From contig CALEMW010000219.1 of assembly GCA_937910695.1 (NCBI GenBank), positions 78,276 through 142,275 on the forward strand: a DNA stretch of 64,000 bases, written 5' to 3'. The position numbers and the translations under genes are program-made. The first letter of the stretch is position 1, and each line of letters opens with the position of its first letter. Of this stretch, positions 1-64,000 are shown piece by piece. This stretch comes from an uncultured bacterium (GTDB lineage Bacteria > Krumholzibacteriota > Krumholzibacteriia > LZORAL124-64-63). The notes beneath the pieces were generated by a model. The model did no database searches. It was given only the letters and a program-made list of their open reading frames with translations, and was not told where the DNA came from.

Positions 1-88
1 CCATGACCACACGATAGCCTTCCCGCATCAGTCTCCAAGCGATCCCCGAAGCTTGTTCTCCGGCACCGTGAATCCAGACGAGGCTCAC
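1..88 (-). CDS. YqeB-family selenium-dependent molybdenum hydroxylase system protein (N-terminal fragment, runs off window)
   Basis: Minus-strand GTG start at 88 overlaps the XdhC stop (GTGA). Reads (V)SLVWIHGAGEQASGIAWRLMREGYRVVM, the Rossmann-like N-terminus seen in YqeB-type proteins. Truncated at window edge. Confidence 0.65.
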   Translation of the reverse strand, partial: MSLVWIHGAGEQASGIAWRLMREGYRVVM

Positions 89-897
89 GTCTTATCGCCC
101 CTATCGCGCAATCGACCCGCCGTTGCGGCTGCTCCGCCGCGGAGACAGGCGAGAATTTCGGCCAGAATGCTGACGGCGATTTCGTGAGGCGTTTCGGCGC
201 CGATATCCAGTCCGACGGGCACCGATACATCCGCGAAGCGAGCCGCTGTCAGAGGATCAGCGGCGAACCGTCTGGCGATGTGCACCGCTTTGGTGCGGCT
301 GCCGACAAGCCCCAAAAACGCGCAGGCAACACCAGCCGCCTGTTCACTGCGGAAAACGGCGGCCAGGGTATCGGCATCGTGCTCGTGACTGCGCGTGCAC
401 AGCACCACGACTGTGCGGGCGGTCGGCTTGAAATGGCCGGCCAGATCGGCCGCCCCGACGTTCAGAGTCTCGACGGCACCCAGGTCTTCAAGGAACTCGG
501 GACGGTCGTCCACGGCGAGAAAGCGGAACGGAAGATGCCGGCTCAGATCAAGAAGAGCGCGCCCCACATGACCCATGCCCACGATCACCAAGGGTGTGCG
601 GGAAAGCAGCGGTTCCAGAAACACTTCGACCTCGCCGCCGCACACTCCGTCGGTGCCGGTCAGATCGAAATTCACCCGCCGGCATTCCCCGGAGGCGATG
701 ACTTCGGCCGCCAGAGCGATGCAGCGGGCCTCGAGCCCGCCGCCCCCGACGCTGCCGACCACGCTGCCGTCAGTGCGCACGAGCATCTTGCTGCCCACGT
801 GGCGGGGAACAGAACGTTCGGCGCGGATCACGGTGGCCACGGCGGCGTGCTCGCCGCGTCGGATCATATCGGCCATCAGCGGGTACAGGTCGTCCAT
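85..897 (-). CDS. XdhC/CoxI family molybdenum hydroxylase maturation protein
   Basis: 270-aa ORF with XdhC-type N-terminus (RSVPRHVGSKMLVRTDGSVVGSVGGGGLE) and Rossmann C-terminal domain (LVIVGMGHVGRAL). Confidence 0.88.
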   Translation of the reverse strand: MDDLYPLMADMIRRGEHAAVATVIRAERSVPRHVGSKMLVRTDGSVVGSVGGGGLEARCIALAAEVIASGECRRVNFDLTGTDGVCGGEVEVFLEPLLSRTPLVIVGMGHVGRALLDLSRHLPFRFLAVDDRPEFLEDLGAVETLNVGAADLAGHFKPTARTVVVLCTRSHEHDADTLAAVFRSEQAAGVACAFLGLVGSRTKAVHIARRFAADPLTAARFADVSVPVGLDIGAETPHEIAVSILAEILACLRGGAAATAGRLRDRGDKT

Positions 898-1511
898 CAG
901 TCGTCTCCTCCCACGCCCGCCGTCGTAGGCGGGCCCAGATCTTGCGGCCCATCCATATCATCCACCACTCCGGGATCATCGCACGGAATGCGTCTGACCT
1001 GGTAGGAGCCCTCTCGCAGAAGATCGCGCATGTCGCCGGGATGATCGACGGGCCACGCGCCGCCGGCCGGCACGATCGGGAGAACCACCGGATGTCCGGG
1101 GCGCTCGGCATAGATCGGAACAACGATCTTGTCCGGTGTCTCAGACGAGCTCAGCTGGAGTTCGACCAGGGTCGCTGTGTGGACGCGGGGCAGGTCCACC
1201 GGGTGCAGCCAGAGATGGCTGACACTGGTTCCCAGCGCTTGAATGCCGTAAAGAACAGAACGGGCCGTGCCGCCGCCTTCACCGGCTTTGATCCAGGTGA
1301 TCTGAGCGCTCCCGAGCGCTTCGGCGTAGACACGAGCCAAGGCGTCTGTCGTGACAACGGCCACCGGGACACCGCGATCCAGATAAAGAGCGGCGACCCT
1401 GGCGATCAGGGGTCGGGGATCATCGTCCGCCACGCATAAACCCTTGGCGCTCCCCATGCGACGGGAAGCTCCGCGGGCCAGGATCAACGCCGTATCACTT
1501 CTCTCACCCAT
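897..1511 (-). CDS. MobA-like NTP transferase (MocA-type) domain protein
   Basis: N-terminal ALILARGASRRMGSAKGL is a nucleotidyltransferase signature; neighbours are YqeC and XdhC. Confidence 0.8.
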   Translation of the reverse strand: MGERSDTALILARGASRRMGSAKGLCVADDDPRPLIARVAALYLDRGVPVAVVTTDALARVYAEALGSAQITWIKAGEGGGTARSVLYGIQALGTSVSHLWLHPVDLPRVHTATLVELQLSSSETPDKIVVPIYAERPGHPVVLPIVPAGGAWPVDHPGDMRDLLREGSYQVRRIPCDDPGVVDDMDGPQDLGPPTTAGVGGDD

Positions 1512-2295
1512 CGTCGTCGGCCTCGCCAGTGGAATCGACCAAGCAGGCTGTCCGCAGACGCGGAGCTGGCCCTGAAGTGTCTCCCATCACCACGACGGGT
1601 ACATCGAGTTCCTCCATGATCCGCCCTACGCACTCGAAAAGACCAAGAGCGTCGTCGCACTCGTCCATCTGCAGCAACGCGATCGCGACGGGCACGCCTT
1701 CGGGAATACGCCCGAGATAGCCGTCAGGACGCGCCAGCAGACGGATCATCTGCTCCCATGACCAGGGTTCGTCGGCGACCAGGCAGAGCCGATCGTCCGC
1801 AACGCGGCCCTGGCGGTGCAGCACTGCACTGGACGGGCGGCCGATGGCGGACAGGCCGATCACCGGTATCGCCAAAGAGGTTCTGCGCGGCAGGTCCGGA
1901 TCGTCCCCATGGTGGAGCTTGACCGGTCGTCCCGCACTGCCGTCGGCTTCGACTAGGATCACGTGACCCGGCAGGATCCCGCCGAGGGCGTCCACCGCAG
2001 CGGGAGACAATCCCCGCCACTTGCCGTCGATCTCGCCGTCCCTCACGAAGATCGGCGCCCCGGCCGGGGCCACAGCTCCGGTCAACAGAGCCTTGTGTTC
2101 CAGGATCACGAGGCCTGGCCAGTCGAGAGGTTCTGTGCGTGTCGTGGTTGTGACGCACACGGCCGCGCCCTGCTCCAACAGGACACTGCACATCGCCTCG
2201 AGCAGCGACGTCTTGCCGCCGCCGCCGTAGACGGACACGACATGCCCGCCGCCGCAGGGCAGGATGTCGTGCCATCGTTCCAGAAACATGAACAT
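1504..2295 (-). CDS. YqeC-family putative selenium-dependent hydroxylase accessory protein
   Basis: P-loop-like GGGGKTSLLEAMC, VTTTTRTEP, and VEADGSAGRPVK motif typical of YqeC; sits with XdhC and MobA-like genes. Confidence 0.8.
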   Translation of the reverse strand: MFMFLERWHDILPCGGGHVVSVYGGGGKTSLLEAMCSVLLEQGAAVCVTTTTRTEPLDWPGLVILEHKALLTGAVAPAGAPIFVRDGEIDGKWRGLSPAAVDALGGILPGHVILVEADGSAGRPVKLHHGDDPDLPRRTSLAIPVIGLSAIGRPSSAVLHRQGRVADDRLCLVADEPWSWEQMIRLLARPDGYLGRIPEGVPVAIALLQMDECDDALGLFECVGRIMEELDVPVVVMGDTSGPAPRLRTACLVDSTGEADDDG

Positions 2296-2304
2296 GAACG
2301 TCCT

Positions 2305-3420
2305 TCAGGAGCGAGCCAAGAGGCTCCGGTACCAGTCCAGCAGGTTGGCGACCATCTCGTCGCGATGATGGGCGTCCTGCACTCGGCGCCTGCCGGCCTC
2401 TCCCCAGGTCACCGCAGAGAGCGGATCATCCAGGCATCTGGTCATCGCTGCGGCCAGGGCTGGAACATCACCAGGGGGAACGACCAGACCTGTCTCTTCG
2501 TGTTTGTTGACCGAAACGACGCCCGTGGCCAGTCGAGTGGAGATGACGGGCAGTCCTGCGGACATGGCTTCGAGCTGTACAACGCCGAAGGTTTCGCTGT
2601 CGTGGGAACTCGGAAAGATCAGGGCGCGGCTGTCGGCCATCAGGACCCGGAGACGAGTGTCGTCGCACTCCCCCAGGAACTCCACGCGATCGGCCAAGCC
2701 CTCGGCCGCAACCCTGTTCTCGAGGGCGGAGCCCAACGGACCGGCCCCCACGATCCGAACACTTGCCCGTGGTGTCAGATGAAGAGCGTCGAGCAGGATA
2801 TCGAGACCTTTGTAATACACCAAACGTCCGACGAAGAGAAAGCGCTCGGCAGCCGCGGGATCGCCGGGGGTCCACCGATCCGGCTCGATGCCGAAGGGGA
2901 TCACTCTCACTTTACCATTCACAGGGGCGAGTTCGGCCGATGTTTTGCGGAGCTCTTCCGAGGAAACGCACACACCGTCGCAGACCTTCAACAGCCGCCG
3001 GGAAAGCGGACGGACGAGCAGGCGCCCGATGCGCTGTCTCGACACATCGGCGTGATGCCACACGGTCAAGGCGGTCGATTCCGGAAAGCAGGACCGCGAC
3101 GCCAGCAGACAAGCCGCAGCCAGAGGATTCGGCATATGGATCTGCACCACGTCGGGACACCAGCGGCTGGCTGCGGTTCTGATTTCCTGGAGCAGGGTCA
3201 GAGTCAAAGGCTGCGAGGCCACGACCGCGGGCGTGCCGCAGCGCACAAGCAGGCCGCGTCCGTCGAGAATCGCCTCGCGGCGTGCCCCTTCCTCACCGGC
3301 GGCCACCAAGGCGGTGACCTCGTGCCCGGCTTCCAGAAGCCCTTCGCACAGGTCTCGCAGCACCGACTCCATGCCGCCCTTCACGGGCGGGTAGTATTTT
3401 CCTATCTGCAGGATTTTCAT
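2305..3420 (-). CDS. GT4-family glycosyltransferase
   Basis: MKILQIGKYYPPVKGGMESVLRDLCEGLLEAGHEVTAL N-terminus and FVGRLVYYKGLDILLDAL / FPSSHDSETFGVVQLEAMSAGLPVI GT4 C-terminal motifs. Confidence 0.9.
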   Translation of the reverse strand: MKILQIGKYYPPVKGGMESVLRDLCEGLLEAGHEVTALVAAGEEGARREAILDGRGLLVRCGTPAVVASQPLTLTLLQEIRTAASRWCPDVVQIHMPNPLAAACLLASRSCFPESTALTVWHHADVSRQRIGRLLVRPLSRRLLKVCDGVCVSSEELRKTSAELAPVNGKVRVIPFGIEPDRWTPGDPAAAERFLFVGRLVYYKGLDILLDALHLTPRASVRIVGAGPLGSALENRVAAEGLADRVEFLGECDDTRLRVLMADSRALIFPSSHDSETFGVVQLEAMSAGLPVISTRLATGVVSVNKHEETGLVVPPGDVPALAAAMTRCLDDPLSAVTWGEAGRRRVQDAHHRDEMVANLLDWYRSLLARS

Positions 3421-3473
3421 GGCCGATTCAAGCTAACCGATCCCTCCCCATCTCCCAAGCCCTACCTCCGCGG

Positions 3474-3545
3474 GTTCAACAGAAGAACCCCTTCGAGAGC
3501 GACATTCCGCAGGCGGAGCCGATCGAGGGGGTTCTTCTGTTGAAC
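3474..3545. repeat. 18-bp perfect inverted repeat (large stem-loop) between groEL and the GT4 gene
   Basis: GTTCAACAGAAGAACCCC (3474-3491) and GGGGTTCTTCTGTTGAAC (3528-3545) are exact reverse complements; the stem extends a few more pairs inward (TCGA/TCGA after one wobble). Confidence 0.9.
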
Positions 3546-3547
3546 GA

Positions 3548-3572
3548 ACGGGGGCCGTGTACGGGCCCCCGT
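3548..3572 (-). terminator. GC-rich hairpin downstream of groEL (terminator-like, no strong T tract)
   Basis: ACGGGGGCC-gtgtacg-GGCCCCCGT perfect 9-bp stem just after the groEL stop. Confidence 0.55.
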
Positions 3573-3589
3573 ATTCAGCGCTGGCGGGG

Positions 3590-5266
<1,677 letters not shown>

Positions 5267-5560
5267 CTAAAGGATGGCGAGGATGTCGCCCTCGCGAAGG
5301 ATCAGGTAGTCGTCACCCGAGACGCTCACCTCGGTGCCCGAGTACTTGCCGTAGAGCACGATGTCGCCCTTCTTCACCTCAGGGGCGATCCGCGTGCCGT
5401 CTTCGGCCGTGCGGCCGGGGCCCACGGCGACGACCTTGGCTTGCTGGGGCTTTTCCTTGGCGGTGTCGGGAATAATGATGCCGCCCTTCATCGTTTCGGC
5501 CTCCATGGGCGCAACGATGACACGATCGGCCAAAGGCTTGATCTTGATAGTCATCAGCAT
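5267..5560 (-). CDS. groES: 10 kDa co-chaperonin GroES
   Basis: [44 protein letters not shown] is GroES signature. Confidence 0.99.
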
Positions 5561-5606
5561 CTCCTCTCTCGTCTTGATGAAGTCCCGTAGGACCTGAAAA
5601 AAGGGA

Positions 5607-5633
5607 TTGGCACTCTCCCTCTTCGATTGCTAA
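5607..5633. promoter_or_regulatory. CIRCE element (HrcA operator) upstream of groES
   Basis: TTGGCACTC-N9-GATTGCTAA versus CIRCE consensus TTAGCACTC-N9-GAGTGCTAA: one mismatch per arm, correct 9-nt spacer, directly upstream of groES-groEL. Confidence 0.9.
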
Positions 5634-5687
5634 TTCGTTGGTATGATAGTCAGAGCTACATCTGCCGCAAGCAAAATTCTTCGCTCC

Positions 5688-5721
5688 TGACAAAACGGGA
5701 AAATCATATGCCATTTTGTCA
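5688..5721. promoter_or_regulatory. 8-bp inverted repeat (possible operator) in the AT-rich groES/cupredoxin intergenic region
   Basis: TGACAAAA (5688-5695) and TTTTGTCA (5714-5721), exact inverted repeat with 18-nt spacer. Confidence 0.4.
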
Positions 5722-5824
5722 TGATTGCCGTATTGCAGATTGCTTTTATCTTAATTATTCTCAGCTTGAGTCTGCGCCTATGCCGGCGTGGACGCCACGG
5801 ATCTGCTCAATGCCGAGGTACTCC

Positions 5825-6211
5825 ATGCGAATGACGATCGTACTCTCAATTCTCCTCGTCGTTGGCGCTCAGGCCGCCAATCACGACATCTTGGTCCAGG
5901 GACTCAGCTTCATCCCCGACGACCTGACCATCGAGATGGGCGACTCGGTGACCTGGACCCACGACGCCACCTCCGCCTTCCACACCATCACCAATGGAAC
6001 GGGCACTTCGGATCCCGAGATCGGCACGTTGTTCGACGAGTCCTTCAGTGGCTCGGGACAGACGTTCGTCCATGTCTTCGCCGATCCAGGCGACGTGCCG
6101 TACTTCTGTCGCCCTCATCTCGGTCTGGGCATGACGGGCATCATCCGCGTCACGGCCAACGTGGGTGAAGAATCCGGTACCTGGAGCGACATCAAAGGCC
6201 TCTGGCGTTGA
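5825..6211 (+). CDS. Secreted cupredoxin/plastocyanin-like protein with C-terminal W-S-x-I-K-x-L-W-R tag
   Basis: Signal peptide MRMTIVLSILLVVGAQA; FIPDDLTIEMGDSVTWTHDATSAFHTITNG...PGDVPYFCRPHLGLGMTGIIRV has cupredoxin His/Cys/His/Met ligand pattern; GAGG RBS before ATG 5825. Confidence 0.85.
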   Translation: MRMTIVLSILLVVGAQAANHDILVQGLSFIPDDLTIEMGDSVTWTHDATSAFHTITNGTGTSDPEIGTLFDESFSGSGQTFVHVFADPGDVPYFCRPHLGLGMTGIIRVTANVGEESGTWSDIKGLWR

Positions 6212-6284
6212 TCGATCAGGCTTCCTCCTTGCGTCCTCTGTCCATGCGTGTACCCTTGCTGATGGACGCCAACAGGAGAAAGTC

Positions 6285-8831
6285 ATGGACCGATCGTTGC
6301 CGCTGCCTCTGCACCCAGAACTGAAGGATCGTTTGAGCGACGGTCCGCCACCGCCCTTGTCTGCCCTGATCGACCCCGATCGGGGTCCGTCGCTTTGTTA
6401 TGCTCTTGCAGACCAGCTTCGTGCCGCGAACAAGACCTCTCCGGTGTCCGGAGCCGTTCTTTTCGCCTTCGCCCGTTGGCTCGACGCCTTGATCCTCGTG
6501 ACGGAAGCCCTCCTCGACGCCGGCCAGAAGCGGCACCTCGCCGACAGCCTCGCCGACGATCTCGGCCCAGAGGAGTATGCCCGCCTCAGGGACCTCGTCG
6601 CCGCATCCGTGCCTGGCTTCCTCCCATCACTCCGCGCCCTCGGTTCCGCACCGTCGACTTTCGCCGAGGCCGATTCGGAAGCTGTCCCAAGCGGATCCGA
6701 CGGCGCGGAGCTCTTCCCGCTGACGGCCCTGCTGCTGACGATGCTCAATCCGGCAGCTGCTGCACCTGCGGCCTGGCTCGGACTCGACCGCCTCGCCGCC
6801 AACCCCGACGCCGGCCGGGTCTTCACGTCCTTGAAGCGTGTCTTGTCTTCCGTTTCCGCCCCAGACGGCGGGGGTTCCCTGTTCGAGCTGTTGGAGCTTC
6901 CGGTCCGCCACTCCCCCGACCGCCTCGACGAACAGCTGCTGATCGTCGCCGACGCTTGGCGACCCTGGCTGGGGGATGCCGCCGACCACTGTGCACGGGC
7001 CGCCGGCGTGCTGCGCGAGGAGTCGCGGCCCCGCTTCGACGGCCCGGGCGACATTCCCGTCTTCCAACCATCCGCAGAGACAGTCAGCACAGAGGCCACG
7101 ACGTCGGATAAGCCGCACCCCGAACCCGATATCGAACGCTTCAGTGATGACCGGGACTGGATGCCGCGCCTGATCCTCCTGGCCAAGAACACCCATGTCT
7201 GGCTCCACCAACTGACGCAGCGTCACGGACGCGACATCACACGGCTCGATCAAGTGCCCGACGAAGAATTGGACCTCATGGCCGCCCGCGGCATCACGGG
7301 TCTCTGGCTCATCGGTCTCTGGCAGCGCAGCGCTGCGTCGCGAGAGATCAAGCGTCGCTCCGGGAATCCGGAAGCCCTGTCGTCGGCCTACGCCGTCGAT
7401 GACTACCGTATCGCCGACGATCTGGGCGGCGACGCCGCCCTCGACGAGCTGCGGGAACGTGCTCTGGCAAGGGGCATCCGCATGTGCGGCGACATGGTCC
7501 CCAACCACACGGGTGTCGACGGCCGCTGGGTCCTCGAACGCCCCGAATTGTTCCTCTCCCTCGACCACAGCCCCTACCCCGGCTACACCTTCGACGGACC
7601 CGACCTCTCACCCGATTCGAATGTGTCGATCCGTCTCGAAGATCACTACTGGGAGCGCAGCGACGCCGCCGTCGTCTTCGAACGCGAAAACCGAGACACC
7701 GGCGAGATACGCTATCTCTACCACGGCAACGACGGCACCTCCATGCCCTGGAACGACACCGCCCAGCTCGACTTTCTCAACCCGGAAACCCGCGAAGCCG
7801 TCATCGAAACCATCATCGCGGTGGCCCGCCGTTTCCCGGTCATTCGCTTCGACGCCGCCATGGTCCTCGCCCGACGACACCTGAGACGACTCTGGCACCC
7901 CGCCCCCGGCCACGACAGCGACATCCCGACCCGCGCCTCGCGGGCGCTCTCACCCGAAGATTTCGACCGGGCCATGCCCGCCGAATTCTGGCGAGAGGTC
8001 GTCGACCGGGTGGCCGTCGAGGCCCCCGACACGCTCCTGCTCGCCGAGGCCTTCTGGTTGATGGAGGGCTACTTCGTGCGCAACCTGGGCATGCACCGCG
8101 TCTACAACAGCGCGTTCATGCACATGCTTCGTGATCAGGACAATGCGAAGTTCCGTCAGGGGCTCAAAAACGTCCTGGCTCACGACCCCCGCGTCCTGCA
8201 GCGGTTCGTGAACTTCATGAGCAACCCTGACGAGGAGACGGCCGTCGAACAGTTCGGGACGGGTGACAAGTACTTCGGCGTCGCGACGCTGCTGGCCACT
8301 CTGCCCGGACTACCCCTGATCGGGCACGGGCAGCTCGAGGGCTATGCCGAGAAATACGGCATGGAGTACGCCCGCGCCTACCTTGACGAACAACCCGACA
8401 CCGGATTCATGGAGCACCACGACCGGATGATCAGTCCGCTCTTCCACCGTCGGCAGATCTTCGCCGGAGCCGATTCATTCCGGCTCTTCGACGTCCGTGA
8501 CGACAACGGGCATCTGGTGGAGGATATGATCGCCTACGCCAACCGGAGCGGGGACGAAGCCGGGCTGGTGATCGTCAACAACTGCCACCAGACGCGCCGG
8601 GGACGACTGCACCGCGGCTGGTCGCCGGACGGAACCCCGAGCGACAGCCTGAGCGATGTCCTCGGCCTGGACACCGCCGCCGGCGGCCTGATCAGATTGC
8701 GCGACCCCCGTACCGAGCATGAGCTCACTCTCGACGCCCACGACCTGCACGACGCCGGCTTCGAGATCGAACTGCCTCCTTACGGCGCCGCCGTTTTCCT
8801 CGAGTGGTACACGGAGGCCCGGAACGCTTGA
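6285..8831 (+). CDS. GH13 alpha-amylase-family protein with N-terminal helical extension
   Basis: GITGLWLIGLW, CGDMVPNHTG, VIRFDAAMVLARRH, LLAEAFWLMEGYF GH13-like motifs; AGGAGA RBS before ATG 6285. Confidence 0.85.
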   Translation: MDRSLPLPLHPELKDRLSDGPPPPLSALIDPDRGPSLCYALADQLRAANKTSPVSGAVLFAFARWLDALILVTEALLDAGQKRHLADSLADDLGPEEYARLRDLVAASVPGFLPSLRALGSAPSTFAEADSEAVPSGSDGAELFPLTALLLTMLNPAAAAPAAWLGLDRLAANPDAGRVFTSLKRVLSSVSAPDGGGSLFELLELPVRHSPDRLDEQLLIVADAWRPWLGDAADHCARAAGVLREESRPRFDGPGDIPVFQPSAETVSTEATTSDKPHPEPDIERFSDDRDWMPRLILLAKNTHVWLHQLTQRHGRDITRLDQVPDEELDLMAARGITGLWLIGLWQRSAASREIKRRSGNPEALSSAYAVDDYRIADDLGGDAALDELRERALARGIRMCGDMVPNHTGVDGRWVLERPELFLSLDHSPYPGYTFDGPDLSPDSNVSIRLEDHYWERSDAAVVFERENRDTGEIRYLYHGNDGTSMPWNDTAQLDFLNPETREAVIETIIAVARRFPVIRFDAAMVLARRHLRRLWHPAPGHDSDIPTRASRALSPEDFDRAMPAEFWREVVDRVAVEAPDTLLLAEAFWLMEGYFVRNLGMHRVYNSAFMHMLRDQDNAKFRQGLKNVLAHDPRVLQRFVNFMSNPDEETAVEQFGTGDKYFGVATLLATLPGLPLIGHGQLEGYAEKYGMEYARAYLDEQPDTGFMEHHDRMISPLFHRRQIFAGADSFRLFDVRDDNGHLVEDMIAYANRSGDEAGLVIVNNCHQTRRGRLHRGWSPDGTPSDSLSDVLGLDTAAGGLIRLRDPRTEHELTLDAHDLHDAGFEIELPPYGAAVFLEWYTEARNA

Positions 8832-8864
8832 CGTCCCGGGCCTCCGTATCGGTCTGCTCTCGGG

Positions 8865-10316
8865 TCAGCGTGTTGCCGACCTGATGAAACCATTCAGCTT
8901 CTTGGCCACGCCCGATCCACACTCCGCTGCCAGAGTCGGATACTCGTCCGTCTCGCCCGTGACCGCCGTCTGCAGGTAGTGGTTCATGGTCTTGGGCATC
9001 ACCACGGGGCCGCGGATCCCGTTCGACATCATCCACGCCTTGAAATCGGGAGCTTCGTCCACCGAGACTTCGCGGTCGAGGGCGCCGTGCAGGACGATCA
9101 TCGGCAGCCCAGCCTGCTTGTACCACACACGAGGATCGTAACCGTCGGCTGTCGGCAGAGTGGACGCTCCCAGCAGCGCGATGCCGCCGACTCCCAGACT
9201 GTCCGCCACCGCGAGCACGGCGGCCTCGCCGAGGCAGGCGCCGGCGCTGCCATGCCCCAGAACCACGAGTTTTGAACCATCCACATCGGGATGATCAGCA
9301 AGCACCCGGCAGGCTGCAGCGACGTCGGCGGCGAGATCGCTCGGCGTTCCCGCCCTCGGGTCGATGCGGAGGGTCGCAACTCCCATGGTCGACAACTCGT
9401 CGGCCAGGTGGGAGAACAGCGCGAATGATCCATTGCTCGCTTCGCGGTCCTGGCCTGCGGCAGGGACCATGATTACGCCGGGAAAGGGTCCGACCTGATC
9501 CTTCGGCACGGCGAGCACGCCAGCCAACGCACCGCCCGCCACATCGATGAGGACCTCGGCGTTGTCGGACACGGCCGAGTCCGAGGGCGAACCTCCGAGG
9601 GCGAAGCAGGTGATGCCCTCCGAAGCGACGCCGAAGAAGGTGCCGTCTTCGTACTGATGCAGCACGACGGCCTGAGGCTCGGCCATCTGTTTGTTCTGCA
9701 CCGTCACGTCGAAGGAGCGCACCGGCACGGTCTTGCCCCTCACTTCGACTTCGCCGACGCCTTTGCCGCGCACCGTAATATCGAATAGATTCATGCCGTC
9801 GGATGCTTTGCCGTCATAGCTGTATGTCGCAGCATCTACATTCGAGAGCAGATCGGAAAGCGGTGCGAATCCGGTCGGCGCTCCCATGGGCGCATACAGC
9901 ACCTTGGCGGGCAGCTTCTCGACCGGGGCCGGCACCTTATTCCCGTTGTAATAGAACACGAGTTCCGGCTCCCCACCCTCGGGCTTGAGTGTGCTGTGTC
10001 CCTGGATTTCCATTTCACCCCGGTGCACGTACATCGTCGCAACCAGCAGTCGGGTCAGATCAGGGGACATTTCCGCGCTCCAACGCAATTTGTCGGTCCC
10101 GTTGAGAACTGCGCTGCCACCGTACACGACGTTGCCGTCGTCCTTGGTTTCCTGCCATAGCGAGAAACGGCCGATGGATCCTTCGGGAGTCTGAGCCGGA
10201 AAGAGCACGGAGTCCCGGGGAGCGTCGGCGGCGAAGACTGCTGCACCGGTCAAGGATACAAGCGCCACGAGCGCAACGAACAGGGAACGAACGGCGGCAT
10301 ACCTCTGCATAGTCAT
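8865..10316 (-). CDS. Secreted alpha/beta hydrolase (dienelactone-hydrolase-like)
   Basis: Signal peptide near MTMQRYAAVRSLFVALVALVSLTGAAVFA; VLGHGSAGACLGEAAV nucleophile elbow; PMIVLHGALDREVSV. Confidence 0.7.
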   Translation of the reverse strand: MTMQRYAAVRSLFVALVALVSLTGAAVFAADAPRDSVLFPAQTPEGSIGRFSLWQETKDDGNVVYGGSAVLNGTDKLRWSAEMSPDLTRLLVATMYVHRGEMEIQGHSTLKPEGGEPELVFYYNGNKVPAPVEKLPAKVLYAPMGAPTGFAPLSDLLSNVDAATYSYDGKASDGMNLFDITVRGKGVGEVEVRGKTVPVRSFDVTVQNKQMAEPQAVVLHQYEDGTFFGVASEGITCFALGGSPSDSAVSDNAEVLIDVAGGALAGVLAVPKDQVGPFPGVIMVPAAGQDREASNGSFALFSHLADELSTMGVATLRIDPRAGTPSDLAADVAAACRVLADHPDVDGSKLVVLGHGSAGACLGEAAVLAVADSLGVGGIALLGASTLPTADGYDPRVWYKQAGLPMIVLHGALDREVSVDEAPDFKAWMMSNGIRGPVVMPKTMNHYLQTAVTGETDEYPTLAAECGSGVAKKLNGFIRSATR

Positions 10317-10404
10317 CGTCTCCCAGGGAGAAAGTGGGGAGGTGAAGTCCGCCGTGAGCATACGGCGTGTCGGTTGCCGTGTCACCCTGCGGATCGTCGT
10401 CCGC

Positions 10405-11154
10405 TCATCCAGCCAGCAAAGCGGCGCCTTTGAGGGTCCAGTCCTGATCGACAAGCAAGTCGTCGGGCAATCCAGCGCCGGCGGCGGGATCGGCCACCAA
10501 GCCGGCCAGCCCGCCGGTCAGCACGACGGGCGGGTCACCGAGAGACCGGCGCAGGCTGATCAAGACCCCGGACACACCCTGGATGCCGACATGGAACGAG
10601 CCTGCACTCATGGCCTCGCTCGTCCCCCGGCCGGGCACCAGTGGCATGAACGCAAAGGGTACCGGTGTCAGTCTTGCTGCTCTGTCTCCCAGCGCTTCAG
10701 CCGCCATGGCGGGACCGGGAGCGATGAGTCCTCCGACGAAGACACCGTCACGCAGGACATCGAACGTGGTGGCGGTCCCCACGTCGACGACCAAGGCCGA
10801 AGACCAACCCATCGCCGCCGCTGCGGCCATGTTGGCGAAGCGGTCGGCGCCGGTGGCCGTGGCGTCGTCCACACCGACGGCGAAACCGCTGACATCGCGA
10901 TGATCCACCACTCGGACCTCGGCAAGTCCAGCGAGCAAAGCTTCGGTCACGGCCGGGACGACCGAGACGACCACGACGGCCTCGTTCTCACGGCGGACAT
11001 CCGTCACCGCACGGAGCAGATCTTCGTAGCCGGCGTCTCCGGTGGGTGTCGGTCCTCCACCGAGGCGGAAGCAAGGCGTGATGTCGGGACGTTCGCCGAC
11101 AGTGTCGATTCGGGCCATCGTCACCGAACTGTTGCCGACATCGAGAACGATCAT
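10405..11154 (-). CDS. coaX: Type III pantothenate kinase
   Basis: MIVLDVGNSSVTMARI; VVDHRDVSGFAVGVDD; ATGADRFANMAAA; VVDVGTATTFDVL; ATGA overlap with birA stop. Confidence 0.95.
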   Translation of the reverse strand: MIVLDVGNSSVTMARIDTVGERPDITPCFRLGGGPTPTGDAGYEDLLRAVTDVRRENEAVVVVSVVPAVTEALLAGLAEVRVVDHRDVSGFAVGVDDATATGADRFANMAAAAAMGWSSALVVDVGTATTFDVLRDGVFVGGLIAPGPAMAAEALGDRAARLTPVPFAFMPLVPGRGTSEAMSAGSFHVGIQGVSGVLISLRRSLGDPPVVLTGGLAGLVADPAAGAGLPDDLLVDQDWTLKGAALLAG

Positions 11155-12035
11155 GACTCCTCCTGTCCGTCGCCGAAGCCGGCAACATGGACATCCCCGG
11201 CCAGAACGGTTTGAAGCGAGCCGTCCTCTGCCTCCAGCAGCAGGGCGCCGCTGTCGTCGATCCCCCGGGCGCGACCCGAAAGCGTGCCTCCAGGGGCGGA
11301 CAGCACGACATTGCGGTCGCGCAGATGGTCCAGCGCAGCGTAGAGATCCCGGTAAGGGCCCCACCCTTCGTCCAGGAAGCGCGGCAGCTGTTCGTCACAA
11401 CTGCGAAGCACGTGCTGGGCCAGCATCGCCGGTGTCGTCGCCGGTCCGGATCCGAGGCTGATGGCGACGGCGCGGACCTCCGCCGGTGTCTCGCTGGGCC
11501 AGGGGCCCACGTTCAAGCCCAGCCCAGCCACGAGCAGTCTATCGGGACCACGCTGGACGAGATCCAGAATCATGCCGCCGAGCTTACGGTCCTCAAGATA
11601 GAGATCGTTGGGCCATTTCAGCCGCACAGGGCGGCCGCTGAGTCGACCCACGGCGTCGGCGGTCATCAGTCCCGTCCACACCGCGAGTCGTGATACCTGA
11701 TGACGAGGCAGCGGCGAAACAACCCAGGACATGGCCAACCCACCCGCATTGAACCACCGTCGCCCCTGCCGACCACGGCCGCTGGTCTGTCTGCGGGCGA
11801 TGGCCAGGCTCCCCTCACGAACGTGTTCGGGAGGATTGATGATCTGACGATCCCCACCATGCCAACCCCAGCCGTCCCAGCGGCACAGACGACCGGGAGC
11901 CGGATTCCCCCGCCCGAGCAGGAAGTCGCTGGTGGACCCGACCTCGTCGAGCAGATAGAGGAAGCCGCCTCGGCGTCGAGGCCCGGGGTCGAAGCCCGGC
12001 AGACCGAACCAATCGCGGGCGGGGCCGGTGTTCAT
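11151..12035 (-). CDS. birA: Biotin--[acetyl-CoA-carboxylase] ligase
   Basis: ARRQTSGRGRQGRRWFNAGGLAMSWV; LKWPNDLYLEDRKLGGMILDL; biotin ligase catalytic motifs. Confidence 0.93.
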   Translation of the reverse strand: MNTGPARDWFGLPGFDPGPRRRGGFLYLLDEVGSTSDFLLGRGNPAPGRLCRWDGWGWHGGDRQIINPPEHVREGSLAIARRQTSGRGRQGRRWFNAGGLAMSWVVSPLPRHQVSRLAVWTGLMTADAVGRLSGRPVRLKWPNDLYLEDRKLGGMILDLVQRGPDRLLVAGLGLNVGPWPSETPAEVRAVAISLGSGPATTPAMLAQHVLRSCDEQLPRFLDEGWGPYRDLYAALDHLRDRNVVLSAPGGTLSGRARGIDDSGALLLEAEDGSLQTVLAGDVHVAGFGDGQEES

Positions 12036-12937
12036 GCCTGGGACTCCCGATCGATCGGCTCGAGGTCGAGTCCCAGATCCAGTGCCGGCACCGAATGGGT
12101 CAGCCGCCCCACCGAAGCGGCATCGGCTCCGGCGAGAGCGTGGGCGCGGATCGTCTCCAGATCGACGTTGCCGCTTGCCTCCAACAGAGTGCGCCAGCCC
12201 TCGGGGTCCAGTTCATCCCGCAGACGCACCGCTTCGGCCACCTCGACGGGCGGAAAGTTGTCGAGCAGGATCCAATCCACCTTCAAGGGCAGCACGGTGC
12301 GGAGCTGGACCAAGGTGTCGACTTCGACCTCGATGGCCAACTCGGGGTGCAGCGCTCGACCCCTGGTCACGAGTTCGGCCAGGGAGCCCTTGCGTGCAGC
12401 CCAGTGGTTGTCCTTGAGCAGGATGCGGTCGTGGAGCCCCATGCGGTGATTGTGACCGCCTCCACAGCGAACGGCGTACTTGGCCAACCGACGATATCCG
12501 GGCAGGGTCTTGCGCGTGTCCAGGACCCGGCAGGACGTGCCGGCGGTTTCCTGAGCATAGCGACGCGCCAGAGTGGCGATACCGCTGAGATACTGGAGGG
12601 CGTTCAGAGCCGTCCGCTCTCCGGTTAGAATGGGAGCCACTGGTCCTGCGATCCGAGCGACCGGCTGCCCGGCGACAACATGCGATCCATCCCCAACAAG
12701 ACAATCGACAACGACTTGCGTGCTCAGCTTCGCGTAGATCATCATGACCACAGGCAGTCCGCAGATCACTCCGTCCTGCCGCGCGACAATCATGCCTCGA
12801 GCCTGCACATCCGGGTCAACCGCCACTTCGGTCGTGACATCACCGGATCCTACATCTTCGCTCAGGGCATGCGACACCAGGGCCTCAAGCCAGGGCTCAT
12901 CGGGAAATCCGGCGGCGCGGCCGTCGATTGTGCTCAT
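12032..12937 (-). CDS. nadC: Nicotinate-nucleotide diphosphorylase (carboxylating)
   Basis: LSEDVGSGDVTTE; GERTALNALQYLSGIATL; DTRKTLPGYRRLAKYAVRCGGGHNHRMGLHDRILLKDNH. Confidence 0.97.
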   Translation of the reverse strand: MSTIDGRAAGFPDEPWLEALVSHALSEDVGSGDVTTEVAVDPDVQARGMIVARQDGVICGLPVVMMIYAKLSTQVVVDCLVGDGSHVVAGQPVARIAGPVAPILTGERTALNALQYLSGIATLARRYAQETAGTSCRVLDTRKTLPGYRRLAKYAVRCGGGHNHRMGLHDRILLKDNHWAARKGSLAELVTRGRALHPELAIEVEVDTLVQLRTVLPLKVDWILLDNFPPVEVAEAVRLRDELDPEGWRTLLEASGNVDLETIRAHALAGADAASVGRLTHSVPALDLGLDLEPIDRESQA

Positions 12938-12963
12938 GATCGTTCCTCTGGCTACTGCGACAT

Positions 12964-15006
12964 TCAGACCGAAGGCAGCCCCCACTGGGCCCGCAGGTCG
13001 TCGATGCGGTCACGCAGGCTGGCAGCCGTCTCGAACTCGAGTCGCGCGGCGGCGGCCTCCATCTCGTCATGGAGCATGGTGATCAATCGCTCCGGCGGCA
13101 AGTCTCCAGCGACAATCTCATCCCATGGTTGCGCATCGGCGACGACGTAGGATCGATCCTCCCCCGCGGCCATCGTGGCCTGGATGATCTCGGCCCGGCT
13201 CTTGCGGATGGTCTGGGGCGTGATGCCGTGTTCCTCGTTGTAGGCGGTCTGTTTGACCCGACGTCGATCCATCTCGCTGATGGCCCGGCGCATCGAGTCG
13301 GTAATTCTATCGGCGTACATGATCACCCGGCCGTCGGCGTTGCGGGCGGCACGGCCCGCGGTCTGGATCAATGATCGCTCTGAACGCAGGAATCCTTCAC
13401 GGTCCGCGTCGAGGATGGCCACCAGAGACACCTCCGGTAGATCCAGACCCTCGCGCAGGAGGTTGACGCCGACCAGGACGTCGACATCTCCGAGGCGCAG
13501 CTTGCGCAGGATCTCCACGCGATCGAGGGCCGCGATGTCGGCGTGCATGTAGCTCACGCGCAGGCCGAGACGCTGGAGGTACTCCGACAGGTCCTCGGCC
13601 ATCTTCTTGGTGAGTGTCGTCACAAGCACGCGCTCGCCCCTGGCCACGACCTCACGGGCGCGGCCCAGCAGATCGTCCACCTGGGTTGCAACCGGCCGGA
13701 TTTCAATGATCGGATCGACCAGACCGGTTGGACGGATGACCTGTTCCACGAACTCGCCCCCCGTCTTTTCCATTTCATAGTCGCCAGGCGTGGCCGACAC
13801 GAAGATGGTCTGGGGCATCATGTCTTCGAGTTCGTCGTAACGCAGGGGCCGGTTGTCCATGGCGCTGGGCAGGCGGAAGCCGTGCTGCACAAGGGTCTCC
13901 TTGCGGGAGCGGTCGCCACGGTACATCGCCGCGAGCTGCGAGATGGTCACATGGGATTCGTCGACGATCAGCAGATAATCGTCGGGAAAATAATCGAGCA
14001 GGCAGGCGGGCCGGTCACCGGGGCTGCGGGCGTCGAAGTAGCGGGAGTAGTTCTCCACGCCGTGACAGAACCCCACCTGGCGGATCATCTCCATGTCGAA
14101 GCGCGTGCGTGAGGCGAGCCGCTGGGCCTCGACCACGCAACCGTCGGCGTCGAGTTCGCCGAGGCGGACTTCGAGATCGCGGCCGATATCGTCAAGGATT
14201 TCCTCGAGCCGATCACGCTCGGTGACGAACTGGCGGGCGGGAAAGATCCGCGCCTCGTCGACCCTCACGATGGGCTTGCCGGTGAGTCCGTCGATGAAGG
14301 TCAGCCTTTCGATCACGTCGCCGTACAGCTCGATGCGCAGCACGCGTTCATCGAAGGCGCCGCGCACTTCGATGGTGTCGCCGCGGGCGCGGAAGGTGCC
14401 GTAGCTGCCCGCCTCGGCCCGCGAGTAGTGAATGTCCACAAGACGTTCGAGGAGCAGATCGCGGTCGATGCTCAGGCCGGTTTCCAGCTTGAGGATGTTG
14501 CGATGGAACGTCTCGGGATTGCCCAGCCCGTAGATGGCCGAAACACTGGCCACGACGATCACGTCGCGGCGCGACATCAGCGACGACGTGGCCCGCAGAC
14601 GCAAGCGCTCGATCTCGTCGTTGATCGACACGTCTTTTTCAATGTAAGTCCCCGAAGAAGGCACGAAGGCCTCGGGCTGGTAGTAGTCGTAATAGCTGAT
14701 GAAGTACTCGACGGCGTTGTCGGGGAAGAAACCCTTGAGCTCGCCATAGAGCTGGGCGGCAAGGGTCTTGTTGTGGCTGAAGACGATGGTCGGCCGGTTC
14801 GTCTCGGCGATGACGTTGGCCATGGTGAAGGTCTTACCGGACCCGGTCACGCCGAGCAGGGTCTGGAACGGCAACCCGTCGTGGAGCCCCTTGATCAGGG
14901 CTTCGATGGCTGCGGGCTGATCGCCCTTAGGCGGAAAGGGAGACTGCAGACGGAACGCTCCGATGGCCGACCTCAGTTCCTCAGGCGAGTGGAGTCGAGG
15001 ACCCAC
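12964..15006 (-). CDS. uvrB: Excinuclease ABC subunit UvrB
   Basis: FPPKGDQPAAIEAL, LLGVTGSGKTFTMANVI, YYDYYQPEAFVPSSGTYIEKD; C-terminal UVR domain. Exact start uncertain because it overlaps the upstream ORF. Confidence 0.97.
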   Translation of the reverse strand: MGPRLHSPEELRSAIGAFRLQSPFPPKGDQPAAIEALIKGLHDGLPFQTLLGVTGSGKTFTMANVIAETNRPTIVFSHNKTLAAQLYGELKGFFPDNAVEYFISYYDYYQPEAFVPSSGTYIEKDVSINDEIERLRLRATSSLMSRRDVIVVASVSAIYGLGNPETFHRNILKLETGLSIDRDLLLERLVDIHYSRAEAGSYGTFRARGDTIEVRGAFDERVLRIELYGDVIERLTFIDGLTGKPIVRVDEARIFPARQFVTERDRLEEILDDIGRDLEVRLGELDADGCVVEAQRLASRTRFDMEMIRQVGFCHGVENYSRYFDARSPGDRPACLLDYFPDDYLLIVDESHVTISQLAAMYRGDRSRKETLVQHGFRLPSAMDNRPLRYDELEDMMPQTIFVSATPGDYEMEKTGGEFVEQVIRPTGLVDPIIEIRPVATQVDDLLGRAREVVARGERVLVTTLTKKMAEDLSEYLQRLGLRVSYMHADIAALDRVEILRKLRLGDVDVLVGVNLLREGLDLPEVSLVAILDADREGFLRSERSLIQTAGRAARNADGRVIMYADRITDSMRRAISEMDRRRVKQTAYNEEHGITPQTIRKSRAEIIQATMAAGEDRSYVVADAQPWDEIVAGDLPPERLITMLHDEMEAAAARLEFETAASLRDRIDDLRAQWGLPSV

Positions 15007-15964
15007 TCGCGGCCCAGATTGCGCTGGCGGATGGGCTTGTCGATACCGTTGAGGGTCAGCTCCACACCTTCGCTCTCCTCCAGCCTCACGACGAAGTGGT
15101 CCTGAGCCCCCCAGTAGACCACGTAGCGTCCGCCGACGCGGTAAGGCTGCCCCATCTCGATGCCGTCTTCAGGCACGCCGGCCCGGGCCGAGCGCCAGTC
15201 GACGCCGTGGAGAGCGGTGTCCGCGTCGACGGCCACCGCAGCCCCAACCCGCGAACTGCACACCAAACGGAGGACGAGGGGGAAACGACCCCCTCCTGCG
15301 AAAATCATACGCTCGCTGCCCTCCGGAATCGATGCCGGCAACGGCGCTGAGTCTTCTCCGCTATCTTCGTTGACTTCATTCGGTGTCACACTCGAAGTGT
15401 CCACGACTGCTGTGGTAGCGACGTCGCCCAGTTCCGCATCCGGATCCGGAGACGATATCACCGGAGTTTCTTCGCCGCCTGTTTCGGTTCCGGTCGGCAG
15501 GGCGGTCGCTACGGATTCCTCCACACCCTCCTGATCGTCGCCGAGGAGGCTCAACCCTCCCCAGATCAGCAGGACGGCGGCGAGTACCACGGCCCCGCCG
15601 ACGATGATCTTCAGCCAAGGCAGCCCCTCCACCCGTTCAACGCTGGTTTCTGTTTCCCAGGTCGTCTCGTGGTCTTCACTCGAAGGATCTTCCGGCATCA
15701 CCAGACGGTCGTATCTCTCGATCAACTGATCGGTGTCGAGATCCAATTCAGCGGCAATGGCCTTCAAAAAACTGCGCACATAGAGGGGTCCGGACAGGGC
15801 CTCGTAGTCGTCGCTCTCGAGGGACGACAGAACATGCTCGGGGATGCGTGTCCGGGAGGACAGATCCCCGAGGTCGATGTGCGCACCTTCGCGTGCGGCC
15901 TGGATCAGCTCACCCGGCGTGCGGTAGCGTCCCGTTTCTTCGGTCACGTCCGCTCCTCTCTGTC

Positions 15965-15968
<4 letters not shown>
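14973..15968 (-). CDS. RodZ-like protein (HTH_25 + TM + DUF4115-like)
   Basis: GELIQAAREGAHIDLGDLSSRTRIPEHVLSSLESDDYEALSGPLYVRSFLKAIA is RodZ-type HTH; single TM; C-terminal beta domain. Confidence 0.75.
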
Positions 15969-18715
<2,747 letters not shown>

Positions 18716-18897
18716 GCAGATCTCCTGGCGGTGCGGCATCGCCCGCGCGGGTCCTGGCCGATAGCATAAGGGGCCGGCTTTTCTGAAAGTCGGCGCGAAC
18801 GTTGAAGTGTAAGCAGAGGTCGGGGTTGGGTCAACAGATGTCGCATCATCCTTCTCGCACAGGCGTTCCTCTGATATGCTCTGCAGCAGGAGGCCAC

Positions 18898-21402
18898 ATG
18901 CACGGACCCAGACCTCAGCCCCAGAGTCGTACCGGACGCATTCTGCGCGTTCTCGCACTTTACGTCCTCGCCCCCCTGCTCCTCCTCCTCGAAATCCCTG
19001 TCGCCGTCCACGTGGCCCAGAAGCCTTCGTTCGGTTTCACGGTTCATCAGCTCGAGATCCGCGACGTGCGGTCGGGCGGCCCGGCTGACCAGGCCGGTCT
19101 GCTCACCGGCGATCGCCTGTTGGCCGTCGATGGCGAACCCCTGGGCACGATGGTCGACTGGTACGTGGCTCATGCCGGCCGCTACGAACTCGGGGCGAGA
19201 ACCTACCTCGTCCGCCGCAACGAACATTTCGTGACCGCCACGGTCGCGCCCATTCGCCCGGGGCGCCGCGATGTCGTCTGGTACTACGGCCTTTCCCTGG
19301 CCGGTCTCTCGTTCCTGGCCATGGGCTGGCTCGTGCTCGCCCGCCGCCACGACATGGTGTCGCGCTACTTTTTCGGCCTCTGCTCCCTGTTCGCCTTTTT
19401 CCTGATGGATGTACCCGACTGGCCTTCTTCCACCTATATGACCATCAAGGACATCGTCCGCGACCTGGCTCAGTTGGTGCTGCCGGTGGCCTTCCTCCGC
19501 TTCTTCCTCTACTTCCCGGAACGGACCCATCTCACCGCGACGAATCATCGACGTCATCGGCTGCTGTGGATTCCGGCGTTGATCCTCTTGAGTGTCAGCC
19601 TGGTGATCCAGGCCGCCCGTCTCGATCCTGCTTCACCGGCTGTCACCGTGGCCACCCAGGCCACAGGGCTGTTCCTGGTGGCCTACTTCGCCTCGGGCCT
19701 GGTGGTTTTCGCCCGCAAGGTCTTCCGTCGCGACCGACCGGTCGCCCACTCGAAACTACGCATTGTGCTGTTGGGCTTACTTGCCGGCTTCCTGCCCTTC
19801 CTCGTCGGAGCGGTGCTGCACATCGTGGGACCGGAACCAGCTCCCTGGTGGCAGCACTGGCTGGTATTCTCACTCGTCCTGGTCCCGGTGAGTTTTGGCC
19901 TGGCCATCCTGCGCTACGGTGCCCTCGATATGGAAGACCTGGTCCGACACGGTCTGGTGTACGGCGTGTTGACCGTTGCCGTCGTGGCTGGATATGCCCT
20001 TCTGGTGGGAGGGCTCGGCCACTTCATGGCCATCTATTTCCACACCACGAGCACACCGGTCATCCTAGCCGCCGCCGTGGGGACAGCTCTTCTGCTCAAT
20101 CCCGCCCGACGTCGGCTGCACACCTGGGTCGATCATGCGGTCTACCCGGCCCGACGCGCCACGCGCGAAGCCCTGCACGATCTCGGCCATGAGCTGTCCG
20201 GACTGATCGAAGACAGCGACGCGCCCACGACGATGCTCATGCGACTCTTCGAGCTTTACCGGCCCCAACACGTTTCACTGTTCCTCGAACGCCAGGGCCG
20301 TCTTTGCCTCCATGCCATCGAGTGTGAGGACGACACGACCCCTGAGCCCTGTGCCTTCGACCCCGACGACACGCTGCCCCGAGTCCTGCTGATGGCCCGC
20401 CGCCCGTTGGCGATGGAGGAGCTAGACGGCCTGGACACCGAAACCGAGACCGACGCTGTGACCCGCGTCGTGCTCGACGCCCTCGACGTGCGTCTGGCCG
20501 TGCCCCTGATCACCGGCAACCGACTCGTCGGCTTCCTCACCTTCGGTGCCAAGGCCAGTGGTGCTCTCTACACCCAGGCCGATACCTCCAACCTCCACGA
20601 CTTCAGCGTCCATGCCGCAGCCCTCGTGGAGATCGGACGGCTTTACCAGGACAGCCTTTTGCGGGAACGTTTGGACACGGAGCTGGCGGTGGCCCAGCGC
20701 ATCCAGCAGAGCCTGGTGCCGGAAGAGCCCCTCGAAACGGCAGGCGCCCGCCTCGTGGGCCGTATGGTCTCGTGCCGGGAAGTCGGCGGCGACTCGTTTG
20801 ACTACTTCCGTCTCGACCGCGACACCGTGGCCTTCGCCATCGCCGACGCCGCCGGCAAGGGTGTGCCGGCCGCCCTGGTCATGACTTCGTTGCGCGCCAC
20901 CTTCCGCAGCGCCGCGGTGAACTTCCCCGAACCCGAACGCGTCGTCGAGGAACTCAACAAAGCCGTGAGCAGCATGGCCACACCGGGCCAGTTCATCTGC
21001 TTCTTCTATGGCACCTACCACGCGCCTTCGCGTACCTTGCGCTACTGCAACGCCGGCATGAATCCGCCGCTTCTGTTCCGCGAAGGCCGCACTTGGGCCG
21101 AAAAAATGAAGAAGGGCGGCCTGGTCCTGGGCATCGACGGCGACCGCCGCTACGCCCACGGCACCTTCCACCTCGAAGACGGGGATCTGCTGGTCCTGTA
21201 TACCGACGGCATCACCGAGCAGACAGATGACAAGGGCGAATTCTACGGCGAACAACGACTCGAGGACGCCGTCCGCGAGGCTCGATCCTTGCCCCTCGAT
21301 ACCCTGCTCGACAGGATATTTGCCACGGTGGAGACGTTCGGAGGGCCGATTCAATCCGACGACCGCACCTTGATGTTGCTGCGCACCAACGCATTGACCT
21401 GA
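18898..21402 (+). CDS. Membrane PDZ-TM-GAF-PP2C (SpoIIE/RsbU-type) serine phosphatase
   Basis: PDZ-like VRSGGPADQAGLLTGDRLLAVDGEPL; multiple TM helices; GAF-like middle; PP2C motifs GGDSFDYFRL, IADAAGKGVPAALVMTSLRA, LYTDGITEQTD; CAGGAGG RBS. Confidence 0.88.
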   Translation: MHGPRPQPQSRTGRILRVLALYVLAPLLLLLEIPVAVHVAQKPSFGFTVHQLEIRDVRSGGPADQAGLLTGDRLLAVDGEPLGTMVDWYVAHAGRYELGARTYLVRRNEHFVTATVAPIRPGRRDVVWYYGLSLAGLSFLAMGWLVLARRHDMVSRYFFGLCSLFAFFLMDVPDWPSSTYMTIKDIVRDLAQLVLPVAFLRFFLYFPERTHLTATNHRRHRLLWIPALILLSVSLVIQAARLDPASPAVTVATQATGLFLVAYFASGLVVFARKVFRRDRPVAHSKLRIVLLGLLAGFLPFLVGAVLHIVGPEPAPWWQHWLVFSLVLVPVSFGLAILRYGALDMEDLVRHGLVYGVLTVAVVAGYALLVGGLGHFMAIYFHTTSTPVILAAAVGTALLLNPARRRLHTWVDHAVYPARRATREALHDLGHELSGLIEDSDAPTTMLMRLFELYRPQHVSLFLERQGRLCLHAIECEDDTTPEPCAFDPDDTLPRVLLMARRPLAMEELDGLDTETETDAVTRVVLDALDVRLAVPLITGNRLVGFLTFGAKASGALYTQADTSNLHDFSVHAAALVEIGRLYQDSLLRERLDTELAVAQRIQQSLVPEEPLETAGARLVGRMVSCREVGGDSFDYFRLDRDTVAFAIADAAGKGVPAALVMTSLRATFRSAAVNFPEPERVVEELNKAVSSMATPGQFICFFYGTYHAPSRTLRYCNAGMNPPLLFREGRTWAEKMKKGGLVLGIDGDRRYAHGTFHLEDGDLLVLYTDGITEQTDDKGEFYGEQRLEDAVREARSLPLDTLLDRIFATVETFGGPIQSDDRTLMLLRTNALT

Positions 21403-21504
21403 TCCCGGGTGGTTCCGGCACGATAATGGCTCAAGACGGTTAGGAATCCGCCGAAGGGTGGATCATCAATCCGCCGTCACCTAGGGCCGACCCGGAGGAA
21501 CGAC

Positions 21505-21570
21505 ATGGACGTCATCAGTGCCATCATCGCCCTCTCTGTCATTGACATCTTTTGGTGGTTGAGGAAGTAA
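21505..21570 (+). CDS. Candidate 21-aa hydrophobic micropeptide MDVISAIIALSVIDIFWWLRK
   Basis: GGAGG RBS 6 nt before ATG, 21 codons, TAA, then a hairpin (GAAGCCCGGG...CCCGGGCTTC). Too short for the ORF track. Confidence 0.5.
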   Translation: MDVISAIIALSVIDIFWWLRK

Positions 21571-21611
21571 AATTAACCACAAGTGGGAGTTGCATTGACA
21601 GACGAGAAGTG

Positions 21612-21650
21612 AAGCCCGGGTGGCGTGCTTAAGTGCCGGCCCGGGCTTCT
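21612..21650 (+). terminator. Intrinsic terminator-like hairpin after the micro-ORF
   Basis: GAAGCCCGGG / CCCGGGCTTC perfect 10-bp arms followed by a pyrimidine-rich stretch; coordinates approximate. Confidence 0.6.
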
Positions 21651-21795
21651 GCTTTCCTACCTGAATCATATTGTAATGTCATATTATCCATAATCTTCTA
21701 CCATTTCGTCCTGTATATCTGTTATCTTGAGCTTACGTAGCCCAATCGCCCAGGGTCTTTTCATGACATTTTTTACACAACAAAGGACACGACTC

Positions 21796-22557
21796 ATGAA
21801 GTTGATCATGACTTTGATTGCTCTGTTGGCGCTGGCTTCTCCGGTGCTGGGCTTGAACTTCGATCAGAACATCACACCTGATGTGATTTTCGGCTCGGGC
21901 AACCTCAACGGTTCGTTCACCACCGATGTCGCCGGCGGAATCGAGCTCGGTCTGCGCGGCAAGCTTCGCTTCGATGCCGCCAACCAGCCACAGAATATCT
22001 TCAACAGCAACGGCGACGGTTCCTACTCGTTCATCGCCGGCGCCGCCCCGTCTGGATTTTCCTGGATGCCCGGCTCCCCCACAACACCCGTCTGGAACTT
22101 CGAGTTCTCCGTGAACACCGACAACACCGGCACCAGCGGCCTGAAGCTCGACGCCCTGACCTACGAACTGGGCCTCGACTTCGATCCCTCCCCGGCCGGC
22201 ACCAGCTTCCTGGTCTTCGATCCGATCTCCGCTGGCGTATCTGCCGCTTTCTACGACCACTCCCTCGGCACCAACGCCACGACCTCGGCCACGGACCTGG
22301 TTGCCGGCGACGCCGTAACCTACGCGTCCTATCTGGCGACACAAAACGTCGCCCAGAACTCCTGGAGCTACGAATTCTTCAATGACGCTCCTTTCAACAC
22401 CTTCGATCCCGCCCTGGACGGCGTCTACGAAATCTACCTCCGCGCTTATGACGGCAGCGGTGCGTTGGTGGCGCAGACTTCGATCTCGATCGTGATCGGC
22501 AACGCCGTGTCAAACGAGGACTCCTCCTGGAGCAGCATGAAGACGCTGTTCCGTTAG
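21796..22557 (+). CDS. Secreted PEP-CTERM-like architecture protein ending in W-S-S-M-K-T-L-F-R tag
   Basis: Signal peptide MKLIMTLIALLALASPVLG; middle resembles PEP-CTERM-type exported proteins (VAQNSWSYEFFND); C-terminus NEDSSWSSMKTLFR instead of PEP-CTERM. Confidence 0.7.
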   Translation: MKLIMTLIALLALASPVLGLNFDQNITPDVIFGSGNLNGSFTTDVAGGIELGLRGKLRFDAANQPQNIFNSNGDGSYSFIAGAAPSGFSWMPGSPTTPVWNFEFSVNTDNTGTSGLKLDALTYELGLDFDPSPAGTSFLVFDPISAGVSAAFYDHSLGTNATTSATDLVAGDAVTYASYLATQNVAQNSWSYEFFNDAPFNTFDPALDGVYEIYLRAYDGSGALVAQTSISIVIGNAVSNEDSSWSSMKTLFR

Positions 22558-22587
22558 AACGGTCTTGGGCCTCGACACAGCCCAACA

Positions 22588-22622
22588 AGAGAGGAGCATG
22601 CCCGATGGGCAGGCTCCTCTCT
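22588..22622 (+). terminator. Terminator-like hairpin after the secreted protein gene
   Basis: AGAGAGGAGC ... GCTCCTCTCT stem around ATGCCCGATGGGCAG. Confidence 0.7.
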
Positions 22623-22659
22623 CATCGGTCACCAAAATCGGCAGCGGCATGGCGTGACT

Positions 22660-22696
22660 CCAGGTCCCGTCCGCGTGAGGCGCGGACGGGACCTGG
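22660..22696 (-). terminator. Strong 16-bp perfect stem hairpin downstream of the TlpA-like gene
   Basis: CCAGGTCCCGTCCGCG-tgagg-CGCGGACGGGACCTGG between convergent genes. Confidence 0.75.
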
Positions 22697-22703
22697 AAAG
22701 GCA

Positions 22704-23207
22704 CTAGGGGCCTTTGGCGGCCAGGGCAGCGTCGATATAGACCTGCTTTTCCTGATAGCCCACGAACTTATCCTTCACCTTGCCGTCGGGCCCGATGATG
22801 AACGTGGTCGGGATGCTGCGGATGCCCCCGAAATCGTGGCTGAGACTCTGAGTCACGTCGGGAACGACACGGAAGGTATAGCCGCTCTTCTCGATGAACG
22901 GCCTGACGATCTGGGCTCCCTGCTGATCCGTGGCCACGGCCACGACATGGATACCCTGATCTCCGTATTCCTCGTGGATATCCTGCAGGTGCGGCATGGC
23001 GCGCTTGCAGGGCGGGCACCAGGTGGCCCAGAAGTCGAGAATCACGACGTCGCCCGCGTACGAGGCGAGGGTGAAATCCTTGCCGTCGAGATCCACAGGC
23101 AGACCTGCAGATGGAACGGCCTCGTCCACGGCTGCATCGTCGCCGCCGGCACAGCCGGCCAGCACCACAGCGAACAACATTACGGTCAAAACAAGTCTGC
23201 GCTGCAT
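22704..23207 (-). CDS. TlpA/ResA-like thiol-disulfide oxidoreductase lipoprotein
   Basis: Lipobox VVLAGC; FWATWCPPCKRAMPHLQ CXXC motif. Confidence 0.92.
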   Translation of the reverse strand: MQRRLVLTVMLFAVVLAGCAGGDDAAVDEAVPSAGLPVDLDGKDFTLASYAGDVVILDFWATWCPPCKRAMPHLQDIHEEYGDQGIHVVAVATDQQGAQIVRPFIEKSGYTFRVVPDVTQSLSHDFGGIRSIPTTFIIGPDGKVKDKFVGYQEKQVYIDAALAAKGP

Positions 23208-23216
23208 GGAGTCCTC

Positions 23217-23540
23217 CTAGAACATGGCGTTGATCTTCTCGATCATCTTATCCTTGGACGTCAGGCCTATCTGCTGGTTCTGCACCTCGCCGCCCTTCAT
23301 GTAGAGCACCGTGGGCACGGACATCACGCCGAATTTCATGGCGTGGGTGCGGGCCTCTTCAACGTCCACATGGGCGACCTTCAACTTACCGGCGAACTCG
23401 ACCGCCAGCTCTTCCACGATGGGCTTGAGCTGCTTGCAGGGACCGCACCAGGTGGCGCTGAAGTCGACCAGCACGGGCACGTCGCTCTGCATGACCTCGG
23501 CTTCGAAGTTCTCATCCGTCACGTGGATCATCTCGCTCAT
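23217..23540 (-). CDS. trxA: Thioredoxin
   Basis: VLVDFSATWCGPCKQLKPIVEELA; VMSVPTVLYMKGGE. Confidence 0.95.
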   Translation of the reverse strand: MSEMIHVTDENFEAEVMQSDVPVLVDFSATWCGPCKQLKPIVEELAVEFAGKLKVAHVDVEEARTHAMKFGVMSVPTVLYMKGGEVQNQQIGLTSKDKMIEKINAMF

Positions 23541-23592
23541 GGTTCCTCCCGGCCCGCAGGCCAGCTCAGGGGTTGGCGAAGGGACATCCCTT

Positions 23593-25404
23593 CTACTCGA
23601 CCGACGAGAGCACGCGCTCCATCACGGCGGCCAGGTCGTCGGCGTCCTTGAAACCTGAAAAACGTTCGATTTCGTTCCCGAGGGAATCGAAGAAAATCAC
23701 CGTCGGCATGCCGATCACGCCGAAGCGACTCGTGCGTTCCTTATTGGTCTCGTTGCTCTCGGTCATGTCCATCTTAATCGACGTGAACCGTTGCGCAAGA
23801 TCGAGGATGCGGGATTGGTTGTAGGTCTGATGGTCCAGCTCGACGCAGGCGGCGCACCATTCGGCCCAGAAGTCCATCATCACCGGCTTACCGTCGGCTT
23901 CCGCCCGAGCGAAGCCGGCCGTCTCGTCCCAGATCCAGGCGGGCTCCAGAGGCTCCGCCGACACACCCACGGCCGGAGCGCCCGCCGGCAGGAGTTCCGG
24001 CGCGAATCCTCGCAAGCCGCCCAAGATGACCAGGACCGCCCCGAGGAGCCAGAGGAACCGCAAGAATCCCTTGTCGAGGCCTTCACGAGCACCGGCAGAA
24101 CCCGCCAGTGGCAGCCAGGCTCCCCAAGCGCTCACACTCAGCAGCAGGGCCAGACCGAAGAGCCCGCTCAACAGCCACGAAGGCAAGTAGGCCCGCACGA
24201 ACCACAGAGCGAGAGCGAAGAGCACGACGGCGAATCCATGCTTCACGATGTTCATCCAGCCGCCGGCGCCGGGCAGAGCCGTCAGCAGCCCGCTGAAGGT
24301 GCCCAGAGCCAGGAACAGCATGCCCATGCCCAGGGCGAAGGTGAACAGCAGCCAGAAGCCGAGCATCATGCTGCCAGTGGTCGCGACCCAGGTCAGCAGG
24401 ACGATCAGCACCGGCCCCACACAGGGGGCGGCAATCAAGCCCATGGCCATACCCATCAGCAGCGGCCCCAGGAAACCCGTCCGGCCGCCACCGACACGGC
24501 TGGTCATGCTGCTCGGCAGTTGAATGTCGAACATGCCGGCCATGGACAGAGCCATCGCGCCGATCACGACCGCCACGACGCCACCGAAGATCGGGGTCTG
24601 CGTTGCCTGGCCGAATGCGCCTCCAGTGGCCGCAGCCAACAATCCGAGCACTGAATAAACCACCGCGATGCCCAGCACATACCAAAGCGAAAGGATGAAG
24701 CCCTTGACGGGATTGCCCTTGGCGCTGCCGCCGATGAAGCTGATGGTGATCGGGATCATCGGATAGACACAAGGTGTGAAGCTGGCGAGCACACCGCCGA
24801 GGAAGACGAGTAGGAACGCCATCCAGCTGCCCTCGCTCAGGGCGCGTTCCAGCCGCCCATGCAGGCCGCCGCCTTCGCCGGATGGAGGGGTTGCAACTGT
24901 GGCGGCGCCGGCGTCCGTTGCTGCACCGACGACGATCTCCAGACTGTCGACCACGTCTGCCGGCGGATAGCACAGTCCGGCATCGCCCTCGCGGCAGAGC
25001 TGGGACTGGGCCGTCACGGTCAGCGTCAACGGCCCGGCTTCGGCCGGAAGCGTGACCGGCAACAGAGCCATGACGTCGCCCTTCCAGTAGGGCAGCTCTC
25101 CAGGGACGCTCAGGGGTGGGAAAATCGGCTCTCCCGATTCTGCCCCCGTCAAGGTGAGGCCAGTGAAGGTGCCCGTCATGTGGGTGCCTTCGGGTACGTG
25201 GTAGAGAACGCCGATCTGCACGGTGCCCCCGGCGGGGAACACGTCGCCGAGGGTCTTGAGTTCGAGAACGACCTTGGGCACGGCCTCGGCGGCGGAGCCG
25301 CCGCCGAGCGGGCCGGCGAAGACCGTGCCGAAACACAGAAGAGCAAGTACCAAGCTGAGTGCAAGGGCAGTGCGGTGGTACCGCTGGCCGCGGCTGGTCG
25401 TCAT
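23593..25404 (-). CDS. dsbD: DsbD-type thiol:disulfide interchange protein
   Basis: N-terminal DsbD alpha-like domain, TM core (GGVLASFTPCVYPMIPITISFIGG, APCVGPVLIVLL) and C-terminal thioredoxin domain (FWAEWCAACVELD). Confidence 0.93.
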   Translation of the reverse strand: MTTSRGQRYHRTALALSLVLALLCFGTVFAGPLGGGSAAEAVPKVVLELKTLGDVFPAGGTVQIGVLYHVPEGTHMTGTFTGLTLTGAESGEPIFPPLSVPGELPYWKGDVMALLPVTLPAEAGPLTLTVTAQSQLCREGDAGLCYPPADVVDSLEIVVGAATDAGAATVATPPSGEGGGLHGRLERALSEGSWMAFLLVFLGGVLASFTPCVYPMIPITISFIGGSAKGNPVKGFILSLWYVLGIAVVYSVLGLLAAATGGAFGQATQTPIFGGVVAVVIGAMALSMAGMFDIQLPSSMTSRVGGGRTGFLGPLLMGMAMGLIAAPCVGPVLIVLLTWVATTGSMMLGFWLLFTFALGMGMLFLALGTFSGLLTALPGAGGWMNIVKHGFAVVLFALALWFVRAYLPSWLLSGLFGLALLLSVSAWGAWLPLAGSAGAREGLDKGFLRFLWLLGAVLVILGGLRGFAPELLPAGAPAVGVSAEPLEPAWIWDETAGFARAEADGKPVMMDFWAEWCAACVELDHQTYNQSRILDLAQRFTSIKMDMTESNETNKERTSRFGVIGMPTVIFFDSLGNEIERFSGFKDADDLAAVMERVLSSVE

Positions 25405-25479
25405 CGACGGTCTCCTCGTGTTCCAAGTTCGGCGATCGACAGGCGGAGTCGACCGTAAGTGACGTTCCTCGCGCTCCGC

Positions 25480-26256
25480 TTACTGGAGAATTTTCTCGCG
25501 CTGATGATCCACGTCGAAAATCCGCATCACCGTGCCGTCGCTCTCGGATAGGACCTCGGGGATCCCGTCACCGTCCATGTCCAGCAGCATGATGCGCGAC
25601 CCGAAGACTTCGCCCGCCCATTCCACATCGCCGCTGCGCACATCGACCACCTGTCCCGTGTTCAAGACGATCTCGGCAGTGCCGTCGCCGTCCACATCAC
25701 CCACCGCGAGTCGTCCCGCCTCGTATTCCATGGGGCTGGTCCACTCGCGGTTGAAGGTCAGTCCGTCGATATAATGCAGGTGCTGATCGGCGTTCACGAC
25801 GATCTCCAGGGGCGCGTCGTCGTCGACCTGACCCAGACTCACGCAATGGATTTCCCTGAAATCGTTGTTGAGCGATTCCCAGCGCAGGCGGCGGTCGGCC
25901 GATGACCAGACATAGAGGATGCCGCTGCCCGTCCAGGCGATGATCTCGTTCTGATCGTCGCCGTCGAGATCTGCGCTCAGAACCTCGATCACCGCGCCGG
26001 TCAGCTGCTTGCTGGTCCACACGTCGCGGCTCTGACCAGCGACGAGTTGGATCAGACGTACCAGACCGAAGCGATCGCCCAGGGCGAGGAAGGGACCGAA
26101 TTCGTCTTCGAGAGTGTCGACGGTCGTGACGTGATCAAGATAGTAGGCGGCCTGCATGGCCGACTGGTAATCCCAGTAGGGCAGCGGTTGCTGGGCCGAG
26201 GCGACGGCGGTGCAAACGACAACGACGAGGAGAATCCTGCGCAGCAGGACGTTCAT
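25480..26256 (-). CDS. Secreted FG-GAP/VCBS repeat protein
   Basis: Signal peptide; LSADLDGDDQNEIIAWTG, VGDVDGDGTAEIVLNTG, LLDMDGDGIPEVLSE repeats. Confidence 0.75.
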   Translation of the reverse strand: MNVLLRRILLVVVVCTAVASAQQPLPYWDYQSAMQAAYYLDHVTTVDTLEDEFGPFLALGDRFGLVRLIQLVAGQSRDVWTSKQLTGAVIEVLSADLDGDDQNEIIAWTGSGILYVWSSADRRLRWESLNNDFREIHCVSLGQVDDDAPLEIVVNADQHLHYIDGLTFNREWTSPMEYEAGRLAVGDVDGDGTAEIVLNTGQVVDVRSGDVEWAGEVFGSRIMLLDMDGDGIPEVLSESDGTVMRIFDVDHQREKILQ

Positions 26257-26375
26257 GGCGGTCTCCCTGGTTTACGGATCCTGCAGGGGGCTATGGACCA
26301 ACAATAATGGCTCCACCGGTAGGCGTCCACCAGCAACGCCCGGATCACAACCAGGAAGATGGCGACAAGGTTCCC

Positions 26376-27026
26376 TTACCAGGGAATCGGGATCCCTACC
26401 AGGACATGGAGGGTCCAACTGGAATAGTCGAGAGGACGTTGGATATAGCTGCGCCAGCGCCCCTTGATCGTCACAATGACATGGTGGGCCGGTTCCGCTT
26501 CGTAACCGATCTCCATGATGGCGGACCACCAGCGCTGCTCGGCCTTGACCCATGTGGGAGCAGCGGGCGTACTGCCGTCCTCGGATTCCGTAACGACGGC
26601 GGAAGGATAGGAAACCAGCGAACGTCCCCCTCCGAATCCCGCGAACAGAACCGCCCCGTGGTCGATTCTGCCCTGATCGACGAGGTATTTTCTGAAAACG
26701 ACGTCGGCGGTCTTGGCATCGCGGCCCTGGGCGAGGGGGCGCCACTCCATGTCCAACAGGAGTCCCGTGTTCCAGTGGTAGAGCGTCGGCGAGAATTCCG
26801 CGGCCCGGGATGGGCGGAAGAGGATGGAGGCATTGAATCCGATGGTGCCGGAGCCCCAGTCGGGGCTGCCGCCCAGAGTCGGACCCAGGCTGATGAACAC
26901 CGGATCAACGCGGTCCGGCCGATCAAGGGCAGGCCTCAGGACACCCGACGCATCGGCCGACAGCGAACTGCCGATCAGCAGGGCCATGGCAGAAAACCGG
27001 ATTATGAAGTCGCGCCGCACCTTCAT
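26376..27026 (-). CDS. Putative outer-membrane beta-barrel-like exported protein, function unknown
   Basis: Signal peptide; amphipathic strands; terminal aromatic residue (VLVGIPIPW); AGGAGG RBS before ATG 27026. Confidence 0.45.
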   Translation of the reverse strand: MKVRRDFIIRFSAMALLIGSSLSADASGVLRPALDRPDRVDPVFISLGPTLGGSPDWGSGTIGFNASILFRPSRAAEFSPTLYHWNTGLLLDMEWRPLAQGRDAKTADVVFRKYLVDQGRIDHGAVLFAGFGGGRSLVSYPSAVVTESEDGSTPAAPTWVKAEQRWWSAIMEIGYEAEPAHHVIVTIKGRWRSYIQRPLDYSSWTLHVLVGIPIPW

Positions 27027-27190
27027 CGGGAACCTCCTATCCCGGAACACACAAGCAAAGGGAATGCCAACTCCACTCTGTCACAACCCGTTGTCACGAT
27101 TAGAGAACCGGTTTATGATCAGTCCCTGTCGCCGGGGAAGGCGACGTCGATCTGTCCGTATCGGTCCGTTCCCAACCAGGAAGGCTACCC

Positions 27191-27829
27191 GTGTCCGCAC
27201 CTACCGACGATGCCGCCGAAGGCCCCGGCTACGACACTCTGGTCGGTCCGGTCACCTCCGAATTGAAGGTGCAACGGTCGCGCTTTCTGGCCGAGGTCCA
27301 CCCCATCGTCGACGAACAGGAAGCCCGATCCATCGTCGCCGCTGCGGCCAAGCAATATCACGACGCCCGTCACGTGTGCTTCGCTTGGCGTCTCGGTCCC
27401 GTCCACGCGCGCGTGGAGCATCGCAGCGATGCCGGCGAACCTTCGGGCTCCGCCGGCGAACCGATCCTCAACGCCCTGCGCCAAGCAGAACTGTCCGACA
27501 CCGTGGCCGTCGTCGTGCGCTGGTTCGGCGGCGTCAAGCTCGGCACCGGCGGACTCGGCCGCGCGTACAGGGACACCGTGGCCGCCGCTCTCGATGGAGC
27601 CGCCAAACGTCGTATCCATCTCGGCGGCGAACTCGAAATCATCTTCCCTTACTCCCTTCAGAAGACTGTGAACCATCACCTGGAGCAGCACGGCGGCCGG
27701 CGCGTGTCGGAAGTCTACGCCGACGATGTCGTGTGGCGCGTGTGGCTTCCCTCCCACACCCTCGACGCCTTCGATGCAGCAGTCACAGAGGCTGGTCAGG
27801 GTCGCCTACAAACGAAAACCCCGGAGTAG
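27191..27829 (+). CDS. YigZ/IMPACT family protein
   Basis: SRFLAEVHPI, DARHVCFAWRLG, DAGEPSGSAGEPIL, VVVRWFGGVKLGTGGLGRAYRD IMPACT signatures. Confidence 0.95.
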   Translation: MSAPTDDAAEGPGYDTLVGPVTSELKVQRSRFLAEVHPIVDEQEARSIVAAAAKQYHDARHVCFAWRLGPVHARVEHRSDAGEPSGSAGEPILNALRQAELSDTVAVVVRWFGGVKLGTGGLGRAYRDTVAAALDGAAKRRIHLGGELEIIFPYSLQKTVNHHLEQHGGRRVSEVYADDVVWRVWLPSHTLDAFDAAVTEAGQGRLQTKTPE

Positions 27830-27842
27830 CTCCTCCGGGGTT
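27817..27842. terminator. Bidirectional terminator whose loop contains the yigZ stop codon
   Basis: AACCCCGGAG-TAGCTC-CTCCGGGGTT; loop TAGCTC carries the TAG stop. Confidence 0.8.
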
Positions 27843-27885
27843 CCGTGCACTCTGTTCTGTCGGTCTCACTCACATGGTCACTTGC

Positions 27886-28839
27886 TCAAGCTGTCATGTC
27901 CTTCATGTCCTGGTAGTCGTGCATGTAGCGGAAGGTCTTCGAATTGCGGATCTTCTCGAAGGCCTCTTCCTTGATCTGGCGGATGCGCTCGCGGGTCAGG
28001 CTCATCTGCTGGCCGATCTCCTCGAGGGTCATCTCATGATCGGTGCCCAGACCGTAGTACATGCGCAGGACCTTGGCCTCGCGGGGCTTCAGGTCGCAGA
28101 GCATCCGCTCGATGCTCTCGATCAGGTCTTCCTCCAGCACGGGCGCATCGGGAGCCTTGCTTTTGGTGTCCTCGAGGAAGTCCATGTAGGTGGAGTCCTC
28201 GTCGTTGCCCACGAAGTCGTCCAGGAAGAAGTTGTCCTGCATCAGGGGCAGGGTGTCCTTCACCTCGTCGACGGACAGGCCGAGCTTGGCCGCGATCTCG
28301 TCGGGCATGGGCTTGCGGCGCAGCTTCTGCTGCAGTTCGCTGCTCGCTCGCTTGATCTGGTTGAGCACACGGGCCCTGTTCAGGGGCATCCGCACGATCT
28401 TGGAATGGTTCGCCAGGGCGGCCAGGATCGACTGACGGATCCACCACACGGCATAGGAGATGAATTTGTAGCCTCGGGTCTCGTCGAACCGCTGGGCCGC
28501 CTTCAGCAGGCCGAGGTTGCCCTCGTTGATCAGGTCTTCCAGGGGCACACCGTAGTGGGCATATTCCTTGGCGATCGAGACCACGAAACGCAGGTTCGAG
28601 TTGACCAGCTTGTGGAGAGCGGCTTCGTCTTCCTTACGGATGCCGCGGGCCAGCTCGCACTCCTCTTCGCGGGTCAGCAGGGGGAACGCCTTGACCTCGT
28701 GAAAATACAGATCGAGGTTCGACATGAGCTGAGCACTGTCGCGCCGGGGCTTACGGGCCATCGCCTTGGGCTTGCGGGCGGTGGCGGCAGCGCGGGGCTT
28801 GCGGGCCTTGGCGGTGGTTTTGCGGGTTGTAACGGCCAT
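27886..28839 (-). CDS. RNA polymerase sigma-70 factor (primary-like) with basic (A)RKP-repeat N-terminus
   Basis: LVNSNLRFVVSIAKEYAHYGVPLEDLINEGNLGLLKAAQRFDETRGYKFISYAVWWIRQSI region 2; VLRMYYGLGTDHEMTLEEIGQQMSLTRERIRQIKEEAFEKIR region 4. Confidence 0.96.
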   Translation of the reverse strand: MAVTTRKTTAKARKPRAAATARKPKAMARKPRRDSAQLMSNLDLYFHEVKAFPLLTREEECELARGIRKEDEAALHKLVNSNLRFVVSIAKEYAHYGVPLEDLINEGNLGLLKAAQRFDETRGYKFISYAVWWIRQSILAALANHSKIVRMPLNRARVLNQIKRASSELQQKLRRKPMPDEIAAKLGLSVDEVKDTLPLMQDNFFLDDFVGNDEDSTYMDFLEDTKSKAPDAPVLEEDLIESIERMLCDLKPREAKVLRMYYGLGTDHEMTLEEIGQQMSLTRERIRQIKEEAFEKIRNSKTFRYMHDYQDMKDMTA

Positions 28840-28893
28840 GTCAAACCTTCCAAATTTCGTTGATTTCTTCGTGGTTCCATACACTCTACAACA

Positions 28894-28936
28894 AGTCCCG
28901 TGCCAGGGACTGGATAACTAGGATCATTGAGATCCT
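28894..28936. repeat. Two tandem 6-bp dyads upstream of the sigma factor gene
   Basis: AGTCCC-gtgcca-GGGACT (28894-28911) and AGGATC-attga-GATCCT (28920-28936). Confidence 0.6.
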
Positions 28937-29014
28937 GCATTCACAACTTATTCATATTTCACACGATAGACATCCCAGGATCATGACCGACTCCCATGGA
29001 TTTCCCCACCAAAA

Positions 29015-29047
29015 GCGCCGATATTGACATTCTGTCAAGATCGGCGC
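29015..29047 (-). terminator. Intrinsic terminator of the DUF4139 gene
   Basis: GCGCCGAT-a-TTGACA-ttc-TGTCAA-g-ATCGGCGC, followed on the minus strand by TTTT. Confidence 0.85.
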
Positions 29048-29080
29048 GAAAGCCAGGACATGGTGTCAATACGAATGCGA

Positions 29081-30490
29081 TCAATTCGAGGTGCGGATTC
29101 GGTAACGCAGAACCGATATTCCGTCAGCCGGGACGGAGACGTCGAAACGAGCCTGAAACGCCTCAAGTTTGGCAAAATCGTGGCTCGTTTCCAGCACCGT
29201 CCACTCGCCCGGCATTGCCTCGAGCACTTCAATGACCACGTCGTGATCCGAGCGGTTGCGGAGTTCGATCTCCCAAACCGATTCGTGGGTCCGCTCACCC
29301 ATGCTCCGAAATTCCATGCGTTTGCGATCGGCCACCAGGTCGAACGCGTATCCCGTCTGCAGGTGGAGTGTTTCGTCGCGGGGCGTGTGATCGATCTGGG
29401 ATTCCCCCAGCAGTTGCCGCGCCCCCGACGACGACGTGCCGTAGATGCGCACGATGCCGGCCGGCAGGGGAACGCCCAGGTGATCGTCCTCAGTGTTCTT
29501 CACTTCATGCATGACGGCGATTTTCTCAGTGCCCCGCTCTCCACCGCGACCGAAGAAACGGCCCATGTTGCCGGACTCGAGACGATAGCGCTTCTGGACA
29601 GGAACGCCGGACGACGTGAACAGCGACACCTGCTTGATCTCTTGGTCCCGCAGGCTGGTGTGCCCGGGAACGGTATAGAGGTGATAATCACCCACGCTCT
29701 CCTGTGCCATGTTGCCGTCGAAGGTCGCCATGGCCATGAGCTCGGGCTTGGGGCTTCCCCGTCCATGGGTTTGCTGGACCCTATTCACGTCGCCTGCCAG
29801 AAGCATGAGGCCGGCATCGTCGAACGTCGTGCCGCTGCGGTTCTGAACGGTGACCCAGGCCTGGACATCGGCCTTGTCACCTTGATCATCAAGTTGGAAG
29901 ACATAGTCGGCCGACCACGACAAACCACCGGTCAGATAGGAGACGTCGATGGCCCTCTCACCTTCCCGATCAGCGTCGAGACGCCAAACCATGGTGGGCC
30001 GGGCCCTCAGGTTTTCCGGCAGGCTGGATAAGGCCAGGCGACCCGGCACTTCGAACACGATCTCGCCATCGACCTCGTAGACCGGACCTTCCGCTGTTCC
30101 CAGCAGCTTTCCGGTCAGGCGACGGCCGTCTTCCTGGATCCAGGTCAGCTCCCTCCCCACGTACTTCTCGAGGATCTTGGCCCGGGACATCAGATCGAAC
30201 TCGTAGCTCTGCTCGATCAACCTGAACGGACGTCCGTCGGATTGATCGACGATCAGGGAACGGGGATCGATGCGGGCCGGTACGCCACGGAACTCCAACC
30301 AGCTCTCCCCATCCGGCAGCTTGACCGTCCTGGTTTCGCGCACCAGGGCCAGATCGCTATTGTAGACCGTCAGTTCGAGTCTGGTGCGCTCCTCGGACTC
30401 GGAACTCGACACGTTCCGGTCCGCCCCTGCGGCAGGAGCGGCGGCGAGGATGGTGGCGGCGGCGAGGATCAGCCATTTCATGGTGGTCAT
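29081..30490 (-). CDS. Exported DUF4139 domain-containing protein
   Basis: Signal peptide; TVYNSDLALVRETRTVKLPDGESWLEFRGVPARIDPRSL and YLTGGLSWSADYVFQLDD are typical of DUF4139 proteins. Confidence 0.85.
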   Translation of the reverse strand: MTTMKWLILAAATILAAAPAAGADRNVSSSESEERTRLELTVYNSDLALVRETRTVKLPDGESWLEFRGVPARIDPRSLIVDQSDGRPFRLIEQSYEFDLMSRAKILEKYVGRELTWIQEDGRRLTGKLLGTAEGPVYEVDGEIVFEVPGRLALSSLPENLRARPTMVWRLDADREGERAIDVSYLTGGLSWSADYVFQLDDQGDKADVQAWVTVQNRSGTTFDDAGLMLLAGDVNRVQQTHGRGSPKPELMAMATFDGNMAQESVGDYHLYTVPGHTSLRDQEIKQVSLFTSSGVPVQKRYRLESGNMGRFFGRGGERGTEKIAVMHEVKNTEDDHLGVPLPAGIVRIYGTSSSGARQLLGESQIDHTPRDETLHLQTGYAFDLVADRKRMEFRSMGERTHESVWEIELRNRSDHDVVIEVLEAMPGEWTVLETSHDFAKLEAFQARFDVSVPADGISVLRYRIRTSN

Positions 30491-30676
30491 GATGTCTCCC
30501 TAACATTCGGCACAATTGCAGATCTCGGAGTCAAGAAGCGTCCCATGTTGCCGATGACAAGCGGGATCGTCGTCCTCTCCGCGATGCGCCGGGCAGTTGA
30601 GTCCGTAGGCGCGTCCCGTCATCGAACTGCCGTCGTTCCGTTCGGGTTCCCGTTCGGCCCGGCCGCTGGAGGCCCC

Positions 30677-31054
30677 GTGCAGCCAACCGTCCTGATCGCC
30701 GACGACACCAGCTTCATGCGTTTCGTTCTCCGTGAACTGCTCGACGAGATCCCCCTGGTGCGGATCGCCGAAGCGGGCTCCCTCGAGGAAGCCGAAGATC
30801 TGGCAACGGCACTGTCACCTGACCTCGCCGTCGTCGATACGACAACCGAGAAGTTCGACGGCTGCGAATTGATCCGCAGACTCGTCGTCGGTGACCATAG
30901 TCCACGGGTCGTCGCGATCATCGGAATCGACGATCTCGCCGCTGAGCTGGCGGCAAAGGCCGCGGGCGCCGAGGCGGTCATGATCTGCCCCTTCGATCCC
31001 GATGTCGTGCTCACCATCATGGAGAACATGCTGCAGCCGGCGATGCCGGTCTAA
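30677..31054 (+). CDS. Stand-alone atypical response regulator receiver domain (CheY-like)
   Basis: VLIADDTSFMRFVLRELL N-terminus, DLAVVDTTTEKFDG phosphoacceptor region; ICPFDPDVV where KPF is canonical; GTG start preceded by GGAGG. Confidence 0.85.
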   Translation: MQPTVLIADDTSFMRFVLRELLDEIPLVRIAEAGSLEEAEDLATALSPDLAVVDTTTEKFDGCELIRRLVVGDHSPRVVAIIGIDDLAAELAAKAAGAEAVMICPFDPDVVLTIMENMLQPAMPV

Positions 31055-31072
31055 ATCGGTCTGTCGGCTCGA

Positions 31073-31897
31073 TCAGTCCAGGATGACGAACATCACCAAG
31101 CCCAGGGGCACGCAGTAGAAGGCGAAACGCCAGAAGTGGCGCTGCACGACGAGCAGCGCCGTGAGCCGTATCGCCGCCAAACCAACCAGAAACGCCACCA
31201 ACACTCCGAGGACCAGCCCGAACGGCGTGGCTGCGGTCGTAGGCAGACCCTTCATGGTTTCCAGCAAAAGAGCACCGGCGATGGCCGGCACCGCCATCAG
31301 GAAACTGAAGCGGGCCGCCTCCTCGCGGCCGAGCCCCAACCACAACGACGCCGCGATGGTTGAACCGCTCCGGCTGATACCGGGCGTGATGGCCATGGCC
31401 TGGGCGAAGCCGATGAGAAACGCCTTGTACAGCGGGGGCGCAACGGGATGCCACTCGCCACGAATACGACGCCGACCATCGGAGTCCTTGGCCAGTCGCG
31501 TGGACAGCAGGATCAGACCGGTGACGACCAAACAGACGGCAGCGACCCGCGGATCATGAAATAGGCGGGTGACGGTGTCCTTGAAGATCAGGCCGACAAT
31601 CACCGCGGGCACTGTCGCGGTCGCCAAAGCGACCATGTACTGGACCGCCGGGGCGTCGAAGGAAAGCAGGCGCCGGATGTCCTTCCAGTACGCAACCACC
31701 ACTGCGGCCAAGGTCCCACCATGCAGCACGACATCGAGGAAAACATCGCCGGTGAAGGTTGAAAACCAGTTCTGCAACAAGACAAGATGACCTGAACTGC
31801 TGACAGGCAGGAATTCGGTCAGGCCCTGAACGACGGCCAGAATCACCAGTTGAATCATATCCACGACGAACGTGTCCTTCCGCTCAGTTCCCTTCAC
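31073..31897 (-). CDS. uppP: Undecaprenyl-diphosphatase
   Basis: QGLTEFLPVSSSGHLVLL and AITPGISRSGSTIAASLWLGLGREEAARFSF signatures. Confidence 0.96.
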   Translation of the reverse strand: MKGTERKDTFVVDMIQLVILAVVQGLTEFLPVSSSGHLVLLQNWFSTFTGDVFLDVVLHGGTLAAVVVAYWKDIRRLLSFDAPAVQYMVALATATVPAVIVGLIFKDTVTRLFHDPRVAAVCLVVTGLILLSTRLAKDSDGRRRIRGEWHPVAPPLYKAFLIGFAQAMAITPGISRSGSTIAASLWLGLGREEAARFSFLMAVPAIAGALLLETMKGLPTTAATPFGLVLGVLVAFLVGLAAIRLTALLVVQRHFWRFAFYCVPLGLVMFVILD

Positions 31898-32744
31898 CCC
31901 GCGCCAGGCGATAATGTCGGCGGGCCTCCTGGTGCATCATCAAAGCGTCGAGTGTGAGCGCCAATTGATAGTGCAGGCGACCGTCGTCGGGAAGATGATC
32001 CAAGGCACGGTACAGCGATGCGAGAGCGTCCTCGTATCGTTCCATTTTGTGGAGACAGACCCCGGCATGGAGGTGGCTCCTGACAAGCCTGTCGTCGAGC
32101 CGGAACGCCTTTTGAAAACGTGCATAGGCTTCGTTGTTGACACCCTTCTTGAGCAGGGCGAGTCCGGCGAAGTAATGCGACCGAGCCGAATCCGGTGAGG
32201 CGGCCGATGCAGCTTCGAAGGACTCGAGGGCGGGTTCGAGATCGCCCGCGTGATAGTAGACCAACCCCAGGTTGATATGACCGTCGGCGTCAGGCCGCTG
32301 GTCGAGGGCGGCTTCGAAGCTGCGGATCGCCTCACGGGTCCGTCCCTCCTCGGCATGGATGGCTCCCATGTTGTGGTGGGCGTCCGCTGTATCTCCGCCG
32401 ACGTTGACGGCGCGGGTGTATGTGGCGACCGCTTCGTCGCGGCGTCCGAGATCGTCGAGAGCCGCACCCAGATTGGTCAGGTACCGAGTCTGCTGGCCGT
32501 CGCAGGCGACAGCCTCGGCAAAGGCGACGGCCGCATCCGGCACCCGCCCGCTCTTGCGCAGAACACATCCCAGCCGATAGTACCAATCGGCACGAGTGTC
32601 GTCGAGGATCAGAGCGTCACGGTAGGCCCGTTCGGCTTCCTCGAGCTCACCCGCCGATTCCAGGGCTCGTCCGCGGCTGAAACAGCATTCGGCGTCGCGA
32701 TCGGCAATGGGACCGCCGTCGTTGATTCCATCAAGGTTTCGCAT
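31884..32744 (-). CDS. TPR-repeat protein
   Basis: Repeated TPR motifs (AERAYRDALILDDTRADWYYRLGCVLRKSGRVPDAAVAFAEAV...). Confidence 0.85.
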   Translation of the reverse strand: MRNLDGINDGGPIADRDAECCFSRGRALESAGELEEAERAYRDALILDDTRADWYYRLGCVLRKSGRVPDAAVAFAEAVACDGQQTRYLTNLGAALDDLGRRDEAVATYTRAVNVGGDTADAHHNMGAIHAEEGRTREAIRSFEAALDQRPDADGHINLGLVYYHAGDLEPALESFEAASAASPDSARSHYFAGLALLKKGVNNEAYARFQKAFRLDDRLVRSHLHAGVCLHKMERYEDALASLYRALDHLPDDGRLHYQLALTLDALMMHQEARRHYRLARGEGN

Positions 32745-32902
32745 GGAGCGCACACTACGAAAACCCCGTCCAGGGGTCAACGAATTGTTCGCTTCGGCGC
32801 CTGCGGAAGTGACGGCAACCCCCAATCATCACTCAAGTTCGCCGATCAGCGGTCGATATCTTCAGCACGACTCAATCTGGGACCCACGACCGGAGATATC
32901 CG

Positions 32903-33343
32903 ATGACCGCCACGAACACCGACCGTATCCTCAAAGAGATGTTCACCCGGCTGTTGAACATCGAGCTCGAATCCGGCATCGTCGACAAGCTGATTCCCGT
33001 CGTCGACGGCGTCATGGAACGCCTTGCGAACACTTTAGACACCGACACCGTCCAGGGTCAGAACATGATGCGGGCCCTGCTCTGCTCCATGGTGGCCCAT
33101 GGCTGGGGCCTGGGCATGCACCCGCACAACAACCCCGGCCAGAACAAGGACGGCGAAGGGATCGAAGTCAGAGTCTGCAAGGACATCCTGATGCCCATGG
33201 ACGACCTGCGTTCACTCCGTTACATCAAAAAGGACCCGGACGGCCGCGTGAAGAAAGCGCTGTTCGAACCGGACCAGAACATGCGGATCCGCAACCACAT
33301 CGATGCGATCCTCAACGACGTCAGCGAGCACTGGGAAGACTGA
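32903..33343 (+). CDS. Hypothetical 146-aa cytosolic protein
   Basis: Clear ORF with GGAG RBS and its own terminator; no family recognised. Confidence 0.8.
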   Translation: MTATNTDRILKEMFTRLLNIELESGIVDKLIPVVDGVMERLANTLDTDTVQGQNMMRALLCSMVAHGWGLGMHPHNNPGQNKDGEGIEVRVCKDILMPMDDLRSLRYIKKDPDGRVKKALFEPDQNMRIRNHIDAILNDVSEHWED

Positions 33344-33365
33344 CCACGCACCGATGAATAGAATG

Positions 33366-33394
33366 AGGGGGCCTCCTGGGAGGCCCCCTTTTCC
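33366..33394 (+). terminator. Intrinsic terminator
   Basis: AGGGGGCCTC-ctgg-GAGGCCCCCT followed by TTT. Confidence 0.9.
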
Positions 33395-33410
33395 ATATCG
33401 GCGCAGCAGG

Positions 33411-33803
33411 TTAGAGCAGCGGGCGTCCGGCGGCGAGGATGGTGTTGACTGCATCACGAAAGAGATGATCGTAGGTTCCGTCCCCGGTTCTGTCCCGGAA
33501 GACATCCCAAGCCACGGCCAGGTCCTCGGCGAAGACATCGAGCAACGTCCCGTCGGACAAAGCGGCATCGCGCCGTGCACGGTGGTAGATCACCATGTCG
33601 GAAATGAGGGTGCGGGCTACACGGCGCGCCCACACTTCATCGGTGCCGACCCTGTCTCTACTGGACGATCTGCGTGCTGCATCGGTCAAGTCGATCCTGA
33701 ATTCGTGCTCACACGCCGCACAGCGCAACCTCATCACACGTCGGGGTGTGAGGGCGCTTTCGAGGTGGTAGCGGGTGCGGCAACGGGGACAGTGGATGTC
33801 CAT
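33411..33803 (-). CDS. Zinc-ribbon (MJ0042-like) domain protein
   Basis: MDIHCPRCRTRYHLESALTPRRVMRLRCAACEHEF: two CxxC knuckles. Confidence 0.8.
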   Translation of the reverse strand: MDIHCPRCRTRYHLESALTPRRVMRLRCAACEHEFRIDLTDAARRSSSRDRVGTDEVWARRVARTLISDMVIYHRARRDAALSDGTLLDVFAEDLAVAWDVFRDRTGDGTYDHLFRDAVNTILAAGRPLL

Positions 33804-33863
33804 GGTTCCTCCGGATGAGTGTCTCCGGAAGTTATCGGCGGGTTCCACAAGTTCTAAAGCGGA

Positions 33864-35945
33864 TCAACCGACTGTGCCCAGTAAGAGCCGACCGTACTCT
33901 CGTTGCAGCATGATCCCGAGGGCGCGATGATCAGGCCTGCGGAACATGGGATCAGCATCGAGGATCGCGCGGGCATCGGTCCGGGCCAGCTCCACGAGTT
34001 CGACGTCGCGGAGCGGATTGGCCAAGCGGAAGGCCGGAGCCCCATGTTGACGCACACCCATCACGTCGCCGGGGCCACGCCGGCGCAGGTCCTCTTCAGC
34101 GAGACGAAAACCATCGCCGGTGGCACAAAACATCAGCAGGCGTTCCCGGGTCTCGGCCGCGAGCCAACGATCGCTGACCAGGAAACAGGACGAGGCGTGT
34201 TCGCCGCGCCCTACGCGACCCCGCAGCTGATGAAGCTGGGCGAGTCCGAAGCGATCCGGATGGTGGATCACCATCAGGGTCGCATTGGGAACATCCACCC
34301 CCACTTCGACGACGGTCGTGGCCACCAGGACCTGCAGCTCACCCCGCGTAAAACTGTCCATGACGGCATGCTTGTCCTTGGCCTTCATGCGACCGTGAAG
34401 CAATCCCACTTCGAGACCCTGCAACGGTCCCGTACGCAACAGATCGTATTCCGCTTCGGCTGCTTTGAGGTCCTGTCCTTCACTCTCCTCGATCACCGGG
34501 TAGACCACATAGACCTGTCGTCCGGCAGTTGCGGCGGCGCGCACGGCGGCGTGGATGCGGTCGTCGTCCTTGACGCCCAACAACTCTGTCGTGATGGGTT
34601 GACGGCCGGCCGGCAGTTCGTCGATGAACGAAAGATCGAGGTCTCCGCAGAGGGTCAAAGCCAATGAGCGCGGGATGGGCGTGGCGCTCATTACAAGCAC
34701 ATGCGGCGCAGGGCCCTCGCCGCCTTGGCCGGCGCGGCTGCGTTGGCGAACGCCGAAACGGTGCTGCTCATCGACGATGGCCAGACCAAGGCGCGGCAGA
34801 TGGACCTCATCCTGGATCAGGGCGTGGGTCCCCACCAGCAGGTCGATCTCGCCGTCGGCGGCTCCCCGCAAGAGAGCCCTGCGCTCCGCCGCGGGCGTCG
34901 AGCCCGTGAGGGTGGCCACAGAGACGTCCAGACCGGCGCACAACGAAGCCACAGCACGGCCGTGCTGACGGGCCAGCACTTCGGTGGGCGCCATCAGAAC
35001 CGCCTGCAGACCCTGCTCGATCACGAATAGTGCGGCGATCAACGCCACGAGGGTTTTACCCGAGCCAACATCGCCCTGGACCAGGCGGTGCATCGAACGG
35101 CCTCCCCGCATGTCCCGCAGGATTTCCGCCAAGACCCGCCGCTGGGCGCCGGTCAGTTCAAAGGGCAGATTCGCCACGAGACGCGTCGTCAAGTCGCCGG
35201 GAGCTTCGAGGCGGATTCCCGCCACATCACCGTGACCCCGTCGACGCAGACCCATGGCCAGCTGCAGAAGGAAGATTTCATCGTGGGCCAGCCTCCGTCT
35301 TGCACGGTCGCGGGCAGCGGCGTCGTCTGGGAAATGGATGGAGCGCAGAGCTTCGCCCAAACTGCAAAGATCGCGTTCGCGCCTAAGAGCGGCGGGAAGC
35401 GGGTCGATCAGTGAAGGCTCAAGCAGGTCGAGGGATTCATGGATCCGTTGGCGCAGCCAATGTTGACCGATCCCGGACGTCAGCGGATATACGGGCACGA
35501 GCCTGCCTGTGTGCAGGCCGGGGCCTTCGTTGTCGAGGATCTCGTAGTCGGGGTGGACGATCTGCTTGCGACCTTGATGCACCTGAATCGTGCCGCTGAT
35601 CAGAACTTTGGTGCCGTTGCGGAACTGTTTCAGGAGATAGGACTGGCCGAACCAGATGCAGAAGAGGACACCGCTGACGTCGCCCACCGAGATCGTCTGC
35701 ATGGCGCGGCCGCGCTGTGTCGGCCTGCCGCCGCTGGTCAGCACTTCGCCGGCGATGGTGACGTCGTCGCCCGGCTTGGCGGCTCCGATCGACGTGACGG
35801 AGCTGCGGTCGAGCCAGCGGCGCGGGTAGTGCCGCAGGAGGTCCCCGGCGGTCCGGATGCCGAGACGATTGAGCGCACGGCTCCGCACCGGGCCGACGCC
35901 CTTGAGGAACTGAACGTCGCTGCTCCATTCGACGGCCGGCATCAC
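33864..35945 (-). CDS. recG: ATP-dependent DNA helicase RecG
   Basis: LVQGDVGSGKTLVALIAALFVIEQGLQAVLMAPTEVLARQH; VDEQHRFGVRQR; HQLRGRVGRGEHASSC. Confidence 0.97.
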   Translation of the reverse strand: MMPAVEWSSDVQFLKGVGPVRSRALNRLGIRTAGDLLRHYPRRWLDRSSVTSIGAAKPGDDVTIAGEVLTSGGRPTQRGRAMQTISVGDVSGVLFCIWFGQSYLLKQFRNGTKVLISGTIQVHQGRKQIVHPDYEILDNEGPGLHTGRLVPVYPLTSGIGQHWLRQRIHESLDLLEPSLIDPLPAALRRERDLCSLGEALRSIHFPDDAAARDRARRRLAHDEIFLLQLAMGLRRRGHGDVAGIRLEAPGDLTTRLVANLPFELTGAQRRVLAEILRDMRGGRSMHRLVQGDVGSGKTLVALIAALFVIEQGLQAVLMAPTEVLARQHGRAVASLCAGLDVSVATLTGSTPAAERRALLRGAADGEIDLLVGTHALIQDEVHLPRLGLAIVDEQHRFGVRQRSRAGQGGEGPAPHVLVMSATPIPRSLALTLCGDLDLSFIDELPAGRQPITTELLGVKDDDRIHAAVRAAATAGRQVYVVYPVIEESEGQDLKAAEAEYDLLRTGPLQGLEVGLLHGRMKAKDKHAVMDSFTRGELQVLVATTVVEVGVDVPNATLMVIHHPDRFGLAQLHQLRGRVGRGEHASSCFLVSDRWLAAETRERLLMFCATGDGFRLAEEDLRRRGPGDVMGVRQHGAPAFRLANPLRDVELVELARTDARAILDADPMFRRPDHRALGIMLQREYGRLLLGTVG

Positions 35946-36020
35946 GATCCCTCCATCACGGGTTCGCGACGCATCGTAGACGGTCGGAACGGAGTTGACA
36001 ACCTCGTCAACGGCAGGGAC

Positions 36021-37490
36021 TCAACGCACGCGCTTGAAGAAATGATAGAGACCCTCGGACGGGATCGCGCGGCTGACTTCCTGGATTGCGAGGTCCTTGA
36101 TCGGCCGCCGCAAATCAGCAGCCATGTCGTCGGGATCGACCCAGCCGATGTCGCCACCCTGTCCGGCTGTGGAGCCGACGCTGTACCGAGTGGCGATAAC
36201 CGAGAAATCAAGCCCATCGAGCAGATCCTCTTCGATCAAACGGACGGCGGTCGAGTCAGGAGTCACGATGTGAAACAGCAGCACCTGCCCGGCGTGCATC
36301 TCCCCCGTCGTGATTCGTTCCTCGACGCTGAGGCGCCACGCGGTCAAGCCCGCGGCGTCTCCCACGCCGCGGGCCAGGAGATCATCCAGGGCCAGGATCA
36401 GAGCAGCATCATCTCCGAGCTTTTCGAGCAGGCCGGCACGGAACAGGGACGGCGTCTCCTGATCCGGTGCCAGCATCAGCGCCTGTTCGATCTGACGCAG
36501 GGCCTCGGACGTGAGCCCACGCTTGTCCAGATGGACCGCAAAGTTGAAGAAGCCCGTGGGATCATCGGACCTTTGGGCCGTGTAGCGACGGAACTCGAGT
36601 TCGGCGTCCTCGACTCGTCCGACCAACTCATAAGCATTGGCGAGATGAAAATGGACCGAAGCGGCGGACGGATCCATGACCAGCACCTGTTCGAATACAG
36701 GAATCGCTTCTTCGAAACGCCTCGCGGCGAACAGGGCTTCCCCCAGGACGCCCCAGGAGGAAGGGCTGGGTTCCAAATCGACCGCATCACTGGCGCTTCG
36801 CATCGCATAGGCCGTATCGCCGGCCAGGATGGCCAGCTCTCCTGCCATCCTCAGATCCCCAGCATCCGGGGCTGAAACCCGCAGCGCAGCATCCCAATGA
36901 GCCAGGGCCTGCCGCCAGAGACCGTTCTTGCGAGCCAAGTTGGAGAGGGTCTTCAGAGACCAGGGGTCGGGACCGTCGACCATGATCAGATGATTGAGCA
37001 GGCCGTAGGCCGGCCTTTCCTCGCCGAGCGACAGCAACAGATTAGCCAAGGCGCGAAGAGTCGGAGCGTGATTCTGGTTCAGCTGCAGACCCTGTTCCCA
37101 GCAACTCCGCGCACCTTCGAGAGAACCGGTCACCGTCAGGGCGCGGCCACGCCAGTAGTGGGCATCGGCCGAGTCGGGGAATCCGTCAGCGGCCCGGCTG
37201 CTCCAATCGAGGGCCTCGGCGTGTCGATCCTGGTCGAGGGCCATGGCCGTCAGGGCGATCAACGGCTCCAAGGCCTCGCCCTCATCCTCGAGGCAGGCCA
37301 CAAGAACTTCGCGTGCCTCTTCGTAGCGGCGCTCGGCTGCCAAGCGCATCCCTTCACGGCAAGGTCCGCCCCCGCTGGATGCATCCGACTCGGTTTGAGC
37401 CTCGACGACGCCGCTGAAGAGCAGTGCCAAGACGGCACCCAACAGCACGGAGCCGCGGCGTCCGGTCCTGCGGAATCGCTTGGAGTTCAT
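36021..37490 (-). CDS. Exported TPR protein with C-terminal parvulin-like (PpiC) PPIase domain
   Basis: Signal peptide; TPR repeats; C-terminal LLFHIVTPDSTAVRLIEEDLLDGLDFSVIATRYSVGSTAGQGGDIGWVDPDDM matches parvulin pattern. Confidence 0.8.
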   Translation of the reverse strand: MNSKRFRRTGRRGSVLLGAVLALLFSGVVEAQTESDASSGGGPCREGMRLAAERRYEEAREVLVACLEDEGEALEPLIALTAMALDQDRHAEALDWSSRAADGFPDSADAHYWRGRALTVTGSLEGARSCWEQGLQLNQNHAPTLRALANLLLSLGEERPAYGLLNHLIMVDGPDPWSLKTLSNLARKNGLWRQALAHWDAALRVSAPDAGDLRMAGELAILAGDTAYAMRSASDAVDLEPSPSSWGVLGEALFAARRFEEAIPVFEQVLVMDPSAASVHFHLANAYELVGRVEDAELEFRRYTAQRSDDPTGFFNFAVHLDKRGLTSEALRQIEQALMLAPDQETPSLFRAGLLEKLGDDAALILALDDLLARGVGDAAGLTAWRLSVEERITTGEMHAGQVLLFHIVTPDSTAVRLIEEDLLDGLDFSVIATRYSVGSTAGQGGDIGWVDPDDMAADLRRPIKDLAIQEVSRAIPSEGLYHFFKRVR

Positions 37491-37518
37491 GGTGGGCTCC
37501 GATGGAGGAGGCGACTGT

Positions 37519-39174
37519 TCAGCCGATCCAACGACGGATCGGGTCCAACCAGAAGGTCGGATTCAGCCAGATCCAACGCAAGTCCTCAGGATGGAGTTCC
37601 TGATGGTGACGGACCAGGGCCAAAGCTCGTCCGGTCCGTTCCTGACGGTGCAGCAGGCAGACACGGTCTTGAAGAATAGAGTCCGGCACGACGTCGGGGG
37701 TCACGGCATCGCCCGATTCATCCACGGCAAGATAGGCTTTGTGGATAAGACTGGCGAGGCGCTCGGTAGCCTCGCCTTCAGCCGCCAGTTTGCGCAATTC
37801 CAGAAGAGAATCGATCCACTGATCTTCGAGAGCCAGGGAGCGCGCTGCGAGAAAACGCCAGCAGGGCTCGTGAGCCACATCTTCAGGCCCAGCGCCGGCG
37901 GGTAGGGAGCGCCCTTGGCCGAGGGTCCATTGGGCACTCAGATACTCCCGGCGTCGGTGCGGATCGGTTGCCGACTCATTGCCCTCAGGCCATTTCTCGA
38001 GGGTTCGCTGCAGACCGTCGAAATCCATGGCGACCAGCTCATGACACCCGAGATAGTAGTGATATTGCTCGTCGAGAGGCCAACGATCGGCCAGTGTCTG
38101 CAGACGCACCCGGGCCTTGTTTCCCCGGCCGTCGAGATCGTCGGCCGCCGCCCGCAGGAGTTCAGCGGTGGGGAACGTCATCGTCAGATCGCTCCACCGT
38201 TCGAGCTGGACATGAGCCTCTGCGAAGCGGCCCGTCAACAACGACATCGCCGCACCCAGGTAGGAGCAGAACAGCTCTTCACCCGGATGTGCATTGATGG
38301 GATCGGTCAGCGATTCCTGAACCTGGATCACTTCACGTGCTTCGGAAAAACGGTGCTGGTCGGCCAGAATGAGAGCCTTGAGATGAGCGGCCGTGCGGTA
38401 GCGGGGATTCAGGGTCAACGCAACGCCTACTTCGTTCAGCGCCTCGTTGTTGCGGCCTGTCTGGAACAGGGCCGCCGCCAATTTGACCCGGAAGTCCGGG
38501 TAGGTGGGATTGTCCGTGGCCAGCTGCCGCATTTTCTCGATGCCCTCTTCCCAGCCTCCCTCGCGACAGATCGCAACCGCTTTGAGGATCTCATCGCGGC
38601 CTGAATCATTGGTGCGCGATTCCTGCAGCAACGACATCAGATCGTCGGGAATGGTCTCGAGCGTGAAGGGCGAACGAGCCTCGAGATAACGGATCAGGGA
38701 ATGTTCGACCCGTGCACCCGAAGCAACCAGGGTTTCGAGGCTTTGGACGGCTCCGTCGTCATCGCCCAGACCACGCAGGGCGCTCGCTTCGAGCAACCGT
38801 GCTTCGACGTAGTCTCTGTTCTGATGCAAGGCATTCCTGGCGGCGTCGAGTACGTCGGCCCAGCGATCGTCCCGGGCCAGGGCGAGTCCGTGCCAAAATT
38901 GTAGGTCGGGAAAGGAAGGCCAGCGATTTGTCGCTTCGGCGAAGAAGGGAATGGCGACCGCAGGTTGTTCATCGTCAAGCAGACGGCGTCCTTCGCGGGT
39001 CAGGGATTGACGAAGGTAGAAGTCCGCCATGCTGCCGTTCTGGTGACCGCTGGCATCAATCACACGCCTGAGGACATCGATGGCCTCAGGGAAGCGCCCT
39101 TCCTCATAGAGAGCAATTCCCTCTGAGTACTCGCTGCCGCTTTTGCGGCCGAACATCCGTCCCAGGAACGACAT
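37519..39174 (-). CDS. TPR-repeat protein downstream of ftsZ
   Basis: Multiple TPR-like helices; start codon directly abuts the ftsZ stop (TGAcATG). Confidence 0.75.
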   Translation of the reverse strand: MSFLGRMFGRKSGSEYSEGIALYEEGRFPEAIDVLRRVIDASGHQNGSMADFYLRQSLTREGRRLLDDEQPAVAIPFFAEATNRWPSFPDLQFWHGLALARDDRWADVLDAARNALHQNRDYVEARLLEASALRGLGDDDGAVQSLETLVASGARVEHSLIRYLEARSPFTLETIPDDLMSLLQESRTNDSGRDEILKAVAICREGGWEEGIEKMRQLATDNPTYPDFRVKLAAALFQTGRNNEALNEVGVALTLNPRYRTAAHLKALILADQHRFSEAREVIQVQESLTDPINAHPGEELFCSYLGAAMSLLTGRFAEAHVQLERWSDLTMTFPTAELLRAAADDLDGRGNKARVRLQTLADRWPLDEQYHYYLGCHELVAMDFDGLQRTLEKWPEGNESATDPHRRREYLSAQWTLGQGRSLPAGAGPEDVAHEPCWRFLAARSLALEDQWIDSLLELRKLAAEGEATERLASLIHKAYLAVDESGDAVTPDVVPDSILQDRVCLLHRQERTGRALALVRHHQELHPEDLRWIWLNPTFWLDPIRRWIG

Positions 39175-39175
39175 G

Positions 39176-40663
39176 TCAGTCCATGTACTTCCGCGTGTAC
39201 GCCGGTTCCGTCAGGTCCCGCCGCAGGTCGTCGCTCCGGAACGGAGAACGATCCTTGGTGCGGGACTGGAGACCCGGGAAGGTGCGGACGTCCGCCATGG
39301 GTTCGTCAGCTTGTCCACGGGCCGTCAAAAAATCAGAGGCCGGCAGGTTTTCGGTGCATTCCCGGAGGATCGGGACTCCTTCGGGCTCAGGCCGCAGGTG
39401 GTCTTCAGGATCCGTCTCGACCATGGTGAAACGCATCGATGTCGGTGTGGCCGCAGGAGCTTCGAATTCCTCGATCACCGCAGGGCCCCCCGCGGCCGCC
39501 GCCATGATCTTCAATTCTGGCGTAGGTGCCGGAGGTGCATCCTCGCTGCCGGGTCCATCCGGCTGGATGGCCTCAAGGGAGTCTTCCCAACCTTGATGTT
39601 CGGGGAGTGCCACATGATCGGACATGATCACAGGGGCCGTCGCGAAATCCTCGGCCGGTGTGTCGTCCACCTTGGCGGTGGCCATCCGCACGGGCTTGCG
39701 GGCCGGGGTCTTGTCGAAGCCGGTAGCGATGACCGTGACCTGCAGCGTATCACCGAGCTCCTCGTCGATCCCGTAGCCGAAGATGATGTGGGCCTGGTCG
39801 CCGGCGGCCTCTTGGACGATGGACATGACCGTGTTGGTCTCCATCAGCCCCACATCGCCGCCGGTGAGGTTCACCAGCACGCCCTGGGCACCGAAAATGT
39901 CCACGTTCTCAAGCAACGGCGAGCTGATGGCGGCCCTGGCAGCCGATTCCGCCCGGTCGTCGCCGGTGGCCTTGCCGGTGCCCATGAGCGCCACACCCAT
40001 ACCCGCCATCACCGAACGGACGTCGGCGAAGTCGAGGTTGACCATGTGGGGCTTCATGATGATGTCGTGGATACCGCGCGTGGCCTCGTACAGAACGTTG
40101 TCGGCGAAGCAGAAGGCCTCGCTCATGGATGTGTTCTTGGGCACGACTTCGAGCAACCGCTCGTTGGGAATCACGATCAGGGTATCGACGGCTTCGCGGA
40201 GTTCGGCCAGGCCTGCCTCGGCCTGGGCCTGGCGAACCTTGCCTTCGAACCGGAACGGCTTGGTGACGATTCCGACAGTCAAGGCACCCATCTCCCGGGC
40301 CAACCTTGCCACCACGGGTGCCGCACCGGTGCCCGTGCCGCCTCCCATGCCTGCAGTCACGAACACCATATCGCTGTCTTGGATGATATCGCGGATCACC
40401 TGTTCGTCTTCGAGGATCGAGGCGCGCCCGACGCAAGGATCGCCCCCGGATCCCAGTCCACGTGTCACTTCGTGACCGATCTGCACGACCTGACCGGCCC
40501 GCGAAAGTCGCAGAGCCTGAAGATCAGTGTTGACGGCAAGGAAGTCGACACCGGAGAGACCGGCTTCAATCATGCGGTTGACGGCGTTTCCGCCTGCGCC
40601 GCCGACTCCGGCAACGCGAATTCTGGCCAGGCGATCAGCGGGCTCGACAAGTTCGAACACCAT
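39176..40663 (-). CDS. ftsZ: Cell division protein FtsZ
   Basis: RIRVAGVGGAGGNAVNRMIEAGLSGVDFLAVNTD; VFVTAGMGGGTGTGAAPVVA tubulin signature; long disordered linker and C-terminal peptide. Confidence 0.99.
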   Translation of the reverse strand: MVFELVEPADRLARIRVAGVGGAGGNAVNRMIEAGLSGVDFLAVNTDLQALRLSRAGQVVQIGHEVTRGLGSGGDPCVGRASILEDEQVIRDIIQDSDMVFVTAGMGGGTGTGAAPVVARLAREMGALTVGIVTKPFRFEGKVRQAQAEAGLAELREAVDTLIVIPNERLLEVVPKNTSMSEAFCFADNVLYEATRGIHDIIMKPHMVNLDFADVRSVMAGMGVALMGTGKATGDDRAESAARAAISSPLLENVDIFGAQGVLVNLTGGDVGLMETNTVMSIVQEAAGDQAHIIFGYGIDEELGDTLQVTVIATGFDKTPARKPVRMATAKVDDTPAEDFATAPVIMSDHVALPEHQGWEDSLEAIQPDGPGSEDAPPAPTPELKIMAAAAGGPAVIEEFEAPAATPTSMRFTMVETDPEDHLRPEPEGVPILRECTENLPASDFLTARGQADEPMADVRTFPGLQSRTKDRSPFRSDDLRRDLTEPAYTRKYMD

Positions 40664-40787
40664 GGACAGCCCCTCTCGTCCTTGATCGGGTAATGCTTCC
40701 AAATGACGGCGGGAATCCTTCCCTGTGTTTGTGATTAACACATCCGGACCCGGTCGCCAAGTGGTTTTTGCACTGAGATGAGGCAGT

Positions 40788-42008
40788 TCAGCGCCGGGGC
40801 CAGATTTTTTTCAGAATCCCCTTCAAACCGCCTCCACCGCCCGAATGTCTCGGGTCTTCATCATGGCCGGAATCACCGACCGCCCAGGCTGCCAATCCCA
40901 GCGCCGTGCCCCACTGCCCCGGGGGCAGTCGGTCGGTGCCGGCGATATTGGCCGGTAGATAGCGCAACGTCACCGGCAACTGGAACACCTGTTCGGCGAG
41001 GTCGTCGGTGCCGGCACAGCGGGAGCCGCCGCCGGTGATCACCAGCCCTCCCCGCAGATCGCCCAGTCCGAGAGCCTGGGCCATGTCCTTTTTGACCAGA
41101 GCCAGGATCTCTTCGAGCCGTGGTTCGAGGACGGTAGCGATCAGACCGGGAGACTCGGCCGGGGCATCCTCTTCGAACAGAACATCCGGATCGATCGCAT
41201 CGGTCAAGCTGCGCAGAACGACACCGCGGGAGCGCTTGACTGCTTCGGCCTCCGGCATCGACACCCGCAACCCGTGAGCCAGGTCGGCCGTGAGGTGTTC
41301 CCCGCCCCAGGGCACCTGGCCGCAGCCGGCGATTTCGCCGTTGTGGAACAGCGCCCACTGGGTGACCGAGCCGCCGATGTCCACCAGCGCCGCACCGGCG
41401 TCTTTAGCCGCATCGTCGAGCAGGACTGCGGAAGACGCCAGGACGTCGACACACCAACCCACGGCCTCGCGGTTCAGCTTGCCGATGGCCGATTCGATGT
41501 TCTGGAGCACGGTGCTCGACCCGGTGACGATATGAACGTCGGCCTCGAGATGGCTGCCGGCTCGACCGACGGGATCGACGACGCCGGCGATGCCGTCGAC
41601 GGTGAAGCCCACGGGATTCGCCACGAGAATGGCATGGTCGAAGGGAATCCCCATACCGTGGGCCTTGTCGATGACGAGATCGACGTCCTGCGGCGTGATG
41701 GGGCGGCGTTCAGGGCCGATCTGCTGCTGGCACCTCGCCCAGACCGAACGCAGATGGGAACCGCTCACGCTGAAGAAGAAGCCGGAGATATCTACGTCGG
41801 CAGCTGATTCGGCCGCCGTCACTGCTCGTTCGAGAGCCCGGCTCGCCGAGGTGAGATCCACGAAATCGCCGTCGCGGAAGCCGACGGACTCGGCGCTTCC
41901 CGCCCCGACCACCCGCATCCCCTCATGACTCACGTTGACCACCAGAACCCGGAACGCAGTGGTTCCGAAATCGCAGGCGACGATCAGCTGTCCTTGTTCC
42001 ATCCCCAC
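40788..42008 (-). CDS. ftsA: Cell division protein FtsA
   Basis: VACDFGTTAFRVLVV; LVDIGGSVTQWALFHNGEI; ITGGGSRCAGTDDLAEQVF; C-terminal amphipathic GILKKIWPRR. Confidence 0.96.
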   Translation of the reverse strand: MGMEQGQLIVACDFGTTAFRVLVVNVSHEGMRVVGAGSAESVGFRDGDFVDLTSASRALERAVTAAESAADVDISGFFFSVSGSHLRSVWARCQQQIGPERRPITPQDVDLVIDKAHGMGIPFDHAILVANPVGFTVDGIAGVVDPVGRAGSHLEADVHIVTGSSTVLQNIESAIGKLNREAVGWCVDVLASSAVLLDDAAKDAGAALVDIGGSVTQWALFHNGEIAGCGQVPWGGEHLTADLAHGLRVSMPEAEAVKRSRGVVLRSLTDAIDPDVLFEEDAPAESPGLIATVLEPRLEEILALVKKDMAQALGLGDLRGGLVITGGGSRCAGTDDLAEQVFQLPVTLRYLPANIAGTDRLPPGQWGTALGLAAWAVGDSGHDEDPRHSGGGGGLKGILKKIWPRR

Positions 42009-42019
42009 CGATCCTCCGT

Positions 42020-42811
42020 CTACTCCGCGTGCTGTGCGGTTTCTAGTTCCTTGACGTAGACCTGTCCGTCGAAACGCAGATCCACCGATGAAGCCGGCGG
42101 CAGATCATCGGCCACGGCCAAATACCGTCGGAGGCGCAACATGAACGACTCGCGACCGACGAGCAGGCGGCCCGTCTCTGCTCCCAGATCCAGGATCAGG
42201 CCCGTACCGTTCTCGGTGATGCCGACGACGTTCCGTCGGGCATCCAGACCACTCTCGGCGACAGCGTTGATCAAAATCAACAGAGACTCCAGATCTTCGT
42301 CCGTAGGGGTCTGCTGCCCATGGCGGAAGATCGGCAGTTCAGGTGCCTCCACATGGGCCGGCAGCTGCAGAACACGATGGTCCGCCAGCAGTGCGTGATC
42401 AGGATCGCCTCCGGCGGCCGCCATCAGCAAACGTGGTCGCCACTCTTGAAGACGCACTGCAAGAGTGCCCGGCGGGCGGCGCGTGATCTCGACGGAGCGG
42501 ACCCAAGGCAGTTGTTCCAGGTCCTCGCGCAGAGAATCGCGACTGCAGGTCCAGATGTTCCGCCCCAACCGTTGCAGCAGTACGCCCTCAACTTCGCTCA
42601 CCGTGGAGTAGCGGTAACGTCCGGTTTCGAGGCGAGTCACCGCGAAGGCCGGCGAGGTCCTCATCCAGTTCACCAGCACCACGGCACCCCCCGCGACCAG
42701 GACTGCGGCCACGCCCAGGGCGATCTTGATCCAGAGGCGGCCGGAGGTCCGGGTGCGGGCCATGCCCCCGTTCCCACCTCTGCGCCCGAGACTCAGGGCA
42801 CGCCGGCTCAC
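42020..42811 (-). CDS. ftsQ: Cell division protein FtsQ/DivIB (POTRA)
   Basis: Single TM then POTRA-like FAVTRLETGRYRYSTVSEVEGVLLQRLGRNIWTCSRDSLREDLEQLPWVRSVEITRRPPGTLAVRLQEWRP. Confidence 0.9.
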   Translation of the reverse strand: MSRRALSLGRRGGNGGMARTRTSGRLWIKIALGVAAVLVAGGAVVLVNWMRTSPAFAVTRLETGRYRYSTVSEVEGVLLQRLGRNIWTCSRDSLREDLEQLPWVRSVEITRRPPGTLAVRLQEWRPRLLMAAAGGDPDHALLADHRVLQLPAHVEAPELPIFRHGQQTPTDEDLESLLILINAVAESGLDARRNVVGITENGTGLILDLGAETGRLLVGRESFMLRLRRYLAVADDLPPASSVDLRFDGQVYVKELETAQHAE

Positions 42812-44181
42812 GAGGCCTCTTTCCCATCGAGCCGTTTGCAGATTGTCGCGACAGACCTGCCGATATCTCCGGCTCCGAGGGTCAACAGGAGATCGCCGCT
42901 TCGGACTTGGGCGTCCAGCCAGCCTGGCACCTCGTCATGACCGGCGAGCAGGGTCGGTGTCGCACCCTTGCGGACGAGAGCCGCAGCAATGGCCTCGCTG
43001 TCACCGCCGGAGCATGGATCTTCGCCCGCCGCATAGACAGGCAACAGGCCGATGACGTCCGCGGCCATCAGCACATCGGCGAACTCGGCGCGGAAACGTG
43101 CGGTGCGTGTATGGCGGTGAGGTTGGAACAGCACGACGACGCGACGGCCGTCCGCTGTGGCCAGGGCGAGCGTCGCCGCCACTTCCGTGGGATGATGGCC
43201 GTAGTCGTCCACAACGAGGATGTTGTCGCCGTGAATGCCGTGATCCTCATAACGCCGGCCGACGCCAGTGAATGAGGCCAGAGCCGGAGCCGCCACTCCG
43301 AACGACACGCCCAGCTCCATACCCACAGCCACCGCTGCCAAAGCGTTGGTCAGGTTGTGCAGACCACCGGTGCGCAGGCTCAGTTCGCCAAGTTCGCGAC
43401 CATAGGCCAGGACACGGGCACGGCGGCCCACATCGTCGAGAGGTTCTCCGCGCACGTCGGCGTCGGCACCCAGACCGTAGGTCACGACTTTGCGGTCGAG
43501 GCCGGGAATCAGTGCCCGCACCTCGGGGTCGTCGGCACAGAGGATGCAAGCGCCGTAGAAGGGCACTTTTTCGAGGAAGATCCGGAAGGCGTCGCGGACA
43601 TCGTCGAGTTCGGCGTAATAGTCCACGTGCTCGTGGTCCATGTTCGTCACCACGGCGATGGTCGGCACGAGTTGGAGGAAAGAGCCGTCGCTTTCGTCAG
43701 CCTCGGCGACCATATACTCCCCCCGGCCCAGAATGGCGTTGGCACCCGTGGCCAGGGCGCGGCCTCCGACCACGACGGTGGGATCCAGGCCGCCCGCCGC
43801 GAGGACCACGGCGGTCAGCGATGTCGTCGTGGTCTTGCCGTGAGACCCGGCAACGGCGATGCCGTACTTCAGGCGCATGAGCTCGGCCAGCATCTCGGCC
43901 CGTCGGATGACGGGGATGCCCGCCCGTCGCGCCGCTTGGATTTCGGGATTGGCCGCAGTCACGGCCGAAGAGTGGACCACGACGTCCGCTCCGCCGATCT
44001 GCGAGGAGTCGTGGCCGATGAAGATGTCGGCGCCGAAACGTTCGAGACGGTCGGTGGCCTCGCTCGAACGCAGATCGCTGCCGCTCACCTTGAAGCCCAG
44101 GTTCAGCAGGATCTCGGCGATGCCGCTCATGCCGATGCCGCCGATGGCCACCAGGTGGATGTGTCGCGTGTTGCGGAACAT
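42808..44181 (-). CDS. murC: UDP-N-acetylmuramate--L-alanine ligase
   Basis: HIHLVAIGGIGMSGIAEILLNLGFKVSGSDL; AVAGSHGKTTTTSL; ORF track extends upstream but real start is ATG 44181. Confidence 0.97.
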   Translation of the reverse strand: MFRNTRHIHLVAIGGIGMSGIAEILLNLGFKVSGSDLRSSEATDRLERFGADIFIGHDSSQIGGADVVVHSSAVTAANPEIQAARRAGIPVIRRAEMLAELMRLKYGIAVAGSHGKTTTTSLTAVVLAAGGLDPTVVVGGRALATGANAILGRGEYMVAEADESDGSFLQLVPTIAVVTNMDHEHVDYYAELDDVRDAFRIFLEKVPFYGACILCADDPEVRALIPGLDRKVVTYGLGADADVRGEPLDDVGRRARVLAYGRELGELSLRTGGLHNLTNALAAVAVGMELGVSFGVAAPALASFTGVGRRYEDHGIHGDNILVVDDYGHHPTEVAATLALATADGRRVVVLFQPHRHTRTARFRAEFADVLMAADVIGLLPVYAAGEDPCSGGDSEAIAAALVRKGATPTLLAGHDEVPGWLDAQVRSGDLLLTLGAGDIGRSVATICKRLDGKEAS

Positions 44182-44183
44182 GC

Positions 44184-45317
44184 TCAGCTCCGATTCTCGT
44201 CGGCGGGCAAGGCGCCGCCCAGTCTCAGGATATCCACAGCGATCTCCGCGGCGGCATCGGGCCGAGCACGGCGACGGCTGGCGAGGGCCATTTCGGCCAG
44301 TCTCGAAGGCTCCGTGCAGAGGTGATCGACCAGCGCGATCAGCGCTTCGCCCGTACACATGTCGTCGGGCAGGACCTCGGCGGCGCCCGCTTCGGCCACG
44401 CCCCTGGCGTTGCGGGCCTGGTGGTCGTCGGTGGCGTGCGGGAAGGGCACCAGCACCGCAGGACGTCCCGAAGCCGCCAGTTCGGCGAGGGTCATGGCGC
44501 CGGCGCGGGAGATGACGAGATCCGCCCAGCGCAGGGCCGCAGCCATATCGTCGATGTACGGTTCGACCCTCAGCAGGCGCTCGCTGCCGCGCCAGGCGTC
44601 GTAGCCCTCGGCATAGGCCAGCGACACGCGGTTGTAATCCGTCGGCCCCGTTTGGAACCACAGCTCGAGATCATGACGACCGATCAACGGTGCCGCAGCG
44701 GCGATCAGTGCCTCATTGAGACTCCGAGCCCCCCTGCTGCCGCCGAAAGCAAGCAGCCGCAGGGGCCGACGTCCGTCCCAATGGTCATGATCATCTCGGC
44801 TCAAAGCCTCGCTGACGTCGCGTCGCACGGGATTACCCGTGACCACGGTGGGACGGCCGGAAAAACACGGAGCGGCTTCGGCAAAGCCCAGATAGATTCG
44901 GCGTGCCCAGCGGGCCGCCCTTTTGTTCGTGCTGCCGGGAACTGAGTTCTGTTCTTGCAGAACGATGCATTTCCCAAGGAGCCGCGACGCCACCATCACC
45001 GGAACGCTCACATAACCACCGGTACCCATGACCACGGCCGGGCGGAACTTCAACAGGATCACGAGCGACTTCAACACGCCGAACACCAGGTTCAGCATGA
45101 ACAGTCCACGTGCACCCCAACCCAAGCCCCGCATTCCCGATGCAGGTACGGTGACGAACGGCCAGCCGGCCTTGGGCACCAGGGTCGATTCGAGCCCGCG
45201 CGATGTCCCGACGAACAGGACTTCGCTCGCGGGATCGAGGGTCATCAATGCTTCCGCAACGGCGAGGCCCGGATAGACATGGCCACCCGTCCCGCCACCG
45301 GTGATGAGGATCCTCAT
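44184..45317 (-). CDS. murG: MurG glycosyltransferase (lipid II synthesis)
   Basis: MRILITGGGTGGHVYPGLAVAEAL; GGSRGARSLNEAL; LVISRAGAMTLAELAASGRPAVLVPFPHATDDHQARNA. Confidence 0.97.
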   Translation of the reverse strand: MRILITGGGTGGHVYPGLAVAEALMTLDPASEVLFVGTSRGLESTLVPKAGWPFVTVPASGMRGLGWGARGLFMLNLVFGVLKSLVILLKFRPAVVMGTGGYVSVPVMVASRLLGKCIVLQEQNSVPGSTNKRAARWARRIYLGFAEAAPCFSGRPTVVTGNPVRRDVSEALSRDDHDHWDGRRPLRLLAFGGSRGARSLNEALIAAAAPLIGRHDLELWFQTGPTDYNRVSLAYAEGYDAWRGSERLLRVEPYIDDMAAALRWADLVISRAGAMTLAELAASGRPAVLVPFPHATDDHQARNARGVAEAGAAEVLPDDMCTGEALIALVDHLCTEPSRLAEMALASRRRARPDAAAEIAVDILRLGGALPADENRS

Positions 45318-46462
45318 GGACGGCGCATCCTCTGGAGCCGCGCCTGGATGTCCCGCCGCTGCATGTCGATGTTCAGCAGGATGCCCACCGCGGCCAGGTT
45401 CGTGATCAATGCGGAGCCGCCGTAGCTCACGAAGGGCAACGGCAGGCCCATGACTGGTAGGAGGCTGGTGACCATGCCCAGGTTGATCAGAGCGTAGATC
45501 ACGATCATGGACGTCAGGCCGGCCGCCAGCAGGCTGCCGAAGCCGTCCCCCGCCTCGCGGGCGATCTTAAAGCCCCGCGTCGCGAAGATCACGTACATAA
45601 ATACCAGGATGAGGCTGCCGATCAAGCCTGCTTCTTCCCCGAGTACGGCGAAGATGAAGTCGGTATGGGCGTCGGGCAGGAACGCCAGGCGCTGATGGCT
45701 GCTGCCGAATCCCTGTCCGAACACGCCGCCCGCCCCGATGCCGATGATGCCCTGCCAGACCTGATAGGTCAGGTCGTCGCCCTGCAGCCCGCTCCACCAG
45801 ATCACCAAGCGATGATGCACCCTGGGAATGAAGAAGAAGCAGAGGATTGCGACCGATACTCCACCGCCGGCGATCACAGCGAGCCAACGGCCCGGAATGC
45901 CGGACAGGGTCAGGATCAGAATCGTCAGCAGCGAAATGACGATGGCGTTGCCGAAGTTGGGCTGCAGCACCAGAGCGAGGACGGTGACGGCCGGGACGGC
46001 GAGGACACGGGCCAGGCGGCGGGGATCCCGTGCGAGTCGGTCCCACCCGCCGGCCAGTTCATGGGCAAGAAAAACGATCAACGCGATCTTGGCGATCTCC
46101 ACCGGCTGTACGAAAAGGAACCAGCGGCCCGCACCGTAGCGGGCGCCGACCAGCCCGGTGGCGGCGAGGACCACCGTCATGACCACCAGACCCGCCCCGA
46201 CGATCAGCAGAGCCAGCCGCAACCAGCCGTTGCGCAGCTTGTTGTAATCGAAGCGCGCAGCGCCGATCAAGGCCAACGCGCCCAACAGAAGCCGCACCAC
46301 ATGCTTGAACAGATAGGTCGTCGAAGTGCGGGCCTCGCTGCGGAAAGAGCCGGCGTCGTAGACCATGACCACGCCGACGATGCAGAGGACTCCGACCGAG
46401 AGCAGGAGGCCGCGGTCGTACTCGCGGATGCGGTGCAATTGTTCGCGGAGTCTCCGGGTCAT
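45314..46462 (-). CDS. ftsW: FtsW (SEDS peptidoglycan polymerase)
   Basis: Polytopic; PVEIAKIALIVFLAHELA; LAFLPDAHTDFIFAVLGEEAGLIG; SLLPVMGLPLPFVSYGGSALI. Confidence 0.96.
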   Translation of the reverse strand: MTRRLREQLHRIREYDRGLLLSVGVLCIVGVVMVYDAGSFRSEARTSTTYLFKHVVRLLLGALALIGAARFDYNKLRNGWLRLALLIVGAGLVVMTVVLAATGLVGARYGAGRWFLFVQPVEIAKIALIVFLAHELAGGWDRLARDPRRLARVLAVPAVTVLALVLQPNFGNAIVISLLTILILTLSGIPGRWLAVIAGGGVSVAILCFFFIPRVHHRLVIWWSGLQGDDLTYQVWQGIIGIGAGGVFGQGFGSSHQRLAFLPDAHTDFIFAVLGEEAGLIGSLILVFMYVIFATRGFKIAREAGDGFGSLLAAGLTSMIVIYALINLGMVTSLLPVMGLPLPFVSYGGSALITNLAAVGILLNIDMQRRDIQARLQRMRRP

Positions 46463-47832
46463 GGACGGGTCCCTTCCCGGGTCGCGGCCCAGGCCCGCGC
46501 CGCGCCGGCGAAGGCTTCACCCCGATGGTGATAGTCACGGAACATGTCGAAGCTGGCGCAGGCGGGGCTGAGCAGCACCGTTCCCCGGCCGTCTGCCAGG
46601 GCCGCAGCCGTGTGCACGGCCTCATCCATGCTCGAGGCGCGGACGATGGCCACAGCCCCGGCAAGAGCCTCGGCCATCGCGTCGGCTTCGGCGCCGATCA
46701 GAACGGCGTGGGACACCGATCCCATCGCGTCGCGCAAGGGGGCGTAGTTCTCTCCCTTGCCGCTGCCGCCGAGGATCACCACCACGTCGGCATCGTATCC
46801 CGCGAGTCCTGCGCACACAGCGTGGACGTTGGTGGCCTTGGAGTCGTCGACGAAACGGACGCCAGCCGACTCGATCACCAATTCCTGCCGGTGCGGCAGG
46901 CCGCGGAACGAGCGCAGACCTGTGGCGAGGACCTGAGCATCCACGTCGTAGACTTCCACCAAGGCGACCGCCGCCATGGCATTCAGAAGATTGGGGCCGC
47001 CCTTAAGACCGAGGTCGGCGATCGGGAGGATGGGTTCCTCGTCACCGCCCCGGAGCCTGACGAGCCAGCCGTCTTGAAGAAAGACCGAGGCGCCGTCCCG
47101 GCGCGCGCCAAAAAGGGTGCGCCGTGCGGCGGACCAGGACAGCGCCTCGATACAATCGGTCCAGGTGACGAAGAGTCCCTCGTCGCCCAAGGCCTTGATC
47201 AGGTTGTGCTTCGCTTCGAAATAGGCATCAAGATCGGGATAACGGTCGAGGTGATCGGGAGCCAGGTTCAGAACGGCTCCGGCCCGCGGTCGGAATGTGT
47301 CGATGGTTTCGAGCTGGAAGCTGCTCGCCTCGATCACCGCGACGGCATCGGGCCCCAGGGCATCGGCGACGTCGCTGAGGGGCCGCCCCAGGTTGCCCAG
47401 AGCGTAGGCGTCGTAACCGGCCTCGCGCAGCAGATGCGCCACAAGTTCCGTGGTCGTGGTCTTGCCGTTGGTGCCGGTCACAGCCAGGGCTTCCCCGGCG
47501 AAAACCCGCCAGCCCAGTTCCAGCTCGCCGATGATCGTTGTCCCCGACGGCAGGCTCTTCAGAGCTGGATGATCACCGGGGACGCCGGGGCTCAACACCA
47601 CACCGTCCAGGGCGGGCAGATCGAGCCACCAGTCGGCACCGGTCCGGATCTCGTGGTAGGCAGATGCCGCGGCGTCCATGAGTCCGCCGTGTTCCCACTT
47701 GGCTTCCAGTGCGGTGCGCTCGGCGTCGTCGCCACCCACGACACGGGCGCCGCACCGTCGCAGCAGGGCCCCGGCCGCACAGCCACTGCGGGCGAGTCCG
47801 ATGATCAGCCAAGTGCCTTGCAGGTTCCCCAC
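46459..47832 (-). CDS. murD: UDP-N-acetylmuramoylalanine--D-glutamate ligase
   Basis: LIIGLARSGCAAGALL; AVTGTNGKTTTTELVAHLL; FVDDSKATNVHAV. Confidence 0.97.
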   Translation of the reverse strand: MGNLQGTWLIIGLARSGCAAGALLRRCGARVVGGDDAERTALEAKWEHGGLMDAAASAYHEIRTGADWWLDLPALDGVVLSPGVPGDHPALKSLPSGTTIIGELELGWRVFAGEALAVTGTNGKTTTTELVAHLLREAGYDAYALGNLGRPLSDVADALGPDAVAVIEASSFQLETIDTFRPRAGAVLNLAPDHLDRYPDLDAYFEAKHNLIKALGDEGLFVTWTDCIEALSWSAARRTLFGARRDGASVFLQDGWLVRLRGGDEEPILPIADLGLKGGPNLLNAMAAVALVEVYDVDAQVLATGLRSFRGLPHRQELVIESAGVRFVDDSKATNVHAVCAGLAGYDADVVVILGGSGKGENYAPLRDAMGSVSHAVLIGAEADAMAEALAGAVAIVRASSMDEAVHTAAALADGRGTVLLSPACASFDMFRDYHHRGEAFAGAARAWAATREGTRP

Positions 47833-47841
47833 TGCGGCTCC

Positions 47842-48930
47842 CTATTGCAGCTTGATGGAGCTCATGCTGAGCAGCAGGAGCAGAATGCCCACGATCCAGA
47901 AGCGCACCACAACCTGAGTCTCGGACCAGCCGTTCAATTCGAAGTGATGATGCAGGGGCGCCATGCGGAAGATCCTCTTGCCGCCGCGCCATCGGAACGA
48001 GCCCACTTGGAGCATGACGCTCAGGGCCTCGGCCACGAACATGCCGCCGATGATCACCAGCAGCAGCTCGCGCTTGATCAGGATGGCCACGGTGCCCAAA
48101 GCGCCCCCCAAGGCAAGGCTGCCGGTGTCGCCCATGAAGACCCGTGCCGGATGGGCGTTGAACCAGAGGAAACCGAGCGCAGCGCCCACCACGGCGGCGC
48201 AGTATACGGTCAGTTCTCCGGTGCCCGGCAGGTAGACGATGTTCAGATAGTCCGCAAAAATGACGTTGCCCGTGAGGTACGCCAGTGCCGCGAAACCCAG
48301 AAATGCGAAAGCGCTGAGCCCGATGGCCAACCCGTCCAGGCCGTCGGTCAGGTTCACGGCGTTGCTCGTACCGGTCACCACCACCACCACCAACGGCAGG
48401 TAGAACCAGCCCAGATCGAGGAATGCGTTTTTGAGGAAGGGCAGCGCCAGGGTCGTGCGGGCCGTCGGCTCGCCGCCCAGCTCCCGGATCACAGCGTAAA
48501 GGACAAGGCTGAAACCCACTTGCCCGATCAGCTTCACGCGGCCGATCATGCCCTTGGGCCGTTTCTTGACCACTTTCAACCAGTCGTCGATGAAGCCGAT
48601 GGCACCCATCCAGACCGTGGCCAGCAGACAGAGTTGCACGTAGCGATTGGTCAGATCCGCCCACAGCAGCGTGGGGAGAACCACGGCGGTCAGCACCAGC
48701 ACGCCGCCCATGGTCGGAGTGCCCGCCTTGGCGGCGTGGTGGGATGGGCCGTCGGCGCGGATCGTCTCGCCGAGCTGGAGGGTCTGAAGACGACGGATCA
48801 CCCAGTCACCGAACACGAAGCTGATCAACAGAGCCGTCACCGCGGCGTAGGCGGCGCGGAATGTGATGTACTGAAAGACATTCAGCACGGACCAATGCTC
48901 GTGCAGCGGATAAAGGAGGTGGTAGAACAT
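47842..48930 (-). CDS. mraY: Phospho-N-acetylmuramoyl-pentapeptide transferase
   Basis: DGPSHHAAKAGTPTMGGVLVL; FIDDWLKV; NLTDGLDGLAIG; FMGDTGSLALGG; HHHFELNGWSETQVVVRFWI. Confidence 0.98.
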   Translation of the reverse strand: MFYHLLYPLHEHWSVLNVFQYITFRAAYAAVTALLISFVFGDWVIRRLQTLQLGETIRADGPSHHAAKAGTPTMGGVLVLTAVVLPTLLWADLTNRYVQLCLLATVWMGAIGFIDDWLKVVKKRPKGMIGRVKLIGQVGFSLVLYAVIRELGGEPTARTTLALPFLKNAFLDLGWFYLPLVVVVVTGTSNAVNLTDGLDGLAIGLSAFAFLGFAALAYLTGNVIFADYLNIVYLPGTGELTVYCAAVVGAALGFLWFNAHPARVFMGDTGSLALGGALGTVAILIKRELLLVIIGGMFVAEALSVMLQVGSFRWRGGKRIFRMAPLHHHFELNGWSETQVVVRFWIVGILLLLLSMSSIKLQ

Positions 48931-48931
48931 G

Positions 48932-50419
48932 CTAGGACCTCTCGAGATGCGACATGTCGGGCTCGCGACGGGTTCGGAACAGCTCGACGACGCGCTCCAT
49001 GCCCGCCGACCGTGAGCCCTTGACCAGCACGTGGTCGCCGGCGACGAGTGTGACGATCATCATGGCCGCAGCCTCCTCCACATCGCGTGCGACGCGACCT
49101 TCGGCCCCCGCAGCTACAGCGCCCTCGGCGGTGTCTGTGGCATGGAGACCCACCGCCCACACGGCGTCGAATCCCAACTCGGCCAAGGCGGCGCCCGTGT
49201 CTCGGTGCAGCTCTGCAGCCTCGGCGCCCAGTTCTGCCATGGACCCCAATACGACCACGGTTCGACCTGTCCCGGAGAGTTCCATCAACGCTCTGCCTGC
49301 CGCCAGCACGCTGGCGGGGTTGGCATTGTATGTGTCGTCGAGGACAGTGATGCCGGCCACTGTCAGCAAGCGGCTCCGGTGGGGCGACGTGCGAAGATGA
49401 CTCAGCCAGCCCGCGATGTCCAGATCCGGACCCGCCAACGCCCTGGCGGCGATCACGGCGGCACAGAGATTGGCGGCATTGTGCCGTCCAGGCAAGGGAA
49501 GCGGAATGGCCTCGCCGTCGATCGTGAGCACTCCTGTGTCCGACGCCGCCGCTGGTGACCACGACCAGCGATGATCGCCGGCTGTTTCGCCCCAGGAGAC
49601 GACGGAGCAACGGGCGCGCCTGCGCCAGGCGTCGAACCCCGCACTGTCGGCGTTGAGTACAGCGACACCGTCTTCAGGCAGATGGTCCAACAGCTCGCCC
49701 TTGGTTCGTACGATTGTCTCCAGATCGCCGAATCCTTCGAGATGGGCCCCCGAGGCATTGGTGATCACGCCGACGCGGGGTGCGGCCAGAGCGGCCAGGT
49801 CGGCGATTTCTCCGGGCCCCGAAGCGCCCATCTCAATGACGGCCCAGCGGTGCTCCGCCCGCAGTCCGAGGAGGGTCAGCGGCACGCCGAGGGCGTTGTT
49901 GTAATTGCCGGAGGTGGCGAGGGTCGGACCGTCGGCGGTCAACAGCGCCGCAAGCAGGTCCTTGGTGGTGGTCTTGCCGTTGGTTCCCGTCACCGCGACC
50001 AGGCCCACGGTGCAGCGGCGTCGCCAACAGGCGGCCAGGACCGTCAGGGCCGCATCAGGATCGTCGGACAACAGGATCGCCGCATCGTGTCCGGGGTCTC
50101 CGGACAGCAGCGGATCGGCTCCGGCTTCGGACCAGGGGCGGGTCAGTGCAGCGGCGGCTCCCGCTCTCAGGGCTACGCCGACGTAGTTCCGGCCATCGAC
50201 GCGCTCCCCCGACAGTCCCAAAAACAGCTGTCCAGCACCGACGGCTCGAGAATCCAGGACCGCACCGTGAAACGACAGATCGCCCACAGCGTCGTGAGCC
50301 CCCTCGACTCTATGACGCAGCCAGGCTCCTCCCCTGAAGACCAGGACACTGCTCAGCAGATTTCGCGCAATAAGATCCTGTACGGCCCACTTCAGCTCAT
50401 AACGACGATCCGGGGTCAC
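48932..50419 (-). CDS. murF: UDP-N-acetylmuramoyl-tripeptide--D-Ala-D-Ala ligase
   Basis: GAVLDSRAVGAGQLFLGLSGERVDG; AVTGTNGKTTTKDLLAALL; LDDTYNANPASVLAA. GTG 50419 forms a GTGA overlap with murE. Confidence 0.96.
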   Translation of the reverse strand: MTPDRRYELKWAVQDLIARNLLSSVLVFRGGAWLRHRVEGAHDAVGDLSFHGAVLDSRAVGAGQLFLGLSGERVDGRNYVGVALRAGAAAALTRPWSEAGADPLLSGDPGHDAAILLSDDPDAALTVLAACWRRRCTVGLVAVTGTNGKTTTKDLLAALLTADGPTLATSGNYNNALGVPLTLLGLRAEHRWAVIEMGASGPGEIADLAALAAPRVGVITNASGAHLEGFGDLETIVRTKGELLDHLPEDGVAVLNADSAGFDAWRRRARCSVVSWGETAGDHRWSWSPAAASDTGVLTIDGEAIPLPLPGRHNAANLCAAVIAARALAGPDLDIAGWLSHLRTSPHRSRLLTVAGITVLDDTYNANPASVLAAGRALMELSGTGRTVVVLGSMAELGAEAAELHRDTGAALAELGFDAVWAVGLHATDTAEGAVAAGAEGRVARDVEEAAAMMIVTLVAGDHVLVKGSRSAGMERVVELFRTRREPDMSHLERS

Positions 50420-51933
50420 GATGCTCCACCTCTCGTCGCGATCCATTGGCGCACGACGGCCCGATCATCCAGATCCAAACGCCGATCTCCGACGATCTGA
50501 TAGTCCTCGTGACCCTTCCCGGCGATGACCACGACATCGCCTTCGCCCGCCCAGTCCAGGGCTTCGGTGATTGCTCGGGTGCGGTCGACCACGACACGGC
50601 ACGCGTCCCGGTCCACGCCGGCTACCTCGCGGTAACCGTCGAGGATCATGGCGCAGATGGCGTCCGGATCCTCGGTGCGCGGATTGTCGGAGGTGATCCA
50701 GGTCGCGTCGGCGCCGCGTGCGGCGACCGCACCCATTTGGGGCCGCTTGCCTGAATCCCGATCGCCCCCGCAGCCGAATACAGCGGCAAGGCGTCCGGAA
50801 CTCAGTTCGCGGCAGGATTCCAGCACGGCGTCCAAGGCGTCGGGCGTGTGGGCGTAGTCCACGACGGCCAATCCACCGCCGGGCAGTCCGAAACCTTCCA
50901 TCCGGCCCGGGACCTGGCCGGTGGCCGACAAAGCGGCGCAGATGTCGGCCACGTCGTAGCCAAGCGCCACGCCTCCAGCCACGGCCGCCGTCAGGTTCTC
51001 CACATTGAAGCGTCCGACCAACGAGCTCGTGATGCGGTGGGTGCCACCACCCGCCCCGATCGTGAGCTGTGTTCCCGTCATTTCCAGATCCGCATCGAGC
51101 AGGCGCACATCAACAACCCCGGCCGCGGTTCCCCGCCACCCCGTCGACCAGCGCACGACCCGCAGCCCCGGCGCATCCACATCGGCGAAGGCCGGATCGT
51201 CGACGTTGATCGCCAGCGCCCCCGGCGCCTTGATCCGGCCCGCTCCGCACAGCAGTTCTCTGATCCTTAATTTGGCGGCCAGGTATGCATCGAGAGTGCG
51301 GTGGTAGTCGAGGTGATCGCGGCTCAAGTTCGTCATCAAGCCGACATCAAGCTCCAGACCAGCGGTCCTGTCCTGGTCCAGGGCATGAGACGACACTTCC
51401 AGCGCCGCCGCCCCCAAACCGGCATCGCGCATTTCGGCGAGCAGACCGTAGAGACTCGGACCGTCGGGAGTCGTCAAGGGAGCTGGCACGATCGTCGTGC
51501 CCGTTTCATAGCGGATGGTTCCGAGCAGGCCGCAGCCACCCTCGAGGGCGGCGAGCATGTCCCGCAACAGGAAGGCGGTCGTCGTCTTGCCGTTGGTTCC
51601 GGTCACGCCGGCCAGACGCAGCGACGTGTCGGGGCATCCGTGCAGGAGGCGCGCCGCGAGCGCCGGCACCGGACGCGTGTCCGCAAAAGCGAGGACGGGA
51701 ACATCGAAATCCCTCGGAGCCTCACCCATGACCGCTACAGCCGCACATCCTGCCGCCTCGGCGTCGGCGAGCCAACGGTGCCCGTCGGCTGAATACCCGC
51801 GAACAGCGACATAGAGGTCACCGGGAGCGACCTCTCGAGAGTCGACGGTCACCCTGCGCACCATCGTCTCGAGGTCGCCCCCTGTTGCGTGTGCTCCAAG
51901 TTCTCCGGCCAACTGCCGTACACTCATCGCCAT
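50416..51933 (-). CDS. murE: UDP-MurNAc-L-Ala-D-Glu--diamino acid ligase (DNPR motif suggests meso-DAP)
   Basis: LAGVTGTNGKTTTAFLLRDML; TTPDGPSLYGLLAEMRDAGLGAAALEVSSHALDQ; WITSDNPRTEDP. Confidence 0.97.
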   Translation of the reverse strand: MAMSVRQLAGELGAHATGGDLETMVRRVTVDSREVAPGDLYVAVRGYSADGHRWLADAEAAGCAAVAVMGEAPRDFDVPVLAFADTRPVPALAARLLHGCPDTSLRLAGVTGTNGKTTTAFLLRDMLAALEGGCGLLGTIRYETGTTIVPAPLTTPDGPSLYGLLAEMRDAGLGAAALEVSSHALDQDRTAGLELDVGLMTNLSRDHLDYHRTLDAYLAAKLRIRELLCGAGRIKAPGALAINVDDPAFADVDAPGLRVVRWSTGWRGTAAGVVDVRLLDADLEMTGTQLTIGAGGGTHRITSSLVGRFNVENLTAAVAGGVALGYDVADICAALSATGQVPGRMEGFGLPGGGLAVVDYAHTPDALDAVLESCRELSSGRLAAVFGCGGDRDSGKRPQMGAVAARGADATWITSDNPRTEDPDAICAMILDGYREVAGVDRDACRVVVDRTRAITEALDWAGEGDVVVIAGKGHEDYQIVGDRRLDLDDRAVVRQWIATRGGAS

Positions 51934-53696
51934 GCCGTCACCTGTGACTGCCCTTCGTCCGTCCGCCAGGCGCCCTTGCGTACCGCCACGCCGCTGAGCC
52001 ACGACGTGCTGCGGCCGATCTGTTCGACCACCCGCGCGAACAGCGGTGCGGCGCTCGCTGATGCGTAATGATGGCTCTGATCGGGTTCGTCGAGGATGGT
52101 CAGGATGAGCAGACGCGGCTCGTCGGCCGGGACCATCCCGAGGAAGCTGGCGATGTAGACGCCGTATTCGTAACCCGTAGCTCCTTCGCGCACCTTCTGG
52201 GCGGTCCCTGTCTTGCCGGCTACCGTGGTCCAAGGCACTGAGGCCTTGCCGCCTGTCCCCTCGGTGACGGCACGAAGCATGGCGCCGCGGATGACCTCGG
52301 CCAAGCGTTCGGACATGACCTCCTGGTAGACGACAGGCTCGCGCCGCTCGACCACCGATCCGTTCTTGGTGCGGACTTCCCGCACCATCATCGGCGCCAT
52401 GAGCCTGCCGCCGTTGGCCACAGTCGCCCCGGCCAAGGCGACCTGCAGAGGACTGGCGGTGATCTCCTGCCCGAAGGCGATGGTCGACTGGGTGCGTCCG
52501 GACCAGTCCTTCACCGGTTTGCATAGGCCACGGGTCTGCCCCGGATAGACGGCACCGGTCGGTTTCCCGAAACCTAATAGCTGCAGATCACGGAAGAATT
52601 CGTCGCGGCGCAGATTCAGGACCATGCGCGCGAAGTAGACGTTGCTGGAGTGGGCGAAGGCGTCCATGAAGCTCATGAAACCGAAATCGTGGCCCTCGGA
52701 ATTGCGGATGCGGTACCCATCAAACTGCTGATCATCACAGTCGATGGCCAGAGTGGTATCGACGGCGTCGCGGGCCAGTAGCGAGGCTGCCGTGAAGATC
52801 TTGAACACGGAGCCCGGCTCGTAACTGCCCGTGAAGTTGTAGTTGTCCCAGAACCTCTTGTGCTCGGCGGCTTCGGTACGATCGCGTATCACCGGGGTAT
52901 CGGCCGCCGCCAGCACCTCGCCCGTGTTGGGATCGATGATCAGCACAGCACCGCCGATGGCGTGGCACTCCGGCACGGCGATTTCGAGACAATCCTCGGC
53001 GATGGCCTGGAGATCCGCATCGATGGTCAGTACGAGATCGAGCCCGTCGCGGGCAGGCGTCACGACCTCGAGTCCGTCGCCGGGCCCGCGATGCGGCGTC
53101 TTGTGTCGCCAGGCCTCCCCCGGAGTCCCGGCCAGCAGTTCGTCGTAGGCCTGCTCGAGGCCGTTGGCCACAGCACCGTTTCCAGTATCCCGGAAGTGGC
53201 CCAGCAACGAGGCGCCCGTCCCCCCCTGTGGATAGACCCGGTCATGCTGCACATCGAAGGTCACACAACCGAGACGCCGCAAGGCCAGCAGGGAGTCGCG
53301 GTGCAATACGGCGCGGCTGGCCAGAACGATGTGCTTTCCACCCGCCTCAGTCAGACGTCGGCGAGTTTCTACGGGGTTCAAATCGAAGATACCAGCCACA
53401 CGATCGGCAATGGCAGCGCATTCTCCGGGGTCTTTGCCGCGGAGACTCGTCGTCGAAACGCCCACCCGCCAGGTGGTCACCGAGAGCGCCAAGGAGCGCC
53501 CCTGCCGGTCATAGATATTGCCCCGTTCCGCCGGAACCGGTACGGCGTCGAGCCACTGGTTGGTGCCGATTTCTAGGAGCGTCTCGTGCTGTCTGATCTG
53601 CAGATCGCCGAGCCGCACCGTCAAGCCCGCAAATAACACGAACGCCCCCGTCTGCAGCCAGCGGAGGCGCGTCAGGAGCATTCGTTTGCGGGTCAC
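51924..53696 (-). CDS. ftsI: FtsI/PBP3-type peptidoglycan transpeptidase
   Basis: AERGNIYDRQGRSLALS; SXXK in YEPGSVFK; SXN in HSSNVYFARM; AGKTGTAQK. Confidence 0.96.
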   Translation of the reverse strand: MTRKRMLLTRLRWLQTGAFVLFAGLTVRLGDLQIRQHETLLEIGTNQWLDAVPVPAERGNIYDRQGRSLALSVTTWRVGVSTTSLRGKDPGECAAIADRVAGIFDLNPVETRRRLTEAGGKHIVLASRAVLHRDSLLALRRLGCVTFDVQHDRVYPQGGTGASLLGHFRDTGNGAVANGLEQAYDELLAGTPGEAWRHKTPHRGPGDGLEVVTPARDGLDLVLTIDADLQAIAEDCLEIAVPECHAIGGAVLIIDPNTGEVLAAADTPVIRDRTEAAEHKRFWDNYNFTGSYEPGSVFKIFTAASLLARDAVDTTLAIDCDDQQFDGYRIRNSEGHDFGFMSFMDAFAHSSNVYFARMVLNLRRDEFFRDLQLLGFGKPTGAVYPGQTRGLCKPVKDWSGRTQSTIAFGQEITASPLQVALAGATVANGGRLMAPMMVREVRTKNGSVVERREPVVYQEVMSERLAEVIRGAMLRAVTEGTGGKASVPWTTVAGKTGTAQKVREGATGYEYGVYIASFLGMVPADEPRLLILTILDEPDQSHHYASASAAPLFARVVEQIGRSTSWLSGVAVRKGAWRTDEGQSQVTAWR

Positions 53697-54148
53697 GGCC
53701 CGTCACCACCCACTGCGGCGTGGGCCTCGCGAGCACCGACGGCGACCATGGCCCGTGCCAGGAAAGACGGGCCGTCACGTTCGGATGTCTCGTCGAGGAC
53801 CATCAGTACCGATGGGTGCGTCGGAGCGACAAGGCCGATCGTCACAGCCTTGGCGGCGATCTCGTCCCGGGACGTCTGTCGGTTCCATTCCTGTTCCAAG
53901 AGCCCCAGTCTCGCCTGCAGATAGTCCCGGTCGGCATGAAGATCGGAAATCGTGGTGCGTTCCCTGATGATGCCGTTGGACAGGGCCACCTGTCCGGTCA
54001 CGACTAACAAGGCGGCGAATCCCATCAGCCCGACCAACAACGCTCCGGTGTCGAGCATGCATCGCGAACGGGCCATGGCGCCGCCGCCTGTCCCCGTCGG
54101 AGCGGCATAGCGGAACGTATTGCGGATTCCCTGACGTCGTCGAGTCAT
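53693..54148 (-). CDS. ftsL: FtsL-like cell division protein
   Basis: Small bitopic protein (TM then RERTTISDLHADRDYLQARLGLLEQEWNRQTSRDEIAAKAVTIGLV) between ftsI and rsmH. Confidence 0.8.
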   Translation of the reverse strand: MTRRRQGIRNTFRYAAPTGTGGGAMARSRCMLDTGALLVGLMGFAALLVVTGQVALSNGIIRERTTISDLHADRDYLQARLGLLEQEWNRQTSRDEIAAKAVTIGLVAPTHPSVLMVLDETSERDGPSFLARAMVAVGAREAHAAVGGDGP

Positions 54149-55068
54149 CAGATGACCTCCGCCGCGCGCAAACGGGCACTCCGGGCGCGCGGGTTATCCT
54201 GAACTTCCCGTGCATCGGCCTTAAGAGGACGACGCGTGATGACATTGAGGGAGCGTTGGTGCCCGCAGACACAGATCGGAATCGTCGTCGGACACAGGCA
54301 GTCCCGCTGTTCCTTCGTGAGCCACTGCTTCACGATGCGGTCTTCTAGGGAGTGATAGCTGATGACCACGAGCCGCCCCCCGGGACGCAGGACTTCGGGA
54401 ACGGCGGCGAGAGCTTCGCGCAGCGCTCCGAGCTCGTCGTTGACGGCGATCCGCAGAGCCTGGAAGACGCGACTCAGCACCGCGTTGAGGTGAGCGCCGG
54501 TGCCGACGGCCTCGACCACGGCCTCGCGCAGGGCTCCGGTGGTGGCGACGGAACCATCCTCACGGTCGCGCTTGATCATTGCGGCGATCCGACGGCTGCC
54601 CCGTTCCTCGCCGTACTCGAAGATGACGTCGGCCAGGGCCCGGGCATCGAGACGGGCGACGAGCTTCGCCGCCGATTCTCCGCTCGTGCGGTCGAAGCGC
54701 AGATCCAGGGGCGCATCGGCCCGGTAGGTGAATCCCTTTTCCGGTTCGTCGAGCTGAAGCGAACTCACGCCCAGATCGAGCAGCAGGCCGTCGGCCCCAT
54801 CCCAACCGGCATCCTTCACGACCGCGCCCCAGTTCCGGAACGACGCCGTCACCAGGGTGAAGCCGGGGGCCTCATCCGCAAGGGCTTCTCCGGCCCGCCG
54901 GGCGTCGTCGTCGAGATCGATGCCCAGGACTTCGGCGCCAGCTGCGAGCATTTCCCGCGCATGTCCACCGAAACCGAAGGTGCCGTCAACGAGACGCTTG
55001 CCGGGAGCCGGCTGCAGCAGATCGATCACGACATCGCGCAGCACGGGAATGTGGGGGACGCCGGTCAT
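54148..55068 (-). CDS. rsmH: 16S rRNA (cytosine(1402)-N(4))-methyltransferase
   Basis: HIPVLRDVVIDLLQPAPGKRLVDGTFGFGGHAREML; LLLDLGVSSLQLDEPEKGFTYRADAPLDLRFD; VISYHSLEDRIVKQWL. Confidence 0.98.
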   Translation of the reverse strand: MTGVPHIPVLRDVVIDLLQPAPGKRLVDGTFGFGGHAREMLAAGAEVLGIDLDDDARRAGEALADEAPGFTLVTASFRNWGAVVKDAGWDGADGLLLDLGVSSLQLDEPEKGFTYRADAPLDLRFDRTSGESAAKLVARLDARALADVIFEYGEERGSRRIAAMIKRDREDGSVATTGALREAVVEAVGTGAHLNAVLSRVFQALRIAVNDELGALREALAAVPEVLRPGGRLVVISYHSLEDRIVKQWLTKEQRDCLCPTTIPICVCGHQRSLNVITRRPLKADAREVQDNPRARSARLRAAEVI

Positions 55069-55445
55069 GAAGCGGCTCGGCGTGCGGGCACCGAAGAAAC
55101 GAGGCTCGGCGATACATCGCCGAGCAGCAGAATGGTCTTGAGATAGGTGCTCCAGCCGGAAAGCAGAAGCTGATGACCGTATCCCCGCAGCTGATCGCTC
55201 CAGGCGATCAAGGGGGCGACGGCCCGGTAGTCGACGTGGTGCAGCTGCCGGCCGTCGAGGACGATCCTTCGTCCCCGTTGGACAAGCCTGGGCGCGATCC
55301 ATCGCTTCAGCCGCACCACCGTGTCGCGATCGAGTTCACCGAGAAGAGTGACCCGCAAGATCGACCCACGTTCCTGGACCTCAAAATCGATCCCTCCCTC
55401 GAGAAGGGTTAAACATGGCGTCCAGCGGGTCGACTCTCTCGGCAT
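55065..55445 (-). CDS. STAS-domain protein inserted between mraZ and rsmH
   Basis: RVTLLGELDRDTVVRLKRWIAPRLVQRGRRIVLDGRQLHHVDYRAVAPLIAWSDQLRGYGHQLLLSGWS: STAS fold pattern; ATGA overlap with rsmH start. Confidence 0.7.
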   Translation of the reverse strand: MPRESTRWTPCLTLLEGGIDFEVQERGSILRVTLLGELDRDTVVRLKRWIAPRLVQRGRRIVLDGRQLHHVDYRAVAPLIAWSDQLRGYGHQLLLSGWSTYLKTILLLGDVSPSLVSSVPARRAAS

Positions 55446-55530
55446 TGCGGGCTCCGTCCCTGGCTGCCGACCGTCCTTGGTCGGCGTGGCTCCGTCCTAC
55501 CTACGGCCTCGATCCGTCGAGACCCAACGT

Positions 55531-56008
55531 CTAGGAGAAGAATTCATCCATGAATTCCGAATCCGGCTCCGCCAGCGTCTGCTGGCTCTGAACGAACCGC
55601 TCCGGCTCCCAGAGCTCCATGTAGTGCCCCATCCCCACGACCTTGACACGCCGCCCCACCCCGACCTGCTCGAGGAATGAGGCGGGGATCATCACGCGCC
55701 CTTGGGCGTCGGGATCGAGCTTCGCGCTGTTGTCGCTGATCTGACGAACCCGGGCCCGCCACTCGGCCGAGGACGACCGGCTGCGGATACGGTTGAACGC
55801 CTTCTCCCACTCTTCACGCGGAAAGAGCGAGAGGCTCCCGTCCGGACCCACCGTCACGACGTACTGCTCGTCGTCGGCCGCTCCGCCACCCCGCCGGAAT
55901 CGGAACGGCAGGTTGAACCGACCCTTGGCATCCACGGCGCGTTCATAGGAGCCGTGGAAGCAAAAGCCTGTTTCCTGGTTCGTTCCGTTGTCTGGTGTCG
56001 GGTTCATG
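55531..56008 (-). CDS. mraZ: Transcriptional regulator MraZ
   Basis: FHGSYERAVDAKGRFNLPFRFR and SAKLDPDAQGRVMIPASFLEQVGVGRRVKVVGMGHYMELWEPERF: tandem AbrB-like MraZ halves. Confidence 0.95.
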
Positions 56009-56034
56009 CGGTCTCCGGTTTGGGAGTCTAGTTT

Positions 56035-56059
56035 CCCCAATCTTCACCATTTTTCCCCA
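56035..56059 (-). promoter_or_regulatory. MraZ-binding repeats (three TGGGN-like boxes with 5-bp spacing)
   Basis: Minus strand TGGGG-aaaaa-TGGTG-aagat-TGGGG directly upstream of mraZ. Confidence 0.75.
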
Positions 56060-56073
56060 CTGAGATCCACGAG

Positions 56074-56103
56074 ACAGTAATTCACCACCAGGGAGAGTGT
56101 CAA
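56074..56103 (-). promoter_or_regulatory. Putative sigma-70 promoter for the dcw cluster
   Basis: Minus strand TTGACA (56098-56103), 18-nt spacer, TACTGT (56074-56079), upstream of the MraZ boxes. Confidence 0.55.
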
Positions 56104-56186
56104 CTCCCGTAATCGAACTATTTTTTGCCTGATGATTCGCTCATGAGAACGTTGTAGAATCTCCGCAGAGGGAGCCTTCGAATGGC

Positions 56187-57482
56187 TCAGGAAGGCAGAA
56201 TATCAGAGGAGCGGGGGCGTAGAATCTCCCACCAGGTCAGATTGGTCCCATGACGGAAGCGGATGAGCATGAGCATCGTACCGGCCAGATAGGCGGCCGT
56301 GGATGCCCAAGCGGCGCCGAGGGCTCCATGGGCGGGAATGAGCCACAACCCGGTTCCCAGATTCACCACAACGGTCAACAGACTCGCCTGGGTATTCCAG
56401 GCGGGTCTCCCCCGACCGATGAAATCGCCGGCCAGCACGGCACCGGCGGAAAAGCCGATGATGCCCGGCAACAAGGCGCGCAGGGGTGCGATCGCCCCGG
56501 AGTAAGCGTCGCCGAACAACAGACCCAACAGGTGCGGCGCGACGATCCAGAGCGAAACTCCGGCCAGGGCGGTCACGAAAAAGCCAAGGCGGACGGCCCG
56601 GGCGGTGGTCTGGTCGCGCCCTTTTGGATCATCGACAGCACTGGCGGTATAGACGAGGATCGGCTGCAAGGCCCCGGAGATCAGCCAGAGCAACTCACCT
56701 ACCATCACAGCCACCGAATACACCCCGACGATGCCGATCCCGTGCCACCAAGCCACCAGTGCCAGATCCAGTCGAAGATGGAGCAGGGACACGACCGACG
56801 AAAGCTGCCCGACCCAACCGTGTCTGACCAGACTCTTCATCAACGCGGTAGCCGGCTCAGCCGTGGGCGTCGCCGGACGTTCCGCAGTGCTCCACACCCG
56901 GATCAGCACCACGACCATGGCGAGGGTCTGCGCTCCCGCATAGACCACCAGGACCGACTGCCAGCCACGACCGGGCTCTCCTCTGCCCAAGAGCATCGAT
57001 ACGGCGGCGAGGAACAGGGCCGCACGGCCGAGATTCACCAGGGGGCCGTCCAGGACCCGCCCACGCGCATTGAGATTGTAGACAAGCACATCGAAGAGAA
57101 GCAGAGCACCGACCGCAACTCCGGCTGTGACGGTTTCGGTCGGCCCCCAGCCCAGAGCCGAATCGAGAGCGGCATGCGCACCCACCCGCCAAGCGACAAC
57201 TACGGCGACGCCGAGTCCTGCGCAAACAGCCGTGCACCAGAGAACCTGGGCTCGGATCACCGCCGCAAGGGATGCTTCGCCCTTGCGCAGGACAGGGACG
57301 GCGGCTAACCCCACGCCCCCGTTGACGACCGATGAGACCACCATGATGACGAAGATGGAGAGCGTATAGGCGCCCTGGGCCTCGGGACCCAAGCGGCCGG
57401 CCACGAACCAGCCGGCAAGGGCGTTGAGGGCTGCCTGACCGAGGCGGGCGGCCAGCACGCCGCCCCCGCGGCGCAGGAGCAT
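56187..57482 (-). CDS. Polysaccharide flippase (Wzx/MATE-like)
   Basis: ~12 TM polytopic protein, GRLGPEAQGAYTLSIFV N-terminus typical of polysaccharide flippases. Confidence 0.8.
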   Translation of the reverse strand: MLLRRGGGVLAARLGQAALNALAGWFVAGRLGPEAQGAYTLSIFVIMVVSSVVNGGVGLAAVPVLRKGEASLAAVIRAQVLWCTAVCAGLGVAVVVAWRVGAHAALDSALGWGPTETVTAGVAVGALLLFDVLVYNLNARGRVLDGPLVNLGRAALFLAAVSMLLGRGEPGRGWQSVLVVYAGAQTLAMVVVLIRVWSTAERPATPTAEPATALMKSLVRHGWVGQLSSVVSLLHLRLDLALVAWWHGIGIVGVYSVAVMVGELLWLISGALQPILVYTASAVDDPKGRDQTTARAVRLGFFVTALAGVSLWIVAPHLLGLLFGDAYSGAIAPLRALLPGIIGFSAGAVLAGDFIGRGRPAWNTQASLLTVVVNLGTGLWLIPAHGALGAAWASTAAYLAGTMLMLIRFRHGTNLTWWEILRPRSSDILPS

Positions 57483-58534
57483 CAGGCCCGTCCCCGTCGG
57501 GTGACGAGGCCGTGGACGCCGCGGAGCAGCCGCCCTGACCAGGGAGCCAGACTCCAGGCTCCGCGCTCCCGTTCCTCGGCGCCGAGCAGCTTCTTGAAGT
57601 TGGAGACGCCCTCCAACCCTCCGCTGCCCCCGAGATCGAGCCACGAAGCACCGCGTCGGCACGCTTCTTCGAGATCGTTCCAGATCAGCAACGTTGCGGG
57701 AAACTTGTCGTTGTGTTGAGGCAGGGTAGCGCCGAGCCAGGCGAAAATCTCGTCACCGTCGTGCCAACAGAAATGGCCGCCGATCAGTCGATCCTCGAAA
57801 CGCACCAAGGACAGGAACACCTTACCCGCTCCTTCGCTGACGAGCTGCCGGATCATGGCCGCTGGCACCGTAGGCACACCCCAACGCCGGGCTGCCTCGG
57901 CATGAATCGCCTGGAAGGCGTCGAGATCTTCGGGAGCCGTGCTGATCTCGGCCTTGCAGCCCATTTTCAGGGCGCGGTTCCGTTCGTTGCGTCGGTTCTT
58001 TTTCAGGACGGTGCGCTCGACCTGGTCGATGCCGCCGATCAGGGGCAGGCCCGCGGTGGAGACGGCGCTCCTGCGAAAGCCAAGCCCGTGGAGATCGGCT
58101 CCCAGAGACCCATCCCAAAGCGGATCGAGATAGAGGGAAAACGCCAGCACCCGCGACCCAAGAGCGAGCTGCCGGCAGCCGTCCAACAGGGTCGCCAGCA
58201 CAGCGTGACGGCGTTCCGGAGGCAGGTCCTCCGCCAGCAACGGCGCCGTCGGCACTCCCTGATGGTGTCCCTCCCAAAGGTTCAATGGGCCTTTACGCGA
58301 AACGACCAACGGGATACCGGCGACGGGGCGTCCGCCCTGCTCCACCAACAACCAACGACCGTCGTGATCGTCGAGATGGTCGCATACCGCGCGGGTCCAG
58401 AAGGGTTCGTGAACGAATCGGACCTCCCCCGCCGCCGCCATCAGGTGGGTCCAGCCGTCCGGAGGCACGGCGCCCTCGCCGAGTCGCAGTGTCGGTTGAG
58501 AGCTCAGATCGCGAACTGAAGGCATAGGGGTCAC
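57482..58534 (-). CDS. FemAB/GNAT-like acyltransferase (BioF2-like)
   Basis: RNERNRALKMGCKAEIS...LDAFQAIHAEAARRWGVP...GHFCWHDGDEIFAWLGAT...LIWNDLEEACRRGASWLDLGGSGG fold motifs. Confidence 0.75.
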   Translation of the reverse strand: MTPMPSVRDLSSQPTLRLGEGAVPPDGWTHLMAAAGEVRFVHEPFWTRAVCDHLDDHDGRWLLVEQGGRPVAGIPLVVSRKGPLNLWEGHHQGVPTAPLLAEDLPPERRHAVLATLLDGCRQLALGSRVLAFSLYLDPLWDGSLGADLHGLGFRRSAVSTAGLPLIGGIDQVERTVLKKNRRNERNRALKMGCKAEISTAPEDLDAFQAIHAEAARRWGVPTVPAAMIRQLVSEGAGKVFLSLVRFEDRLIGGHFCWHDGDEIFAWLGATLPQHNDKFPATLLIWNDLEEACRRGASWLDLGGSGGLEGVSNFKKLLGAEERERGAWSLAPWSGRLLRGVHGLVTRRGRA

Positions 58535-60954
58535 CGTACGACCGCCAACGGCTTGACGATCACATGTCCCTCGAGTTGGGCCCGGAGCAGATAAACGCCG
58601 GCGGCAACCGGAACGTCGTCGAAGTTCAGGCCGTCCCAGAACGCGACGTCCTGCTCCACGTTGCGGTTGCGATGCACGAGCTTGCCCTCGATGTCGTAGA
58701 TCTCCACCCAGGCGCCGCCGTTGGTGTGCAGGGAAGTCTGTGTCACCTCGGAATCGAAACCGCCGATCATCAGGCCGCCGGACTGTTCGTTAGGCCGGAA
58801 CGGATTGGGGTAGACGGTCAATCCATCGAGGGAGTTACCTGCATCGCCCTGCCCCCCTCCCACTTCGATGAGGATGGCACCGTAGCCGCCTCCCGCCACC
58901 AGAGTACGACCGTCGAGGGACCGGTCCAGCTCCCGCACGGGGCCTTCGACGATGCCGCGGATGGTCGAAGCGCCCACCACGCTGTCCAGTCCGAAGCTCT
59001 CGTAGGCGTTGGCATTTGTGAAGCCGTCGATCTCGACGATCTCGCCGTTGACTCTGATCCTGTCGAGGCCCGCCTCGTGGCAGACCCAGGCGTCGCCGTT
59101 GGCATCGATCTCGATGTCGTTCACGCTCCCCCGCAACAGGCCCGGCGAGGTGGGGGCAGTCTTTTCACGCCAGTGGTTGAGGATCTGCACATGGATCGCC
59201 GCGTCGTCGTAGCTCGTCAGACTCAGCCGCACGACGCCGCCGCCCCCACCGGCCCACAGGTTTCCGCTCTGATCGACGGCCAGACCCTTCGTGCTGCGGA
59301 AGTCGTAGGTCTCCGGTGGTTGGCTGATGATGGTCGGTGTCCAGATGTCGTCGGTGAAATCGCCGAGGGTCGGATCCGCAGATGAGTCGGCGAATCCATT
59401 GGTGTCCCAGAGCACGAGTCCGCCGTCGTCGGATGTGAACCATACAAGGTCGTCCTGGGCCTGAACGGCGTCGCGTACGATCAACCCGTTGAGGCCGCTG
59501 GCGTCGGTGGGCAGCGTGCGCCAGGAATCCGGATCGGCCCAGCTATCAGGGTCGAGCAACAGGTCGACTCCCGCATTGTCGCTCATGAAGAGCATCGCCC
59601 CGCCGGACAACGCGAGCATGCGCACGATCCGGTTGTTGCTCAACGGCGATTGGCCCGGAACGAGAATGTCGACGTCTGCGAGCCAGGGCCGGTAGCGGAT
59701 GATGCCGCCCCTATTGAACTGTGTGATCCAGAGGGTTCCGTCTGAGCTGGACTCGAGGTTCAGCAGGTTGCTGCCGAAATTGATCAGGCCGAGGGAGTCG
59801 TTGTCGGTCGACGCCAGCTCGGGGAACTGGGTCCAGGCTTCGCCGTCCCAACCCGACCAGCCTGCGGCGACCCGGGATCCCAACCATACTGTTCCATCGG
59901 GGGTGATCTCCACACCGTCCACCTCGTTGAACAGTAGATCATCCCAGGTCCAGGTGTGCCAGTCGTCGACGCCGTCGCGAACCGCCAAGAACGCTTGGTT
60001 GGCTTCGACGTTGTCGTCGACCGGACGGATCTGGCCAGCGATCCACAAACGGTCCGAGGCGGCCAGCGTCGAAGCGCGGGCTTCGGGGATGTCCTCGCTC
60101 TCCCAGGCCGTTCCGGTCCAGCGGCGCAAACGCGACATGGTGGTCGTGCTCAGGGTCAGCGCCCAGAGATCGCCGTCGAACTCCGTGAGGGAAGCCATGG
60201 GCGTGGTCGAGGCGCCCAGCAGTTCCCAGGCCGTCGTGGTCTCGGACCAGCGGTACACGCCGCCGTCGGTGGCGACGAACAGACCGCCAGCCCCGACGAG
60301 CATGTCGCGCACAGAGCGGGTCGCGAGGCCGGCGCTACGGTCCAGGAAGATGCCCTCGCTGTAGACCGAGACGCCGTCGGCCGTACCGATCCAAAGGTCG
60401 TCGCCCTCGAAGACAAGGGCGCGGATCTGGTCGTTGACCAGTCCCGCGAAATTGTCGGCGCTGAAGATGTTGCCGGCGAGGCCGTCGTTGATGATGCCTA
60501 CGCCACCGTCGGCGAGGCCGTAGAAGACCCGTTCACTGCCATCGACAGCGCGGCCGACCACCACCGCGACGTTCAAGGAGGACAGTTCCCCCAGCCCGGT
60601 GTACTGGCGGAACTGCGGCCCGCCGACGCCGAGGGTCACACGTGTCAGGCCGCCGCCGTTGGTGGCCACCCACAGATGCTCGCCGCTCCAGTAGAGGTCG
60701 TTGATTCGGTTCGAGCTCAGACCATCGAAGGTCGTCCAACGGGTCAATTCGGTCGGATCGTCCTCGGACCAGACGGCCACTCCACCGGTGGACAAAGCGC
60801 CGTAAAGCATCCCATCGAGTGGCTGAACCGCGACGCACTCCTGATCGCTCAGCATGAGCGTGAATTCGACCGTGGGAGTCGCCGCCAGGACGCCGGCGAC
60901 CGTCACCGTTGAAACCAGCCACAGAGAGATCAGGTCTCGCCTGATGGATGTCAT
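58531..60954 (-). CDS. Secreted two-component-regulator-type propeller protein with FlgD/T9SS-type C-terminal domain
   Basis: Signal peptide; repeated propeller blades (TFDGLSSNRINDLYWSGEHLWVATNGGGLTRV); C-terminal VYPNPFRPNEQ...VEIYDIEGKLVHR...FWDGLNFDDVPVAAGVYLLRA. Confidence 0.85.
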   Translation of the reverse strand: MTSIRRDLISLWLVSTVTVAGVLAATPTVEFTLMLSDQECVAVQPLDGMLYGALSTGGVAVWSEDDPTELTRWTTFDGLSSNRINDLYWSGEHLWVATNGGGLTRVTLGVGGPQFRQYTGLGELSSLNVAVVVGRAVDGSERVFYGLADGGVGIINDGLAGNIFSADNFAGLVNDQIRALVFEGDDLWIGTADGVSVYSEGIFLDRSAGLATRSVRDMLVGAGGLFVATDGGVYRWSETTTAWELLGASTTPMASLTEFDGDLWALTLSTTTMSRLRRWTGTAWESEDIPEARASTLAASDRLWIAGQIRPVDDNVEANQAFLAVRDGVDDWHTWTWDDLLFNEVDGVEITPDGTVWLGSRVAAGWSGWDGEAWTQFPELASTDNDSLGLINFGSNLLNLESSSDGTLWITQFNRGGIIRYRPWLADVDILVPGQSPLSNNRIVRMLALSGGAMLFMSDNAGVDLLLDPDSWADPDSWRTLPTDASGLNGLIVRDAVQAQDDLVWFTSDDGGLVLWDTNGFADSSADPTLGDFTDDIWTPTIISQPPETYDFRSTKGLAVDQSGNLWAGGGGGVVRLSLTSYDDAAIHVQILNHWREKTAPTSPGLLRGSVNDIEIDANGDAWVCHEAGLDRIRVNGEIVEIDGFTNANAYESFGLDSVVGASTIRGIVEGPVRELDRSLDGRTLVAGGGYGAILIEVGGGQGDAGNSLDGLTVYPNPFRPNEQSGGLMIGGFDSEVTQTSLHTNGGAWVEIYDIEGKLVHRNRNVEQDVAFWDGLNFDDVPVAAGVYLLRAQLEGHVIVKPLAVVR

Positions 60955-60955
60955 A

Positions 60956-62983
60956 TCATTCCTCCCGACCATACTGGTTCACCCTCCCGGCCAAGCCGGC
61001 GGGGTGATGAATGGGATCATTCCATGTGCCGTCGGGCAGAAGACCCGCCCGTGATACTTCGAGTCGCCAGGGGTCGTCCAGAGGATCGGCGTCATGGCTG
61101 CAGGGGGCGTCCATGAACACCAGAGGTGGCCCCTTGAGTTCCAAACGGCCGCATATCAGAGCCACGGCCAGTGATGCCTGCCAGAATAAGGGACGTGGCG
61201 AGCCCTCGCCATCGAAGAGCAGCCACAGTGACCAAACCACCTCGGGACGTCCCCTTGTCGCAACGTCCCGACGCTTGCGGTCACCGCCGCCCAGCGTGCC
61301 CATGAGCCAGGGCAGGGCACTGAGCACGAGCAACAGGACACCGCCCGCGAAGGCACCCAGCCGCTGCGCCACTGCCGCCGCCGGATTGGCCGGGCCGGGA
61401 TTCAGGACGAGGCCCTGGGTTTCACCCAGACGGGAATGCCGAGCACCCGTTTCGAGCAGACCGCCTTCGGGAACGCACCAGCGAAGACGGATCCGGCTCT
61501 CGCGAAGACGGGCCAGGGTTCTCAACTCCCGCAGGTCGCCCCGCGGCAGGCGCCAGAACACAACCTGAGCGATGCGGTACCTCTCGACGATTTCAGCCAG
61601 GTCGGACTCCTCGCCTAGGCAGGGTACTTCGCCCCCGCCGAGGGGCGTGTCGTCGTCGTCGGCATGAGCCCGGAGCCAACCCACGGTATCGAGCCCCTGA
61701 GCCCGCGGATCACCCTGCCCGGCGAGCCAATCCGCAACCGAAGCACGGTCGCCCACCAGCAGGCTCCGTTCCAGAGATAGCCAGCCCTGCTCCATGCGCC
61801 CGCGCCCACGACGCAGCAGCCGTTCCCCCAATTCGGAACAGAGGGCGAACAGGGGCACGAAGAGCAGCAGCACGGCGCGGCTATAGACGTCCTGATGACT
61901 CAGGAAAGTGCTCGCCAACAGCAGCAGCGACACGACGCCGACCAGTTCCACACGCGACACCGCCGAGGTGGCGGCCCGGCTGGCTTCGACGCGGTATCGG
62001 CCGCGCCAGGCGAACGTCGAGGTCATCAACAGAGTGGCGAAGATCTGCAGTGGTCGGTATTCGGAAAGCGGAAACAAAGGCTCCGAGAAAAGAGGATTGA
62101 GCAGAGACCGGATGCCCCAGGCTCCCGCGAAGGCGGCGTTCAAGGCGACCGTATCGGTCAACCAGAGCAGGAACGACCCCACAGGATCGCGCCAACGTTT
62201 CACCAGCCACACCAACATGCTCCACTTCTCGAAGAACGAGAGCAGGCTGCCGAGATGGAGCCAGAAGCTGCGGCCGGTCACGCCTTTGGCGGACTCGCGG
62301 CGATGACGGTGGACAAAGCTGGCCTCGGGCGTGTAGAGCACGTCCCAACCCGCCTGACCCATGCGGTAACACCAATCCACGTCTTCGAAGTAGAGGAAGA
62401 AGCGCTCGTCCATGGGACCCACGCGGGCCAGGGCGTGATGGCGCACGAGCATGCAGCCGCCGAGCACCCAGTCCACCGAACGGTTCGAGGTGTGATCGAA
62501 GTCGCGCATGAGATGGCGGTCCACGACCTCGGAGTTGCGGACGATTCGGCCCAGGAACGTCCGCCTCATCAGCAGGGTCGCGAGGGTGTAGAAACGTCGG
62601 CACGACTCCTGGATCGATCCGTCCTGATTCAACAGCTGGGGTGCGATGATGCCGCCGCGGGGATGGCGGTCGGCGTGACCGAGCAAGGCATCGAGAGCGC
62701 CCGGCCGCACCACGATGTCTGGATTCAAAACGAGATAGTAGTCGGCTGCGGCCACGGCGAGACCCGCGTTGGCCCCGCGGGAGTAGCCGGTGTTCTTCTC
62801 GTTCATGATCCAGGTCACGTCGTTGTGGGTCGCGCGCACGGCGGCCAGACCGGAATCCGTCGACGCGTTGTCGACGACGACCACCCCGTAGTGGCAACCG
62901 GGCGGATGACGGCGGATCGAGGTCAGACAGCGTTCGAGGTCTTCGCTCGTGTTGTAGTGGATGATGACGATGGACAGCTTCAA
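60956..62983 (-). CDS. GT2 glycosyltransferase fused to degenerate polyprenyl-phosphate sugar-phosphotransferase-like region
   Basis: LKLSIVIIHYNTSEDLERCLTSIRR GT2 with VLGGCMLVRHHALARVGPMDERFFLYFEDVDWCYR; then TM block and nucleotide-binding-like domain; TTG start 62983 preceded by TGAGG. Confidence 0.75.
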   Translation of the reverse strand: MKLSIVIIHYNTSEDLERCLTSIRRHPPGCHYGVVVVDNASTDSGLAAVRATHNDVTWIMNEKNTGYSRGANAGLAVAAADYYLVLNPDIVVRPGALDALLGHADRHPRGGIIAPQLLNQDGSIQESCRRFYTLATLLMRRTFLGRIVRNSEVVDRHLMRDFDHTSNRSVDWVLGGCMLVRHHALARVGPMDERFFLYFEDVDWCYRMGQAGWDVLYTPEASFVHRHRRESAKGVTGRSFWLHLGSLLSFFEKWSMLVWLVKRWRDPVGSFLLWLTDTVALNAAFAGAWGIRSLLNPLFSEPLFPLSEYRPLQIFATLLMTSTFAWRGRYRVEASRAATSAVSRVELVGVVSLLLLASTFLSHQDVYSRAVLLLFVPLFALCSELGERLLRRGRGRMEQGWLSLERSLLVGDRASVADWLAGQGDPRAQGLDTVGWLRAHADDDDTPLGGGEVPCLGEESDLAEIVERYRIAQVVFWRLPRGDLRELRTLARLRESRIRLRWCVPEGGLLETGARHSRLGETQGLVLNPGPANPAAAVAQRLGAFAGGVLLLVLSALPWLMGTLGGGDRKRRDVATRGRPEVVWSLWLLFDGEGSPRPLFWQASLAVALICGRLELKGPPLVFMDAPCSHDADPLDDPWRLEVSRAGLLPDGTWNDPIHHPAGLAGRVNQYGREE

Positions 62984-62991
62984 GCTTTGCC

Positions 62992-63699
62992 TCACGGGAT
63001 GCGGCGCAGGCGCAGGGCCCACACCATCCACATGGCTTCCCAGACGATGCTGTTGGACATCTTCGAGGTGCCGACCTGACGGTCGACGAACATGATGGGA
63101 ATTTCCTTGATGCTGAACTTGCGCCGCCAGCAGTGGTAGTTCATCTCGATCTGGAACGAGTAGCCGTCGCTCTTGATCTTCTTCAGGGGCAACGCTTCGA
63201 GCACCTCGCGGCGAAAGCATTTGAAGCCGCCGGTGGAGTCCTTGATGGGCATGCCCGTCACGAAGCGGGCGTAGATGTTGGCCCCCACGCTCAGAATCAC
63301 GCGCCGCAGCGGCCAGTTCACCACCGTGATGCCGTAGAGATAGCGGCTGCCGAGGACCACGTCGTGGGTTTCGATCTCCTTGAGGAACTCGTCGATGGCG
63401 ATGGGATCATGACTGAAATCGGCGTCCATCTCGAACACGGCTTCGGCGTCGGTATTGGCGAGCACCCACTGGAACCCGGCGATGTACGCGGCGCCCAGGC
63501 CCTGCTTTTCGGGGCGTTCGAGGATCTTCACGCGGCCGCCGAAGTCGGGCAGCGCCTTGACGATGGCGGCGGTGCCGTCGGGTGAGCTGTCGTCCACCAC
63601 CAGCACGCTCAATTCGGGATCGCGGGCGAGGACCTCGGGCACGATACGGCCGATGTTGTCCGCCTCGTTGTAGGTAGGCATGACGACGATACTCTTCAC
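62992..63699 (-). CDS. Polyprenol-phosphate mannosyltransferase-like GT2 (DPM1-like)
   Basis: KSIVVMPTYNEADNIGRIVPEVL; VVDDSSPDGTAAIVK; AVFEMDADFSHDP; DVVLGSRYLYG; probable GTG start (ORF track extends to 63765). Confidence 0.9.
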   Translation of the reverse strand: MKSIVVMPTYNEADNIGRIVPEVLARDPELSVLVVDDSSPDGTAAIVKALPDFGGRVKILERPEKQGLGAAYIAGFQWVLANTDAEAVFEMDADFSHDPIAIDEFLKEIETHDVVLGSRYLYGITVVNWPLRRVILSVGANIYARFVTGMPIKDSTGGFKCFRREVLEALPLKKIKSDGYSFQIEMNYHCWRRKFSIKEIPIMFVDRQVGTSKMSNSIVWEAMWMVWALRLRRIP

Positions 63700-63721
63700 G
63701 CGTTGATCTCCCCACTGGTGG

Positions 63722-64000
63722 TCATGCCGCATCCGTTCGTTCGGACAGGTCATTGGATTTTTCACGAACCCCGATGAAAAGCAAGATCGAAGCCAGCGCC
63801 AGGCCTATGAACGAGAGCATCAGCGAGCGGCGCAGGCTCGGATCATGATACACGAATCGCACTTCATGGTCGCCGGCCGGAAGGGCCACACCGCGCAGGA
63901 TGTGATCGACGGACAGCAGGACGCCCGGCTGTCCGTTCACCGTCACGCTCCAGCCGGGGTGGTTCATGTCCGCCAGGACCAGGATCGCCGGCGTGGTCGG
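63722..64000 (-). CDS. YfhO-like membrane protein, C-terminal fragment (runs off window)
   Basis: In-frame minus-strand PTTPAILVLADMNHPGWSVTVNGQPGVLLSVDHILRGVALPAGDHEVRFVYHDPSLRRSLMLSFIGLALASILLFIG matches YfhO-type C-termini. Confidence 0.7.
   Translation of the reverse strand, partial: PTTPAILVLADMNHPGWSVTVNGQPGVLLSVDHILRGVALPAGDHEVRFVYHDPSLRRSLMLSFIGLALASILLFIGVREKSNDLSERTDAA

Follow-up and report, generated by a model that had tools for sequence, protein, structure and literature searches.

Unrelated proteins predicted to be exported in Krumholzibacteriota and other bacterial lineages share a short C-terminal peptide, hereafter the tag. Our sequence comparisons showed that this tag is real, forms the very end of the chain, is conserved as a protein sequence and occurs on many unrelated exported bodies, and that it stands where homologues of these proteins bear a T9SS type A sorting domain (CTD). 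We give about even odds to the tag being a genome-wide signal that sorts Sec-exported proteins, most of them small, and that probably stands in for the T9SS CTD in shorter form.

Two copies of the tag are present in the window, the whole 64,000-nt stretch of DNA that was analysed (Table 1). The original prediction that a cupredoxin and a second secreted protein have similar C-termini was borne out, as both ends read from the sequence as described. The two carriers share no recognised family, in line with the proposal that their folds are unrelated: Pfam Copper-bind (PF00127) matched the cupredoxin (E 5e-10), and no Pfam or NCBIfam match was obtained for the second protein. The C-terminal end of the first copy was placed correctly; however, its start was moved from 6167 to 6161 because conservation extends over about 16 residues. 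In the AF2 model of the cupredoxin (pLDDT 71.6), a plastocyanin-like fold was predicted, with the tag lying outside the barrel as a short helix (residues 120-126) of low confidence (pLDDT ~57). The model of the second protein was mostly beta and too poor for further use, and the modelling hints only weakly at a helical tag. In homologues of the second protein encoded elsewhere, the tag was kept at 63% identity (L202) and 53% identity (L217). An 813-aa protein encoded on the minus strand of the window (58531-60972) has a T9SS type A-like C-terminus (VAAGVYLLRAQLEGHVIVKPLAVVR), so the window seems to contain C-terminal signals of both kinds.

Table 1. Tagged proteins and tag copies of the window, with a T9SS-type locus on the same contig (G000 and C219 denote the genome and contig of the window in pattern-match coordinates)
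Feature	Position	Strand	Description
Exported cupredoxin, 128 aa	5825..6211	+	ATG 5825, stop ends 6211; signal peptide MRMTIVLSILLVVGAQAA, plastocyanin-like domain, C-terminal tag
Tag copy 1	6161..6211	+	VGEESGTWSDIKGLWR + stop, C-terminus of the cupredoxin, read from the sequence; pattern match at G000:C219:84457-84486
Exported all-beta protein, 253 aa	21796..22557	+	ATG 21796, stop ends 22557; family unassigned, C-terminal tag
Tag copy 2	22507..22557	+	VSNEDSSWSSMKTLFR + stop, C-terminus of the all-beta protein, read from the sequence; pattern match at G000:C219:100803-100832
Conserved T9SS-type locus (L278)	G000:C219:about 39300-56000		Upstream of the window, same contig

In the genome of the window (Krumholzibacteriota), the stop-anchored motif W-x-x-h-K-x-[LIM]-[FYW]-R gave 34-35 matches against 0-2 in the backwards control: a loose stop-anchored DNA pattern, W-x3-K-x-[hydrophobic]-[aromatic]-R, matched 35 times and its reverse twice, and a tighter stop-anchored pattern matched 34 times and its reverse once. 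When the motif was counted in any context, 34 of 38 occurrences lay directly before a stop codon (binomial p ~4e-41); this count is unbiased, whereas terminal versus internal counts in the fetched loci were biased by the fetching. Signal peptides were predicted for all 29 tagged ORFs checked in this genome, compared with 39 of 133 other ORFs (29%; Fisher p = 1.5e-13), and across Krumholzibacteriota loci for 85 of 90 tagged ORFs, compared with 161 of 515 others. These percentages are approximate since the calls came from a crude rule-based in-house script and not from SignalP, but both sets of ORFs were treated in the same way and the contrast is large. The motif is thus enriched in signal-peptide proteins, as predicted, both in its own genome and in the loci of relatives.

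The tag was found in 79 of the 80 genomes of the window's phylum, with 977 matches against eight for the control. Its number varied by family, averaging approximately 20 per genome in one family (f1) and approximately five in the others, and the sole genome without a tag was G037. Two further phyla were counted whole: all seven genomes of one were tagged (22 to 81 tags each; control, 1), as were all 20 genomes of the other (23 to 73 each; control, 2). This amounts to 2,172 matches in 107 genomes, with 11 for the control and a maximum of 81 per genome. Among the matches listed for a stricter pattern run over 84,980 species were more than 100 stretches; their distribution is a sample, and their labels were Eisenbacteria, Krumholzibacteriota, Gemmatimonadota, Latescibacterota and unnamed bacteria, with a single Fibrobacter and a single Verrucomicrobia. 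The SprA coordinates of 'Fibrobacter sp. IMS_BF' (L115 / G084) were identical to those of G004 of the window's phylum, and those of 'Gemmatimonas sp. SW.020' (L157 / G115) to those of G013 of the same phylum; the public names of these two MAGs therefore appear to be wrong. No tag was found in the viral contigs of IMG/VR under the strict pattern.

The full consensus was V-[PA]-[VTN]-E-x-x-[ST]-W-[GS]-x-[IV]-K-x-L-[YF]-R. Its core comprises W at -9, G/S at -8, I/V/L at -6, K at -5, L/M at -3, Y/F at -2 and R at -1; the search patterns themselves imposed W, K and R and, in part, the remaining core residues. Upstream, V/I/T occupied -16 and a small residue -15; E at -13 (55 of 90) and S/T at -10 (77 of 90) were conserved in loci fetched without requiring either. 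Within the tag, Arg was encoded by each of its six codons and Gly by each of its four, and the three stop codons all occurred; this free variation indicates that the peptide is under selection, rather than a repeat in the DNA. The helical hydrophobic moment of the core was 0.59, compared with 0.39 for shuffled sequences, and the hydrophobic periodicity peaked near 110 degrees, as in a helix. No hydrophobic stretch was found in the last 24 positions of the tagged proteins, the chain of which stops at the Arg.

The bodies that carry the tag fell into at least 118 sequence families among approximately 227 proteins, 82 of them singletons, and in an alignment of 150 tagged proteins the signal peptide was the only other common region. 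The carriers are therefore otherwise unrelated, in line with the original prediction, and its alternative, a homologous fold, fails. Among the bodies recognised were beta-helix repeats, lamin-tail, CHRD, PPC, redoxin/ResA and cupredoxin domains, together with the NCBI 'choice-of-anchor' domains F and X, whose members bear varying sorting signals, as the name given by NCBI states. Most of the tagged proteins are unannotated. They are also small (median, 214 aa), and ORFs ending in a T9SS tail were far longer (median, 867 aa in one sample). The tag was kept in homologues at 51-63% identity. A few tagged proteins had lipoprotein-type signal peptides (L132:519-4541, L139:1363-3499, L178:3310-4536 and L219), and Eisenbacteria OFTM309 encodes a tandem set of lipoprotein-type tagged proteins, one frame of which contains two successive tags.

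SprA was present in all 38 relatives and in 31 of 33 other tag genomes; the two in which a SprA match was absent, G113 and G117, are both draft MAGs. The 38 relatives all encoded a PorU-type C25 peptidase, along with 36 to over 113 proteins per genome with a T9SS type A sorting domain. The homologues of 20 tagged proteins continued into a CTD-like tail in place of the tag, and adjacent paralogues, one tagged and one with a CTD-type tail, were found at three loci. In L115, a tagged lamin-tail protein (6392-6985) follows a 38%-identical protein (4077-6293) with a T9SS tail that scores above the TIGR04183 cut-off. In L166, a single-domain tagged protein adjoins a protein with three copies of the domain and a CTD-type tail, and in L151 a tagged protein adjoins a longer homologue with such a tail; the tails of these two loci score as FlgD/PorU-type. 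These comparisons, and above all the neighbouring paralogues, suggest that one and the same kind of body can end in either the tag or the CTD. The tag-poor genomes, including G037 with zero tags, retain SprA, C25 and over 100 CTDs. The T9SS gene set is thus constant across tag numbers, so its co-occurrence with the tag is not specific, which leaves room for a separate receptor.

We found no description of the tag in NCBIfam, in Pfam or in the open-access journal literature that we searched, and it looks like a previously undescribed C-terminal label on exported proteins. Like the tag, the T9SS type A CTD (TIGR04183 / PF18962) is C-terminal and occurs on diverse Sec-exported proteins, many per genome; the two are also found in the same genomes and on homologous bodies. 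However, the CTD is an Ig-like beta-sandwich of 70-80 residues with GxY and basic motifs, whereas the tag has 16 residues and is predicted to be helical. A T9SS tail or FlgD domain was found in none of 150 tagged proteins by Pfam (including PF18962), and TIGR04183 was missing from the 25 NCBIfam families listed for tagged proteins. Short T9SS CTDs coexist with long ones in a single genome of Prevotella intermedia and retain motifs B, D (GxY) and E (PMC11969387), and the signal of HBP35 consists of its last 22 residues, with motifs D and E (PMC4804311). These short CTDs form two or three beta-strands within 22-55 residues, whereas the W and K of the tag follow a helical pattern. Since the tag does not have the beta-strand motifs of the shortest T9SS signals, it is not a trimmed CTD; the motifs and fold read by PorV (PMC11969387) are likewise absent from it. 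In Flavobacterium, one T9SS reads different C-terminal signals through dedicated shuttles (PMC12618676), and the type B CTD with its PorP/SprF shuttles (PMC12618676) offers a possible model for the reading of the tag. However, five motifs are conserved in type B CTDs, which often show linkage to their shuttle genes (PMC12618676), whereas tag genes have no recurrent neighbour.

In its genomic behaviour, the tag resembles the PEP-CTERM/exosortase (PMC1569441), GlyGly-CTERM/rhombosortase (PMC3237569) and MYXO-CTERM/myxosortase (PMC11980579) systems, in each of which a short C-terminal region on many unrelated signal-peptide proteins of one genome was first discovered by sequence (PMC1569441, PMC3237569, PMC11980579). 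These regions combine a motif with a transmembrane helix and a basic cluster; the tag, in contrast, has no transmembrane helix. The LPXTG-type architecture of signature motif, transmembrane helix and basic cluster was not seen in it either. The beta-signal of outer-membrane barrels is an alternating hydrophobic strand with an aromatic end, whereas the tag has a terminal Arg and helical periodicity. With no hydrophobic stretch and no Pfam T9SS or FlgD domain, the claim that the tag is not of the TM-helix, LPXTG, PEP-CTERM or FlgD/T9SS CTD type holds.

No gene recurred beside the tags, either in the neighbourhoods of lone tags or in the tagged loci. The number of C25 peptidases was rejected as a correlate, as it showed no relation to the number of tags (13 C25 with 0 tags in G037; five C25 with 35 tags in G019). 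A SprA-like barrel of approximately 1,150 aa, encoded beside Omp85, was considered as a dedicated translocon; it was dropped as a discriminating partner because it was found in 78 of 80 genomes whatever their tag number, and it is seemingly absent from at least one tag-rich genome (G074, 92%-complete). Also rejected was a clustering of tag genes with CTD genes, the density of CTDs near tags being approximately 35 per Mb (by regex), mildly over the genome average. The PorU-PorV-barrel locus upstream of the window (L278), another candidate partner, had a similar layout in tag-rich and tag-poor genomes. The co-occurring cognate enzyme that was originally expected was not found among these candidates: SprA, C25 and the SprA-like barrel are near universal and do not discriminate, and the neighbourhoods contained no recurrent gene.

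The L278 locus encodes a PorU-type C25 peptidase (~1,370 aa), a PorV-like protein (341 aa), a large CTD protein, two small proteins, an NHL protein, the SprA-like barrel (~1,150 aa) and an Omp85/POTRA protein, and its gene order was similar in most of the genomes compared. The barrel family (for example, L259:3147-6632, minus strand; approximately 1,150 aa) has no Pfam match and is present as a single copy in nearly every genome of the phylum; it looks like an uncharacterised second SprA-type protein.

The enrichment in signal-peptide proteins, the non-homologous bodies and the interchange with the CTD all argue for the original proposal that the tag is a brief C-terminal signal, not described before, for sorting, processing or anchoring. 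As a sorting signal, it would work as follows. After Sec export, the linker V-P-x-E-x-x would leave the stretch [ST]-W-[GS]-x-[IV]-K-x-L-[YF]-R exposed as a short amphipathic helix with a free carboxylate on its last Arg; an outer-membrane receptor would then read this helix and direct the protein either to the surface or into the medium. This receptor would most likely be part of the T9SS, which is encoded in every tested genome of the phylum, or a shuttle feeding it, and the tag may thus serve as a minimal substitute for the 70-80 residue CTD; we hold the assignment of the reader to the T9SS with less confidence than the sorting role itself.

The strongest competing explanation, which we regard as possible but somewhat improbable, is a sorting signal read independently of the T9SS by a dedicated outer-membrane or periplasmic receptor, such as a PDZ-like binder of free C-termini. 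The strictly terminal position with its free Arg carboxylate, the lack of likeness to any T9SS CTD in sequence or predicted structure, and a tag number that ranges from 0 to 81 while the T9SS genes stay constant are consistent with such a receptor; however, no candidate gene was found for it, the sole barrel family tested was unrelated to tag number, and the exchange with T9SS tails suggests a common destination. In its fullest form, a pathway of Krumholzibacteriota and Eisenbacteria-type lineages in which a receptor reads the 16-residue Arg-ended helix and thereby brings about the export or anchoring of as many as 80 small proteins in each cell, this explanation is equally tentative. It is unlikely that the tail is instead a direct anchor, a helix docking to the outer membrane, peptidoglycan or a surface matrix without being a transport signal. 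Its amphipathic pattern, which puts W/I/L/Y and K/R on opposite faces, and the choice-of-anchor bodies among the tagged proteins would suit an anchor, but the core and the upstream E are far more strictly conserved than generic membrane helices require, and a few tagged proteins resemble lipoproteins and would thus be anchored already. The extreme C-terminal position would also be expected of a signal by which a periplasmic tail-specific protease recognises proteins for turnover or quality control, but we consider this very improbable: its presence on dozens of structural and redox proteins that are exported would be unexpected, as would its exchange for secretion domains, and known Tsp tails are apolar and are not known to end in Arg. 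Nothing beyond the two window copies considered alone speaks for a resemblance by chance, for descent from a common ancestral domain or for a mobile DNA repeat located at the ends of genes, and these readings are refuted by the control counts, the at least 118 body families, the free synonymous codons and the conservation of the tag in homologues.

The tag can serve as an easily searched marker of surface and secreted proteins in phyla that have hardly any cultured representatives. Should it prove to be a T9SS signal, it would be shorter than any described one that we found and different in fold, and the translocon or its shuttles would recognise other structures besides the CTD beta-sandwich; otherwise, it would point to a new route of export or anchoring in diderm bacteria.

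A minority of tags deviated from the consensus in that the Arg was lost, F replaced W or up to approximately eight residues were added. Tags in which the Arg was lost, F stood for W or a few residues extended beyond the Arg were present in L041:96-824, L101:1716-2255, L121:2124-2714, L132:3858-4541, L159:4546-5676 and L224:4798-5352; such variants could reveal which residues matter.
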